DNA of 64,000 nt from contig NW_002476361.1 of the NCBI RefSeq assembly GCF_000189635.1, positions 496,001-560,000 of the forward strand. The letters run 5' to 3'. Below the pieces are notes generated by a model. The model did not search any database. It was given only the letters and a program-made list of their open reading frames with translations, and was not told the DNA's origin. The translations under genes and the position numbers were made by a program. Below, one piece after another: positions 1-64,000 of this stretch. Positions within the stretch are counted from its first letter, which is position 1, and every line of letters starts with the position of its first letter. Source of the stretch: Tetrahymena thermophila SB210. Lineage: Eukaryota; Ciliophora; Oligohymenophorea; Hymenostomatida; Tetrahymenidae.

Positions 1-792
1 AAAAAATAATATTTTTAAATGATCCTTATTTCTAAAAAAAAATAAAATGTAGATAGATAGATATTTAATTTATTATTTATTCAAAACTAATTCATTCAAC
101 TCAAAATAAATAAAAACATCAAATAAATAATTTATTTTATTTATTTATTATATTAATTTTTCTAATGAAGCTCATATAAATTTGTATATATATTAATGAA
201 AATTTTTAAAATATTTACTTTTAATAACTTTTAAATAAAAAGAAAAAAATTTATCATTATAAATACATCCTTAGATTTACAAATTTTTAAAACTTTTTAG
301 AACTATTTGATCATTTATATATTTATTACTTATTTTTTATATACTTTATTTTCTAAAATATAAAATAATATTTGTATAGACATATTTTTTAAAGGTGGAT
401 TTTTACTTACTGTCAAGAAACATTTTTAAAATTTTACATAAGAATGAAATTTAGAAGTTTTGCAGTTTAACAAAAATAAAAATAATACATATTAATCTAT
501 TTAAAAAAATAAATTTATTTTTTAAGTTAAATACAAACATTGATGAATAAATAAATGAATGAAGCAAATATATTTGATAAAATATATTGTCGTTAAATTT
601 AATATGCATAAATAACTAAATTTTGAACAAAGAATTTATTAGTGGTTAAAAAAAACCTGCTTAATTCAATAAAAAAATAATATATTTATTAGCTCTTAAT
701 CAATATTAATCGTATTCAGTATTTGCAAATAGCTATTTTTAAAGTAGATTTAAAGTGGAAATAATAATATAAATCAATTTTTTATCAAAAAT
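1..792. other. AT-rich intergenic, no gene seen
   Basis: No reading frame with protein-like composition was found on either strand. The stretch holds short runs such as (GATA)n near position 50 and many AAAT/TTTA runs. It is the 5' flank of the MORN gene; no promoter motif can be assigned from sequence alone. Confidence 0.6.
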
Positions 793-2624
793 ATGGACTA
801 GAATTAGTTTTAAAGTAAGAATAGTTATTATTTTCCATAAAAATAATTTTTTAATATGCGATTTTAAAAAAGAAAAGTTTCTTACATTAGAATACAAAAC
901 AATTGAGTATTAAAATGGATTTTATCAAGGCTATTTAAAGAATAATTTAAGACATGGATTAGGATTCTATTTTTGGGATAATGGACATATATTTTTTGGT
1001 AAAATATTCAACTATTATTTAATAAAAAAACTTTATTTCTTTGATATATATTCACTTCACTTCAAAATAGGAAATTGGGAGAATGATACAATTGAAGGGA
1101 ATGGTATATTTTACTTTCCAAAAGGCGGTTATTTTTTTGGGAAGTTTATAAATAATAAGGCTAACGGATATTGTTAGTTAGCATACTAAGATGGCTCTTC
1201 ATAATAGGGAATTTGGAAAGAAGGAAATTTGTAAGGAAAATGTCTAAGCTTTAAAAATAATTAATGGAAATATGAAGAATATTTTTAAAACTCAGTAAAA
1301 GTTTCTTCTGTTAGCGATTTATCAAAATCTACTTAAATGTCTCTTTTATCATTTTTATTAGAGAAAATATTTCATATAAATAATGATACTAAAATTTATC
1401 AAACAGAGACAGCCTTTAGATATTGTCATCCTCATTATAATAATGTCAAATAAAATTTATTTTGAAATATAATATATTTATTTTTTTTATTCTCCTTATC
1501 AATAGATATTAATAGAAATTAATTTTGCTGAATAAACACTATTTTTATTAGCAAATACAAATATTGTGGATTAAGAAGGTGGCTATGGTATTCTTCATCA
1601 TAACCTAAAACCTATAATAAGAGGATATTTTTAAGTAAAGTATTGATTGATTTTTTGAAATTAACACAAATGTTATTATAAACAGCAAGGAAAACTAAAC
1701 GGACTTGGTTGTATTCTTTAAGAAGGAGAAAGTTTAAAGCCATCATATTTGAATAAAGGCTAATTTGTAGATTTCAATTTACAGATTTTAGATGGAATCT
1801 TTATGGATGGAGAGTTTTAATATGGTATTTAATTTCTTTTTCTAGTTATAAATTATATTTTATTTAGGCGTATAATATAGATAGTAAGACGATATATCTT
1901 AGTTATGCTAAGTTTTAAATGGCTAGATAAATAATATTTCTTCCTAAAAAGGTTTCATAGAGTACAATTTGAGTAATTTTAAATCAAAAATATTTTCTTT
2001 AATGCTTATTTTAATTAAAGAAAGTTACAAGCATCCTTTAAAAGACTCTAAATTTTATTTTGATAAGGCCACTCCTTGTAATTTAGTTTCTTTAAGTTAT
2101 TTACAACTTCTGCAACTCGATAATATATAATGTTTTCCAAGTAATTTGAATGCAAGTACAAAAATATAATCTTCATGTAATTAACTGAAAAATATTTCAT
2201 TTTTTTATTTATATTATTATAAAAAACAGTAAAACAGAAAGATAAAAGCCTTGCAAGCAGTAAATCTAAGTAAAAATCATTTACTGACTCGCCTATAAAA
2301 TAGTCCTATAACCAAAATCTCCAACAAAATTTGCTTTTAAACAGTCAAATATAAATGACAGTTAGCAAGTAATTGCTCAGCCCTAAAAATAGTGAATGTG
2401 AATAAATTGATTATATGACATTGCTATACGATATTTAAAACAGGAAAAAAGTTTTTGGAGATCTGAAATAAAGTTTAGATAAATTTTAAATAAAATAAGA
2501 AAACTAACTTATGGCTGATTATGTTTCAGGTCAAGAGTTAGAAGTACATTAAAACATACAAAATGATAATTCTAATTGGAAAGATTTAATCATTAAAGAA
2601 TTAAATATTTCCAAAACTAAATGA
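793..2624 (+). CDS. MORN-repeat protein, 7 exons, about 497 aa
   Basis: MORN repeats are beta-hairpin units that often mediate membrane or cytoskeletal attachment in protists. Several are visible: NGFYQGYLKNNLRHGLGFYF, then GNWENDTIEGNGIFYFPKGG and GKFINNKANGYCQLAYQDG, then a later group around QGKLNGLGCILQEGE. The proposed exons are 793-814, 873-998, 1071-1444, 1506-1634, 1686-1824, 1868-2176 and 2230-2624. Introns are 43-72 nt and GT..AG, and the joined length is exactly 498 codons. The intron at 999-1070 is a multiple of three without TGA, so it could be read through, but removing it restores the MORN spacing. The intron at 1445-1505 begins GTC rather than the usual GTA and is the least certain. 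The C-terminal third is Gln/Ser/Lys-rich with no recognised domain. The start is chosen because it lies just upstream of the first usable donor. The exact membrane target or partner is unknown. Confidence 0.8.
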
Positions 2625-2813
2625 AGACCATTTTAACATTAAATATGAATTTGTATTTTATTAGAGTTATAATAAATGTTTATAAAAAGTAAAATTAATA
2701 AACCTGTAAAAAGATAATAAACTAATTTTCTACCTATTTAAATTATCTTATTTTATTAATTTAAATTATATAAAATAAGTAAGCAAATATTGAATGAATA
2801 TGTTTAATTATTT

Positions 2814-4068
2814 TCATTTTTGAGATTTTGTTTGAATTCTTTTTATTTTTTCTGAAATTTTATGGATCTAACTTGCATCTTTTAATGCAGAGTAGATTTT
2901 GTAACTTTGTTAGTAATGATTTAATGCATCTTCTTATCTACCAGGTAAACTGAAAAAAAGATCACCTATTTTTTCATTAAAAAGAGCTATGTCTGGATTT
3001 GTTGTTCCTAAATGAAATTGCATAACATCAATAGCTTTTCTAAAATTAGCTATCGCTTGCTATTTTTTATCTTATTTCTCCTAAACAATCCCTAAATTAT
3101 TATATGTTATACTAAATTGCATGTCGTTTTCACTTCGAATAAGTTTCTTTTTTATATTTAACACCTCTTCAAAACCTTTTTCTGCTTCTTTATACTTTTA
3201 TAAATTTGTATAAGCGTTTGATAAATTCTCTAAAGATTTAGCATACTCTAAGCTATCTACAAATTTATTAAAATAATTTAATTATAATTTGGAAGAATAT
3301 ATTATTTATTTATTTAAATTAATTCAAATTATTTATCAAACTAAAATATTTAATTTCATTGAAAAATTACTTAAAGAAGAGACTTGCCTTGAAACATCTA
3401 CAGCTTTCTAAAAGGATTAGAGAGCCTAATCATATTTACCGTTCTTTAATAATATTTAACCAATATTGTTGTTTATTGGAATTAAATTGTATAATTTATT
3501 TTGTTAAAGGGCATTTTATTCTGCTTTCCTGTAATAAGTAATTGCATCAGCATGTTCGTTAAATACTTAAAATAAGAATCCTTTTTCAATAAAACTGTGG
3601 TAATCTTCTTTTGGATGAGCAGCATGAACTGAACTTATTGCTAAAGATTTACTTCCCAGTGACATAAAAGATTGATATAACTTTTTATAGTTTATAAAAC
3701 TATCTTTCTACTTAGTAATATCTAAGCCTTTCCTAATACAAAATTTGTAAGGTTAAAGTAAATTTCTAATATTTTTTGTATCCATTCTTGCAAGTGAATC
3801 ATAGTCCGTTAATTGTTTTATAATTTAATTGAAAAAAGGAGAGTATTATTATTTTGGAGAAGATAAAGCATTAATCAAAGTTCCTAAATTATAGAAATCA
3901 GAAGCTTGAGCATTATAATTACCTACTGTTGTGTTCATTTTTAAAAGTTGTTGTTGCTACGGTGACATAAATTCAAAGTACCCTTTCACTTAATACAAAC
4001 TATTTAAGCCTTTTCCTTAATTTTGTTAACCCTTTAACTGCATTTGATTTATGTGCTTTAGTTTCCAT
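2814..4068 (-). CDS. TPR-repeat protein, 3 exons, about 366 aa
   Basis: Tetratricopeptide repeats are visible in the C-terminal half. Examples are NNNIGQILLKNGKYDQALQS, then DSLEYAKSLENLSNAYTNLQ with KYKEAEKGFEEVLNIKKK, then TYNNLGIVQEKQDKKQQAIA followed by NFRKAIDVMQ, and finally LPGRQEDALNHYQQSYKIYS. This helix-pair spacing is that of kinesin-light-chain-like TPRs, which are protein-interaction scaffolds. Exons on the minus strand are 4068-3997, 3956-3371 and 3256-2814, and they sum to 367 codons. The start at 4068 uses a 40-nt first intron; if that intron is not real, translation would begin at 3968 with MSPQQQQLLK. The N-terminal 150 residues are helical and unassigned. It sits divergently from no clear partner, and the inverted-repeat element begins about 220 bp upstream. 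Confidence 0.8.
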
Positions 4069-4288
4069 CTTTCCTAGTGAAAAACAACCTCAAAAGGAGA
4101 AAAGCTGCCTAATAGCAAATTAAAAATACTTAGTGTTATAATGAGAATAAAAAAATAAAATATTTCTTGTTCTTTATTTAAAATATAAAAATTATATTTT
4201 TGCAATTCTAAAAATCAATCAATAAAAGTTAAAATAAAAATTGATTAAAAAAAATCCAATATAAATTTAATTCTTTAAAAAATAATAT

Positions 4289-4427
4289 ATATACGGTAAA
4301 GGTTCATATATTAAGGCCTGTTTATAAAAATTTGAAAATGTTGTTTAAATAAGCCCGTTAAGGCAGGTAAGTCAGGTGTCTTAACTGAAATCGAGGTGGC
4401 CTTAATATATGAACCTTTACCGTATAT
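4289..4427. repeat. 139-bp inverted-repeat element (MITE-like)
   Basis: Two perfect 30-bp arms, 4289-4318 and 4398-4427, are exact reverse complements around a 79-bp centre. The left arm includes ACGGTAAAGGTTCATATATT followed by AAGGCC. The arms are markedly GC-richer than the surroundings. No protein is encoded between the arms. The outermost bases are AT, so a TA target duplication is possible but cannot be told from the AT-rich flanks. The form fits a miniature inverted-repeat transposable element or a hairpin-forming sequence; which one is inference. A related 30-bp end occurs at 62127-62156. Confidence 0.75.
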
Positions 4428-5644
4428 TCAATGAAGGAGATGAAAGAAACTAAAAATATGTTAATATATTAATTTTTACCTAATACATAGCCTCTGTCAT
4501 GAAAATATAAAATTCCTTCAAATATGTTAGAAAGAATGGCAATCATTTCTTACTCACTATATCTAAGCTATTTCTTTTCAAGCTCATTAATAACATCCAT
4601 TAGAGAATATTCTTCTTATTCTCTTAGTTGTACATAGTAGTCTTCTCCAAATGCATTTTAATAATAAAATACTTTAGCTAATGGTAGAACATATTTACTT
4701 CCTTAGCTTAAATCTTGATTTTCATTTTATTGTATTTTATCATTATTTATCTAATTTAGAATTTTGTTTTGATTTTAATTATTTTTTTGGTTTGGTATGT
4801 TGATTTTATTTAGCTGTTAAGGCGTTTAATTTATTTATTTGTTTTAATGTAAATCTTTAGGGTTTTTTTAGTTGAGCACTTAAGGAGAAGTCTAGTTTAC
4901 TTTATTATTTAGAATCTAATTTTAGTTTTTTTAAGTAACATTAGCTTGTAAAATAAAAGAATCTATTTCATCAGTGTTTTCACTAATTATTCTACTAAAA
5001 TGTATTTAGTAATTCTTATTCTTAAGCTTTTATATATCTGTCTCTATTTATCTTTGCTTTTCAGTTGATTAACCGCTTCTTTATTATTGCAATTATAACT
5101 GGAGGTAGTTTGAATTATATTTCACATCGTAAACAAAATTATAATAATTTTAAATGCTAGCATCAAAGAAATCAAATTATTTTTAGAAATCTTGATCTAA
5201 AAGGATTTCATATTTTGTAGATTAAAGAGACGATTGGAATTCCTGATTCTTTTTATCTCTTTTAACTCTCTCTCCTATTTTTGTTTTAGCTTTTAATTTT
5301 AAAAACTGACAATTTGAATTGAAGTTAGCTACAAAACTTAATTCGCTTGATATGGGAATCTAGTTAATCTAAGCAAAATGATCTATATTAATCTCACTTG
5401 AAAATTCAGCAGAAATTTGTTAAAGTCTGCTTATAATAATATACATCACTTCAATATTTAAAAGCAAAAGATCTGTTTTAGATAGAATATAATGACAAAT
5501 GTTTTTTAGTTCCTCCTTAATGAACTCATTTTTAACTTAATTCAAAAGACTTAATTAATTTTAAGTGTATTCTTACAGTATTTCAAAGTACTTTTTCTCA
5601 TTTTTATGACTATTTTGAGTTCTTGCAATGCTTCTAATTTCCAT
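4304..5644 (-). CDS. Kinase-like protein, C-lobe missing, about 446 aa
   Basis: One uninterrupted TGA-ended frame begins MEIRSIARTQNSHKNEKKYF. Residues 1-200 are helical and charged, and residues 200-310 are Gln/Asn-rich. From about residue 320 the sequence resembles the middle of a protein kinase: KYVLPLAKVFYYQNAFGEDY matches the strand 4-5 region, SLMDVINELEKKQLRYSEQE matches helices D-E, and ILSNIFEGILYFHDRGYVLG leads up to the catalytic loop. The sequence then leaves the family before HRD, DFG and APE. The ATP-binding Gly loop and lysine are also not seen. The last roughly 40 codons run through the inverted-repeat element. This looks like a kinase fragment whose original 3' end was replaced; whether it is expressed is not known. 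A TAA codon shortly after the kinase-like part would be read as Gln in this code. Confidence 0.6.
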
Positions 5645-6069
5645 AATAAATCTTGTTTGCTTTAAACAAACTTTTAACTAAATTATTACTTAAATATTAA
5701 TGAATTTAATACAGAATATTTGTGAAAAGCTTTATTAAATGATTTTTTGATATGATTTGATTTGCTTTTTAATTTAAAATGATTGATATTAATCATAAAT
5801 TAATTAAAAAAGAAAGCAAATTAATATATCTGATCAAAGTTTAAAATAATTAAGTATTAATACAAATAATAATTAATTCGTTAATAAAACAAAGAATATT
5901 TAAGTAAAATTAAGTTCTTTTGAAATTAGAGTATTTAGCTGTTTTCATCACAATATTTTTAATATTGGCTTTATCTATCTATATATTTTCCTAATATATC
6001 ATTTATTAGCCAAGTAAATATTAAATACAATTTAGTTTTACTAACATTCATTTTCTCAATACTAAAAAT

Positions 6070-7305
6070 ATGGCTGAATCTCAAAATACTAAAAATTCAT
6101 AACAACAATAACAAAGCTCTAGTTCTTCTATGTAAAGCTAATCAAGTAGCAGCAGCAGTAAAGATTTTTTTAATTTATCAAAAACTTGCGGAGATAATTG
6201 CAGTATTGTGATTTTAGTAATTATGATATTACTGACATTAATTTTCTTTGGGATATTAATTTATTGCAAATTTTTCAGAAAAACTCAAAAAGGTGGTAAA
6301 AATATTATTGTTTAAGTGAAGGCAATATCAATTAACTAATCTGTATTGGAACACGTCAGATCGCTTTCTGAAAAGAATATGAAAATGGGAATAAAAACAA
6401 AATCATAATAATAAATCTATCCTCATAATGAAAGCATTTAAGGTGATGCAAGAACACAAATATAATTAGAGCAAGATTATAAAAATTTTCTAAATAATTA
6501 AGCATTAAATAATATTGCTAATGGGAAACAAATGTTGGATTATGATAACAGTGTGCAATTTTTTAGAGAATCTTAATAAAATTATTACTATAAAGACTGT
6601 CAGTCACAAAATAACCCTGATTTTCAAATGTAGTATAATAATTAAAATATTTAACATAAGCCAATTACAGTCTCTTAAATGTAAATAAGGAATGATTAGC
6701 ACGGTTTTTCTAATAGCTAAAAAACTAGATTTATAAAATCAGAGCAAGGAAATTATCCAATTGAGAGCTAAAATATATTTCCAGATAATCAGAGAAATAA
6801 CTCTAGCGTATCAAATAAATAGTTAAACAATGCTAACAAAAAGAGTGGACTTATTCTCAATGACTACAAAAACAAGAGTTAAAATCTCTAAAATTTATAG
6901 ATTATAAATAATAACCCACAAACAAACACCAACCCAAACCTATAAATTTAAAATACAGAAAAAATAAATGATAAATAATTTAAATATGGTAAAGTTAGAC
7001 TTGCCAGCTTAAATCCTTAAGGAATTAAGCATTAAATGGAAACAGTTAAAGAAGATTAAAATGAATTAACCTCAAACACAAAAGCAATTGAAGTTAATAA
7101 GAAGTATAGAAGAAAGTTAAATATTTAAAAATAAATTTAAAACGATCCTTCAATTCTGGACTCATCTTTAAACAATAGCGTCTAAAATCCTGAAACCTCT
7201 ATGTAGCTTAACAATTCTATCCTAAATTAATTACAATTTAGTTGCAAAAACTAGAATTCTAAGTTACTTGGTGACTATCTAGAAGAATAGTAAATTAATA
7301 TGTGA
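6070..7305 (+). CDS. Single-pass membrane protein, Gln/Asn-rich, 411 aa
   Basis: A single exon of 412 codons. The N-terminus is a Ser/Gln-rich stretch of about 40 residues, followed by one membrane segment at about residues 50-75 (CSIVILVIMILLTLIFFGIL) and a basic flank with KFFRKTQKGGKN. This arrangement predicts a short lumenal or outside N-terminus and a long cytosolic tail. The tail is low-complexity, rich in Asn, Gln, Lys and Ser, with many Gln encoded by TAA or TAG. No enzymatic domain is recognised, and no signal peptide precedes the membrane segment. The start is the first ATG after an AT-rich leader. The next gene converges on it from the other strand with about 370 bp between stops. 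Function unknown. Confidence 0.75.
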
Positions 7306-7674
7306 ACTCTTTAATTAATTAATCCTTAAACAATTTTAACAAATATTTTAACTAATAAATAAATAAATATCCTTAAAACAAACTAGCTCTTTAAATTAAA
7401 AATAGTTAAATTTAAATTTATTATTTCTATTAACAAATTACACTAATTAATTTTCGTATAATAAGTAATTAATTAATTTCAATATAAAAATTCATTACAT
7501 TTTGAAATTTTGTTAATAAATTTGTTTGAATTATCTTTATTTTAATATAGAGCTTTTAATTATGTTTCGAACAACAATGTAAAAATAAATAAAAAATGTA
7601 AAATAAATTACATTCTATAAAACTCTTAAAACTTAATTTATTTTTTATATAACCTCTTTAGCAGTAAGTATCAA

Positions 7675-8880
7675 TCACCATATCTAAAAATCCTTTACTT
7701 CTTTAAAATCTTGCAAATAAATATTACTATTATAGATATTGAATAGTGTAAAAAAGTAATTTTCAAAGGGTTTATATGTTTACCAATCTTCAAATTCATA
7801 CAATTACTTGCCATCAATTTTGAATCTAAACACTTTATTTTTAAGCCAAATCTAAACTTTTATTTCTTTAAATGATCTAATTCCATACTATTTATAATCT
7901 CTTTAATTGACAAAATCTTAAATAATAGTATTCGTATTGTAACCAATAGCTAATCCTAATGTAATAGTAAGAGGTTTAAATTCTTCTCTGGTTTCCACAT
8001 TTTTAATTGTAATTTCATATTTTTTTTCATGATTTAATACTTGATCTACATAAAATTGATGCCTTTAAGTAGCTAGTATATGTGTATAAGATTAATATTA
8101 AATTGAATTGAATTGTCCCTATTTTTGTGTAGCTACAACTTAAATTGGCAAGTGTATTTCATTTTATACTTAATTGCTAATTTCTGATGAGATTTTTGAT
8201 AACAATTAAGAGATATCATAAAATTTTTCATTTAAAATAATATTACTAATAATTGTTTTTTAAGATTCGAAATAATCTTTTTTTGTTTTTATTTTCTCAA
8301 AAAAGGAATTAGACATATTGATTAAGGTATTTTCGCTTTCTTTCAAACGTACAAAATAGGAAACTAAAAAACTCTTGACACTGGAATTAAGAACTTTAAA
8401 ATCATCTTTATTATTTATTATAGTTTCCTTAAATTGTTCAAACTTGCTCATTTCCTTTATTTTCTAAATTAAGTTGTGTTTTTCTACATCTAAATTACTA
8501 ATGTCAGAGATTACTTTTTTTTCAATTTTGAAAATAAAGTCATTAATTTCTTTCTTCAGCTCTTAGAAATAATTTCTAACCAATTCTATTTCATTAAATT
8601 CACCAGAAGAACCAAACTTACAAATAAAATCGTTTAATTGTTTGAGATTTTTATCTTAAAAAGGAGGCCAGTTTTTAATAAAACTCTTATCATTTAAAAT
8701 ACTATCTATTGAAACAAATTTACTCACCTATAACTCATTATTAATGACACAGTTAAGACATCCTACTTAATATTGTAAAGTATCGTCAAGAAAAACTACT
8801 GATACTTTACTTTCTGGGTGCAATAAACAGTTTGCTATATTAAAACCACCTTAATTATCTTAAAAATTTACTTAGTTCAT
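7675..8880 (-). CDS. Coiled-coil protein, possible Zn-binding N-terminus, 401 aa
   Basis: A single exon of 402 codons that starts MNQVNFQDNQGGFNIANCLL. Residues 18-46 hold Cys and His in the order CLLH and CLNC, compatible with a B-box-like zinc site but too short to prove. Residues about 95-220 are helical and charged (for example FQELKKEINDFIFKIEKK) and probably form a coiled coil. The C-terminal 150 residues are beta-rich, with LTITLGLAIGYNTNTI and KVQIWLKNKVFRFKIDGKQL, resembling the beta sandwich found after B-box/coiled-coil modules (SPRY-like). That order is inference from pattern only. No catalytic residues are seen. The neighbouring genes do not suggest a pathway. Confidence 0.7.
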
Positions 8881-9459
8881 CAAAAAAAACTTTTAACACT
8901 AATTTTATTTATCTAAAATATTACCAATAAATAAACTTTGATTTTTAAATTAAAGGATTGAGAAATTATTATTATTATTATTTTTTCAAAAATATTAAAT
9001 AAGAAATTCTTGTATAATGTTAATGAAATATTAAATTAATTAGCTGTATTTCATTATTGTAAAATTATTTATTATTTATATAAAAGCTATCTTTTTTATC
9101 ATATTTTTAAATTTAAAAAAAACCATTTTTATTTTGATTTAAAACATTAAAAAATGTTTAAAAACTTAAAAGATTTAATGAAAAATAGATAAATTAATTT
9201 TCGTTATCATAAAAATGAATAAAAAAGAATATTCTAAGAAGATGAGAATAAACAACAACAATATTTACATGTATTATTAAACATTTTTAGAAGTAATTAT
9301 ACATTATTTCATTATTAGACTTAACAATAACATTATTTATTTATTGCTTTATTGCTTGTTAATATAAATTAAATTAGTATTGTTTCATTAATATAAAAAA
9401 TTAAAAGAAATTTCTTTATATTAATATAAAAAATCAATAGTAAGTAATTAGAATCAAAA
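8881..9459. other. AT-rich intergenic with an ATT run
   Basis: The region lies between two divergent genes. It holds an (ATT)n run around 8964-8982 and otherwise AT-rich sequence without protein-like frames. It must contain both 5' flanks, but no specific promoter element is recognisable. Confidence 0.5.
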
Positions 9460-9963
9460 ATGAGCTCACAAAAGTAAGAATAAATCAAATAAAAGATAGA
9501 GGAAAAGCAAAACAAGATGTTGGCTTATTTGACCAATGAAAATAAAAATGATAGTCAAATAAAGAAGTAATTCTACTTTATGGCTTAAAATCACGAAAAG
9601 TATCCTTTTATGAGTGATGATGACTTAACTTTATTTAGATCATCTTTAAAAAATATATAATTGCAAAATTTTGCCATTTTCTCTGTTTCCGCTGTATGCT
9701 CGGCCGCTATTTATAAAATATGTGGAGGATTTACTCCTAATGAGAAAAGACCATGGTTAAGAAGATTAAGACATGTTTCAGTAGTTGGTATCCCTTCGTT
9801 AATGATTCCATTTATATACTTCACTGTAGTTCCTAATGAGAGCTAGCAAAGTATAGTGAATCTATCTCATAAATATAGAGCTAAATTGATAGATCCAGAA
9901 TTTAATAAAAAATTTATTTAAGAATAAATGGAAAGATATAGAAAACAATTAGAAAAATAATGA
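9460..9963 (+). CDS. Small two-helix membrane protein, 167 aa
   Basis: A single exon of 168 codons. The N-terminal 65 residues are polar (MSSQKQEQIKQKIEEKQNKM). Two hydrophobic segments follow, about residues 68-82 (NFAIFSVSAVCSAAIY) and 105-125 (VSVVGIPSLMIPFIYFTVVP), separated by a basic loop with EKRPWLRRLRH. The C-terminus is charged and helical, ending in ERYRKQLEKQ. This hairpin with a positively charged loop is typical of small mitochondrial inner-membrane or ER proteins, but no family is recognised. Base composition in the membrane part is higher in GC than its flanks, supporting coding. Its function is unknown. Confidence 0.75.
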
Positions 9964-10891
9964 ATTAATTAATTATTATTGATTTTAAAATTAAATAAAT
10001 TTTGACTGAATTTAAATATTTAACAGTTTTATTTGCTATTGTTTTAATCATTGTGAATACTTTCATCATTTTATTTGAGTAAAGTAGATAATTTTAATTG
10101 CTTTAAGTAATTCTATTATGTTTTATAAATTTAACAAAAAACTTAGTTTAAAATATTCAAATAATAAAATTATATTTAAATTCAATAATTTTATTTATTT
10201 TTCAAGAGAGAAAAATTATTGATATTATTTTGGTAAACTAAATAAATTCATTTTTAAAAAATTACTTTCAGGTTTTTATTAAAAATTAATTTCAAATTAT
10301 CTTCTTTAATTGAATTTTTTTGCTTTAGTTATGAAAATAACTTTAAAAAAAATACCTTAAAGTATTTTTAGTTCAATAAAAGATTTAGTATAATTAATTT
10401 TAAAATTATTTTTTAAGATTTTCATTTGAATCTTTTAAATAAAAATATATTAAATAGCCATATTAATTATTCATTTATTCAGTATATATTAATTTTTTCT
10501 TTTTTTAAATATCAAAATAAATATTTACTTATATTTTTATTTATTTAAGTTGGCCAATATAATGTTGCCATTTAATAATATATATTTCTTTTGATGTTTA
10601 AGTTTTCTTTAAATGATGAAATAAAAATTTCTTTAAATAATATATTCAATTAAAATAAAACAAAACAAATATCTAAATAAATTTATTTATTTTTGTTAAA
10701 GAAAATGACAAATATATAAATGTTTTTTTATAGATACCTGGTTAATATTTATATTTATTTATAGAAACCTTATTTTTAGCTTTATTTAATTCTTACTATC
10801 TGTCAACTAAATTTCTGGTATTTAATTAATAGAAAATTAAATAATTAAATTAAGCACCATAAATTAAGCCAATAAAAATTAAACTTAATTT
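9964..10891. other. AT-rich intergenic, no gene seen
   Basis: This is the region between the 3' ends of two converging genes. The sequence is dominated by A/T runs, and no frame longer than a few dozen codons has protein-like composition. No terminator signature can be assigned. Confidence 0.5.
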
Positions 10892-12337
10892 TCAGATATT
10901 TATATAGTGCCCATAGTCGATAGTATTATTTTTGATATGATATGAATGATCAGAGTATATCATGGTTGGTTCAAGTGAGCTATTAGTCTAAGAATCATAG
11001 TTTAAAAACTAAATGAGGTTGTCGTTAATAATTTGGAGAGTTCCAAAACCTGGATCAAATGACCTGCTTAAAACCCATGTAGCGTTATAATATACATCAG
11101 TGTGTGCCATATCATCGCATCCAGCATTTCCTTGTAATATTTACATATAACTCTTAGGATTCAAAATAATATTTTGCTTGAATTATTAATAGGGCATTGT
11201 GTCATTTTAATACATAGGATAGTATTTAGTAGTTTCATGCTAATGAGCAGCCAAGAAAATATCAACTCCATACTTATAGAAGAGTTAATCGAATTATTGA
11301 TATTGAACATAATAATCATAACAATCAGCTCTTCCTACACAGTAAATAGGCTTGTGGCCGAGGATAAATATCCATGGTTGATTTTTTCTATTCAAATTAG
11401 CAGCAATTAAATCTTTTTCTACTGATTATAACATTGATTCTTAGATTTATGGATCGATAACTCCAGTTCCATTGTTAAAGTAGTGCAAATTTACAGACAA
11501 GAAATGAACTTTTCCAATATTAAAGGAGAAGACATTGTTATTTTGCTAGCTAATATTGTTCATCATATGGAATTTTTGATTAACGAATGCAAAGTTTTAG
11601 CAATCTTCATGGTTACCAGGACTAAACATGTATGGCCAATAACTATAAAAAGGTTCCATAGAATTCATATAAATGTCTCCTTTAGTGGCATTGTTGTTAT
11701 AAAACTCATAGGCGTAATCTCCTAAAAAGAGGATACCGTCGTATTCTTTCTTTTCCTCAACCAATTTAGATAAAGAGGAGATAGTATAATTTCCAGGTAC
11801 TGAGATTTCATGATCTCCAAATGCTAAAAATTGTTGAATTTCATCTGATGATCTGTCTCTCTTAGGAATAATGCCTGTAAATACTCTTGGACTTTCATTA
11901 ATGTTTCCATATATTTTGTAAGTAAATCTCTTTTAAAACGAGCATAAATCAAAAGTAAAATAGTGAACGAATTTCTAGTAGTAAACTTTTTCACAATTTT
12001 TTCCATTGTGGCAAAATTTCTCTCCATTCCAGCTTTATTCAACTACTGATTGTTTTACACCTAAAATAGGTTCAGCATTTTATTAGAAGAAATTCTTAGT
12101 TTCAAATAGTTCTGCTTCTTCATTAGTTTCAGGAAAGACAATAACATATGAATCTGAACATTAGTTAACAGTAGAAAAAGAAATCTAAAGTGTGTTAGTG
12201 CAACCTATTTCAGAATAGTCAGGAGAATAATACTCGCCTAAAGTCATGTAAACTGTTTCAGGATAGCAGTTATCATTTGAACTTACTAGACCTACTATAG
12301 AAAATAGGACCATCAAAAAGGCCACTTTCATACTCAT
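10892..12337 (-). CDS. Purple acid phosphatase-like, secreted, 481 aa
   Basis: A single exon of 482 codons. The N-terminus is a signal peptide (MSMKVAFLMVLFSIVGLVSS), so the protein should enter the secretory or lysosomal route. Purple acid phosphatases use a two-metal centre to hydrolyse phosphate esters. Motifs in order: FGDHE near residue 175, LGDYAYE near 205, SPGNHED near 245, ILGHKPIYC near 325 and AAHQHE near 360. GNHE, GHxP and HxH match family metal ligands. The first motif is usually GDxG and here reads GDHE, and the last is usually GHxH and here reads AHQH. Length is within the usual range. Several NxS/T sequons are present (NNT, NAT, NGT). The second ATG, two codons downstream, is an alternative start. 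Substrate is unknown. Confidence 0.85.
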
Positions 12338-14704
12338 TTTTCTAATTTGTAAATAAAATCCAAATTTAAAACTTTTGTTTTCTTTTCTTAATTAATTAAT
12401 TATTTTCATGGAGCAAACTAAAAATATAAAGTAATTCCCCGATTAAGATTACATTATTTTCTATTAAATTATTAAGAAAAAATACAATATTGAAATATTC
12501 TTAAATACCATTCACTATCAGAAGCTAATCATCAAGGATTGAATGAATCAGTGATAAATTATATATACTTGCTTCATAAAATTTTATGATTGCTTTAATC
12601 ATTATTTAAAAGTTAAGATATTTTGTAATTGTAAATCTCTCTTTTCTATTAGTAATTTTGATGATTTAAATAATTTATTCTTCTATCCATTAAATCAAAG
12701 AAAGCAACAATAGTTTTCTCATTAAATTTATAAATGTAAAAATTTGTTTTTTTTCTAAAATTAATCTATTTTTTAATTTCATTTTTTTTAAAATAAATAA
12801 TTCATCTAATCAAACAACCTGTTGTTAATATCTTTTAGACAAGTTTTATTAAAAGTCTTAAATTATAAATGAAATTTATTATTCTTAATAATTCAAAAGT
12901 CATCCATAATTTACAATTTTAAATATATTTTTCATTTATTTTTATTAATTTCAAACAAAATCTAAAATCTTAAAAATACTTGTATAATTTAAAGTTATGT
13001 TTTTTTTATTTCATGATTATTTTATGAACTCTCAAAGTAAAAAATAAATCCTGAAATTAATAGTTTAAAATTAAACATTTTGGGTAAAAAATATTTAAAT
13101 ATTTTATGGTATAAATTATAAATTCTATTTAAATTAAGAAACACATTTAAAAATAATTTTGTGAAATAGAATAAAATTTTGAAAAAATGTGCTGTTGTAA
13201 ATTGATAATACTGTTTAAGCTTATTAAATATTAAAAAATAAAATAAGAATTTAAATTTATTGAGAAATAACTGAAAAAATCAAATAAATAAAAGTTAAAA
13301 AACGCAATTAATAGTTTAAAAAAATAAAAAATAGGATATTTAATTTAAAAATCATAAATTCATTGATTTTTATAAAAAATTATTTATTTTAAATATATAA
13401 TTACATTATTAAAAATCTTTTATTTTCTTAAAAAGAAATAATATGCTTAATAATTTATTATCTTATTCTAATTTATTTTATATTTAATAATTTTTAGATA
13501 TTTCTATGAATAACAGTCATTTAATTATCTTTATATTGAAAGAAATAAATAGAAGTTAAATTTATTTTAAAATATTTAGTTTTATGCTAAAAATAATTTT
13601 TTTGTTTTAAAATATTTATATTAATAAAGCTGCTTTTTATTCTTCCAAAAAAATACATCTAAAAAAACAAATTAAAATAAAAAAAATTAAATTGCTCTAA
13701 ACATTCTTTAAAACATGATGAATGTTTTATTTGAATCAAATATTTTATTTTTTGTTTCTAATTCGTTACACATACATAATATTTCATAAAAAATTTTATA
13801 TATTTCATTAAAGTGCTAACTAACTACACTCTTTTTCAAAGTTTAATTTATCTTTTATACTTTATTTTTAGATTGAAAAAAAGTAATATTCCAACACTAA
13901 TTTTTATTAAACTGATCTAAATTTAGCCAAATTTAATATTTTAAGATTTTTTATCTTAAAAATTCTTAGTTTCAAATGAAGATATAATCAACATAAATTA
14001 ATTCCTCATTTATTGGTTAAATAATTTTTAAAGAGAGCATGTTAAGAATATTTATAAAATTAAAGTGATGAAATTTCTTTTTTATATTATTTTTATTAAT
14101 GTTTTTCGTTGTTTTATTAATTTAAAAAAAATTTTTTAATATCTCTCAAATCTAAAAGTGGCTACCTAAATACTTCAAAAATACAATAAATAAGCGGAAT
14201 TATTATTTGATTATATTTTTTTGTTTGCAAAACTCATAATAATTTAGTTTTTGTGAAAATAATATTTTTAAATATCAAATAAATATTTTTATGTATTTAT
14301 GATATTTCATTTCAATTTTAGTTGAAATTCTTCATTACTTTAAAAATATTTGAAAAAAAATCTTTATAAATATTTTTTGATTTAATATTAAATATCTCGC
14401 AGCATTATTTACTTTTTTTAAATAGTTCTTCTACTTTATGGTCAAATGGGGCTACAAATTTCAAAAATATATTAAATTGGCAAAATTTATTTTTGTAAAA
14501 TAGTACTTTCTGAAAAGTTCTAAGTTGCATAAGGCATAATTAATATGAATTAATTAGTTACTGGTATATATTTTGCTATTAATAACGATTATAAGGAAAT
14601 AATTCACAAAAATTAATATAATTAATTAACAAACTAATAAGTTTTTTTGCTAATTAATTTTAAGACATCTAACAATCAATCTATTTAGAAAATCATTTAT
14701 AAAA
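12338..14704. other. 2.4-kb AT-rich intergenic
   Basis: No protein-like frame was found on either strand. It includes a GC-containing patch at 12434-12444 (ATTCCCCGATT), about 100 bp upstream of the phosphatase start. Two loosely similar patches at about 14155-14215 and 14395-14490 share GGCTAC followed by TTCAAAAATA. These may be old repeats, but I cannot show it. Confidence 0.5.
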
Positions 14705-15975
14705 ATGTCAATACAAATTGAAATTAACTCAGAGGGTGAAGCTTAAAATTCTTAAATTGTTGGATATCTCCTTGAAAGAGGATACAAAATAATCAAGCAG
14801 ATTGGAAAAGGATATTATGGAGTTGTTTACAAGGCGCTGCATATAAAAGATAATACAATTGTAGCAATCAAAGGAATGGTTTTTAATTCACAAAATGAGA
14901 GGTAAAAGCTAATGAATGAATTCTAATGCCTTAAATCTATTGATCACCCAAATGTTATTAAGGTCTTAGAATACATAGCCTATCCAGATAACTCATGTGG
15001 CTTTTACTCTATGGAATTCTGTCAAAGTATTTCTTATATTTTAATAATTTATATTCTTAACATTAAGCCTCGATTTGTTTTTTTACTCAATACACATTCA
15101 ATATAAAAGGTGATTTGGCAGAAGTGCTTGAAAAACATAGAAAACAAAAAACTTGGTTAAATTAAGAAGATATTTATTTTATAGCAAATTAAATACTGCA
15201 AGGACTAAAAGCAATACACTAAAAAAATATTATCCATTTCAATATAAGTTGCGAAAATGTTTTATTAGGCTAGGACGGACAATATAAAATAGGTAAATAT
15301 TAATTACTATTTGTTATGTTTCAATTAAATTTCTAAATTTTAATTTTTTCTTTCTTTCTGTGCAAATTTTTAATAACTCAAATTAATAATAAATAGGTGA
15401 TTTTGGAGAGTGTAAAAGATTAAATTAAGGGGAAAATTCTTCAAAAACTCATGTAAATTCTTCCTCAAATTATTGCTCTAAATCTGCTCAACAAAATAAA
15501 ATCAAAGCGAGTCGAAAATTTAGAGGCATTTTGTTAATTAAGAATTCATTTTATTTAACTAAATAAAAAGGGTGAATGCTCAAGAAAATATGGCTCACCA
15601 GAACAGCTTCATAAACTACTCCAAGTGAAGGACATACAACATTACACATAAAGCGTAAGCGCTTTTAGTATAATTTTAAATTATTAATAAGAAAATAATT
15701 ATAAAAAGAGTGACATTTATAGTCTTGGCATTGTCTATTACTATCTAACTAATAGAACTCTAGATTATGAGCATGTTCCTATCTTTAAAAAAGTTGAATT
15801 TCATTCATTCTTAAACCCAGAATACAGCTAATTTAATACTTTGATTAGCTAAATGATTTAATTTAGACAAGAAGACAGAGTTAAACTACACTCTGTTGAA
15901 AACACTCTTTCCTATCTTATACAAAATAATAACTAAAACTCACTTAAATAAATCTACTAAAATGTTTCTAGCTGA
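14705..15975 (+). CDS. Protein kinase-like, probable pseudokinase, 303 aa
   Basis: The protein is a nearly bare kinase domain. Visible landmarks are the Gly loop IGKGYYGVVYKA, the strand-3 lysine in TIVAIKG, helix C region NEFQCLKSIDHPNVIKVLEY, DFGECKR, the APE-like SPEQL and the helix-F segment SDIYSLGIVYYYL. The catalytic loop reads IIHFNISCENVLL where active kinases read HRDxKxxN, so both the Arg and the catalytic Asp are replaced. ATP binding may persist, but phosphotransfer is doubtful. Exons are 14705-15026, 15110-15292, 15397-15452, 15571-15654 and 15709-15975, summing to 304 codons. The intron at 15453-15570 is the least sure: its first part also looks coding, and only removal of the whole stretch keeps SPEQL in frame. 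Target and pathway are unknown. Confidence 0.75.
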
Positions 15976-17339
15976 TAAAAATATAAAAAAATTAAAGGTT
16001 ATTTTAATATACTCTAAAAAAACAAACTACTATATTAATAAATTAATTTAGCCAAATATTTTAATTAAAAAACTAAAAATTTAATTATTTAATTGCAACC
16101 AACATAAACAATTCATTTATTTCCTTTTAAAGTTATAATATTTGTACTTACATTTCTTGTTAGATATTTATTATTATTTTATATATATTAGTATTTAATC
16201 TTTCTTTACATTTTAATATTAGCTTTTTTAATCAATTCTTAAATAAGTTGAATATAAAAATAAAATTTTAAAATAAAAAATAATTCACTTTCTTCAAGTA
16301 TTTTCTTAAAGTATGAACACAAATTCCATTTCAGTAAGAGCATAAAAAAAAAAATATTTAATTTCTTTAGTTATAAAAATTTTAAGCATTTTTAAATAAA
16401 GTTAAATTATTTGAATTATTTAAAAAAAAATATTTTAAGTTAATAAAATTAAATCAACTAATTTTGCATTTTCGTTAATTTTAATTTAATTAGTAACCTA
16501 ATTAGTAAGTATATATAATATAACTATAAGATATTATAAAAGTATATGTAGAGAGTAGAGTCAATATTTTTTTAGCAATTTTTATTATAAAATTATCCAT
16601 ATTTTTATATTTATTGTAATTATTAAACTAATCAAGCCATTTAAAATAATATTTTTTTACTTTTAAAATATAAATAAACTAAAAAAGTAGTTAATTACAA
16701 TATTTTAATTTTTATTATATTTATTTGAAAATAGTATTCTTAATTAAGAATTTTTATATTTTCAAAATTAAATTATTATATTGTTGTTCATAAAAATATT
16801 TTAAACTAAATAGAATTTATTATTTAACAGATTTTATCAATTTATGTTGAAAAATCATTAAGCAATTTATTATTAAAAAATTATTTTTATAAATTATTGA
16901 AATTAATAAGAAGATATTTAAATGAATATTGTACAAGTAAATTAAAGAAATAACAAATTAATTTATTAAAAAAAATATATTTTAGTTTTTAGAATATTTT
17001 TCTGGAATTGAAAGATATTTAGATAAACAATTATTTGTTTTTTAGGATTTATTTATCTGATGATAATAGAATAGAAAAGTGCTCTCACCTTTTTATTGAC
17101 TTTTATATGATAAAAAATATTTAATTAAATTGATTATAATAAGAATTTAATAATATTGTTATCAAATAAATTAAAATTAGATAGGTAGGTAGGTCATTAG
17201 TAAAACAATTAAATATATATTTATAGCTAGAAAACAAAAAGACATTTTTATTTAGTATTTAGATTTTATTAAAGAATTATTTTGTCTTTTCACTTGATAA
17301 GTGTTCAATAGTGTGCGTTTTTATATTTGAGTAAAAGAA
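15976..17339. other. 1.4-kb AT-rich intergenic
   Basis: The sequence is almost pure A/T with no protein-like frame. A short GTAG-type run near 17185 (AGGTAGGTAGG) is the only notable non-AT feature. It contains the upstream flank of VPS13. Confidence 0.5.
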
Positions 17340-20300
17340 ATGTTAAAAGACCTCTTTACCAGACTTCTAAATAGAATAGCTGGTGAATATATTGTTGGTT
17401 TGACTAAAGAAAATTTAAAATAATTTGGAATATTTTCTGGTGAAGTCAAAATTTAAAATGTTTCGCTCAACCCAAGTGTTATAGATATACTAAATCTTCC
17501 AATAAGCCATCAATTTTCTAGAATAGAGAAATTTGAGCTTAAAGCCCCTATATAAAGTATTGGATCTAAACCAGTAGAATTATTATTAGATGGCCTATAT
17601 TTGGTTGTAACACCTAAAGAAAAAAAAGAATGGACTTTCTAAGATTACAATTCCCTTAGACTGAAGCTGTTGAATATTGAAACATTTACCATTGAATGTC
17701 TTTAAAAAATAGCAGCAAAGTAATAAGAATAAAGTAAATCAGGCGAAAAAGATGCTGGATATATGTAAAAGCTAACTATGAAAATAGTGGATAATTTATA
17801 AGTCACAATAAAAAATATTCATGTCAGATTCGAAGACACTATCACAAAAAGATATTCATGGGGTTTCTGCTTAGATAAAATAGAAACTTTTACAATAAAT
17901 AAAGATGGGGAACAGACTTTCATAGATAGAACTGTTTAAGCAAATAAAAATGAGCCAACAAGAAAATTATTAATAATATCGAATGCTGGTATCTATTGGA
18001 ATGCTCATGAAGAAAGGTTTATTTATGATTCTCCCAATCATCGAAGAGTTCAAATTATGAATGGGATGATCATGAAAGAAGGCTAACTATAAACTGAAGA
18101 ACCAGTTGATTTCCTTTTAAAAATCTCATTTTAGGTCAGTTTAATCATGAACAACAAAGGAAATTTCGAAGTGCCCGAAATTTAAGTATTATTATTCATA
18201 AATATTTCTTATGAATCAATTTATTTCAAAATAAACAAATCAAAAAAAAAAATGATTATTAAATATAAGAATAAAATGTAATTGAATAATACAGAATAAG
18301 TAAAAATTATAGTAGAAAATGGTTTAAGACAATTGAAATAGTATATAAAATAGTAAGTTATTCAAAAAGAGAGACTAAGTTATAAGAAAATCGAATAGAT
18401 AAAAAGAAAAATATTATAAAACAATAAATAAAATATAAAATCATTAAATAAATTAATATTGAAAAAAAAAAAGATTAAATTTTCAATAAAAAATATGGAT
18501 AAAATATCTTTCTAAATATTTTTTTGAAGTAAAATAATAAAATGTAATTGAATAATACAGAATAAGTAAAAATTATAGTAGAAAATGGTTTAAGACAATT
18601 GAAATAGTATATAAAATAGTAAGTTATTCAAAGAGAGGCTAAGTTATAAGAAAATCGAATAGATAAAAAGAAAAATATTATAAAACAATAAATAAAATAT
18701 AAAATCATTAAATAAATTAATATTGAAAAAAAAAAAGATAAAATTTTCAAAAAAAAAATTAATAAAATATCTTTCGAAATATTTTTTGAAGTGAAATAAA
18801 AAAAAATGTTTTTGATAAATGAAATAAATAGGATTTTTTTAAAATGAAAATTAAAAATTTTTTAATTGAATTATTAATTTATTAATTTGTTTGATATTTT
18901 AGGTTAAATTAAATCTTGATAGCATAGATCTCCATTTGCAACAAAGATAATTGCAACAGATTATTGAATAGCTTGAGTATGCTTTTGAGTATGCAAAAGA
19001 AATAGCAATTAGAAAGAAAAATAATAAAAATATAGATGCATAGGAAATTGAAAGATTATCAAATATATTTTCTACACATCACAATAAAATTATGTAATAA
19101 GATAAAGATAATCAAACAGTTTAATGCTTAAGTGAAGTTGAAAAAGCAGAATATGAAGATGCTGTTATCAAGTTAGACATTGAAATTCTACAAGAAAGGG
19201 CGAAAAAAATTATTTTTGAAATATAAAAAGCAATTAAAATAAAGGAGCTTGAAAATAAAAAGAAAGGGTAAAAATAAGGATTTATGAGTTATATTTTCAA
19301 AGCACCAAAAGACTTAATTACAGAAGATGAAAAGTAATTTAAATAATTTTATTCTTTTAAATAATAAAATTTACTTGTTTTAGATCTATCTTATGAATTA
19401 CTAATTAATTTCAAATCATAAAATTGTGCTTTTCAAAAAATTAATATTTTATTTTGAAGAAATTAAATAAAGCAGTTTATTGATGAAAACTTTAGTGAAG
19501 AGGCTATTGACGCACCTAAGGTTATTAGACCTAAAGAATATGTTTATTGTACTGTAGACTTAACTTTGAAAGGAGCTTGCATTAAGCTTAGTAATGATCT
19601 AGGCTCTACAGTATAGTGCTTGTTATTTTAGCTTAACTATATCAATGGAAATTTTAAGTTGCGTGAAGAAAATAGCGAAGTAAAAGTCACTCTTAAAAGT
19701 TTGTAGTTGAAAATGATTGATGAATTTTTAGGAAGTAATACAGCAAAAACTTTAAATATCTTAAATCCTACTATTGAAAAGAGTACTTATCCTTTGATCG
19801 AGTGTACTTTCATCTCCAACCCATTAGATGCTCCTCACATTGATAAAGTTATTGACATAAAAATTAGATCAGTCAGATTTAATTACGATTCTCACCTAGT
19901 CCTTCGACTCACTTAGTTTTTTGATATTTAATTTAAAGATGAGCAATTTAAATAATCTGCTTAGGAATAAATTTCTGATTAAATTCATAAGGAGCAATTC
20001 TCTTTGTAGGAAAGAATGAAGAATGATACAGTTCTTAAATTTAATTTAGATTTAGATTCACCTGTTATTGTCATTCCACTTAAACAAAATGGAATGATAT
20101 CCAATTAAGCATGGGTTATAAATTTAGGTAATCTAAAAGTAAATACGATTTAAGATGTTCTCAAACCAAATCTACCATTTGAGATAAAGGCATTAGATAT
20201 GTACAACATTTAACTATCTAAAACGAAGCTGACTTTTTTTGAATCAATAGAGCTGTATAATAACTATATAAATTCAAGTAAATCCTAATAAATATAAGAT

Positions 20301-23300
20301 CACTTTTCTGAGAATTCATAATTCTATAATACCGTTGATGATTTCTCTATTAATTTAAGTGCTACTCTTGTCAAACAACCTGCACAAGGAAAAATACAAA
20401 AAGTATTATTTTTAATTCAATAATTTGCTATTTTATTTAGCATTTATATAAATAAATAGGCAAATATCTTAATTGAAGGAGGCATAGATAAGATAAATCT
20501 TAGAATGAATCCAAGTGTTTATGAGAAATTATTGAGTATTGGTGATTGTTTTGAAATACCAATCGATGAACTAAAGTTGCCTAGAAAGCAAACACTAGAA
20601 TAAGTAGAACAAAAGAAAAATGTTTTATTAAGTAGATCTATTAAAAGTGGTATCATATTTAAAAGAGGCAAGACACTAAAAAATTGGGTAAGGTATACTG
20701 GTGTTTTATCAGGTGGTTACATTTATTTATTCTCAAATTCCTATGATCTTAAAGCGTAAGAAGTAATATGGGTCAAGAACTCTATAATAACAAGAGTTGA
20801 TGAGAGTATTGTTGGCTTTAAGAATGCATTTAGCGTTAAAAATAAATACACCGATATTTATTTTGCCTGTGAAAAAGAAAACGCTACCAACTCATGGATA
20901 GAAAATATTGAAAAAATAAGAACTTAAATTACAAAAAATGTAATTACTGAGAAAGATTTGGAGTAATTTGGAAATAATTAAAAGCTTAGCTCAAATGAAC
21001 TAGAAAAGCAGCAAAAAAATAATTTAGACTAAATCTTGATTGAATCCCATTTTTAGATTGGAAACATTTAGTTATCATTATTCGATGAGACTAAGTATTC
21101 AGAAAAACCATTTTTAGTTCTAAAAACACAGAAGCTAGCTTTAGATTATTTCGAGAGAAAACAAAAGACAAATGTTGGCCTTGCTTTAGGTGGACTATTT
21201 TTATCTGACTATCTCTATTCTTACAAAGATAACAATTTAAATGATTTTATAACCAGTTCATTAGAATCAGATCAAAACTAAAATGATCTTATTTAAGTTA
21301 GCCTAATAATGCTTGATAAAGGGCATCCTGAATATCAAAATGTAGACTTGAATATTGACTTAAAGTTCAATAATCTTACTCTTAATTACAAACCAGATAC
21401 TCTTGCTAAAATACTCACATTTTTCTAGGCAGAATCTAATATTGGTAAATTTATTTATTTATTTAAAACAATTAATTAAATCATTTATTTATTTAAAATT
21501 TATTTAAAAAAGATTTCTCAAATAAAGAAAGTATAAGTGGTAATTTAAGTGAAACTATGGCTTCTGGAAAAATAAGCTCACTGAATTCAAATAATACTAA
21601 AAATTAAGGGTCTAAGCAGTAAGAATCACCAAAATTTAAAAATTCAGATTCTCCATCCTCTAAAAGTTAAGATTTATAAGATTGCTCAACAATTCTGTTG
21701 CAAGCGAATGTTTAAATAAACTAGATAAAGATTGTTTTAATTAACTTCAAAAACAGACTTCCCATCAATGACTTACAGATAAATAATATTAACATTGAAA
21801 CTAAGCTAAGATCTGATGAAATAGCCATAAAAAGCTCCTTAGGCAATTTAAGAGTAAGAGACTCAACAAATTATCCGAACACGATCTATTCTGAAGAAGA
21901 TTGGAAAAATATTCAATATTAAGAAATTCTAGGAATACTAAATAAAAATGTAAATTAATTTTTTTAAAGAGTTTTTGCAATTAAAAAAACAAACAAATTT
22001 TTAATAATTTTTTTTCCTCATTTAATTTTTGAACTTTTCTTTCTTTCTTTTTTTATTTATTTGCATTTGAAATTAATATGAATAAAATAATTATTTATGA
22101 ACTTTTTATTTTAGAACTCATCTAACTTATTGGAAGTTGATTTTAGAATGCTATTTGAAGGATCTAGTAAGATATAATCTGACAATGTTGATACTTTTGT
22201 CAATTTAGTTTTTAATTCTATTCATCTTAACTATATTTAAGCACCTGTTTTGAGGTTTATTGATTATATCTTACAGTAGTTTTTGGAATGTTTGGAAAAT
22301 CCAAATTCTTTTATTCATGAATCAGAAATAGTTGAAAAGTATAAAATCTCCTTTTTTAAGGATTTAGATAAAGCTTAGGATCCTGTCCTTTGTTTAGATA
22401 AAATAGGAGGGAAAAAAATAGCAGAATTATTAGAGAAACCATTACTTTTTAAGCTAGATATTTTGATCAAGAATCCATTAATAACTCTTAAACCAAATCC
22501 TTAATCTGGTGAGTATTTACAAGCAGACTTAGGTGTAATCAAAGTTACAAATAAGGTAGTTAAGGATTCTAGCAGATTATTGGAATGTAAGATAAAAAAT
22601 GAAATAAAAGAAACATATAGCGATATTTATGAAGTAAATGCTGAGAATATGCTAATTAGAGTAATTAAAGGAGACTAAGTTACAGAAATAACTCAAAAAT
22701 TTAACTTGAATGTTAGTGTTAATCTTGCTAACTATTTTTATTAATATAAATACATTTATGGAAATGATATTAAAATAGATACAACTATTAAAGTTTACAA
22801 CCATATCAGTCCTATTATTTTTAGAATTTCTAATGAAAACTATAATTTGATAATGAAGTGTGTCATGCATAACATAGCTTATGATGATGGCTGTGATAGA
22901 TTCTTAGTAAATGACTGGGAAAGGAATTAAAAGCCTTAAGCAGTATTAGAGAAGATGATTAAAAAGTAAGAAGACAGCAAACTTAAAAGAACTATGAATT
23001 TAGCATACTAGTATTTTGATAAAGATGGAGTTTTTGTTCAAGTAGATCTAGAAAATCTATCTGTATTTGCCCTTGATCAAGAAAATAACCTTCCTTTTGT
23101 CAAATTCACTGTGGAAGGCATGAGGGTAATTTAAATAATAGATGAAAACATTGATAAGGAAGATATTTATGATAAAACCTTAAAAACTAAAATTTATGCT
23201 AAAAAATTGAATGCTTCCTGCTTTAGCTTGATAAATGGAGAATATGTAGAGAGTAGTTTGCTTGGTGAAGAAATAGTCTAAAAAACGTACAGCTTAGAAG

Positions 23301-26300
23301 AATTATAAGATATAAACGTTTTAATTAATAATGAAAATTAGTATAATGTTCAATCAGAATATTAAATTAATAGACAATCATAAATATAATTTGAATTTGA
23401 GTTACTGCCTAATGATGACAAGGAAATGGAAATCAGTATTCAGAATTGTAAGGTGTAAGCTAAAGTTAGACATCTTCTTGCGATTGCGGATTTCTTTGAT
23501 TTAGATGCTAGTGTTGATGCTCCTGAACCAGTTTTTAAAGTAGAATTAACTTAAGAATAGATTTAGGAAAAGTAAAAAGCTGAATAGTAAATTAAATAAT
23601 ACAATAAAGAAATGAGATAAGGCGTTTAAACAAAATTGAAAATAAACATTCAAAATTTTATAATTTGTACACCTTGCCCAGATGAAGTGAATGTTATAGC
23701 TATCAGATGCGAATTAGATTTCAATTTGAAAATGTAAGAATTAGGAGCTAAGCAAACAGAAAAATCATAATACTATTAATAAATGAGTAATTAAAAAAAT
23801 ATTGCATAGTAAATAAATGAAACAATTAATATGTCAGCCAACTTGAAAAAATTAGAAATTTTCATTTGCAACCAAGAAGAACTGAAAACAAAAGATTTTA
23901 AGAAAGTCTTAAAAAGGAATATACTTCTTCCACTGGATTTAAATTTCAAAAAAATAGAGTATTTACTTCCTTAAGAAAATAATCTCTTTTCAAATAAGAC
24001 AAGCATAGAAACTTAGCTTTTAAAAGCAGTTTTAAAAATAACATTCTAAGATCTCACATTAGTCAATCAAACTATAGTAATTATATAAGAAGATATCAAA
24101 AACTAACCTGAAAGGTTAAGCAGAAAAGTAGAAATTCCTCTGCAAGAAAAAGATAAAATCTAAAGTGAAGATGAGTTAAATGTAAACTAATAAACAAGAC
24201 CTACAACACTTATACCTAAACTTACTGAGGAACAAAAAATAAAATAAGAATTAGAGTAAGTTGAGTCAAAATTAATTTAAATAGCTCAACATTAGGTATA
24301 GGTCAATGAAGTGGATTTATTTATTGATATTTAAGGCCTAGAAATAATTATTATAAATGACTTGAATTCTTCCTATGTTCCTGTATTAGATTTGAACCTC
24401 TATGAAATGAATGTCAAATTTAACCAAAACAATATCTAAGCTAAAGTAATTATTAATTTTTTACATTTAAAAATGAATTTAAAACTTAAAAAAATTTATT
24501 TTCTAATAATAAGCTTACTTCTAGTTTTGAATTAGGTGCTGAATATTATAATGCTAAAGTAGGTTTATGGGAGCCTATAATAGAAAAAGTAGGCTTTACT
24601 GTTGATTTTATTAAAAGCGAAGTAAGCAATGTGAAATAGCTAATTACAATTGAGATGAATCCAAATTACAGAACGCTTAACTTAACTGTATCCACTTAAT
24701 TCTTATATCTCCTCTCAAGAATCAATTACACAATTAGAAAGGAAATCATCCCTGCTGTTAGGAAAACAAGAGAATCATATATTTGGAGTACTAATTTTTC
24801 GTCATTGCAACACTCTGAGGTGCAAAAGGAAGAAACTTCAGATGAAGAAAATTTGCAAGAGATATCCCCATATGCTGTTAGAAATGAAACAGGATATCCT
24901 ATTGAAATAATCACAGACTTAAATAACATTTAAAATTCTTAAAACATTCCCTTAGTATCCGAGTAAAAAATCTATAAATGTTATTTAAATAACTTCCAAG
25001 AAAAAAACTTTAAAGTTGATATGATGGAGTCCAAAATAGTATTTATTTATTTATTTATTTATTTTCTTTTTATAAAATAAAATATATTTATTTATTGATG
25101 GTAATAAATTAAATAGGTAAATGACAAAAAAGAAACATTTGTTTTCAAAAAAAGTAGTGAATAGGTTAAAGTTAAAGTATTAGTTCCTAATAAGAATTTG
25201 AAATATATTTAGCAAATAGACTTAGACAAAGTGCGTAGTAGCTTAAGGGTCTGCAAAAATGAAAATAACATAAAATTATATTATGTTATAACTGAAGTCA
25301 AGCTTGATAATTTTACTTTTAAAAAGGTTCTAAACATTTCTTCTCCTTATTAGTTCTTTAATGGATGTAACTATGTTCTATAACTCACTATTTTTGATGA
25401 AAATCAGATTCAAAAGCAGGTATTTATTTATTTAATTTATTCTCACTTGAATTGAATTTTTACTGTAAATAATTTCTTAACAATCACTTAATTAAGTGAA
25501 TACTTTATCCAAAGTAGATTAATCCCATTTATAAATTAATATTTGTTAGTTAAGATTATAAATATTAAGCTAATCATTCAAAGTAGATTGATTGATTCCA
25601 TTTTTAAAAGATAATTATGATAATAAGATTATTTATTTTTAAATTACTAACTCTAAATAAAATATTTTTGTCTTATTTTTTTATAAATAATATTTTGCAT
25701 TTAAAATAAAAGGTGTTCAATATTAAGAAAAATCAGAAATTCCCTATTCCTATAGATCTTCTAAATGGATTTTTTAGTGTTACTTTAGAAAAAAGTGAAT
25801 ATAAATCAAAAATTTACAATTATAACGTACTTAGAAATAGTATGCTTAATTAAGCGCAAGAAATTTAGCTATCAGATAAATTTTTAATACTTAGAGTAAA
25901 TCAAGACATTTAAAATTAGAAGTGTACAATATTTTCTTTGGAACCTCCTTACAAAATTAAAAACTGCTTACCAAAACCTATACTTTTCTAATTTATTAAC
26001 AACAAGTAAGATATTCTTAATTTATTCTAGCTAAACACAAAACTATTTTAATACAAACAAACATTTTGCTTAGTTTTATTTTTAAAAATATATTTTTTAT
26101 TGAAACAATTCATTCATTTTACTAAAAGCTATTTATTTATATTTTATTTTATTTTTTATGAATAAAGTTCGTCAGAAAACAAGGTAGCAAGATCGAAAAG
26201 ACAAACAGATTCTTCCAAAAATATGAATAGCGGATAAGTTTATGAATTTTATAACTGTTCTTAAAATATAGAATCAGTTATCAGTTTGCAGATTCCTAAC

Positions 26301-29300
26301 CATTTCTATAGTAATGAGGCTAAAATGATTGGTAATTAAATTGAAAGAGTAGCCATTAAAGATTTTAATGGAAATCAAAGTGAAATATCTATTCATCAAA
26401 AAGAATAAACTGTTTAAGGATGTAAGTATCTATACATATACTGCAAAGGTTATCTAATAAATGAAAGTCCTTAAAAATTAAACATTTACACATCAATTTA
26501 GAAAAAAAAATCAGAATGCAGGATTGTTGGAGGTTAAAATCAGATTTATGAGGAAGAATCTTTAAATACTAACTTTATTTTATTCGGCAACGACACTGGG
26601 GAATAATTAAGTATCTAAGACTATAAATATGATAAAATTTCTTAACCAGTTAGTATAGGAGGTGTGGGAACAACTTAGTTAGACTTATACACATTAAATG
26701 ATTTCTTGATACCTATTTATTAGACAGTAGGAGTTAATGTTTCCATTAAAAACGTAGATTATGATTAAAAGCTGTTTTCAAAAGTGATTACTATTTCTCC
26801 TAGGTAAGCTTTTATTTATTAAATTATTTAAAACATTTTTAAATGTATTTTATTGGTTAAATGTATTTTGTAATAGGTTTATATTAGTTAATAAGACAGG
26901 ACATTAGATTTATATTAAGTAGAAAGGGTATGATGATAAAGTTACAGCAATAGAAAAAGATACCAGAATTCCTTTGTTTTGGTATGATTAAAGTGAGAGC
27001 AGATTTTTATCAATTAAGTTATAAGAAGAAGCAAATGAGTGGAATTGGAGTGGAAATTTAAATGTTCAAGAGCTCGGAACTGTGAACTTTATGGTAAGAA
27101 GTACTTAAGATAAATTAAATGTAGTTTTCTTAAGGACTGATGTGCGATCTGATGATTCAAATATTTACATAGTAATTGAAAAAGTCAGCGATAAAGAAAA
27201 ACCTTATTTGATATAAAATCTTACTTCTAGTGTTACTATAAATTTGTATGATTTTAATGTATCTCTCTTGCCATTATCTGAAAATTATGACTCTGCATAG
27301 CTTGATTAGTAATACCATTTTTCATGGGAACATCCATTTGATAGAGAAAAGAAACTTTATTTATAATTGATACCAAAATAAAAAAACTATCAGCTTCTCA
27401 ATTATAACTTATCACCTGACTAAATTTATCTTCGAGATAAATTATAATTATCTCCTTAAGGATTAAATAAAAATTAGGTAAATGACTTATTTATAATTAA
27501 ATGACAAATTTATAAGTAAAATTTTTAATTTATTTAGTTTTAGAATATTTACATTAAATTGTCAATTGAGATTGACGGTTTTACAAGAATTATTAAATTC
27601 GAAGACTCGTATAAAGATGAACCTGTTACATAGTAAGAAAAGGAAGAGCTAAGACAAAAGATAGAAAAATAAATAGAGTAAAAGCATTTTCCATAAAATT
27701 TGGGACAACCAAAAAAACTTAGCCTCAAGGAAAGTTAACAAAAAAATTAAGAAGAATCAAATTCTCTATTAAAAAATAAAATTGAATAGTAGATAAGTGT
27801 TTATATAAAATAGATTGGTATTTCAGTAGTTTAAAATCATAGAATAAATGAGAAGCCAAAAGAGATAATCTATGTAACAATAAAAGGAGTTGAGTTTATT
27901 ACTATAAAAAAATAAGAATTAATGACGAATCAGCTTAGAGTAAAACTCTTGAATATTGACCAAAATAACAGTTACAACATTTCTAATCCTGTAATTTTAA
28001 CTCCAAATAAATATTCTCAGTACAATAAAGATAAAACCAACAATTTTTTCATAAACATCATGGTAGAATAAAACTTAGTAGCTAAAAACCTTACTCTCTT
28101 TAATAACCTAGTTTTAGAAATTGATCCTTTCACAATTAGAATAGAAGATTAATTAGTTAATGTTGTATAGGATTTTATAAATACCGTAGAAGAAGTCTAA
28201 TATACTGTAGAAAGTTCTCATTTGAGTTCAATTAAAAATCAAATCGATGAGTCTGCAAGCTTAAAAAAAAATCAAAACAAAGTAAAATTTTTCTTGACAA
28301 AAATTTTTTTATTTTTATGAAAACACTTGATTTAGTTTTGTGCGAAAAAAAAAATATTTTTATATAAATTTGGTTTTGATTTAAAAAATTTTATTTTCAT
28401 TTAGTCACAAATAAATCCTGCGAACTTTAAAAATTACTTGACTTAAATAAATTTATTATTCAAATAATTTATTTTTATATTTAAATCATAATAAAAAGCA
28501 TAGAATATTTTAAAGATATTTAATAAAAAATCAATCTAACTTTTAAATAAACAATCTAAAAATCTAACAAAAAAAACAGCAAAACAACAAAAAAACAAAC
28601 AAATACATGAAAATTATTGAAAAATATTTATTTAAAAAAAAAATGATTTATTAAATTTTAAAATGATAAAAAACTGAATAAATATTCAATAAAAAGTCAA
28701 TCTAAGAAACAAAAAATCTAATAATCTAACAAAAGACAAGCAAACTAATACATGAAAATTATTCAAAAAATGTTTATTTTTATTAAAAAAATCATTAATT
28801 AAATTTTAAAATGATAAAAAACAAACTGAATAAATATTTAATAAAAAATAAATCTAAAAAACAAAAAATCTAATAATCTAACAAAAGACAAGCAATACAT
28901 GAAAATTATTCAAAAAATGTTTATTTTTATTAAAAAAATGATTAATTAAATTTTAAAATGATAAAAAACAAACTGAATAAATATTTAATAAAAAATATAG
29001 AATAAAAAATTCAAATGGTAAGAATGTGAAATTCCTCCAAGTAGTATTCCTACGTTTATAAATCAGCTAATCCTATCTAATATTGAAGCTAATCTTATAA
29101 TCAAAGGTAATTTTAAAACAAGCACACAGAGCTCAAACTTTTTTAAGCAAATATTTTCTGCACTTGGTGTTGTTTTAGCTGACATAGAATCACCTATTAA
29201 GTTAAATGGAATAAAACTTATTAACTGCTTTGAAACACCCTCTGGCATCACTAGTAAATTAACAGATCACTATAAAACTTAAGCTATTAGAGAAGTTCTA

Positions 29301-30422
29301 AAGGCATGTGGATCATTCAATATTATTGGTAATCCAGTTGGACTCTTCTAAAATATTTCCACAGGTGTAATTGATCTTATTTAAAAACCTGCTGAAGGTT
29401 TTGTCAAAGGACCTCTTGAAGGCGGATTAGGTATTATGGAAGGAGCTTCTTCTTTAATCAAAAATACTATGGCGGGAGCTTTTAATTCAGTTAATAAGAT
29501 AACTGGGTCTTTATCTAGTGGAGTGTCTGCTTTATGCATGGTACTTACTTACTTTTTAAAAATAAAAATTATAAGCATGATTTATTTTTTAAATTGATAA
29601 CAAACAATATTTTATTTAGGACGAAGAATACTTACAAGAAAGAGAGAGAAAGAATTAAATTAAACCAAAAAATGTTTTAGATGGAGCCACATAAGGAATC
29701 ACTTCCATAGTATCAGGTGTTACTAAAGGAATCACAGGCGTTTTGGTAAATCCTTTTGAAGGAGCTAAAAAGGGAGGAGCTTTTGGTTTGCTAAAAGGAG
29801 TTGGTTTAGGAATTGCTGGGCTTATTACTAAACCTGTTTCTGGAGTTTTAGACGCCGCTTCTTCCGTAACAGGTGGAATAAAAAATAATATAATGCTAGG
29901 AGATGAAAAAGCTAATGAAGTTAGACTTAGAAATCCTAGAGTTTTCTATGGAAGAGAAGGATTTTACAAAGAATTCATTGAAATTGATGCTGCAATGAAA
30001 GCGATTCTCCACACTACTTCTAAAGGAAAATATTAAAATGTTGACTATTTATAAGCTTATTTGATTGATGGGGATGGAGAAAACTAGAAAAATAATGTAG
30101 TCTTAGTAATAAGTTATGAAATTATTTTACTTTTTGATGCATCAAGAAAAAAGAAATGGTATTTTGAGACTAGTGGATTTTGTAGAGTAGAACTCAAATA
30201 AAATGGAATTTAACTTTATTGTTAAAATGAAATTTAAAAACTAAAAGTAAGTTTTTATCAAATTTTTATATAATTTTCTTAAGTAAATTTTAAAAAATAT
30301 AGAATAAAAGTGCATTCGTTGCCATTAAAAAAGATGATCAGAAGGAATATATTTTCAATTAGATTAACACTCTTAAATTCTAATTAGAAGAAGAAAAAAA
30401 AATTAGTCAGCTAGATAATTGA
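17340..30422 (+). CDS. VPS13: VPS13-family lipid-transfer protein with PH domain, 15 exons
   Basis: VPS13 proteins are rod-shaped bridges that move bulk lipids between membranes at contact sites. The N-terminal chorein domain starts MLKDLFTRLLNRIAGEYIVG and continues with GEVKIQNVSLNPSVID. A PH domain lies at about residues 798-900, from KSGIIFKRGKTLKNWVRYTG to NSWIENIEKIRTQ. The middle holds repeated beta-groove segments, for example GAEYYNAKVGLWEPIIEKVG. The C-terminus has the ATG2/VPS13 helical region with GVLVNPFEGAKKGGAFGLLK, then a PH-like end. Introns are at 18186-18902, 19334-19459, 20403-20459, 21445-21512, 21950-22114, 24446-24513, 25039-25116, 25420-25712, 26006-26167, 26804-26876, 27478-27543, 28282-29000, 29541-29619 and 30247-30302. 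The joined frame is exactly 3452 codons (3451 aa), normal for the family. Two introns (717 and 719 nt) are far larger than the rest and carry tandem repeats. Confidence 0.93.
18271..18805. repeat. Tandem duplication of about 266 bp inside a VPS13 intron
   Basis: Two adjacent copies start at 18271 and 18537, each beginning ATAAAATGTAATTGAATAAT. They are nearly identical, differing mainly by small indels and a few substitutions. Both lie in the 717-nt intron 18186-18902, so the duplication does not alter the protein. The high identity points to a recent event. Confidence 0.9.
28560..29000. repeat. About 3 tandem copies of a 148-bp unit in a VPS13 intron
   Basis: The intron 28282-29000 contains repeated units with the core TGTTTATTTTTATTAAAAAA at 28771 and again at 28919 (period 148), and a more diverged copy starting about 28620. 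Each unit ends with a stretch resembling AAACTGAATAAATATTTAAT. The last copy runs up to the splice acceptor at 29000. Confidence 0.85.
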
Positions 30423-30816
30423 TTAAATCAATAAATAAATAAATACACTTATTCAATTAAAAGTAAAATAATAATTGAAAAAAAGCTTAGAATTATATTA
30501 ATTTAGCATTCACTCAAATAAAATAAATAACTTTTATTGGTTGGTATCTATTTAATTTGTAATTAAATTATCAAAAAGTAAATAATTTCTAAATCATAAA
30601 TTGCTTATTTAACTAATATCTTTTAAAAGTTAAGGGGTTAATTTATTCAAATATTTAGTCTTATAAAATATAAAAAAATTAATAATTACAATAAATTTTT
30701 GAAATTAAGCTTTAAAATAATAAACCAAATTACTTAGAAATTTACTTTAGCTTGAAGATATAATTAAAAAAATTACATTTCTATTTTTTATGATTAGTTA
30801 TGATATATAATTTTTA

Positions 30817-31293
30817 TCAAATGTTTTAATCTGCCATTTCAGGCTAAAGGTAAATAACTTTATTTTTTTAATCTGTCATTTCAGGCTAAATGTAAATAAC
30901 TTTCTCGTTTTAATCTACCATTTATGGAAATTAAAAGTTCATTTCTGGATTAGTAAAATCTATGGTTTAAGTGCTTTAATCAGCTGTTTAAACTGTTTAA
31001 GTGTATTTATTAGCACTTTTAGAGCTTTTTTCTGCTCTATTAGGATTTTTTTTTGTTTGGTTATTTTGTTTTTTATGCTACTCATCATTATGTTATTATT
31101 TTTATTCTGCTTCTTTTTATTCTCTATGTTCCTTAAGTAATTATTCCTTTTATTATTACTTACTGTTATCTTATTAAGTATTATTCTATTCCATGCATTC
31201 TTTACATATACAGATACAACAACAGCAAAGTATTTCAGCTATTATTTATCCACAAGCATTATTATTATCATGATGGTGATGCCTTGAGCTCAT
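30817..31293 (-). CDS. Small Cys-cluster protein with C-terminal repeats, 158 aa
   Basis: A single 159-codon frame. The N-terminus is His/Asn-rich (MSSRHHHHDNNNACG), followed by a dense cysteine stretch AEILCCCCICICKECM at residues 19-34. The middle is a charged Gln/Lys/Asn-rich region of about 70 residues. The end carries a repeat: NEKVIYIQPEMTDQ, NKVIYLQPEMADQ and a weaker copy MNFQFPQMVDQ. The same DNA looks at first like a noncoding 42-bp tandem repeat, but TGA-only reading gives a coherent protein. The cysteine run could be lipid-modified (inferred palmitoylation) or bind metal. No known family is recognised. It converges on VPS13, with about 400 bp between stops. Confidence 0.65.
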
Positions 31294-31450
31294 TTATATT
31301 ATTTTTAAATATGTTTGTTTATTTGTTTATATTTAATTTTTCTTAGATTTTATATTATTTATTATCATTAAATTATTAATTATAATGTTAAAGATATTTG
31401 ATATTTAAATACATCTTCATTAAATTAAAAACATTTAAGGATAAGCTCTT

Positions 31451-31590
31451 ATTAATTAATTAATTAAGAATATTCCCCGATCAGTTTATCTAATTATTTT
31501 GTTTATCCTATTATTTTTTCAATTAATTAAGACTATTCCCCGATCAGTTTATCTAATAATTTTGTTTATCCAATTATTTTATCAATCTAA
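31451..31590. repeat. Two 63-bp direct repeats with CCCCGATCAG core
   Basis: The two copies share ATTCCCCGATCAGTTTATCT and the following TAAT..TTTTGTTTATCC, with cores at about 31473 and 31536. They lie 160-300 bp upstream of the start of the Cys-cluster gene on the minus strand, so they could be regulatory, but that is inference. Confidence 0.7.
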
Positions 31591-31713
31591 ATATTTTGTC
31601 TATATTATTTATTTAATATTTATTAATTTATGATTTTAATATTGCAATTTATCTTCTTCTATTTCATTTCTCTAAAGCGAAATAGAAAAATTAATATTTG
31701 GAAATATTAGATA

Positions 31714-32107
31714 ATGACAAATCAAATTAAATCAGAACTCTTATTAAATATTATATTACCTGATAAGGGAATAGAAATTATCAGAGTTATTTAAAGAAAA
31801 TTATATTTATCAAATTATATAAGTATGTATATTAAACAAAACTTAAAATAAGTAAGGGCTTATGAGCTGACTAAATCTGAAGTTTAAAGACAAAATATGA
31901 TACCCTTATTGAATTAAATAATAGAAAAAAATAATAAAAACATTACAATATATGATATTTTCATTTTAATACTCTTCTTATATAATGTAAAAAAAGGTGG
32001 TTCCACACCTGAACTTTACCCTATATTTCTATATTTTGAATTAAAAAAAGATATAAAATTTTAAAAATCATTTTTTTTTCTTCTATTTTATATTACAGAT
32101 TTGGCGG
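31714..32107 (+). other. Possible short gene or remnant, unassigned
   Basis: A TGA-free frame starts MTNQIKSELLLNIILPDKGI and includes YELTKSEVQRQNMIPLLNQI and NITIYDIFILILFLYNVKKG. The alternation of charged helices and a hydrophobic DIFILILFLY segment vaguely recalls the D..R..L.Y pattern of Sec1/Munc18 proteins, but the match is weak. A GTAATA donor-like site follows at about 32108, after which the frame becomes AT-run sequence and runs antisense to the LRR gene. It could be an exon, a pseudogene or chance; no other part of such a gene was found. Confidence 0.25.
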
Positions 32108-32342
32108 TAATATATATTTATTTTTTCATTTATTTAATAAACTATTTATTTACTTATTAACTTACCAAAATAAATAAAAAAATACGATATTCATATAAAT
32201 ATAAATATTAATAAATATTTCTATCTATATATATTTTAGGTTAAATTATCATATTAAAAAATATTATATAATAAAACAAATAGTATTTTCTATTATTAAA
32301 ATATTTAATTTTTATTCATCCTCTTTTCACCACTTGTTATTA

Positions 32343-35300
32343 TCAACAGAATTTAATATTAAATAATACTAATCTTTTAAATTTTCGGCATTTGTTTTTC
32401 AATTATGATTATTAGATTAAGCTGAAAGTTCCTTAACTAAATAATTAACTAAAAAAAAATTAAATAGAATAAAATTTTTTAAAAAAATAAAATTTAAAAT
32501 TAATAAAAATAAAAAAAGCATTAGTAAGTTAAAAAAGAAAAATAAATCAAATAAAAAAAATATCAAATAAATTAAAAGAGTTTTTATTTTTTTAAATTCA
32601 TTTTTATATTAAAAAATATCACAATCCAAAACAAATAAACTGTTTTTACCTAAGATCAAGTGTAAAATTTGAGAGATTAGCGCATTTTGCTAAAGCAGAA
32701 CCTAAACTTAATGCACCTTATTAGCTAATAGAATTATTACTTTTTAAATATTGAAGAAAAAATATATAAATAATTAGTTAGTTAGAAGGGAGAAATGAAG
32801 AAAAATTATGTTGAAAATAAAATAAAAAACAAAGCAAAAGAGCAAAATAAAAGAATTATATTATTTTATATTCTTTTTTATATTAAAAATAAATATCACA
32901 ATCCAAAACAAATAAACTGTTTTTACCTAAGATTAAGTTTCAAATTTGAGAGATTAGTACAATTTGCTAAAGTAGAACCTAAACCTAATGCATCTTCATC
33001 ACAAATATTATTGAAGCTTTTTAAATATTGAAAAATAATATATTATTATTTAATTATTTAGAAGGAAAAATGAAGAAATAAAAATAAATAGAAATGAATT
33101 AATTAGTTAAAAATAATAAATTCAAAATTTGAAAATAAAAAAATGAGCTATATAAAGAAAGATAGAAGAAGAAAAAACCATAAGTACTATAAAAAGAAAA
33201 ATAAAACTAATGAAAAGCTAATAAATATGGCAATCCAAAACAAATAAACTGCTTTTACCTAAGATTAAGTGTCAAATTTGAGAGATTAATGAAATTTGCT
33301 AAAAAAGAATATAAGTATGATGCTTCTTATTTATCTTATTTGCTTATTTATATCTAACTTTTTAAATATTGAAGAAAAATAAAAAATTAATTAGTATTAA
33401 GAAGAGAAAAATAAAGATAAAATATGAAATAATAAGAAATTAACTCATTAATAATATTCAAAAACAAAATTTGAAAAAAAATGAGTAAATTAAGAAAGAT
33501 AGAAAGAAAAAAAATGTAAAATAAAAACTCAATAGAAAAATAAAATCAAATAAAAAGCTAATAAATTTAAATAGTAATATTGTTTTATATTAAAAAATAT
33601 CATAATACAAATAAACTGTTTTTACCAAAGATTAAGTGTTAAATTTGAGAAATTAGTACAATTTAATAAAACAAAACCTAAGTTTGATTCACCTTATTTT
33701 CTTATTTAATTCTAACTTTTTAAAAATTGAAAAAAAAATATATTTAATTAGTTATTATGAAGGGAAAAATATGAATCAATAAGAAATTAATTAATTAATA
33801 ATATTAAAACCAGAATTTGAAAATAAAAAAATTATTAAATTAAGTAAGATAAATAATTAAAATAAAAAAGTAATAGAAAAATAATAAAAAGCTCATAAAC
33901 AAATTAAAAAAGTTAATTATATTGTTTTAAATTCATTTTAATATCTAAAAATATCACAATCCAAAACAAATACTGTTTTTACCTAAGATCAAGTCTCAAA
34001 TTTGAGAGAGTAGTGCAATTTGCTAAAATAGAACATAAGTCTGATGGACTTTATTTGCTTATTTAATTCTCACTTTTTAAATAATGAAAAAATATATAAT
34101 TAATTAGTTATTATGAAGAGAAAAATGAAGAAACAATATGAAATAATAAGAAATTAATTAAAAGCCAAATTTAAAAATAAAAAAATGAGTAAATTAGAAA
34201 GGCAGACAGATGAAAAAAAATAATTAAAATAAAAATGTAATAGAAAAATAAATCAAAATAAAAAGCTTCTTAACAAATTAAAATAGTTAATTTTATTGTT
34301 TTAATTCATTTTTATAACTAAAAATATCTCAATCGAAAATAAATAAATAAACAAACTGCTTTTACCAAAGATCAAGTGTCAAATTTGAGAGATTATTATA
34401 ATTTGCTAAAATAGAACATAAGTCTGATGCACCTTCTCCTATTTAACTTTAACTTTTTAAATATTGAAGAAAAAATATATCATATACTTTATAATATCAT
34501 CATCCCCCTATCCTCAAAATTTATAAAAAATTAAACTAATAATTTTTAATTAAAGATCTCATCTTATTTTAATGAATGATTTACATTAAAAAGAAGACAA
34601 CTTAGGCTATATGAATATACATACATATATTAATTTCATAGCCCTTCACATTGAAGTTATATTTGATTGGGGTATGATGTTAATTAGAAGTAAAAAATGA
34701 AGATAAAAAATTAATGAAATAATAAGAAATGAATTAATTAATAATAATAAAGTAAAAACTAAAAATAAAAAAACTTATATTAAGAAATATAGAAGAAGCA
34801 AAAAAACATAAGTACAATAAAAGAGAAAAAGAAAAATAAATCAAATAAAAGCTAATAAACAAATTAAAAGAGTAATATTGTTGAAAATTTATTTATTTTT
34901 ATATTAAAAAATATCACAATCCAAAACAAATAAACTGTTTTTACCGAAGGCAAAGTGTCAAATTTGAGAGATTAGCACAATTTGCTAAAGCAATACATAA
35001 GTTTGATGAACCTTTTTTGCTTATTTAATTCTAACTTTTTAAATTATGAAAGAAAATATAAAATTAATTAGTGGCTAAGAAAGAAAGGAAAAATGAAGAA
35101 AAAATATAAAATAATAAGAAAGAAATAAATAAATTAATAATATTAAAATCAAAATTTAAAAATGAAAAATGGGTTAAATTAAGAACTAGAAAAAAAAAAC
35201 ACAAAATAAATTAAGTACAATAAAAAATAAATTTGAAAAATAAATCAAATAAAAAGCTTTGAATAAAATTAAAATGGTTATTTTATTTTATATTAAAATA

Positions 35301-36947
35301 TATCACAATTCAAAATAGATAAACTGCTTTTACTTAAGATTAAGCGTCAAACTTGAGAGATTAGTGCAATTTCCTAAAGCACAACCTAATTTTGATGCAC
35401 TTATTTCATTTATTTTATTATTACTTTTTAAATGATGAAAAAAAAAAAATCTTATTAATTAGTTTTTAAGAAGGGAAAAATGAAGAAAAAATATAAAATA
35501 ATAATAAATGAATAAATGAATTAAAAACAAAATTTGAAAATAAAAAATGAGTTAAATTAAGAAAGATATAAGAAAAAAAACACATGGGTAAGTACAATAA
35601 AAAATAAATTTTAAAAATAAATCAATCAAATAAAAAGTTATTTAATAAATTAAAATAGTTATTTTATTTTATATTCATTTATATTTAAAAACACAGTTCA
35701 AAACAAATAAACTGTTTTTACCTAAGATCAAGTGTCAAATTTGAGAGATTAGTGCATTTTGCCAAACTAGAGCCTAAGCTTGATACACCTTTTTTGTTTA
35801 TTTTATTCTGACTTTTTAAATATTGAATAAAAAAATTAAATAAATAATTAATTAATTCGTTATTAAGAAGGGAAAAATGAAGAAAAAATATGAAATAATA
35901 AGAAATAAATTTTAAAAATATCAAAGCTAAATTTGAAAATAAAAAAATGAGTTAAATTAAGAAAGATATGAGAAGAAAAAACATAAACATATACAATAAA
36001 AAGAAAAATAAATCGAATAAAAAGCTAATAAATAACTTAAAAGAGCTACATTATTTTAAATTCATTTTAGTAACTAAAAATATCACAATCCAAAACAAAT
36101 AAACTGTTTTTACCTAAGATTAAGTGTCAAATTTGAGAGTTTATTGCAATTTGCTAAAGCAAAGCCTAAGCTTGATACACCTTATTCGCCTATATTATTC
36201 TAACTTTTATATATTGAAGAAAAAATATAATAATTAATTTGTTATTAAGATAGGAAGAATGAATCTAAAATATGAAACAATGAGAAATAAATTAATTAAT
36301 AACAATCAAATCAAATATTTAAAAAAGAAATGAGTTAAATTAAGAAAAAAGATAGAAGAAGAAAAATAAATAAATAAAAAGGAAAGAAAAATAAATCAAA
36401 TAAAAAGCTAATAAACAAATTAAAAAAGTTAGTTATATTGTTTCAAATTCATTTCTATAATAAAAAATATCACAATCCAAAGCAAATAAACTGTTTTTAC
36501 TAAAGATCAAGTGTCAAATTTAAGAGATTAGTGCAATTTGCTAAAGCAGGACCTAATCTTGATGCACCAATTGAATCAATTGTATTGGGGCTTTTGAAAT
36601 ATTGATGATAAGATAAATTATTATTTAGTTATTTAAAAGCAAAAAAAAATGAAATAATAAGAAATGAATGAATTAATTAATAATAATAAAAGATTAAGTT
36701 AAAAATAAAAAATAAATGACTTTAATTAAGAATAATTAAGAAAGATAAAAATAAAGAAAAAACACAAGTACAATAAAAGGAAAAGCAAAGTAAATCAAAT
36801 AAAAGCTAATAAACAAATTAAAAGAGTATTGAATTGAAACAATAAAACTATTTTTACGAAAAACTAAGTTTCAAATTTGAGAGATTAGTGCAATTTGCTA
36901 ATGCAGAACCTAAGCTTGATACACTAATTGCATCAATTTTTTTAAAG
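32343..36947 (-). CDS. LRR protein from 12 tandem one-repeat exons
   Basis: Minus-strand exons at 36947-36858, 36590-36501, 36203-36114, 35811-35722, 35423-35334, 35034-34945, 34452-34366, 34072-33983, 33715-33626, 33357-33259, 33016-32927 and 32739-32650 each encode one LRR of about 30 residues. Ten are exactly 90 nt, one is 99 and one 87; all begin and end in phase 2. Typical repeat text is GALSLGSALAKCANLSNF, or SLGSSLAKCTNLSNLTLDL, an RNI-like LRR. The last exon, 32448-32343, ends KFKRLVLFNIKFC and TGA. All exons plus the 2 nt from upstream give 398 codons. LRRs of this type form curved protein-binding surfaces. The 5' end is not settled: a 30-nt phase-2 exon near 37331-37360 and an ATG at 37443 are candidates, but they do not join in frame. 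Several repeats have lost consensus residues, so the gene may be partly degenerate. Confidence 0.75.
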
Positions 36948-36990
36948 CTTTTTAAATATTTAAGAAAAAATATATTATAATTTAGTTATT
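32611..36990. repeat. Tandem array of 12 exon-intron units (277-579 bp)
   Basis: Unit starts, taken at the plus-strand edge of each exon, are 32650, 32927, 33259, 33626, 33983, 34366, 34945, 35334, 35722, 36114, 36501 and 36858. Spacing is mostly 357-392 bp, with shorter units at the left end and one 579-bp unit that carries an insertion at about 34480-34700. Similarity covers introns as well as exons. The block just after each donor, GTAAAAACAGTTTATTTGTT on the minus strand, is the best conserved intron part. Confidence 0.9.
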
Positions 36991-38955
36991 TAGAAGGAAA
37001 AATAAAGAAAATAATAAGAAATTAATTAATTAATAATAATAAAAGCATAATTTGAAAATAAAAAATGATATAAATTAAGAGAGAAAAAAATATAAGTAAG
37101 TAAGTAAGCACTAAAAAAAAGAAATAGAAAAATAAATCAAATTAAAATCTAATAAAAAAATTAAAAGTGCTGGTTATATTGTTTGTTTTAAAAATTAATG
37201 GAAAAAAGTGAGAATTTATGTTAAAAAATAATAAAATTAATAAATAACTTAAAATTTAAATATATCAAAAATGAATTATGATAATATTTATAAATTAAAT
37301 AAATAAATATACTTATGAAAGATATGGACAACCTAATGAGATTAGTGTTAAGAGTTTAAAAACTTTTTATATTAAAATGAATAAATTTAAACTATATTGA
37401 TAAAAAAATAAATAATTACTTCCTCTAATGTGTAGTCTATCATGATTTCTTTCTTTTTTTTCTTCAAAAATATTAAATACAAATTATTGAAAATTTAATT
37501 AATTATAAGTGGATAAAAAGAACAAATTAAATATTTGAATTTATAAATTTGCTTTCACAAAAAAGTAAGTACGTAGGTAAGTTAGTTAGTGTAACTTTCA
37601 TTACTTAATCTTAATATTTCTTATAAGGATCTTCAAATTCATATATAGGCCGCTATTTCATATAACTCTAAATCAAATCTCTATATTATACATTCAAAAA
37701 CAAACTGTTAATGGTGTGAAGTTTATAAATGTAATTTAAAAACCCTTGATAAAAAAAGCTTTTAATAAAAATAAATGGTAGGTACTTAATAAAGATGGGA
37801 CTCGCTCTCATACTTCTAAAGCCAAACTTTAATCAGAGCTAGTGTTCCATATAATTTGCATTACACTTTTTTAGGATTTGTAACCTCTAATCGAATTCTA
37901 GTTTATATAATAATAAAAGAGTAGTGTAATCAATATATTTTCTTAGGTTTTTTATCTAAAATTGCTTACAGATATTTTAATTTACTGTATGTCACTTAAG
38001 GTTGATTTTGAAAATATGTCATACAACCCATTTTCTTATATATTTTCATATAAAAACTAAAAGTTAAATGCATAATAAAACAAAAATAAAACCAATAAAA
38101 TATAGTTAAAGAATATTTAAGGCTAAAATAAAAAAAATAATTTTATTTAATAAATCTATCTTTCTAATTTATTGATAGTTTACTTTATCTTTGGAAATTC
38201 TATCTTTTTAAATAAATGATGAAATAGCAATAAACACAAATAAAAACGATAAAAAATTATTCTAAAGCAATTAAATACAATAAAATAAAATGAAATTTTT
38301 GAGAAATATTAGACTGCCTATTTTGAAAATGTTAAGAAATTAATTTTATTAATGTTATTGTAATTTTTTCATTTATTTTCTATTAATAAATTTATTTTAA
38401 CAAATAATAAATAGTTAGTTAATGGATGGATTTAAAAACATTATAAAATAAACATTAAGAGGATTTTAAAAACATTGATAAATAGATAAATTTTTAAGTT
38501 AAAATTCCTTTAAATTAATTCTACTAAATATAATTAAGAACAAGAAAAAGCTTTATATTACATTCAACATACAAACAAACAAACAAACAAAGATATTCTA
38601 TTTAATTTTTATTTATAAATTTACATAATAGATGAAAATATTCAAAGAGATGGATATTAATTGATAATAAATCCAAAATATCTTGGTGTGGTTATATTTA
38701 ATAATCATAAAGGAGATTTTAAATTTCTTATTGTATTAATAACTTCTTTTCAAATATAGAAACCATTAATTATTCAATAAAAAACACTTTTACATTTCAT
38801 AGCAACCATTCGTAAGTATTTTGATTAATTAATTATTAGCTAATAAATATATTTAATTATTTTCTACATTTTTTAATTCAATTAATAAGATAAATTAACA
38901 AAATTAATCAATTTATATTAAAGATAATATTTTATTTTGCAAGGTAGAGAAGAGC
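36948..38955. other. 2-kb AT-rich region, possible 5' exons of LRR gene
   Basis: The part up to about 37200 continues the intron-like sequence of the repeat array. A minus-strand ATG at 37443 (MIDYTLEE) preceded by an A-rich leader could start the LRR gene. A compact GC-richer patch at 37795-37848 slightly resembles a decayed tRNA but does not fold properly. Nothing else recognisable was found before the next gene. Confidence 0.4.
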
Positions 38956-41900
38956 ATGAGTGATTGTAGTGTTAACTCTGAAGTAAAATTTATAACTATT
39001 CTACCAAATAATTATTTTAAGCAGATAATTAATTAATTATCCATATTTGAAATAAAGCCTGAACCTTCTCATCCAGATATGTCTATGAATTATGAAAGTA
39101 ATTTAGATAAGTCATAGAGAACTAAGAATGATAGTAATACAAATAGAAATACTTCTATTAGAAGAGATCTAGAAATAAAAGCTAGTGTTGATAATAATCG
39201 TGACTTAAGATTTAATTAAGCTGACGATCAATGCTATGAAGAAGATATAAATTTGGAACAAAATAATTTATAAAAATAACAGGTTAATATGGTTAAACAA
39301 TAATAATAAATAAACTCAGATAGTTAAGCAATTAATGCTTTCAAAAGAAAAAAAATAGATGCAAGTCAGGTAGGAAAAAGCAAAGACTTTGTAAATGAAA
39401 ATTTTAGATAAAGCAATGATGGACTTAAAGAAATTCAATCATAAAATTAAGCTCATAACCTAAAATTAGAATTCATATAAATAGATAATGATGTATTAAA
39501 CATCGAAGATCCAAATGAATTTTTTTAGGAAAACGGTATCAAAAAGAAAGCAATAGGCAAAAGTATTAGCTAAAGAAAAAATGGCAGTATAAACTCTTAA
39601 AATAGCATAATTTCTCCTTAAAGTGCTACGACAAATCAGATAAACTTCTAAGTTTAGCCACCTTCTTACTATTTCGGAGATATAAAAAAAGATACTCTTA
39701 AATAGAAGTAATAACTTTAACAATAATAAATTAACTAAGTTTAACAGCATCAGCAACAGTCAAATTAGTTACAATAAGTACTTCAATAGCAATAAGGGTA
39801 GAATTAAAATTAGCAAGAAGAAATAAGGCATAAATTTAGAATCACCAATACATCTGAAAGAGCAAGTTCAAATATTAAAGAAAGAATTCATACACATTCA
39901 AATTAAAATAATATTACCAATTAAAGCTAAAATGAAAAGTAAGTATCAAACAAATCTCTAATTTTTTATCAAATTATTTAGTTATTCTAAAATATTAATT
40001 CTAGTAATGCAAATGAAAATTAAGAAGAAGATATTGAAAATTTTAACACAAACAACATTGATTATTCTGTCTTATCAGCCTATGTAAATAGCAACAATTA
40101 ATTTAGGTAATTAATTATTTTCCATTGATCAATCTAAATTAAATCATAAATTTTTATTTTTATGAAAATAATTTTTTATTTTAATAAATTTATTTAAACA
40201 TTAAAAAATAGAAAAATATTAAAGAAAATTAATTTACTTTCATAAAACTTAATTTATTTAGTTATATTTTAATTAAATTTTATTTTATATCTTGCTTATA
40301 ACTAACAGCGAACATGATCATCTCAATAAGTTGTACGATAAAGATACTAGTCCTTTCAAAAAATAATCTTACACTACTAAATTAGCTTAGTAGTTCGATG
40401 TTAAGAATAATCCGTAAAATTATAAATATTTTTTTTTATTTGAAAAATGTTGAAAAAATAATAAATAGATTTTAATTAACTTATAAAGGTATGCAATAAG
40501 ACCGTATTCTATGGATAAAGGGTCATAGAAAAGAGTTAAGAATATATTAAATAATAGCATGAATAGTAAGATAGGGTAAAATCCTATTTAAAATCAAATA
40601 TAAAACAATCAAAATGATGATGCAGTATAAGAAAAGTAGAAAAAGACAGAAAATTCTTAGAATCCGAGTGTGATTATCATAAATTAAATCTAAGGATCAG
40701 AAAATTCTAATTAAAAGAATTTTTCTAACACAGCTAATAATATTTATAAATAGACTTTAAGTTAATTGGAGAATTTAAAAGCCATAGATCCTTAATTGTA
40801 ATAGCAATAAAGTCCAATTGAAAAATATGTAAATGTAATAAAATCTTAAATGAATAACTAAAATACAGAAACTAAAGCAAGTAATTTAACAAAGTCTCCT
40901 ATTATTAACAAATAAAATCTTCAGTAAACTACTTAATTTGTGGAATTTCAAAAGACTTTTTAGAGTGGTAATAAAAAGAGTGTACCTGATGTGCTAAATA
41001 ATACTTCAAATATTCAAAATAAATAAAATGTAATGAATATGCAAAGGAGAGTTTCATAGCCTCATTAAAGATCAATAACTTAAGATAAATACGATGAGAT
41101 TATAAAAAGTGTGCTACATCCTGAAAAAGTAAATTTATTTATTTATTTATTATTTTATAATAAATTCTTTATTCTTTATAAAAAAGAAAAATACATAGGC
41201 TAAGGCTCCTGAATTCAGGACAAATGCTATTTCTGAATTAAAAAAATAGCTAAATTAAATGAGTGGCGAACTTGAATTTGAAAGATTGAAAAACTAAGAA
41301 CTATATAATAAACTGCAATCATTTAGGTAAAAGTGTTTAGGCAAAATAGATCGATAAACGTAAATAAATATATTTTAATTGTTATTATATGATCATAATA
41401 TTTTTACTAATAGCAAACTTTTGGCTAAAAATGAATTCGAGGCTGAGATATTGCATGTAGAGCAAAAAGTTAAGGCACTTAAAAAGAAAATTAAATAAAA
41501 GGATGAAGAATTAGTTCTGTTGAAAGACGAATCAGAAAAATAACATGTAAAATTTTAATTAATAAAAAATTTTAATTTATTAAAATTAAAATAAATTGTT
41601 TAGGCTATCTTGTAAGATTATGAAAAACTAAAGTTTGAAGTTTCGTAATACAAAGAAAATGTAGAAAATCTAATGATTAAACTAGATACCAAAGAGAAAT
41701 CAATCTAAGAACTTCATAGAGCTCACAATAATGCAAATGCAGATATTGAGTTAGAATTAATTTAATTTAATTTACTTTTTATTCTAAAATTAATTTTATT
41801 TTTATTTGAAGATTAATGGATAATTAATTTTAAGATAAAATACTATGATTTATTTAATAAATGTTTAAATTTAAAAAAAAAATATATATATATTTAGGAG

Positions 41901-42975
41901 GTTGTTTTAAGAGACTTCAAGCCTAAAATAAAAAGTAGATGAAAAATAAGGTGAAATTGATTAGCTAGAAGGATCATTAAAAGTGGCTAATATTAAGGCA
42001 TAAGAAGCTAATAAGCTAAGATAAGATATTGAAGTTTATAAAATTAGCTAAATGCAGAGTAATTAAATGAGATTAGATGCTGAAAAGAAGAAAAAAGAGT
42101 ATGAATAAAAACTATCAGAGTTTAACAAGGTAAAAGAAGAAAATATTAGCTTAAAGTTAGAGATGGAGCATCAGTGCTCACAACTTAAAGATTAGCTTTA
42201 AAAAAGTAATTTTGAGTGGAAACAGCTTCAATTGACAGCTTAGAAGCTGAGTAAAGAAAAAGAACAGTTTAACTAAATTTTAAAAGAAGAATAACAAAAA
42301 AGGGATTAGTTAAGAAGTGAAGTACAAAGACTGCAATCAGAATTAAATTAAATAAATAATTAAAACAAAGAAGATCTAATTATTTAACAAAATAACAAAC
42401 TTAAAACTGAAAATACAAATTTAAGACAAGAAAACCTAGCTTTGAAAGGAGAAGTTGTAAAATGGTAGAATAAAAAGTAAGAAACTGACAATGAAAGTCA
42501 GAACTTAAAGAAACAAGTACATGAATTTAAATTGTAAATTGATGATTTAAACAGTAAGATAAAAGAGTATAACTAATCAACGATGAGAGTGCAGGATGCC
42601 GACAAATTGAAAAATGAGTTTATTATACTTTAACGAGAAAAAGACAATATGTAATAATTTTACGAATAGCAAATCAAAGACCTAAAATTACAACTCAATA
42701 ATGAAATTAGATAAACATAAATTTATAGCATTAAATTAGAAAATTTAGTCAAAGATTCAAAGCTGTAAAATTTTACAAATACAACTCCTATTTTAGTAAA
42801 TAGGCGAGACTAAGTTGATATTAGTGGAAATACATCACCAGTTCGCTCAAATACTAAAAAACATCAAACAAATAATAACAACGATTTTAATTAGTAAGAA
42901 CATGTCAGCCTTTCTTAAAAATATTCTACTAAAAATAGTCTATATATAGAAAAAAAGCTCAGTGATTGTGATTGA
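38956..42975 (+). CDS. Gln-rich coiled-coil protein, 7 exons, about 1126 aa
   Basis: Residues 1-370 are low-complexity and rich in Asn, Gln and Ser, with a poly-Gln stretch near residue 255 (QLQQQQINQVQQHQQQSNQL). Residues 370-700 are also polar. From about residue 720 to 1060 the protein is a long coiled coil, for example SSLKQKVDEKQGEIDQLEG and QLRSEVQRLQSELNQI, which suggests a filament, centrosomal or cortical scaffold role by analogy only. The C-terminus is polar, with SGNTSPVRSN. Introns are at 40107-40308, 40414-40488, 41129-41198, 41327-41413, 41547-41603 and 41750-41897; the last begins GTTAG. The joined frame is exactly 1127 codons. Most Gln are TAA or TAG. No named family is recognised. 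Confidence 0.8.
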
Positions 42976-43409
42976 CAAAATATCTAACTAAATTTTAATT
43001 TTATCATATGAAACAAAAATAAATAATATTTATAAATTTCAAAATTCAATCAGCTTTGCTTGCTTTGTTTTGCATCAGTTAAAGAGCTAAAAACAAAAAA
43101 AGCTAATTAAACTAGAATCACAAAATAGGATCATTTAAATCATAATAAATAAATAAATAATTATTTACTTATTTATTAACTTAATAATTAATTATCAAAT
43201 AAAAACACTAAAATAATGAATGAATGATCAATGTAAATAAAAAGTAATGTAAAATATAATAAGACTCTATTAAATTAAAATAATTTATTTGAAGTATCAG
43301 ATTTATTTTTAAATATTAATCATAATCTATAATTAATTAATTAATTATCATTTACCAATTTATTTGTTATTATTTTTAATCTATGTGAATATAAATTATA
43401 TTCTTTATT

Positions 43410-45540
43410 TCAAAAATGTAAGTTGTTATTCGCCTGAATCTATTATTCTAATTTTAAAAATGATTAATTAGAGCTGAATGTATAGGCAAGAGCTAAAAGA
43501 ATCTAATCTTAAATTAATTTTAAGTTGTTTTCTTTAAAATTGCTATAGTAATCCTTATAGAAATCAGAAACACCTATTGTGATTCCATTTTCTACTTTCA
43601 AAATAATTTTAAACCTTAAAATATTCACTCCACTTATTTTAAGTTCTCTTTTCAAGGGGAGAATAATTTAGAAAAAACCTACTCTAGAATTGTTCTCTTC
43701 TTTGAGCTTTTTATAGTAAAAATCTTCGAGAAATGACTTTTGCAAAAACAAGTTAGGATTACAGTCATCAAGTTTTAATTATTCATATTTTGGATTCCAC
43801 TTAATTAAATCCTAAATATCTAAAGTTTATGAGACATACTGCAATATATTGTGATATACTTCAAAGTGTTTTATAGGAACGTAATTGCTAATAAGTAATA
43901 CAAAAATTTTAAAATATTTATTAAGTACAGTTATTTATTTTTAAACAAATACCCAATCAAAAAAGAGCACTTGATAGGAAAAAGAGGATAGCCCAAAGAA
44001 GTCACATTCATTTTTATAGTCTCTTAGCTTCTTTCTTTCACTTAAATTTGAGCCCTATCAAACTCAACATCACAGTCTAATTCATTATTTTAAAAATTTA
44101 GTTTAAAATAGGTTCATTTATTTTTTACATTTATCTATCTTAACATAATTATAATTCTTATTAAATTAATGAGGTATTTTTTAAGATAAATTATATCAAA
44201 ATTAGAAAGTCAATTAGATTATTTTATTTATTTCTATTTCCTAAAAATTATAAAATGTATTTTATATTTTATAAAAGGTTTTTATGGATTAAAATTAATT
44301 TTGATTTTTTCAAAGTATTCAAAATTTTTTATCTTTCAATGAGTAAATTTATAGGCATTTAATTTAGAGAGATTGTATTGTATATTAAACAATAGAATAT
44401 TTTAAAAAAATTACTTTTTGGATTATTGTGAAGTGAAATAGAAACCTCTTTTATATCACTTAAAGTTTTGTTTTTGATGATAAAGCTATAAGCTATAATA
44501 TTTTTATTTCCTTTTTAATTTTTAGCAACTGCCACTTTTAAATCAACTTCATAATATTCAGTTTTATGAATACAATACTAATCTTTTAATAATTTTTATT
44601 TTTATGTTTCTTTGAGATCTAGCTCTGAAAATATTTTTATGATATTCAACCGGAATATTTTTTAAAATTAAGGATCATCTAAATTTTCTATCGTATCATC
44701 TCCAACTAATTTATCTAATGTAGGATACATGTTTAATTATGAATCTAACAGAGTAAACTTTTGATAATTTTGTTTATTAATGTGATTAATTTGCTTATTA
44801 TCTACGGGTTAATTCTATTATATAAAGTTGTTTTTATATTGTTTAGCAATTTAGTTTAATATGTTATTGTTCACTTGCTGATCATTTACATTAAGTGATG
44901 CTTGCTATTAGCTCATTTAAATCTAGTTTAAGGATTTCAGCTAATTTGGCTAAACATATTGATACTATGAAGAGTTTATATTTTTAGGACCTGGAATACT
45001 ATACACTTCAGTTGAAGATATTTTTTAAGTATTTTCTGATCTGTCGTCTCTTTTTACACTAGAATTTTTAGAAGCATCAGTATTTTAATTTGAAAAGCTT
45101 TATTCTACGAATTTATCTTTATTTTTATCTTAAATATAAATTTGATTTTATTTTGGACTAAATTTATTCAAGAGTGATATATCTGTGTTATTTAAAATTT
45201 CTATTTTGTTTGTAGATGCAGATTATGTATTTTTGTTGAACTGTGCTAGCTATAATCCTTAAATTTTATTTGCAAATTGCTATTTATTAGAAGACTAAGA
45301 GATGAAAGAGATATCAACTACAGTTTCTTTATCATCATTAAAATCTCCTTTGTCATCAAATTAAATAAAACTATTTTGTTATGGTACTGAAGAGAAAAAA
45401 GTGTTTTTTTTATTATTATTTTAATTTCTTAAATTTAATATATCTTTGTCAGTCTTAGGTTATCCCTCATCTTTTAAAACACTTCCATTAATATTGTTTT
45501 TCTATTAATCTGTTTCGAGTCTGGCATTAGAATTCTGCAT
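43410..45540 (-). CDS. Disordered N-terminus plus appendage-like C-terminus, 575 aa
   Basis: Exons are 45540-44415, 44076-43953 and 43887-43410; they sum to 576 codons. Residues 1-300 are Asn/Gln/Ser/Lys-rich and probably disordered. From about residue 320 (KTEYYEVDLKVAVAKNQKGN) there is an immunoglobulin-like beta segment with IIAYSFIIKNKTLSDIKEVS and KERSQETIKMNVTSLGYPLF, followed by a mixed alpha/beta part (NYVPIKHFEVYHNILQYVSQ and ISGVNILRFKIILKVENGIT). This order is reminiscent of the ear (appendage) domain of AP-2 adaptins, which recruit clathrin accessory proteins, but no diagnostic residue is present and the adaptin trunk is missing. The match is therefore tentative. The 5' flank runs into the assembly gap about 160 bp away, so an upstream exon cannot be excluded. 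Confidence 0.65.
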
Positions 45541-45697
45541 CTAAAAATGATTTATAGAATCTGTTTAACAAAATAAAATAATTAATTTACTAAAAAAATT
45601 AGAAACTAAATAGCACAAACATGTAAAAATTAAAGAAATTAATTTAAATAAATGCTATAAAGTTAATATATTTTTACTGGTTTTGTCCCTTTGAGTT

Positions 45698-45797
45698 NNN
45701 NNNNNNNNNNNNNNNNNNNNNNNNNNNNNNNNNNNNNNNNNNNNNNNNNNNNNNNNNNNNNNNNNNNNNNNNNNNNNNNNNNNNNNNNNNNNNNNNN
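45698..45797. other. Assembly gap, 100 N
   Basis: Exactly 100 N, the usual placeholder for a gap of unknown size. Sequence continuity, and the distance between the flanking genes, cannot be assumed here. Confidence 0.99.
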
Positions 45798-47005
45798 ATT
45801 TGAAAATGATATTTTCACTTAACTTTACTCTTGTAGTTTAAATGATATTTTTCATTTCATTTAAATGTAACTTGTAGTTAAAATTATGAAAATAAAATGA
45901 TTGTTTTATTATATAAGAATTTCTTTGTATTTTCAACAATTTGAATATATTTTTTAATAAATTTTAAATTGGTGATTTCTTCTTTTCTTAGCTAAAATAG
46001 ATTAGCTTGTGACAGAAATTTTTTGAATGGCATAACATGTTAAGTTAATATTTTATGATAAATTCAATTTATTTTAACTGCTAAATAAAAATAAGTCTAA
46101 TTGTAAGCAATTTTTAAATACCATTCTAATTTGATAGTTTAACGTCTACAGAATTTATTTATAATTATGGAATTTAATGCTTATTTTTGTTCATTGTCTA
46201 CTAATTTAGATTTTAGCCATCTTGCTTCTCTATTTTTAAAATATTGTGTTAATATATTATGATTTTTTGTTGAAAATAAGATCAAATTGAAAAAATATTT
46301 TTAGAGATTTAAAAAATTTTGTTAATTTAGAAGAAAATAATGCGTTTTTCATTAAATCTCCATTTTATGCTTTATCATTTTTGCTTTCATCTCTATTTCA
46401 TGAAAAAATAATAAAATATATTGCTTATTTTTAAATATAATTGAAAATGCAAATAAAAAACATTTACTTTACTAAGAACCCTCTAATTTTAATACATCAT
46501 TTTGTTGTTTTGCTTCAATCATTGAGTTAATAAATAAGTATTGCTTTTATTCTACTATTATTCTTTCTTATAGATTTATTATTTTGATTAATAATTTAAG
46601 CGATATCAAATCAAATATAAATAAATCTTATTTACTGATTAAAGCTTTCAAAATTTCAGTTGTTTATTATCTATAAAAAAGTAAGCAAATATGAATTAAT
46701 TTTGTTAATAAATATCTTTTTTTGAATATTAAAATTAAAATATTTGTTAAACTTAAAATTATTTTTGTATTTCAAAAATGTATGTTTACAAATCTACAAC
46801 AAATTTTTTAATAAATGTTAAATTTTACTTTATCTCATAAAAATAGAAAATATTATTAACTCTACTTGTTATGAATTGTATTTATTTTTGCTAAAAAATA
46901 CGCAAAAAACTTTATCTACATATTAATTATTTTTATTGAATATAAATATAATGCTTTAAATTTTACATTTGAAATATTAATTTGTTAATGCTATTTAGGA
47001 GAAAT
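45798..47005. other. AT-rich intergenic after the gap
   Basis: No protein-like frame was found on either strand. The sequence is A/T runs up to the start of the tRNA-modifying enzyme. Confidence 0.5.
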
Positions 47006-49060
47006 ATGGAAAAAAAAATACAGAACTTTTCTTTATACATAATAGGAACAACAGCTACTGGCAAAACTAAATTATCACTCAATATTGGGGAAAGATTTAA
47101 AGGCTAAGTAGTATCTGCAGACTCTATGCAAATGTATAGACATGCTGATATTCTAACTGCGAAGGCTACAAAAGAAGAACAATCTATTGTTAAGCACCAT
47201 ATGATTGATATTTTTGATCTATAAGTAGTCAATTTTAACAGAAACGACTACTATTATTTGGCTAAGTAGGCCTTTGATAAGATTCACTCAGAAAATTCCT
47301 TCCCAATAGTCATTGGTGGAACAAATTATTATATCGAAACCCTTTTATTTAAGCAAAAAATAGCTGAAAATAGAATTAATTTAGAAGATCCAAATGCTTT
47401 TATCTTGGAAATGTAAAAGAAAGCCCTCACAAATTTTGGCAATACAGACGAAAATTATCCGCTTTAAAAGTATTAAAAAAATGACAATGAAAGCAACTAA
47501 TAATTGAAAAGCAAAGATAATGAATCCTAAGAAGATGAAGATGAAGAATACGAAAATAATTTACCACCTTTATATGAAAATGATAACATTTAGAAATCAA
47601 AAGAAGTCCTTGATAAAGAATAGGAAGTTAGGATATAGCTTTAATAAATGTCCAATGAAGAAAAATACAAATAATTAAAGGAGCTGGATCCTCTTATTGC
47701 AAATAAATTACATCCAAATGATGAAAGAAGAATATAAAGCTATTTGATGTAGGCTTTAGTCACAGGTATACCTCCTAGTAATTCAATGGAAGATCACGAA
47801 AATGTTCCATTGAGAGATAAAAACTGTTTGATCTTTTGGCCAAGATGTAAGTCAAAGGAAAAGTTAGATGCTTAAATTAGAAAAAGAATTTATGAAATGA
47901 TTTCTGAAAATGGAATTTACGAAGCCTTTTATATTTTCGAAACAATAATACCATAAAATGTAGAATCAGAGGAAGATCCAATTTTCCTTAAAGGTGTGTT
48001 ACAATCTATTGGATATAAAGAATTCTTCCCTTTCTATAGACTCTATTTATCTAGAAACTATCCTCATAATTTATCAAGTAATTATATTAACTATTCTTTT
48101 TGAGTATTTTATCAGCTAGTAGTCACTTTAACACTAAAATATTATTACTTAGCTTAGTAGTCACTATAAGCAATACTATAATATTAATTATATTTTAATT
48201 CATACTGAATATCGTTTTAATGTCTTTTAGAATGTTTATTCCTATGATTTAAACTAATGGATTAGATTTTATACTAAATATAAAATTAATTTTACAAGAT
48301 AATATTTTTTAAGATTTGAATTTACTCATTCAATACATTTTTTTATTTTTTAGAAGAAGAAAAGACTGCATAAATTAAATAATTAATGTATGAAGACGAG
48401 GAAGGGAAAAAGGTTATTACTTAATGCATAGAGAAATTAGTTACACATACCATATAGTATACAAAGAGGTAACTAAAGTGGATTAGACATAGAATTATGA
48501 TGAATTCAGATAGCGAAGAAATCAAAAACAGACTCTTTGTTTTTGAATTTGATGAATTTACTTCTGAAAACTTTAAAGAAAAAGCAATTAATCCAGCAAA
48601 TGAAATAATTTCAAAATACTTTGAGTTGGCAGAAAAATATAATGAATCAAATGGAGATTAGCATCCAATTGAATAATTAGCAAATGATGAATTCTTAAAA
48701 TAGTATCTTATTAAATTGGATGAGCTCATGGACGTAAGAAAAGCGCATATGAAGAAGGGACTGAAGGATTGGAAAAACTATTACTGTGATATATGCAAAA
48801 AGGAAATACATGGAGAACTAAACTGGTCTATTCACAACACAAGCAGAAAACATAAAAAGGCTATTAAACATATTGAAAAATCTGCAATAAGAGCAAAATA
48901 TTAAGAATTAAAATCTAAAAAGGAAGAATTAAATGAAAAAGATGGAAAAGAAGATAAATCCAAGTTAAGTAGTGATGAAGACCTTAATGAAAACAATAAT
49001 TTAAATGATTAAACATAAGAAAATGATAAAATTTAAGCTGAAAAAGATAAACACGATTGA
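47006..49060 (+). CDS. TRIT1: tRNA isopentenyltransferase, C2H2 type, 592 aa
   Basis: The enzyme transfers a dimethylallyl group to adenosine 37 of tRNAs that read codons starting with U. The P-loop is [11 protein letters not shown] at residues 13-23; [12 protein letters not shown] and the substrate motif [11 protein letters not shown] follow, all diagnostic of the MiaA/Mod5 family. Residues about 150-215 are an acidic, Gln/Asn-rich insertion ([14 protein letters not shown]) not present in bacterial enzymes. [17 protein letters not shown] and [12 protein letters not shown] complete the catalytic part. The C-terminal extension carries the eukaryotic zinc finger [12 protein letters not shown] followed by HNTSRKHKK, expected to help tRNA binding. 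One 276-nt intron at 48078-48353 separates the conserved core from the extension, and the spliced frame is 593 codons. Cytosolic, nuclear or mitochondrial location cannot be decided. In Tetrahymena's code, UAA and UAG are sense, so UNN-reading Gln tRNAs might be additional substrates (inference). Confidence 0.93.
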
Positions 49061-50126
49061 TAAAATAGCTTTATTAAACATACTTTTTATTGATTATTTT
49101 ATATTTTTTAAATTAGTATTTAACCACATAAGCTTATATAGAATGCTTCGTATTAAATAAAAACATCTTTTAAAGATAAAAAATATTAAAATAAAATATT
49201 TTCTTAAGACTTTAATCTTAATATTTAAAATAAAAATTAAAGGATTTTAGATAAAAAAATAAATAAGATTTTTTCAAAATTAATTCAAATAATAGTTTAA
49301 AAAACAAACAAACAAAAAACAAACAAAATAAATTCTTTAAGAATAATTATTTATAAGAAAAATTTACAATAATTTTAAATTGATAATGAAAAAATAAATA
49401 AAAAAATAAACTAAATAGATCTAATAAATTTTATAATAACAAAATAATCCAAATTTAATGATAATTTATGTTATTTTTACATTAATTTTAAATTATAAAT
49501 TCACATTGAGAAATAAATTTAAATAATTTTGATAATATTAAAAGAAATAATTCACTTTTTTAAAATAAAATTTAAAATAATTTTAAAAAATTACAAAAGC
49601 TTTAAATAATTTATTATTATTTGAAAATTGAAAGTTAAACAATTTTAAATAATTCTAATAAAATTAAGCAGAATAATCAATCAATTTTTATTACAAACTT
49701 AAAATTAATTAATTTTTAATATAAAAAATTTTAATATCATTATACATAGTATTTTAATTGATCTTATTAAAATTAACTAAATAAATTATCAAAGTCATTT
49801 TTATTGATTGATAAAAAATTAAAAACACTGCGAAATTAGCAAATTAAATAAATAAATAAATATAATTTTATTTGGAAAAAGAGTAATGTAAAAAATTAGT
49901 AGTAATTATAACAATTAAAGCTTTAAATAGATTATGAAAAGGAATGCGTTTATTTGATTGACGTAGAAGATTAAATTTTTTCAAGTTAATAAAATAGGAA
50001 TTACATAGATTATTTTAATAATTGTGAGTAATAAATATAGTTAATTTTTAAAATATTCAAGAAATCAATTAATTAACAAAATAACTCTTTATTTCTTTTA
50101 TTTAACATTAAATCAATCCATAATAT
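49061..50126. other. AT-rich intergenic with a coding-like patch
   Basis: Mostly A/T runs. At about 49920-50020 on the plus strand one frame reads IDYEKECVYLIDVEDQIFSS, then QQNRNYIDYFNN, which has protein-like composition and ends near a GTGAG donor-like site. It could be a 5' exon of the following gene, but no start codon lies in frame upstream and the needed intron would be about 38 nt, so it is not included in that model. Confidence 0.4.
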
Positions 50127-53100
50127 ATGAGTAAAAAAAGATCAGGTAATTCAAGGGTTTCCTACCACTTAAAAAATTCTGGGTATTTCATGGAAGAGGC
50201 ATTCAGCTAATCAGAGTATGAAATAGTGAAAAATGATTCTTTAGAATTGAATGCAAAAAATTAAGATAAATTCTACTTAAAGCCACATTAGCTGAATAAT
50301 TTAATCTAAATCAATAATTCTACTTACAGCAATACGAGTAACAGAAAGAAGCAGCAAAGTTCATACCTTTCTCCAAGATTGTTAACAGCTTCTACTACCA
50401 CTCAAAGATCATCTTTCAATAACTCAAACATGCTTCATTCAACTTCGAATTCTCAAAATTTAGGCATTAATTATGCCTTGCAAAACTCCTACTAAAATAA
50501 AAATAGATCATTAAAGTTATCTCTACATGAAAAAGTTTAAAAGAAACCTTCAAAATCTGTATATAACTCTAATGATAATGTTTTTCTTGATGATATTTGC
50601 ATTAAAGTTAATTCATCAGACATCTATAATAAAAAAGAAAAGGGCTCTCAGTTGTTAGTAGCCAGCATTAACTCTGAAAGGAGTGAAAAAATTGGTAAAT
50701 ATTCTCTTTAAGATAATTATTAATTGTAAAATTTAATAAATTGTTTTAAAGGAAAGAGCAAAGAGATTTGTAAAAATATATTTCTCACAACACATGATAA
50801 AAGTAGCGATGCAGTTATTGAAACTATACCTAATACTAAATAACTTATCAATTATAAAAATTCTTTACCTCAAAAATAGGAAACTATTTAATAGGATACA
50901 AATTTCTTTGATGAATTTAAACTAAATTCATAAGAAAGTGAAAATAAATAGTTGTCAAAGCCACATAACTTGCTCATTAATAATTATTCCAATCCTAAAT
51001 AACCAATCCTAAGCAAAATATTTTCCTCTTAAGCAAACCTCAAAACCAAAAATTTAGTGTATCAATAATCTTAAAATCTCCCAATTACTTCCAGGTTATA
51101 TCATTTATTTTTTTTTCATCATCAAATTTATAAATACAATTTTTGTTTACAATAAAAGAAATTAAAAGTTTAATAGATGGATGTTAAAATATTCTATTTA
51201 TTAAACTTAATAAGTTCTTTGTATAAAATATTTAATTAATTAAATTCCATTAAAACAAACCAAACAATTTTAAAAATTAATATTTTAACTTAACAAGTAT
51301 AAAAAATTTTTTTTTTTCTGTTTAAATATATTTGAAATGCTTAAATTATTTTTATTGTAGGCTTTAAATGCTTGTAAATAATAAAGTTTAGTAGAAGTTT
51401 TCTGAGAACTCATAGAATGAAAATACATCAATAATAGATGCTCAAAAATAAATTCAAGCTAAGTCTTAAAGAGACCTTAGTATTAATTCAAAAGATGAGA
51501 AATAAAATCAAACTGAAATATCTATTGCTTCTCCGTTAGATTCAAAAAGGAAGATTTAATAAGAATAAAAAACATCTTTACAATTAAATTATTAGCTGCT
51601 TGTAGAAAAAGAAAATATTTTTATGAATGTAAATTATTTATTTTAATACTTTATAAATGAATATAAGAGAGTATCTAATATGTATAAATTATCTTCTACT
51701 TATCGTTAAGGTATTTAAAACCTTTACTAAGCTCATGCGTTTTGCACAAGCAAACTGCTTTCCCACATTGAAGCTTGGCAAGAAACTAAAAAAAACAAGA
51801 ATTCAAATGAAAATAAAACTACTGTAATTAATTAATAATATGCTAAATTTATTTGTGAATATTTTAATTAAATTACCTTTAAAATAATAAATAAAATATA
51901 AAGAATATTGTCGAATAGACTACTGACAGCATAGCTATTGATGTCTTTTTATCTAAAAATCCTATGCAGATTATGAGTGTAAGTTTGGCCTGTGCTAAAA
52001 TATATATAAATTTAAAGAAACCAATAAAAGCTATACCGATATTAAAATAGTGTAAAAGGTTAAGTGATTTATATAGAAATCAGAATTACAAAATGAAATG
52101 CTACAGAGCGCTCAGTGAATGCTTTATCATGATAAGAAAAGAAAGTATCGCAGAAAAATTTGTGAAAAAGTACTTGTAATTATCATGGTGTAATAAAAGT
52201 GATAAAAACGAACTTTAAGCTTACGATATGCTTGGTTTAATTAGCTATTACAATGGAGATATAGAAAGAGCTAAATTTTATCATCATAGAATGGCTAATA
52301 ATATTTTAGAAGATGAAAATTCTTAGCTCAGAAAAATATCAATTCTTAATTAAGTTACCAAACAGAAAAGAAGAGATGAAAAAATGAAAGATGAAAATCC
52401 TCCAATTAATAAAAAAGTTGAAGGTAATTAATTCATTAATTTTACTTTTATCTATTTTATTTATGAAGTTTTCTGTTTCATTTTATTCACTGCCATTCAA
52501 TTTTAAATTAGCAATCAATCGAACATTTTAAATCATTAAAATATCTCCAAATGCATTTATAAGTAAGTGTATATGGCGATATTTCATTTAATTTTAACAT
52601 TAATTAAGGACAAATTCAAATCAAAATTTTTGTATCAACTAACTATAAACAGCGATAGATATCCATATTTTTAATTTTCAAATCACTATATTTATGGTAT
52701 ATTGTTTATTTTATTAAATTTAAATAATTTAGGAGATGAGAACACTTTTATTGACTCATCCGATGAAGAAAATGAAGAAATATTACTTGTGCCTGAACCA
52801 AACTAACAAAATTAAATGGATGAAAAAAATGTAAATAAAATATAATAATTTAGAATTAAAACAATTAAATTAAATTTTTAAAATAAATAGAACAATTTTG
52901 ATGGAAGTAAAATTTAAAATTAAAAAATAATAAAAAAGTAATTATTTAATTATAAGATCCAAATAAAAGATTCTTCAAAGAAAGGTATTAAGATAGTAAT
53001 GAATAATACAAATAATATAACGATTAAGATAAGATATCACCTTAAGTCTACCTTGCATCAAAGTAGGGATTTGAGTTGAGAAAACAACCATTTAAAACGT

Positions 53101-53658
53101 ACTTTTAAATTTTTGTTTTCATGCTCTTGTTAACTTATTGTTAAAAAACAAACAAATAAACATAGATAATTAGATTATCATAGTACAGCAAAAATCATTA
53201 GGGATGCCAATTAGAGAATTAGATAACCAAAAAAAATATTTAAATTTATATCGACAAATAGAATTCCTGGTCCAGTTAATAATCAAAAAACTGATTTTGG
53301 TACTTTAAAACCTCCAATCATAATTAGTCATCTGAGTAGAAATAGAGCATTACTTAATTTTCAGAAGTTTGAGTTGTAAAATAAAATCGATAGTTCAGCT
53401 CAGATGGAAATAAATTATTGGGAACCTTATGATCTTAAAAAAGCAGAAAAAATCTTGTTAAGATTGTAGAAAGTTTTACAATATTTCAAACACATTTTAA
53501 ATGACTTTTCTAATGATATGAATTCAAATATTTTACTCCCAGATGAGAGAAACAAATATTTTTCAGATAAACAATTTTCAATAAAACACTATCTTTATAA
53601 GCTTTTAAGCCAAAATAACTTATTACAATTAAAAACAAGTAGGTAAATTAAGAAATGA
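50127..53658 (+). CDS. Ciliate protein with TPR-like helices, 8 exons, 880 aa
   Basis: Exons are 50127-50694, 50752-51094, 51361-51823, 51904-52423, 52733-52830, 52891-52906, 52957-53098 and 53166-53658; together 881 codons. The sixth is a 16-nt microexon needed to restore the frame. Residues 1-400 are Ser/Asn-rich and probably unstructured. Residues about 400-660 form helix pairs resembling TPRs, for example AYDMLGLISYYNGDIERAKF and KMKCYRALSECFIMIRKESI. An acidic patch follows (DSSDEENEEILLVPEP). The C-terminal part includes STNRIPGPVNNQKTDFGTLK and MEINYWEPYDLKKAEKILLR, well-formed but unassigned. The helical block suggests a protein-interaction role, and no enzymatic motif is seen. Confidence 0.75.
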
Positions 53659-54683
53659 ACTTACATTAAAAACAAACTCTATTTTTAAAATAAACAGTTA
53701 GTTAGTTAGTTAATTCTTTAAACTTATTAAACTTGTTTCAAACTTTTATTAAAATTATTAATTTGTCACATTCTTTATAAAAATAATAATAACAATATGA
53801 AAAATCTATTATATCTTCTTTTTATAACTTATCTATTTAATCTTTGCAATAAAATTTTTTATTTCACTTATATTTCGAGTTTTTATTATTTTCAATTTCT
53901 TTTTAGATTTTAAGGAAATTTTATTCAATTTTAAAACAATTTTACAAACAAATTGAGCATCTTTTATTTTAATATTTATTGATTCTTTAATTAAAAAATA
54001 GAAATGATTTAATTAAAAAATAATTTATTTTATTTTTTAATTTAATATTTGATTGAACAAAATGGGTTGATTTTTTGAAATAATTTCAAAAATATCAAAG
54101 CAATTTTTATAAAATAAAATAAATTTGGTTGATTATGGCATTGTCAAGTTTACTTAAACCAAAGAGATGACTCAATCTCATGTATAAATCTACATTGCCT
54201 TTTTTTTCAATTCATAAAAAAATTCTGGATTGTTTAACTTTTTTAAAAATAAATATTTGAGTTAGAAAAAATAAACTTTTTTTAATTTTTTTTCTTTAAG
54301 AAAATAATGGTTAAGTAAATTTATATTAAGTAACCTAAATATTTATTTTTTTTTCAAATGATAGCAGAATTTCGATCAGATCTTTTTAAAGTGTTTGAAT
54401 TACATTTTTATAATAGAGACTAAATTGAACAAAGCATAAAATATTTAGAGTAGTTTTTATATTTGAAAGATACTTAATTTTTAATGAGGTTATTTGTTGT
54501 AGTAAGATATAAAATATCTAGAAATAGATTAGAAAGGATAAATTGATAGGAAGAAATTTAATATCGCTTGACTATAACCATTGTAATTTTATAATTTACA
54601 GCATGTTTTTAATTATGATAATAATAAACAAATTAAACTTAAAAAATTATAAAAAAACACATTGATTAATAAAATAAATAGGA
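53659..54683. other. 1-kb AT-rich intergenic
   Basis: No protein-like frame and no repeat beyond A/T runs and a (GTTA)n run near 53700 were found. Confidence 0.5.
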
Positions 54684-55964
54684 ATGCTTTTGAGAAGAAT
54701 TTGGATAATATAGATTATCCTGTTAATTTCTGTTTTATTTATTTTAGGTACAACAGCAAGTAGCAGCACTCAAGAAGTAAATAATTAGCAAACGCAATTA
54801 CCTGGATCATAGCTAAAAGCTTTAATAGTATTTACTAGACACGGAGCAAGAACACCTGCAAATGAGGATTACTATAAAGAAGAGTGGGATGGCTTGAAGA
54901 AGGGAGATTTGACAGAGAGAGGCATTAGATAATTACAAAATTTAGGCTAATCATTTAGAAAATTATACCCTAATTTTTTCAAGAGCGAGTGGGATCCATA
55001 ATTTTAAAAGGTTAAGTATGCCTTATTTTTGCAGCGTACTATGCTCTCTATGCTTTCATTTTTCCATGGACTTTTCCCTGATTTATATAACAATAAATCA
55101 CTGCTTACTCATAAAGAATTATATGAACCTAACAAAGAACTTGGAATAGATATTGGATATCCTAAAAATCCAAGAGATTTGATTTTCAGAGCTATCTCTC
55201 GTGTAAATTGCAAATTAGGCGATGATCTTTTGAGATAATACAGCAACGGAAAAAAATTCATGGCAATATAAAACAGATTTTTAGATGATCCTTTAATGGT
55301 TTCCATCAAGTAAAAGCTTTTAGACTACAGAGGAAATCCTAATGAAGATTTAGAATTTAAAGATATGTATCATGTAAAGGAGATATATGATTCATTTTTA
55401 TGCAATAAAAATGGAGGTAAAAAAATACCAAATTTCGATGAAAAAGAATTAGAATTTTTGAAGTAATTGTATGAAATGTTTTTCTTCAGATTTTATGGAG
55501 TTAGAAAGCACAGATTGATTTTTAACTCTGCATATTATAGAGAAGTATTAAATTTTGTTGAAGATCTCAGATTTGGTCGCACACCAAATAAATTTTTCTT
55601 TTTCTCTGGCACCAAAACAAATATTGCTATTATTTTAAGTTCCTTATTAAGTAAAGGTCAAATCATAAATCTTGGAGATAACAAGATTGCCCATCTTTCA
55701 ACTACATTTGTAATTGAAGTTTACTAGAAGCAAAATGATGGAAGTATTTAATTAACCGAAGGAACTGTTGAAAATCCAATCCCCAAAGAATAGCTTTATG
55801 TATCAATTAAATACGCAAATAGTCCATTACCCTTAAAATAATGCAAAGAAAGAATAAGATGCACATACAAGGAGTTTATAATTCTCCTAAAGACTAGAAT
55901 AATTAAAAACCTTGAACAGGTTTGTGATAACTCTTTTTATCCATTTAAATAGCAAAAAAGTTGA
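54684..55964 (+). CDS. Histidine acid phosphatase-like, HD motif lost, 426 aa
   Basis: A single exon of 427 codons. The N-terminus (MLLRRIWIIQIILLISVLFI) is a signal peptide or anchor, placing the protein in the secretory route. The first catalytic motif is intact, VFTRHGARTPAN at about residues 50-61, where the His forms the phosphohistidine intermediate in branch-2 histidine phosphatases. GDLTERGIRQLQNLGQSFRK follows, with the family's LTxxG motif. The second catalytic motif, usually SGHDTT or similar with HD as proton donor, is replaced by FFFFSGTKTNIAIILSS, where TK occupies the HD position. Length fits the family. This predicts a protein that may bind phosphate esters but with strongly reduced or altered catalysis. 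Tetrahymena secretes many acid phosphatases, so this may be a diverged paralogue. Confidence 0.88.
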
Positions 55965-56710
55965 AATTTAATTAAAATAAACTAATAAAAATCTTTTAAT
56001 TTCGCAAATTTTTAATAAGTTAAAAATAGCAAATAAATTAAACACTATCAGATAATAAATTTTAATGAATTTATTTATGCTATCTATCTATCAATCAATT
56101 TATGTATCTATTTATTCAATTTGTTTAGTAGATATTTTCTAAATTTCTATTTTTCTTTACTTTTAGCTTTAGTAAAATAGATATTTATTTTATTTAACTT
56201 TTATTTTTTAATCATTTATTTTTTGAAATTGTTTGATTGATTTTGAATAGAAATTTTAATATTCCTGATTATAAAATAATTAATTTATAAATAAATACAT
56301 TATTTTAAATAAGTTTTATTATTTTAAAAAAAATACAATGTTAAATTTATAAATATAATTTAATTAGAAAAAAATAATTTTAAAGGACTCAAAAGCTTTT
56401 AAATTACTTATAATATTATTTCATATTTAAATTAATTTAAGATAATTTGAATATTAATAATATTATCATATTAATTTAAAAAATTATGCTAAATATTAAT
56501 TTTCTTAAGTTAAAAAAATCTATAATTCAAACAAAAATTATGAGATTAATAGTGAAAATTATATGAAAAGGTTTTAAAAATTATAAATATAAAAAAATAA
56601 CAATTTATTTATTTATTTAATTTATTAATTATTTTAATTAAGTTTAAAACAAATTTTATATTTATTTTTTGTGTATGTTTGTTTTTTATTAGTTTGTTTG
56701 ACTTGATTTT
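55965..56710. other. AT-rich region between converging genes
   Basis: Only A/T runs and short (CTAT)n text near 56080 were seen; no protein-like frame. No terminator can be assigned. Confidence 0.5.
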
Positions 56711-59685
56711 TCACTTTTATTCATAAACATTTATTTTAAAATTTCTTTCCTTAATATTTTTGATATCTTCTGGTTCATCAGATTACTTCTTACTTATTTA
56801 AGCATACTCTTCTTCGGAGAGAGGCTTTTTATAAATTACCTTTGCTTATGGGGAAATAGTTCTGTAATCATCCTAAGTTTTGGAAGCATTTCTCATAAAT
56901 TTGTTAATTTACTGCTCATATTTAAGAATGTATTATTAGATCTAATCAGAAAGTTGCCTTCCTTTTTAATCCATCAGCTCATCATTTTAGTCATTCTTTT
57001 TTCCTACTGAAAATAGTGCTTTCTTCTCTTTGTTTATTTAATATTTTTACAAGTAAAGAGTAGAGTTTCTTGTGAAATTTTCAAAAAATTTAGAGTCTCT
57101 TCTGCTGCTATTATCACCAGCTCTGTTTGTTGTTTCATTCCTCTCTTATAGATTTGTTTGGGAGCCATCTAATTAATTGCTACTAAATTATTTAGGACTT
57201 AAGTGGTTTTATAAATCTTATTGCACCTTAGGAGTAGGTATATTTATAGATTAAGTATTTTGATCGAGATTTATATTTATGCTGTAAGGCTGAGCTGTTT
57301 CTGTTGGAATCCTCTTTGTAGTTGGTAAACTCTCACTCTACTCTGACTTTTGAATTTATTAAAGCTGGGAGATAGATGGATTATACACTTTAGATTCGTT
57401 ATAATTTATGTTTAGCTAATTTTATTAATTTTATAACTAAAATTCATTCTCTTTTTAATTCTAAAGTTTTTCAAAAGAATAATTTATTCTCTTGGGTTGT
57501 GATCCTTAAGGTCTATTAACTTTAGTAGATTATATTTATTATTACTACTACAAAATATTATCGTATTAATTTATTTGAGGTAAACTCAAACGTGAAGGGT
57601 CATTCTTTTTTGATTGATTAGTTACTGTTAAATTATTTTAATTTAGAATATGATTAACCTACTCTCTAGGCACACTTTTTAGTACTTTGATGTTGTTATT
57701 GATATTTTCATATCTAGAGGCATTATCCAAAATGGTACTATTGTTATTATTGGTTATTATTGTATTTGCCAAAATAGATTCTCCTATTTTAGACATGTTG
57801 CTATTTTAATAGATATTCCTAGAAAAATTAAGAAACGAGCGAGATTTTACAAAATCCTGAGTTGTTGCTATTTTTAACTAATCTTTTTCAAGTATATGAA
57901 TTCTTGCACTTGATACTTAGCTTGCCTACTTATCTAATATCCTAGAAACTTCAGTTTATTTTACCTTTAACTTAGTTTAAATATAATTTCTAACTCCTTC
58001 TATTCCCATCAATAAAATTTTGAATGTAGCCTTGCTCATAACAATTAAATCTCCATCATTACTTTCACAAATTACACTAAAAGTCCTGCATCTTCTATTT
58101 ATAATATCTTCTTCTCCAAACATTTCATTATCTTTCAAAATCTTTGTCTTTTAATTTTAAAATTCAAATAAATAAATAAACAAATCTATAAAAAAATGTA
58201 GTCTCTAAATATTTTTTTATAATATATCATAGATTTTCTAAATTAAGAGAAAACAATTTAACAATGATTTTTCTCTACAATTTAGAAACAAAATAAATTT
58301 TTTTTTTAAAAATGTTAAGAATTAGGTAATTAATTGATTAGATAATACCAGTATATTTTTATTGTGATGAAACTCTTAAAGTTTTACTGTTGTAGTTCCT
58401 AGACTATCTAAATATTTATTATGACTTACATCATTTAATTTTCTAAATTAAAGATCTTAAAAGTGTTTGTAGACCTGTTTGTTTTATGGAATTTTAAGAA
58501 AAATAATTTTATTTTTTGTTGAAATTAATTCGTAAAAATCATACTCCAAACTCTCCTTAAGATATTATGTAAACTAAATCAGATTTATCTCCTTCTAAAA
58601 AAACTTGCTAGTTTTTGACATAAGATTCATGAGTAGAAAGAAGGTAGAATAAACGAAGATATTTTTCGTTTTAATTCCAAAAAAGAGGCAGGTTTTTCAT
58701 ATAAAATAAGCTCATATCAAGCCAAATGTTAACAAGAGGAGCTATTTGTTAAAAATCTTTTTTTTATAAAACAAGCACAGAACAATTTCCTTCATTCTCA
58801 CTTACTTAATATTAAACTAGACTTTTATCTCCTGTAATTAGTGCTACTTCATTCATACAATCTCCTTCAACCAACTACCTTGCTCCATATAATGAATCTT
58901 CATCTTTTCTATCTCTAATAAATACATCTACACTTCCTTCTAAGATCACATAGAATTTACTGGCATAATTTCCTTTATTAAAATAAAATGATTTCAATCA
59001 GTTCAAAGCATAATTTAAATTAATATTTAATAATCAATTATTTGTAAATTTAGCAAAATTAGTTTATATTTCTATTTATTTTATAAAAATCATGTGTTTA
59101 GATTTGCTTGATTATCGATCTATCTAATTCATCAATTTATTTATTAAAGATCAAATATTTTTTAATAAAGAGTTATTTATTTTAAGACTCCATTAAAAAT
59201 CTTAATTATGCTTTTATTATCTAATTTGACTTTTTAATCCAAAATGATTCTTATTTTTTAATTCATTTTAATTCTTACTCAATAATACGCATTTACTGAG
59301 AGAATATTATTAAGGATCTCCTACACTATTTAAAATTTTTAAAACACATTACAAAACAATTATTTGATTTTGCTATATTAGTTTGTTTGAATAGAGTACC
59401 TAAGATTTAAACAATTTATTTAGGATGAAACTACTCGAATGTAGCATTATATAAAAGTTTGTTGTACTCAAGCTTATCTTCTTTTTAGATCTTATCTAGG
59501 AACATATTCCCTTGAAGAAGAGTTTCAAGCTTTTAGATTTTATTTTGGACTTTATCCTACTTGTCCATATTCAACAGTTTTTTAATTAGCTTTTTATTTA
59601 AAAAATAAATGAGTTTCTATTAATCTTATTTGAACAAATTAAAGACATCTAAATGAATTACTTCTATCTTGTTCTATTGAGCCAT
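56711..59685 (-). CDS. Protein with two cyclic-nucleotide-binding domains, 716 aa
   Basis: Exons are 59685-59400, 58972-58545 and 58147-56711, totalling 717 codons, with introns of 427 and 397 nt. The first CNB fold spans about residues 75-190: QFHPKQIVQILGNYASKFYV then ILEGSVDVFIRD, and EGDCMNEVALITGDKSLVQ at the phosphate-binding cassette. The second spans about 195-290, with LLSTHESYVKNQQVFLEGD and DNEMFGEEDIINRRCRTFSV. Ligand-binding cassettes need a Glu and an Arg: the second has FGEE and RRCRT, while the first has NEVALITGDKSLV with no Arg at the usual place, so it may not bind a nucleotide. The remaining 400 residues are Asn/Gln/Ser-rich, ending in a charged helical tail. No kinase or channel segment is present, so a regulatory or scaffold role is inferred. 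Confidence 0.85.
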
Positions 59686-60352
59686 TTCAAGATTGTGATT
59701 GGAATATTGCTTGATTGATTAATGGTGCCTGATATATTTAAAAACTATGAAGTTTCTTTCTACTGAATTAAAAATAATAAATTTTTATAACTACAATATC
59801 TGATTAAATTATAATTGAGTTTATAAAAAATTTACAGATTTTCTATTTTTAATAATTGAATAGCTAGCTAGCATATTTCAAATGAATTTTATTATGTATC
59901 AATCTTTGTTATAAAATGTAAACTATCTATCTATCATACTATGTATGTATGCTAGGAAAACTGCAAATTAAAAAATAAATAAATGATTTAAAATAATTTT
60001 AAATAAAAAATATGACTGACCTTTTAAATTAAAATAATGATTTTTAAATTAGATTCTATAAAAAATGTGAGATAAATAGAAGGTTTTTGTTTTATCAAAG
60101 ATAGTTAATATTTATTTATTAATATTCAAAAATAAATAACCCTATAAAAAGTGTCAGTCAGAAAAATAAATTTAATTTTTTAAGATATATTTTATTTTTT
60201 TATATTATTAATCACTTTTAAAATGAAAACAAACTCAAATATTTAAAGAGAAGTAAGTGTTCAAATTGATTAAAAATAAAGAATGCTATAAAAATAATAA
60301 TAAACAACTATTTTATGATATTAAGATATATTTTAAGATTATTATGTAACTT
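59686..60352. other. AT-rich intergenic, no gene seen
   Basis: Contains a (CTAT)n run near 59925 and A/T runs; no protein-like frame. Confidence 0.5.
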
Positions 60353-63179
60353 TCAAAAGCAGCAGTACATTAAAACTAATCTTCTTAATTTTTTAAACAA
60401 AACTTTTGTCTTAAAATTACATTAATTGCTAATCAAATTATCCCTTTTCAAAAAAAATATTTAAAATAGAATAGGGGAAGAAAGAATTAGAAAGTACTAT
60501 GCATATAATTAGATCTATAGAAGATTTTTACAATTCTTAAGTTCTTAGCTTAAATCAAAAATGTGGTTATTTTCTAATAAATTCATACTAATTATTTCAT
60601 AAAAAATTGTTAACTATTTATTTTTAAACAAACAAATATTAATTCAATAAAATAAAATAGTTATAAATTAATTACTTAAAAAGAAATTCATATGAAAAAT
60701 TATTAACTAAAATGTTACTTATACAGGCAGGTATTTAGAATTAAACACTTATTCAAATAATTTCGATAATTTTAAGTTTATACTCAATTTAATTTAAAAT
60801 TTAAAAAATAAACAAATGGCTTACTTTAAATTTAGTGAGATTCTTTGAAGTTATTGAAAGTTTGATAAGGCTTTTCCTAATTATGATAGACCTTTCTAAC
60901 CTAGTCCGATATTATTATGGCTTATTAAATTGATAAATAAATAAATAAATTTAAAAACTGAAATGTTAAAATGTAAAGGTTTACTAACAATCAATAATAA
61001 TTTCTCTGAGATTAGATAATCCTTAAATTGCTTCAACAAGTTAAATTATGTCTTCTTGTTTTATTTTATTATCCCTATAAATTATTTTTCTTTAGTTGGA
61101 GAATTTAATTATTAGTCAATTTACTTTAAACTCAAATAAAGAATTTAAATGCTTTGACTTTTGCTAATCTATAAGCCTAACTCTCTCAGTGCTTCTTAGT
61201 TTAATTTACTTGAGCTTATAAAAAATGATAATTAATTAATTTCTCAATTATTTTCTTAGTTTATTACTCAAAGCTTAATTGTAAATATTTAAGGATTTTT
61301 AATGAAGATAAGAAATTTCCTAATTAAGATATGTCGTCTTCAAATATCTGAATAGAACTATTCATTTATATTTGTTTGGATTTAAATATAAATTTTAGTA
61401 AAAATAATAAATATTTTAACTTAAATTATAAGCATAATTCTTTTATTTTATTATTGTCATTAAGTAAAGAAAAGCTAGAAAAACCTCCATTTCCAAGTTA
61501 ATTTCCACTAATTAAAATTTAATTAAAAATAAATCAATTTGTGAAAAGAAAAATGAATAAATTAAGTTCAACTTTAAATAATAAGCCAGCTTTTCCAGTA
61601 TCAATAACTCAGAAACAGACTAATTCAAATAAGTTAATCCTTTCTTATTAATGAAACAGTAACTTTTTTATAAATTAAATTTTATATAAATTTGTAAATT
61701 TGTTGGAATATTTATTTATTTACTCAGCTTTAATAACAAAATGAGTAAGTTTATTTAGTTTAATTATTGCTTAAGCTATGTAGTTTAAACCTTAATCTTC
61801 GATGTTATTATAGCTTTTTAAATATATAAAAAAAATATATATATATAAGCTTTTATAGTTTAATTTTACTTTAAATTAAGTATGAGTTTATTTAAATTAG
61901 TCATGTTTTTGATTGCCTTAGAGACAGATTAACAGCCTTGAATGCCAATTTTATTTTACCTTTAAAAATAGTTTTAATTTAATAATAATAATAATAAATT
62001 TTTATATTTCTTAATTTCCATAAATAGATTAATTCATATTAATACTTAAAATTATATTTTATTTAATATAATTTTTTTCCAAATTTTTTGGTTTAATCTC
62101 ATAATAAAATTTCTGTTGCCAGTATGTACTGTAGTTCCTCATATATTAAGGTCTGTCCACCTTCTTCATTTTTAACCCATTTTTCATAAGTTTAAAATTT
62201 TCAAAAAATTGACCTTAAATAAAAAATTCTTAATATTTGAGAATCTACAGACAATTTATATATCTTTTATTTATTTATTTATTTATTTAATTTTCTTTTT
62301 AATTTTTTATAATTTTTAAAATATGGCAAATTAATTTTTACTAAAAGCATATATCAAGTTCTTGAAGGCTCTTTAGTGAATTTAAATCTTCAAAAATTGA
62401 AGCAACAGCTAATTAGCCAAGAGAATTTCGGCTTTTTTATATAAAATAATTATAGGTAAATTATAATAAAATTAATCTTACTTAAATGATACTTAAAGAG
62501 AACTTAAATTTAAACACTTAGAAAGAGCTATTCCTAATTCATCTAACTTATCATCTCCAATATTACATGAGCTTTTAAATGATTTTTATTATTATTTTAT
62601 TTTGAAATTATAAATTATACATAAAAGCTAAGCTTAAATGTTTTAACTAATTTAATGATTATATCGATTTTGCAATATTAATCACTCCTGCAACTCCTAA
62701 AGTACTATTATATCTATTTAAATTAAATTTTAGCTAAATAATTTTAAATAAATAAATTTATTTATTTATTTATACCCAATAAACAAATTCAAACTTTTTA
62801 GATTTTTCAAGGTAGCAATAGAATTAGAAATTTATGACGAGCCTTCTGAATCTATTTCAATACTCAACCTAAATTTTGAATAAGCTTTAGAAAATTAATT
62901 TATATAAAAGTATGTACGAAAGTTATTCTAAATTTTCATTTTTGGATAACTGTATTGCTAATCTCTAACTTTATTCTTTTGATGGCTTTTATCTAAATAA
63001 ACAATTTTGTTGTTAGTTATTTAAAAAATGAAATAGTTTTACGAAAAATATAAATTAAGCTCAGTTTAATTTAGAGGAGTATCACTTTGTAAAAACTTTT
63101 TTTATAAAATAAAGAAAATATTTTTCATAAATGATCTAAAAACTAAGTTTACTTATTCTCCGCTTTAAAATAAAACCAT
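60353..63179 (-). CDS. LRR protein, about 16 one-repeat exons, about 475 aa
   Basis: Exons on the minus strand: 63179-63043, 62992-62918, 62868-62776, 62713-62621, 62571-62482, 62431-62342, 61959-61870, 61813-61724, 61662-61573, 61507-61421, 61357-61268, 61214-61125, 61074-60985, 60920-60825, 60548-60498 and 60428-60353. All internal exons have phase-2 borders and most are 90 nt; the joined frame is 476 codons. Each encodes one RNI-like LRR, for example NIGDDKLDELGIALSKCLNL, VASIFEDLNSLKSLQELDI, EDQGLNYIAQAIIKLNKLTH and NNIGLGQKGLSQLGKALSNF. The terminal exon ends KKLRRLVLMYCCF, like the end of the other LRR gene. Repeats are well diverged from each other, unlike that gene. The first exon may itself contain a 57-nt intron. 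Introns are mostly 50-75 nt, except one of 382 nt (61960-62341) holding the element-end-like sequence. Ligand unknown. Confidence 0.8.
62127..62156. repeat. Solo sequence related to the inverted-repeat arm
   Basis: Thirty bases here share TCATATATTAAGG(C/T)CTGT and the leading TAC with the left arm at 4292-4321, about 23 of 30 positions. No partner arm was found nearby. It lies in the 382-nt intron of the LRR gene. It may be a decayed copy of the same element. Confidence 0.5.
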
Positions 63180-63516
63180 TTTAAGTTAAGACTTTTTTTA
63201 TTTATTTATGAATCCAAATAAATTTATTAATAAATTAATTAAATTTTTAACTTTTTTTAATATCATATTTATCAATCAATATTACTTATATTTAATTTAC
63301 TTATTTTTAACTTTGAATTGATATAATTTTACTAATTTAATAAAATTTATTTCAATTTAAAAAATAGAAATAATTTTAAAGAGATAAAAATGATTTTTAA
63401 AGCCAAAAAAATAAGATTAAATTTGAAAATTAATTTATTTTAATAACTAACAAAAATAACAAAAATAAATATTGAAGATATACATGCCATATATAATAAT
63501 TTAAAATTATGATAAA

Positions 63517-64000
63517 TCATTTATAATTTTTGTAAGTATACTTAGAATTTAATTATTGTTGTTATTATTGACTATTATTTGATTACTTGCTATTATACTA
63601 GCTATTTGATGTTTTAGATTTACTGTAATTGCTTTATACCTCTTCGTTCTAGTATTAATTTTTAAATTACTTTTAGGTGTTTTATCTAGGTATGTTGCTA
63701 TTAAATTATTATTCCTTATTAGTACTTTATGTTTATGATGATTTTTAGCTGGAATTATAAGATTTTTAGCTTGAGGTGTTCGAGTATTTGTCAAATTCAT
63801 AATTGTTACTAGTTTTTTTGCTTGGTTAATTATTCATTTAATTAGAAAAATTCTTTTCCTTAAATTGATTTGAAGAAGACTTCTAACTGAATTAATCTTA
63901 TTATTTATTATAGTTATTATTATTATTATAATTTAAAGGTTTATTGTTGCTGTATTTCTAAGAAGAGGCTTAAGAATATGACTCTTCTTCTTCGTCTTCA
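63517..64000 (-). CDS. Gln/Ser/Asn-rich protein, N-terminus beyond window
   Basis: A frame open from the right edge to TGA at 63517-63519, 160 codons visible. It starts within the window at an acidic stretch (EDEEEESYSQASSQ) and continues with low-complexity text such as NNNNNYNKQQDQFSQ, FDKYSNTSSQKSYNSSQK and NSQQQQQQLNSKYTYKNYK. A different frame of the same strand gives an 83-residue ORF rich in Asn and Ile, but its composition is less protein-like and it needs TAA as a stop. No domain is recognisable in the visible part. Confidence 0.65.

Follow-up and report, generated by a model that had tools for sequence, protein, structure and literature searches.

A Tetrahymena thermophila gene with twelve tandem leucine-rich-repeat exons, and repeat variation at the expected contact residues of its family

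A gene on the minus strand of a 64,000-nt stretch of the Tetrahymena thermophila SB210 genome (hereafter the window) contains twelve consecutive exons that each encode one leucine-rich repeat (LRR), and is one more example of a large, already described LRR-exon family. Because the exon design has been published for T. thermophila and nine relatives (Xiong et al. 2019, PLoS Biol, PMC6564038), the finding is known in kind and in itself adds one further member. The added part worth following is the pattern of variation on the contact face. Taken as a whole, the locus can be read with considerable confidence as a coding gene of the 90-bp-exon LRR family whose exon number and order have changed in the germline and whose recognition surface has been diversified.

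Ten of the twelve LRR exons are exactly 90 nt long, among them the first six, which stand in an unbroken row; the other two measure 87 and 99 nt (Table 1). All twelve have AG/GT borders, phase-2 ends and, under the ciliate code, no TGA in the coding frame, against 12 and 10 TGA codons in the remaining two frames. The repeat units take in the introns: a 251-nt stretch occurs ten times, with nine copies at 63–77% identity to the reference copy, and a 109-nt core occurs twelve times in the array, eleven of them at 72–91% identity. A profile of the twelve exons recovers those same exons at E 1e-23 to 1e-30, as expected by construction, and elsewhere gives one weak match (60853–60930, E 0.0018) and three more at E 0.28 to 10.

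The wider gene is a predicted 15-exon structure, splicing included, modelled from the sequence. Its joined exons form an open frame of 412 codons followed by TGA, with 23 in-frame TAA/TAG codons read as glutamine. Intron 1 would be of phase 0 and introns 2–14 of phase 2, and GT/AG is present at every modelled intron. The border at 32343 from which the array had been described is the stop-codon end of the terminal exon, and parts of the region around that exon (32300–32460) match 26 other places in the genome. At the other end, the gene start appears to lie beyond the earlier coordinates, in two short exons (exons 1 and 2 in Table 1).

Table 1. Predicted parts of the LRR gene, in window coordinates.
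Feature	Position	Strand	Basis
Exon 1, MIDYTLEE, ends in phase 0	37420..37443	-	LEE and donor GTAATT align with relatives; frame continuous
Exon 2, 50 nt, entered in phase 0 and left in phase 2	37313..37362	-	alignment of relatives; 57-nt intron precedes
LRR exon 1, 90 nt, phase 2	36858..36947	-	borders, profile match, frame
LRR exon 2, 90 nt	36501..36590	-	borders, profile match, frame
LRR exon 3, 90 nt	36114..36203	-	borders, profile match, frame
LRR exon 4, 90 nt	35722..35811	-	borders, profile match, frame
LRR exon 5, 90 nt	35334..35423	-	borders, profile match, frame
LRR exon 6, 90 nt	34945..35034	-	borders, profile match, frame
Intron of 492 nt with a ~200-nt insertion (about 34478–34678)	34453..34944	-	
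LRR exon 7, 87 nt, one codon fewer	34366..34452	-	
LRR exon 8, 90 nt	33983..34072	-	borders, profile match, frame
LRR exon 9, 90 nt	33626..33715	-	borders, profile match, frame
LRR exon 10, 99 nt, longer by three codons with the frame kept	33259..33357	-	
LRR exon 11, 90 nt	32927..33016	-	borders, profile match, frame
LRR exon 12, 90 nt	32650..32739	-	borders, profile match, frame
Terminal exon, 79 nt, stop TGA at 32343–32345	32343..32421	-	frame and TTTCAG acceptor

The two-exon start was modelled on relatives in the same genome assembly (101.0 Mb, 445 contigs), whose size points to the somatic genome. The best 40 of 531 candidates from a search with the 5' region were scored, one of them being the window itself, and the resulting alignment has 28 rows, the window and 27 others. 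An in-frame ATG opens a first exon of 13 codons (typically MIQQIK....LEE) in 20 of the 27 other rows, of 12 codons in one and of 24 in another; five rows have none, of which two are cut off and one is not a true relative. The intron that follows is 55–61 nt long in the relatives, and in 23 of the 27 the second exon measures precisely 50 nt with a GT directly behind it. The window agrees with them in LEE, donor, acceptor and second exon; its ATG differs, standing outside the relatives' place, only 8 codons ahead of the first donor. Two other starts, a first exon at 37605–37642 (the sole product of a scan for exons that open with ATG and end in phase 2) and a reading in which the first LRR exon runs on, open and in frame, to an ATG upstream of it, were dropped because the two-exon start is common to the relatives. 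The plus strand over exon 2 is open in the relatives, by eye, for ~25 codons to a TGA; the minus strand was preferred for its splice sites and frame.

The published family consists of exons of exactly 90 bp, more than 96% of them between phase-2 introns, with leucine codons centred at exon nucleotides 36, 48, 66, 75, 81 and 87 and, in T. thermophila, introns that peak at about 257 bp (PMC6564038). The species agrees with the telomerase gene of the window's own genome: two of its exon blocks, read in the ciliate code, match the T. thermophila enzyme (PDB 6d6v, chain A) with mismatches at their edges only, where the frame enters introns. With the published family the window gene shares the species, the 90-nt exons, the phase-2 introns, the leucine codons, repeats detectable at the DNA level and long introns. 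Across its ten 90-nt exons, leucine stands at 57 of the 60 published positions and a hydrophobic residue at all 60. It differs in its two odd-length exons and in introns longer than the published peak: 8 of the 11 between LRR exons measure 267–302 nt, and overall ten fall at 187–302 nt and one at 492 nt. With intragenic repeats that can be detected in the DNA and long introns, it most resembles the young ‘group III’ genes of the family. Apart from the two exon lengths, the gene shows the family features tested, and the structural claim of the first-pass annotation, twelve tandem phase-2 LRR exons with introns inside the repeat unit, is therefore correct in coordinates, lengths, borders and frame, and is already in print as a family. 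In a domain search of the conceptual protein at E up to 0.01, only LRR_1 was returned (E 8.8e-6), without a nucleotide-binding (NB-ARC) or kinase domain, and a sequence comparison with PDB gave 8 matches, all to distant LRR proteins (best E 4e-8).

Related arrays show the same regularity. They were taken from best-match searches, in one of which the best 40 of 2673 candidates were scored, so the sample leans to young arrays. Of the 110 units in eight fetched stretches, 107 are exactly 90 nt long, one is 87 nt and two were unmodelled. Another 36 segments hold 250 units, of which 234 have exactly 90 nt, four differ in length and 12 were unmodelled; these segments were merged from 56 of 76 loci, the rest being the window itself (5), loci found by protein (8) and others (7). 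The exon finder required a length divisible by three, an open frame and AG/GT borders, and passed over hits at segment edges. In several related arrays the repeat spacing is mostly 346–351 nt, which places their introns near 257 nt and fits the published T. thermophila peak.

Part of the array had also been suspected of decay, and the two odd exon lengths, together with a start codon unlike that of the relatives, stand in favour of that suggestion. In its strongest form, the window copy would be a decaying pseudogene of the family. The 90-nt length has been lost in 2 of its 12 exons, compared with 4 among the 238 exons modelled in relatives (p 0.029), an excess that falls to p 0.20 once the 12 unmodelled units of relatives are counted as odd, and both odd-length exons remain in frame. 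Identity to the family consensus is the lowest among nine arrays (0.67 versus 0.70–0.83), the family glycine at position 5 is kept in just 2 of the 12 exon peptides, the ATG lies nearer the first donor than the 13 codons usual in the relatives, and one intron carries the ~200-nt insertion, which has three other copies in the same genome. Against these signs, the frame is open throughout, the modelled splice sites are intact, and the core leucines have been kept in the proportion given above. We considered relaxed constraint as a further mark of decay and rejected it: within-array dN/dS in the window is 1.41, inside the range of eight relatives (0.75–2.61), and thus shows no mark of decay. Decay of the window copy is weakly suggested by these data, and a pseudogene appears improbable.

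The first-pass annotation further held that any number of exons could be skipped or joined without a frameshift, and that the array might yield many isoforms or be a site of copy-number change. Frame-neutral skipping holds for the repeat exons, all twelve of which have lengths divisible by three, phase-2 ends and very similar splice sites, so that skipping keeps the frame; it fails for exon 2, which at 50 nt and with phases 0 and 2 is asymmetric. This symmetry would suit a device in which exons are skipped or joined in many combinations to give isoforms with varied repeat number, and T. thermophila does skip exons: introns around its cassette exons average 279 bp, near those of LRR arrays, so some such events could lie within them (PMC3274533). 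The same symmetry is, however, also expected simply from duplication of one unit. RNA-seq of T. thermophila counted 139 cassette-exon events among 1,474 alternative events genome-wide, with alternative splicing affecting 5.2% of genes (PMC3274533), and the string ‘alternative splic’ has no occurrence in the main text of the LRR paper (PMC6564038). Given the published splicing counts, isoforms are unlikely to be the main source of diversity, and we regard an array working chiefly as a splicing device as very improbable indeed.

The description of the locus as a tandem array of interchangeable exons is upheld by its phase-2 exons and repeated exon-intron units, and its proposed role as a site of copy-number change agrees with the differences in exon number between genes. 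Between 7 and 19 exons of exactly 90 nt were modelled on the main array strand in each of the eight fetched stretches, counts that apply per stretch and not per gene, as a stretch may contain more than one gene, and the published range is 1 to 51 such exons per gene (PMC6564038). Xiong et al. model this change as unequal crossing-over, possibly aided by a REP retrotransposon, and likewise propose a retrotransposon route for the family. Consistent with that model and with our data, germline unequal crossing-over between homologous exon-intron units, rather than mainly alternative splicing, would have altered exon number and order over generations, each 90-nt phase-2 exon adding a 30-residue repeat to a curved solenoid.

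How the repeats differ from one another bears on what the protein may do. Across 107 related repeats there is next to no variation at the leucines, N2, I4 and C19, and most variation at positions 1, 28, 7, 3 and 6. Diversity was compared in 21 related arrays, namely those of the 36 segments that carry five or more exactly 90-nt exons (192 units in all); the other 15 segments had fewer. Median diversity is 0.544 at codon 1, codon 28 and the pair of junction bases, sites picked after seeing which positions vary, compared with 0.077 at third positions of 13 conserved codons, used as a silent proxy, and 0.177 in 40 nt of donor-side intron. Every one of the 21 arrays is more diverse at the variable sites than at the silent proxy, and 20 of 21 are more diverse there than in the intron (Wilcoxon p 2e-6). 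These sites coincide with the LxLxxNxL rule, under which residues 28, 30, 1 and 3 would be exposed LRR-strand positions on the concave side. Mean within-array nucleotide diversity in the 21 arrays reaches 0.55–0.58 in codon 1; it is 0.63 for the opening base of codon 28, and 0.66 and 0.57 at the junction bases; leucine 29, flanked by hypervariable residues, has 0.01–0.14, and introns average 0.14. By a second measure based on aligned intron flanks, diversity at codons 1, 3, 26 and 28 is above that of the intron in 20 of 21 arrays, compared with just 5 of 21 for the first two bases of other codons.

The window gene follows the same pattern, with 0.531 at the variable sites against 0.166 for the silent proxy and 0.374 in the donor-side intron, and it is variable elsewhere too, for example at codons 5, 11 and 15. 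The contrast is seen in small compass in one related array (C142), six units of which are identical in the 20 nt that precede the exon and the 40 nt that follow it, with a diversity of 0.068 over wider intron flanks; most of their differences fall into four small patches, and codons 15 and 19 each add a single change. That repeats are alike at silent sites and in introns and yet different at codons 1, 28 and the junction suggests diversifying selection on a recognition surface, which we consider the best explanation of the contrast. For LRR genes present in one or two species, the published median of whole-gene Ka/Ks is about 0.4, which its authors interpret as purifying selection (PMC6564038); it compares genes and not the repeats within a gene, so both can be true. 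The words ‘positive selection’, ‘diversifying’, ‘hypervariable’ and ‘concave’ are absent from the main text of that paper, and no further report of contact-residue variation in LRR-exon arrays was found in the literature searched, judged by title, which is not proof that the pattern is unpublished.

The same codons might instead have been diversified by a directed mutational mechanism, such as tiny gene-conversion tracts or the exchange of ready-made codons between repeats, and here the evidence is mixed. In seven arrays of low silent diversity, hand-picked mainly by that property, 146 of 205 differing codon-1 pairs differ at two or three nucleotides, against 87 of 508 at 23 other codons, so codons may have been exchanged between repeats; repeated replacement under selection would also yield differences at several bases and some that are silent. 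Across all 21 arrays, silent T/C disagreement is higher at codon 1 (21/147) and codon 28 (24/220) than at 15 control codons (588/11,856). In the seven arrays it amounts to 4 of 31 pairs at codon 1, and at codon 28, where it is no higher than expected, to 1 of 67 pairs, against 35 of 3,509 at controls. The shared exon flanks and patchy differences of C142 would suit exchange of short tracts, but only 8 of 42 patch pairs pass the four-gamete criterion, and leucine 29 stays fixed between two hypervariable residues. We consider a directed mechanism, in place of selection, improbable.

On the reading by selection, conserved leucines, N2 and I4 would hold the scaffold while residues 28, the junction, 1 and 3 (and 6–7) are diversified, and this combination of a kept scaffold with diversified residues makes a recognition or binding protein, its contact surface selected to differ, the most likely role. 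The published account leaves family function as a hypothesis, bacterial recognition among others (PMC6564038). A more ambitious extension, which we offer tentatively and hold to be somewhat less probable than its negation, is that Tetrahymena, with its tens of thousands of 90-nt LRR exons, has in them a germline-encoded hypervariable recognition repertoire in which recombination in introns remakes the contact surface. The codon for residue 28 and most of that for residue 30 lie immediately ahead of the phase-2 intron, and residues 1 and 3 are encoded directly behind it. The intron would thus sit inside the variable beta-strand. As the introns are long and homologous, unequal crossing-over within them could bring together half-strands in new pairs, so that the contact surface changes and the scaffold does not; the window gene would be an older member. 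Among 56 pairs with identical codons 1–7, the right end of the same exon is shared in a fraction of 0.179 and that of the upstream exon in 0.054 (base 0.018); across different arrays both values are 0, with 24 pairs only. Sharp variation at the expected contact residues makes family function testable in a free-living laboratory organism, and the pattern would show that a single-celled organism, too, can have a large LRR recognition repertoire that evolves fast.

Several known systems resemble the locus in part. Dscam likewise has arrays of similar exons within one gene; its exons are alternatives to each other, whereas those of the window appear to code successive parts of one protein. Nothing in the sequence suggests mutually exclusive exon choice, and Dscam would seem a poor model for the array. 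Lamprey variable lymphocyte receptors vary on the LRR concave face, as the face inferred here may do; they are assembled in somatic cells. In plant NLR and LRR receptor genes, solvent-exposed residues of an LRR solenoid are under diversifying selection and differ more than neutral sites, as the exposed residues may do here, although no nucleotide-binding or kinase domain was found in the conceptual protein of the window gene and each of its repeats has its own exon. The zinc-finger array of PRDM9 differs in that the window units are LRRs and carry introns, but in both systems tandem, closely similar coding units differ mainly at their contact residues.

In the 90-nt exons of the related arrays (21 arrays elsewhere in the same genome, each with at least five exons of exactly 90 nt; 192 units), the third base of most codons has a GC content of only 0.01–0.07, whereas higher values were found at codons 1 (0.54), 28 (0.31) and 7 (0.24). 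At the conserved codons 11, 19, 22 and 25, third-base GC reaches 0.89–0.96.

The 492-nt intron of the LRR array gene contains an insertion of approximately 200 nt (about 34478–34678), of which three further copies, 81–86% identical, occur in the genome, on contigs C382, C438 and C139. The C382 copy lies near LRR exons and the start of an LRR gene; the flanking sequence retrieved around the C438 and C139 copies showed no LRR exon. By eye, the termini of the insertion resemble imperfect inverted repeats. Outside the gene, at 31458–31583, two 63-nt direct repeats are arranged head to tail with 94% identity.

Two minus-strand stretches that weakly resemble the array's LRR exons perhaps represent a second, older LRR gene; two frames at these stretches had no match in Pfam. 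On the plus strand, consecutive open frames spanning 17331–26933 match the VPS13 N-terminal, PH, VPS13 middle (under its curated cut-off) and VPS13 adaptor-binding models, and perhaps form a single large VPS13-like gene.

Table. Other domain-matching frames and weakly LRR-like stretches in the window (E values from the profile of the 12 LRR exons).
Feature	Position	Strand	Basis
Calcineurin-like phosphoesterase match	10892–12511	-	Frame against domain model
Protein kinase match	14944–15975	+	Frame against domain model
IPP transferase match	46973–48103	+	Frame against domain model
TTC21 C-terminal domain match	51859–53079	+	Frame against domain model, under curated cut-off
Histidine phosphatase match	54666–55964	+	Frame against domain model
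Weakly LRR-like stretch	60832–60945	-	E 0.0018
Weakly LRR-like stretch	61760–61840	-	E 0.28
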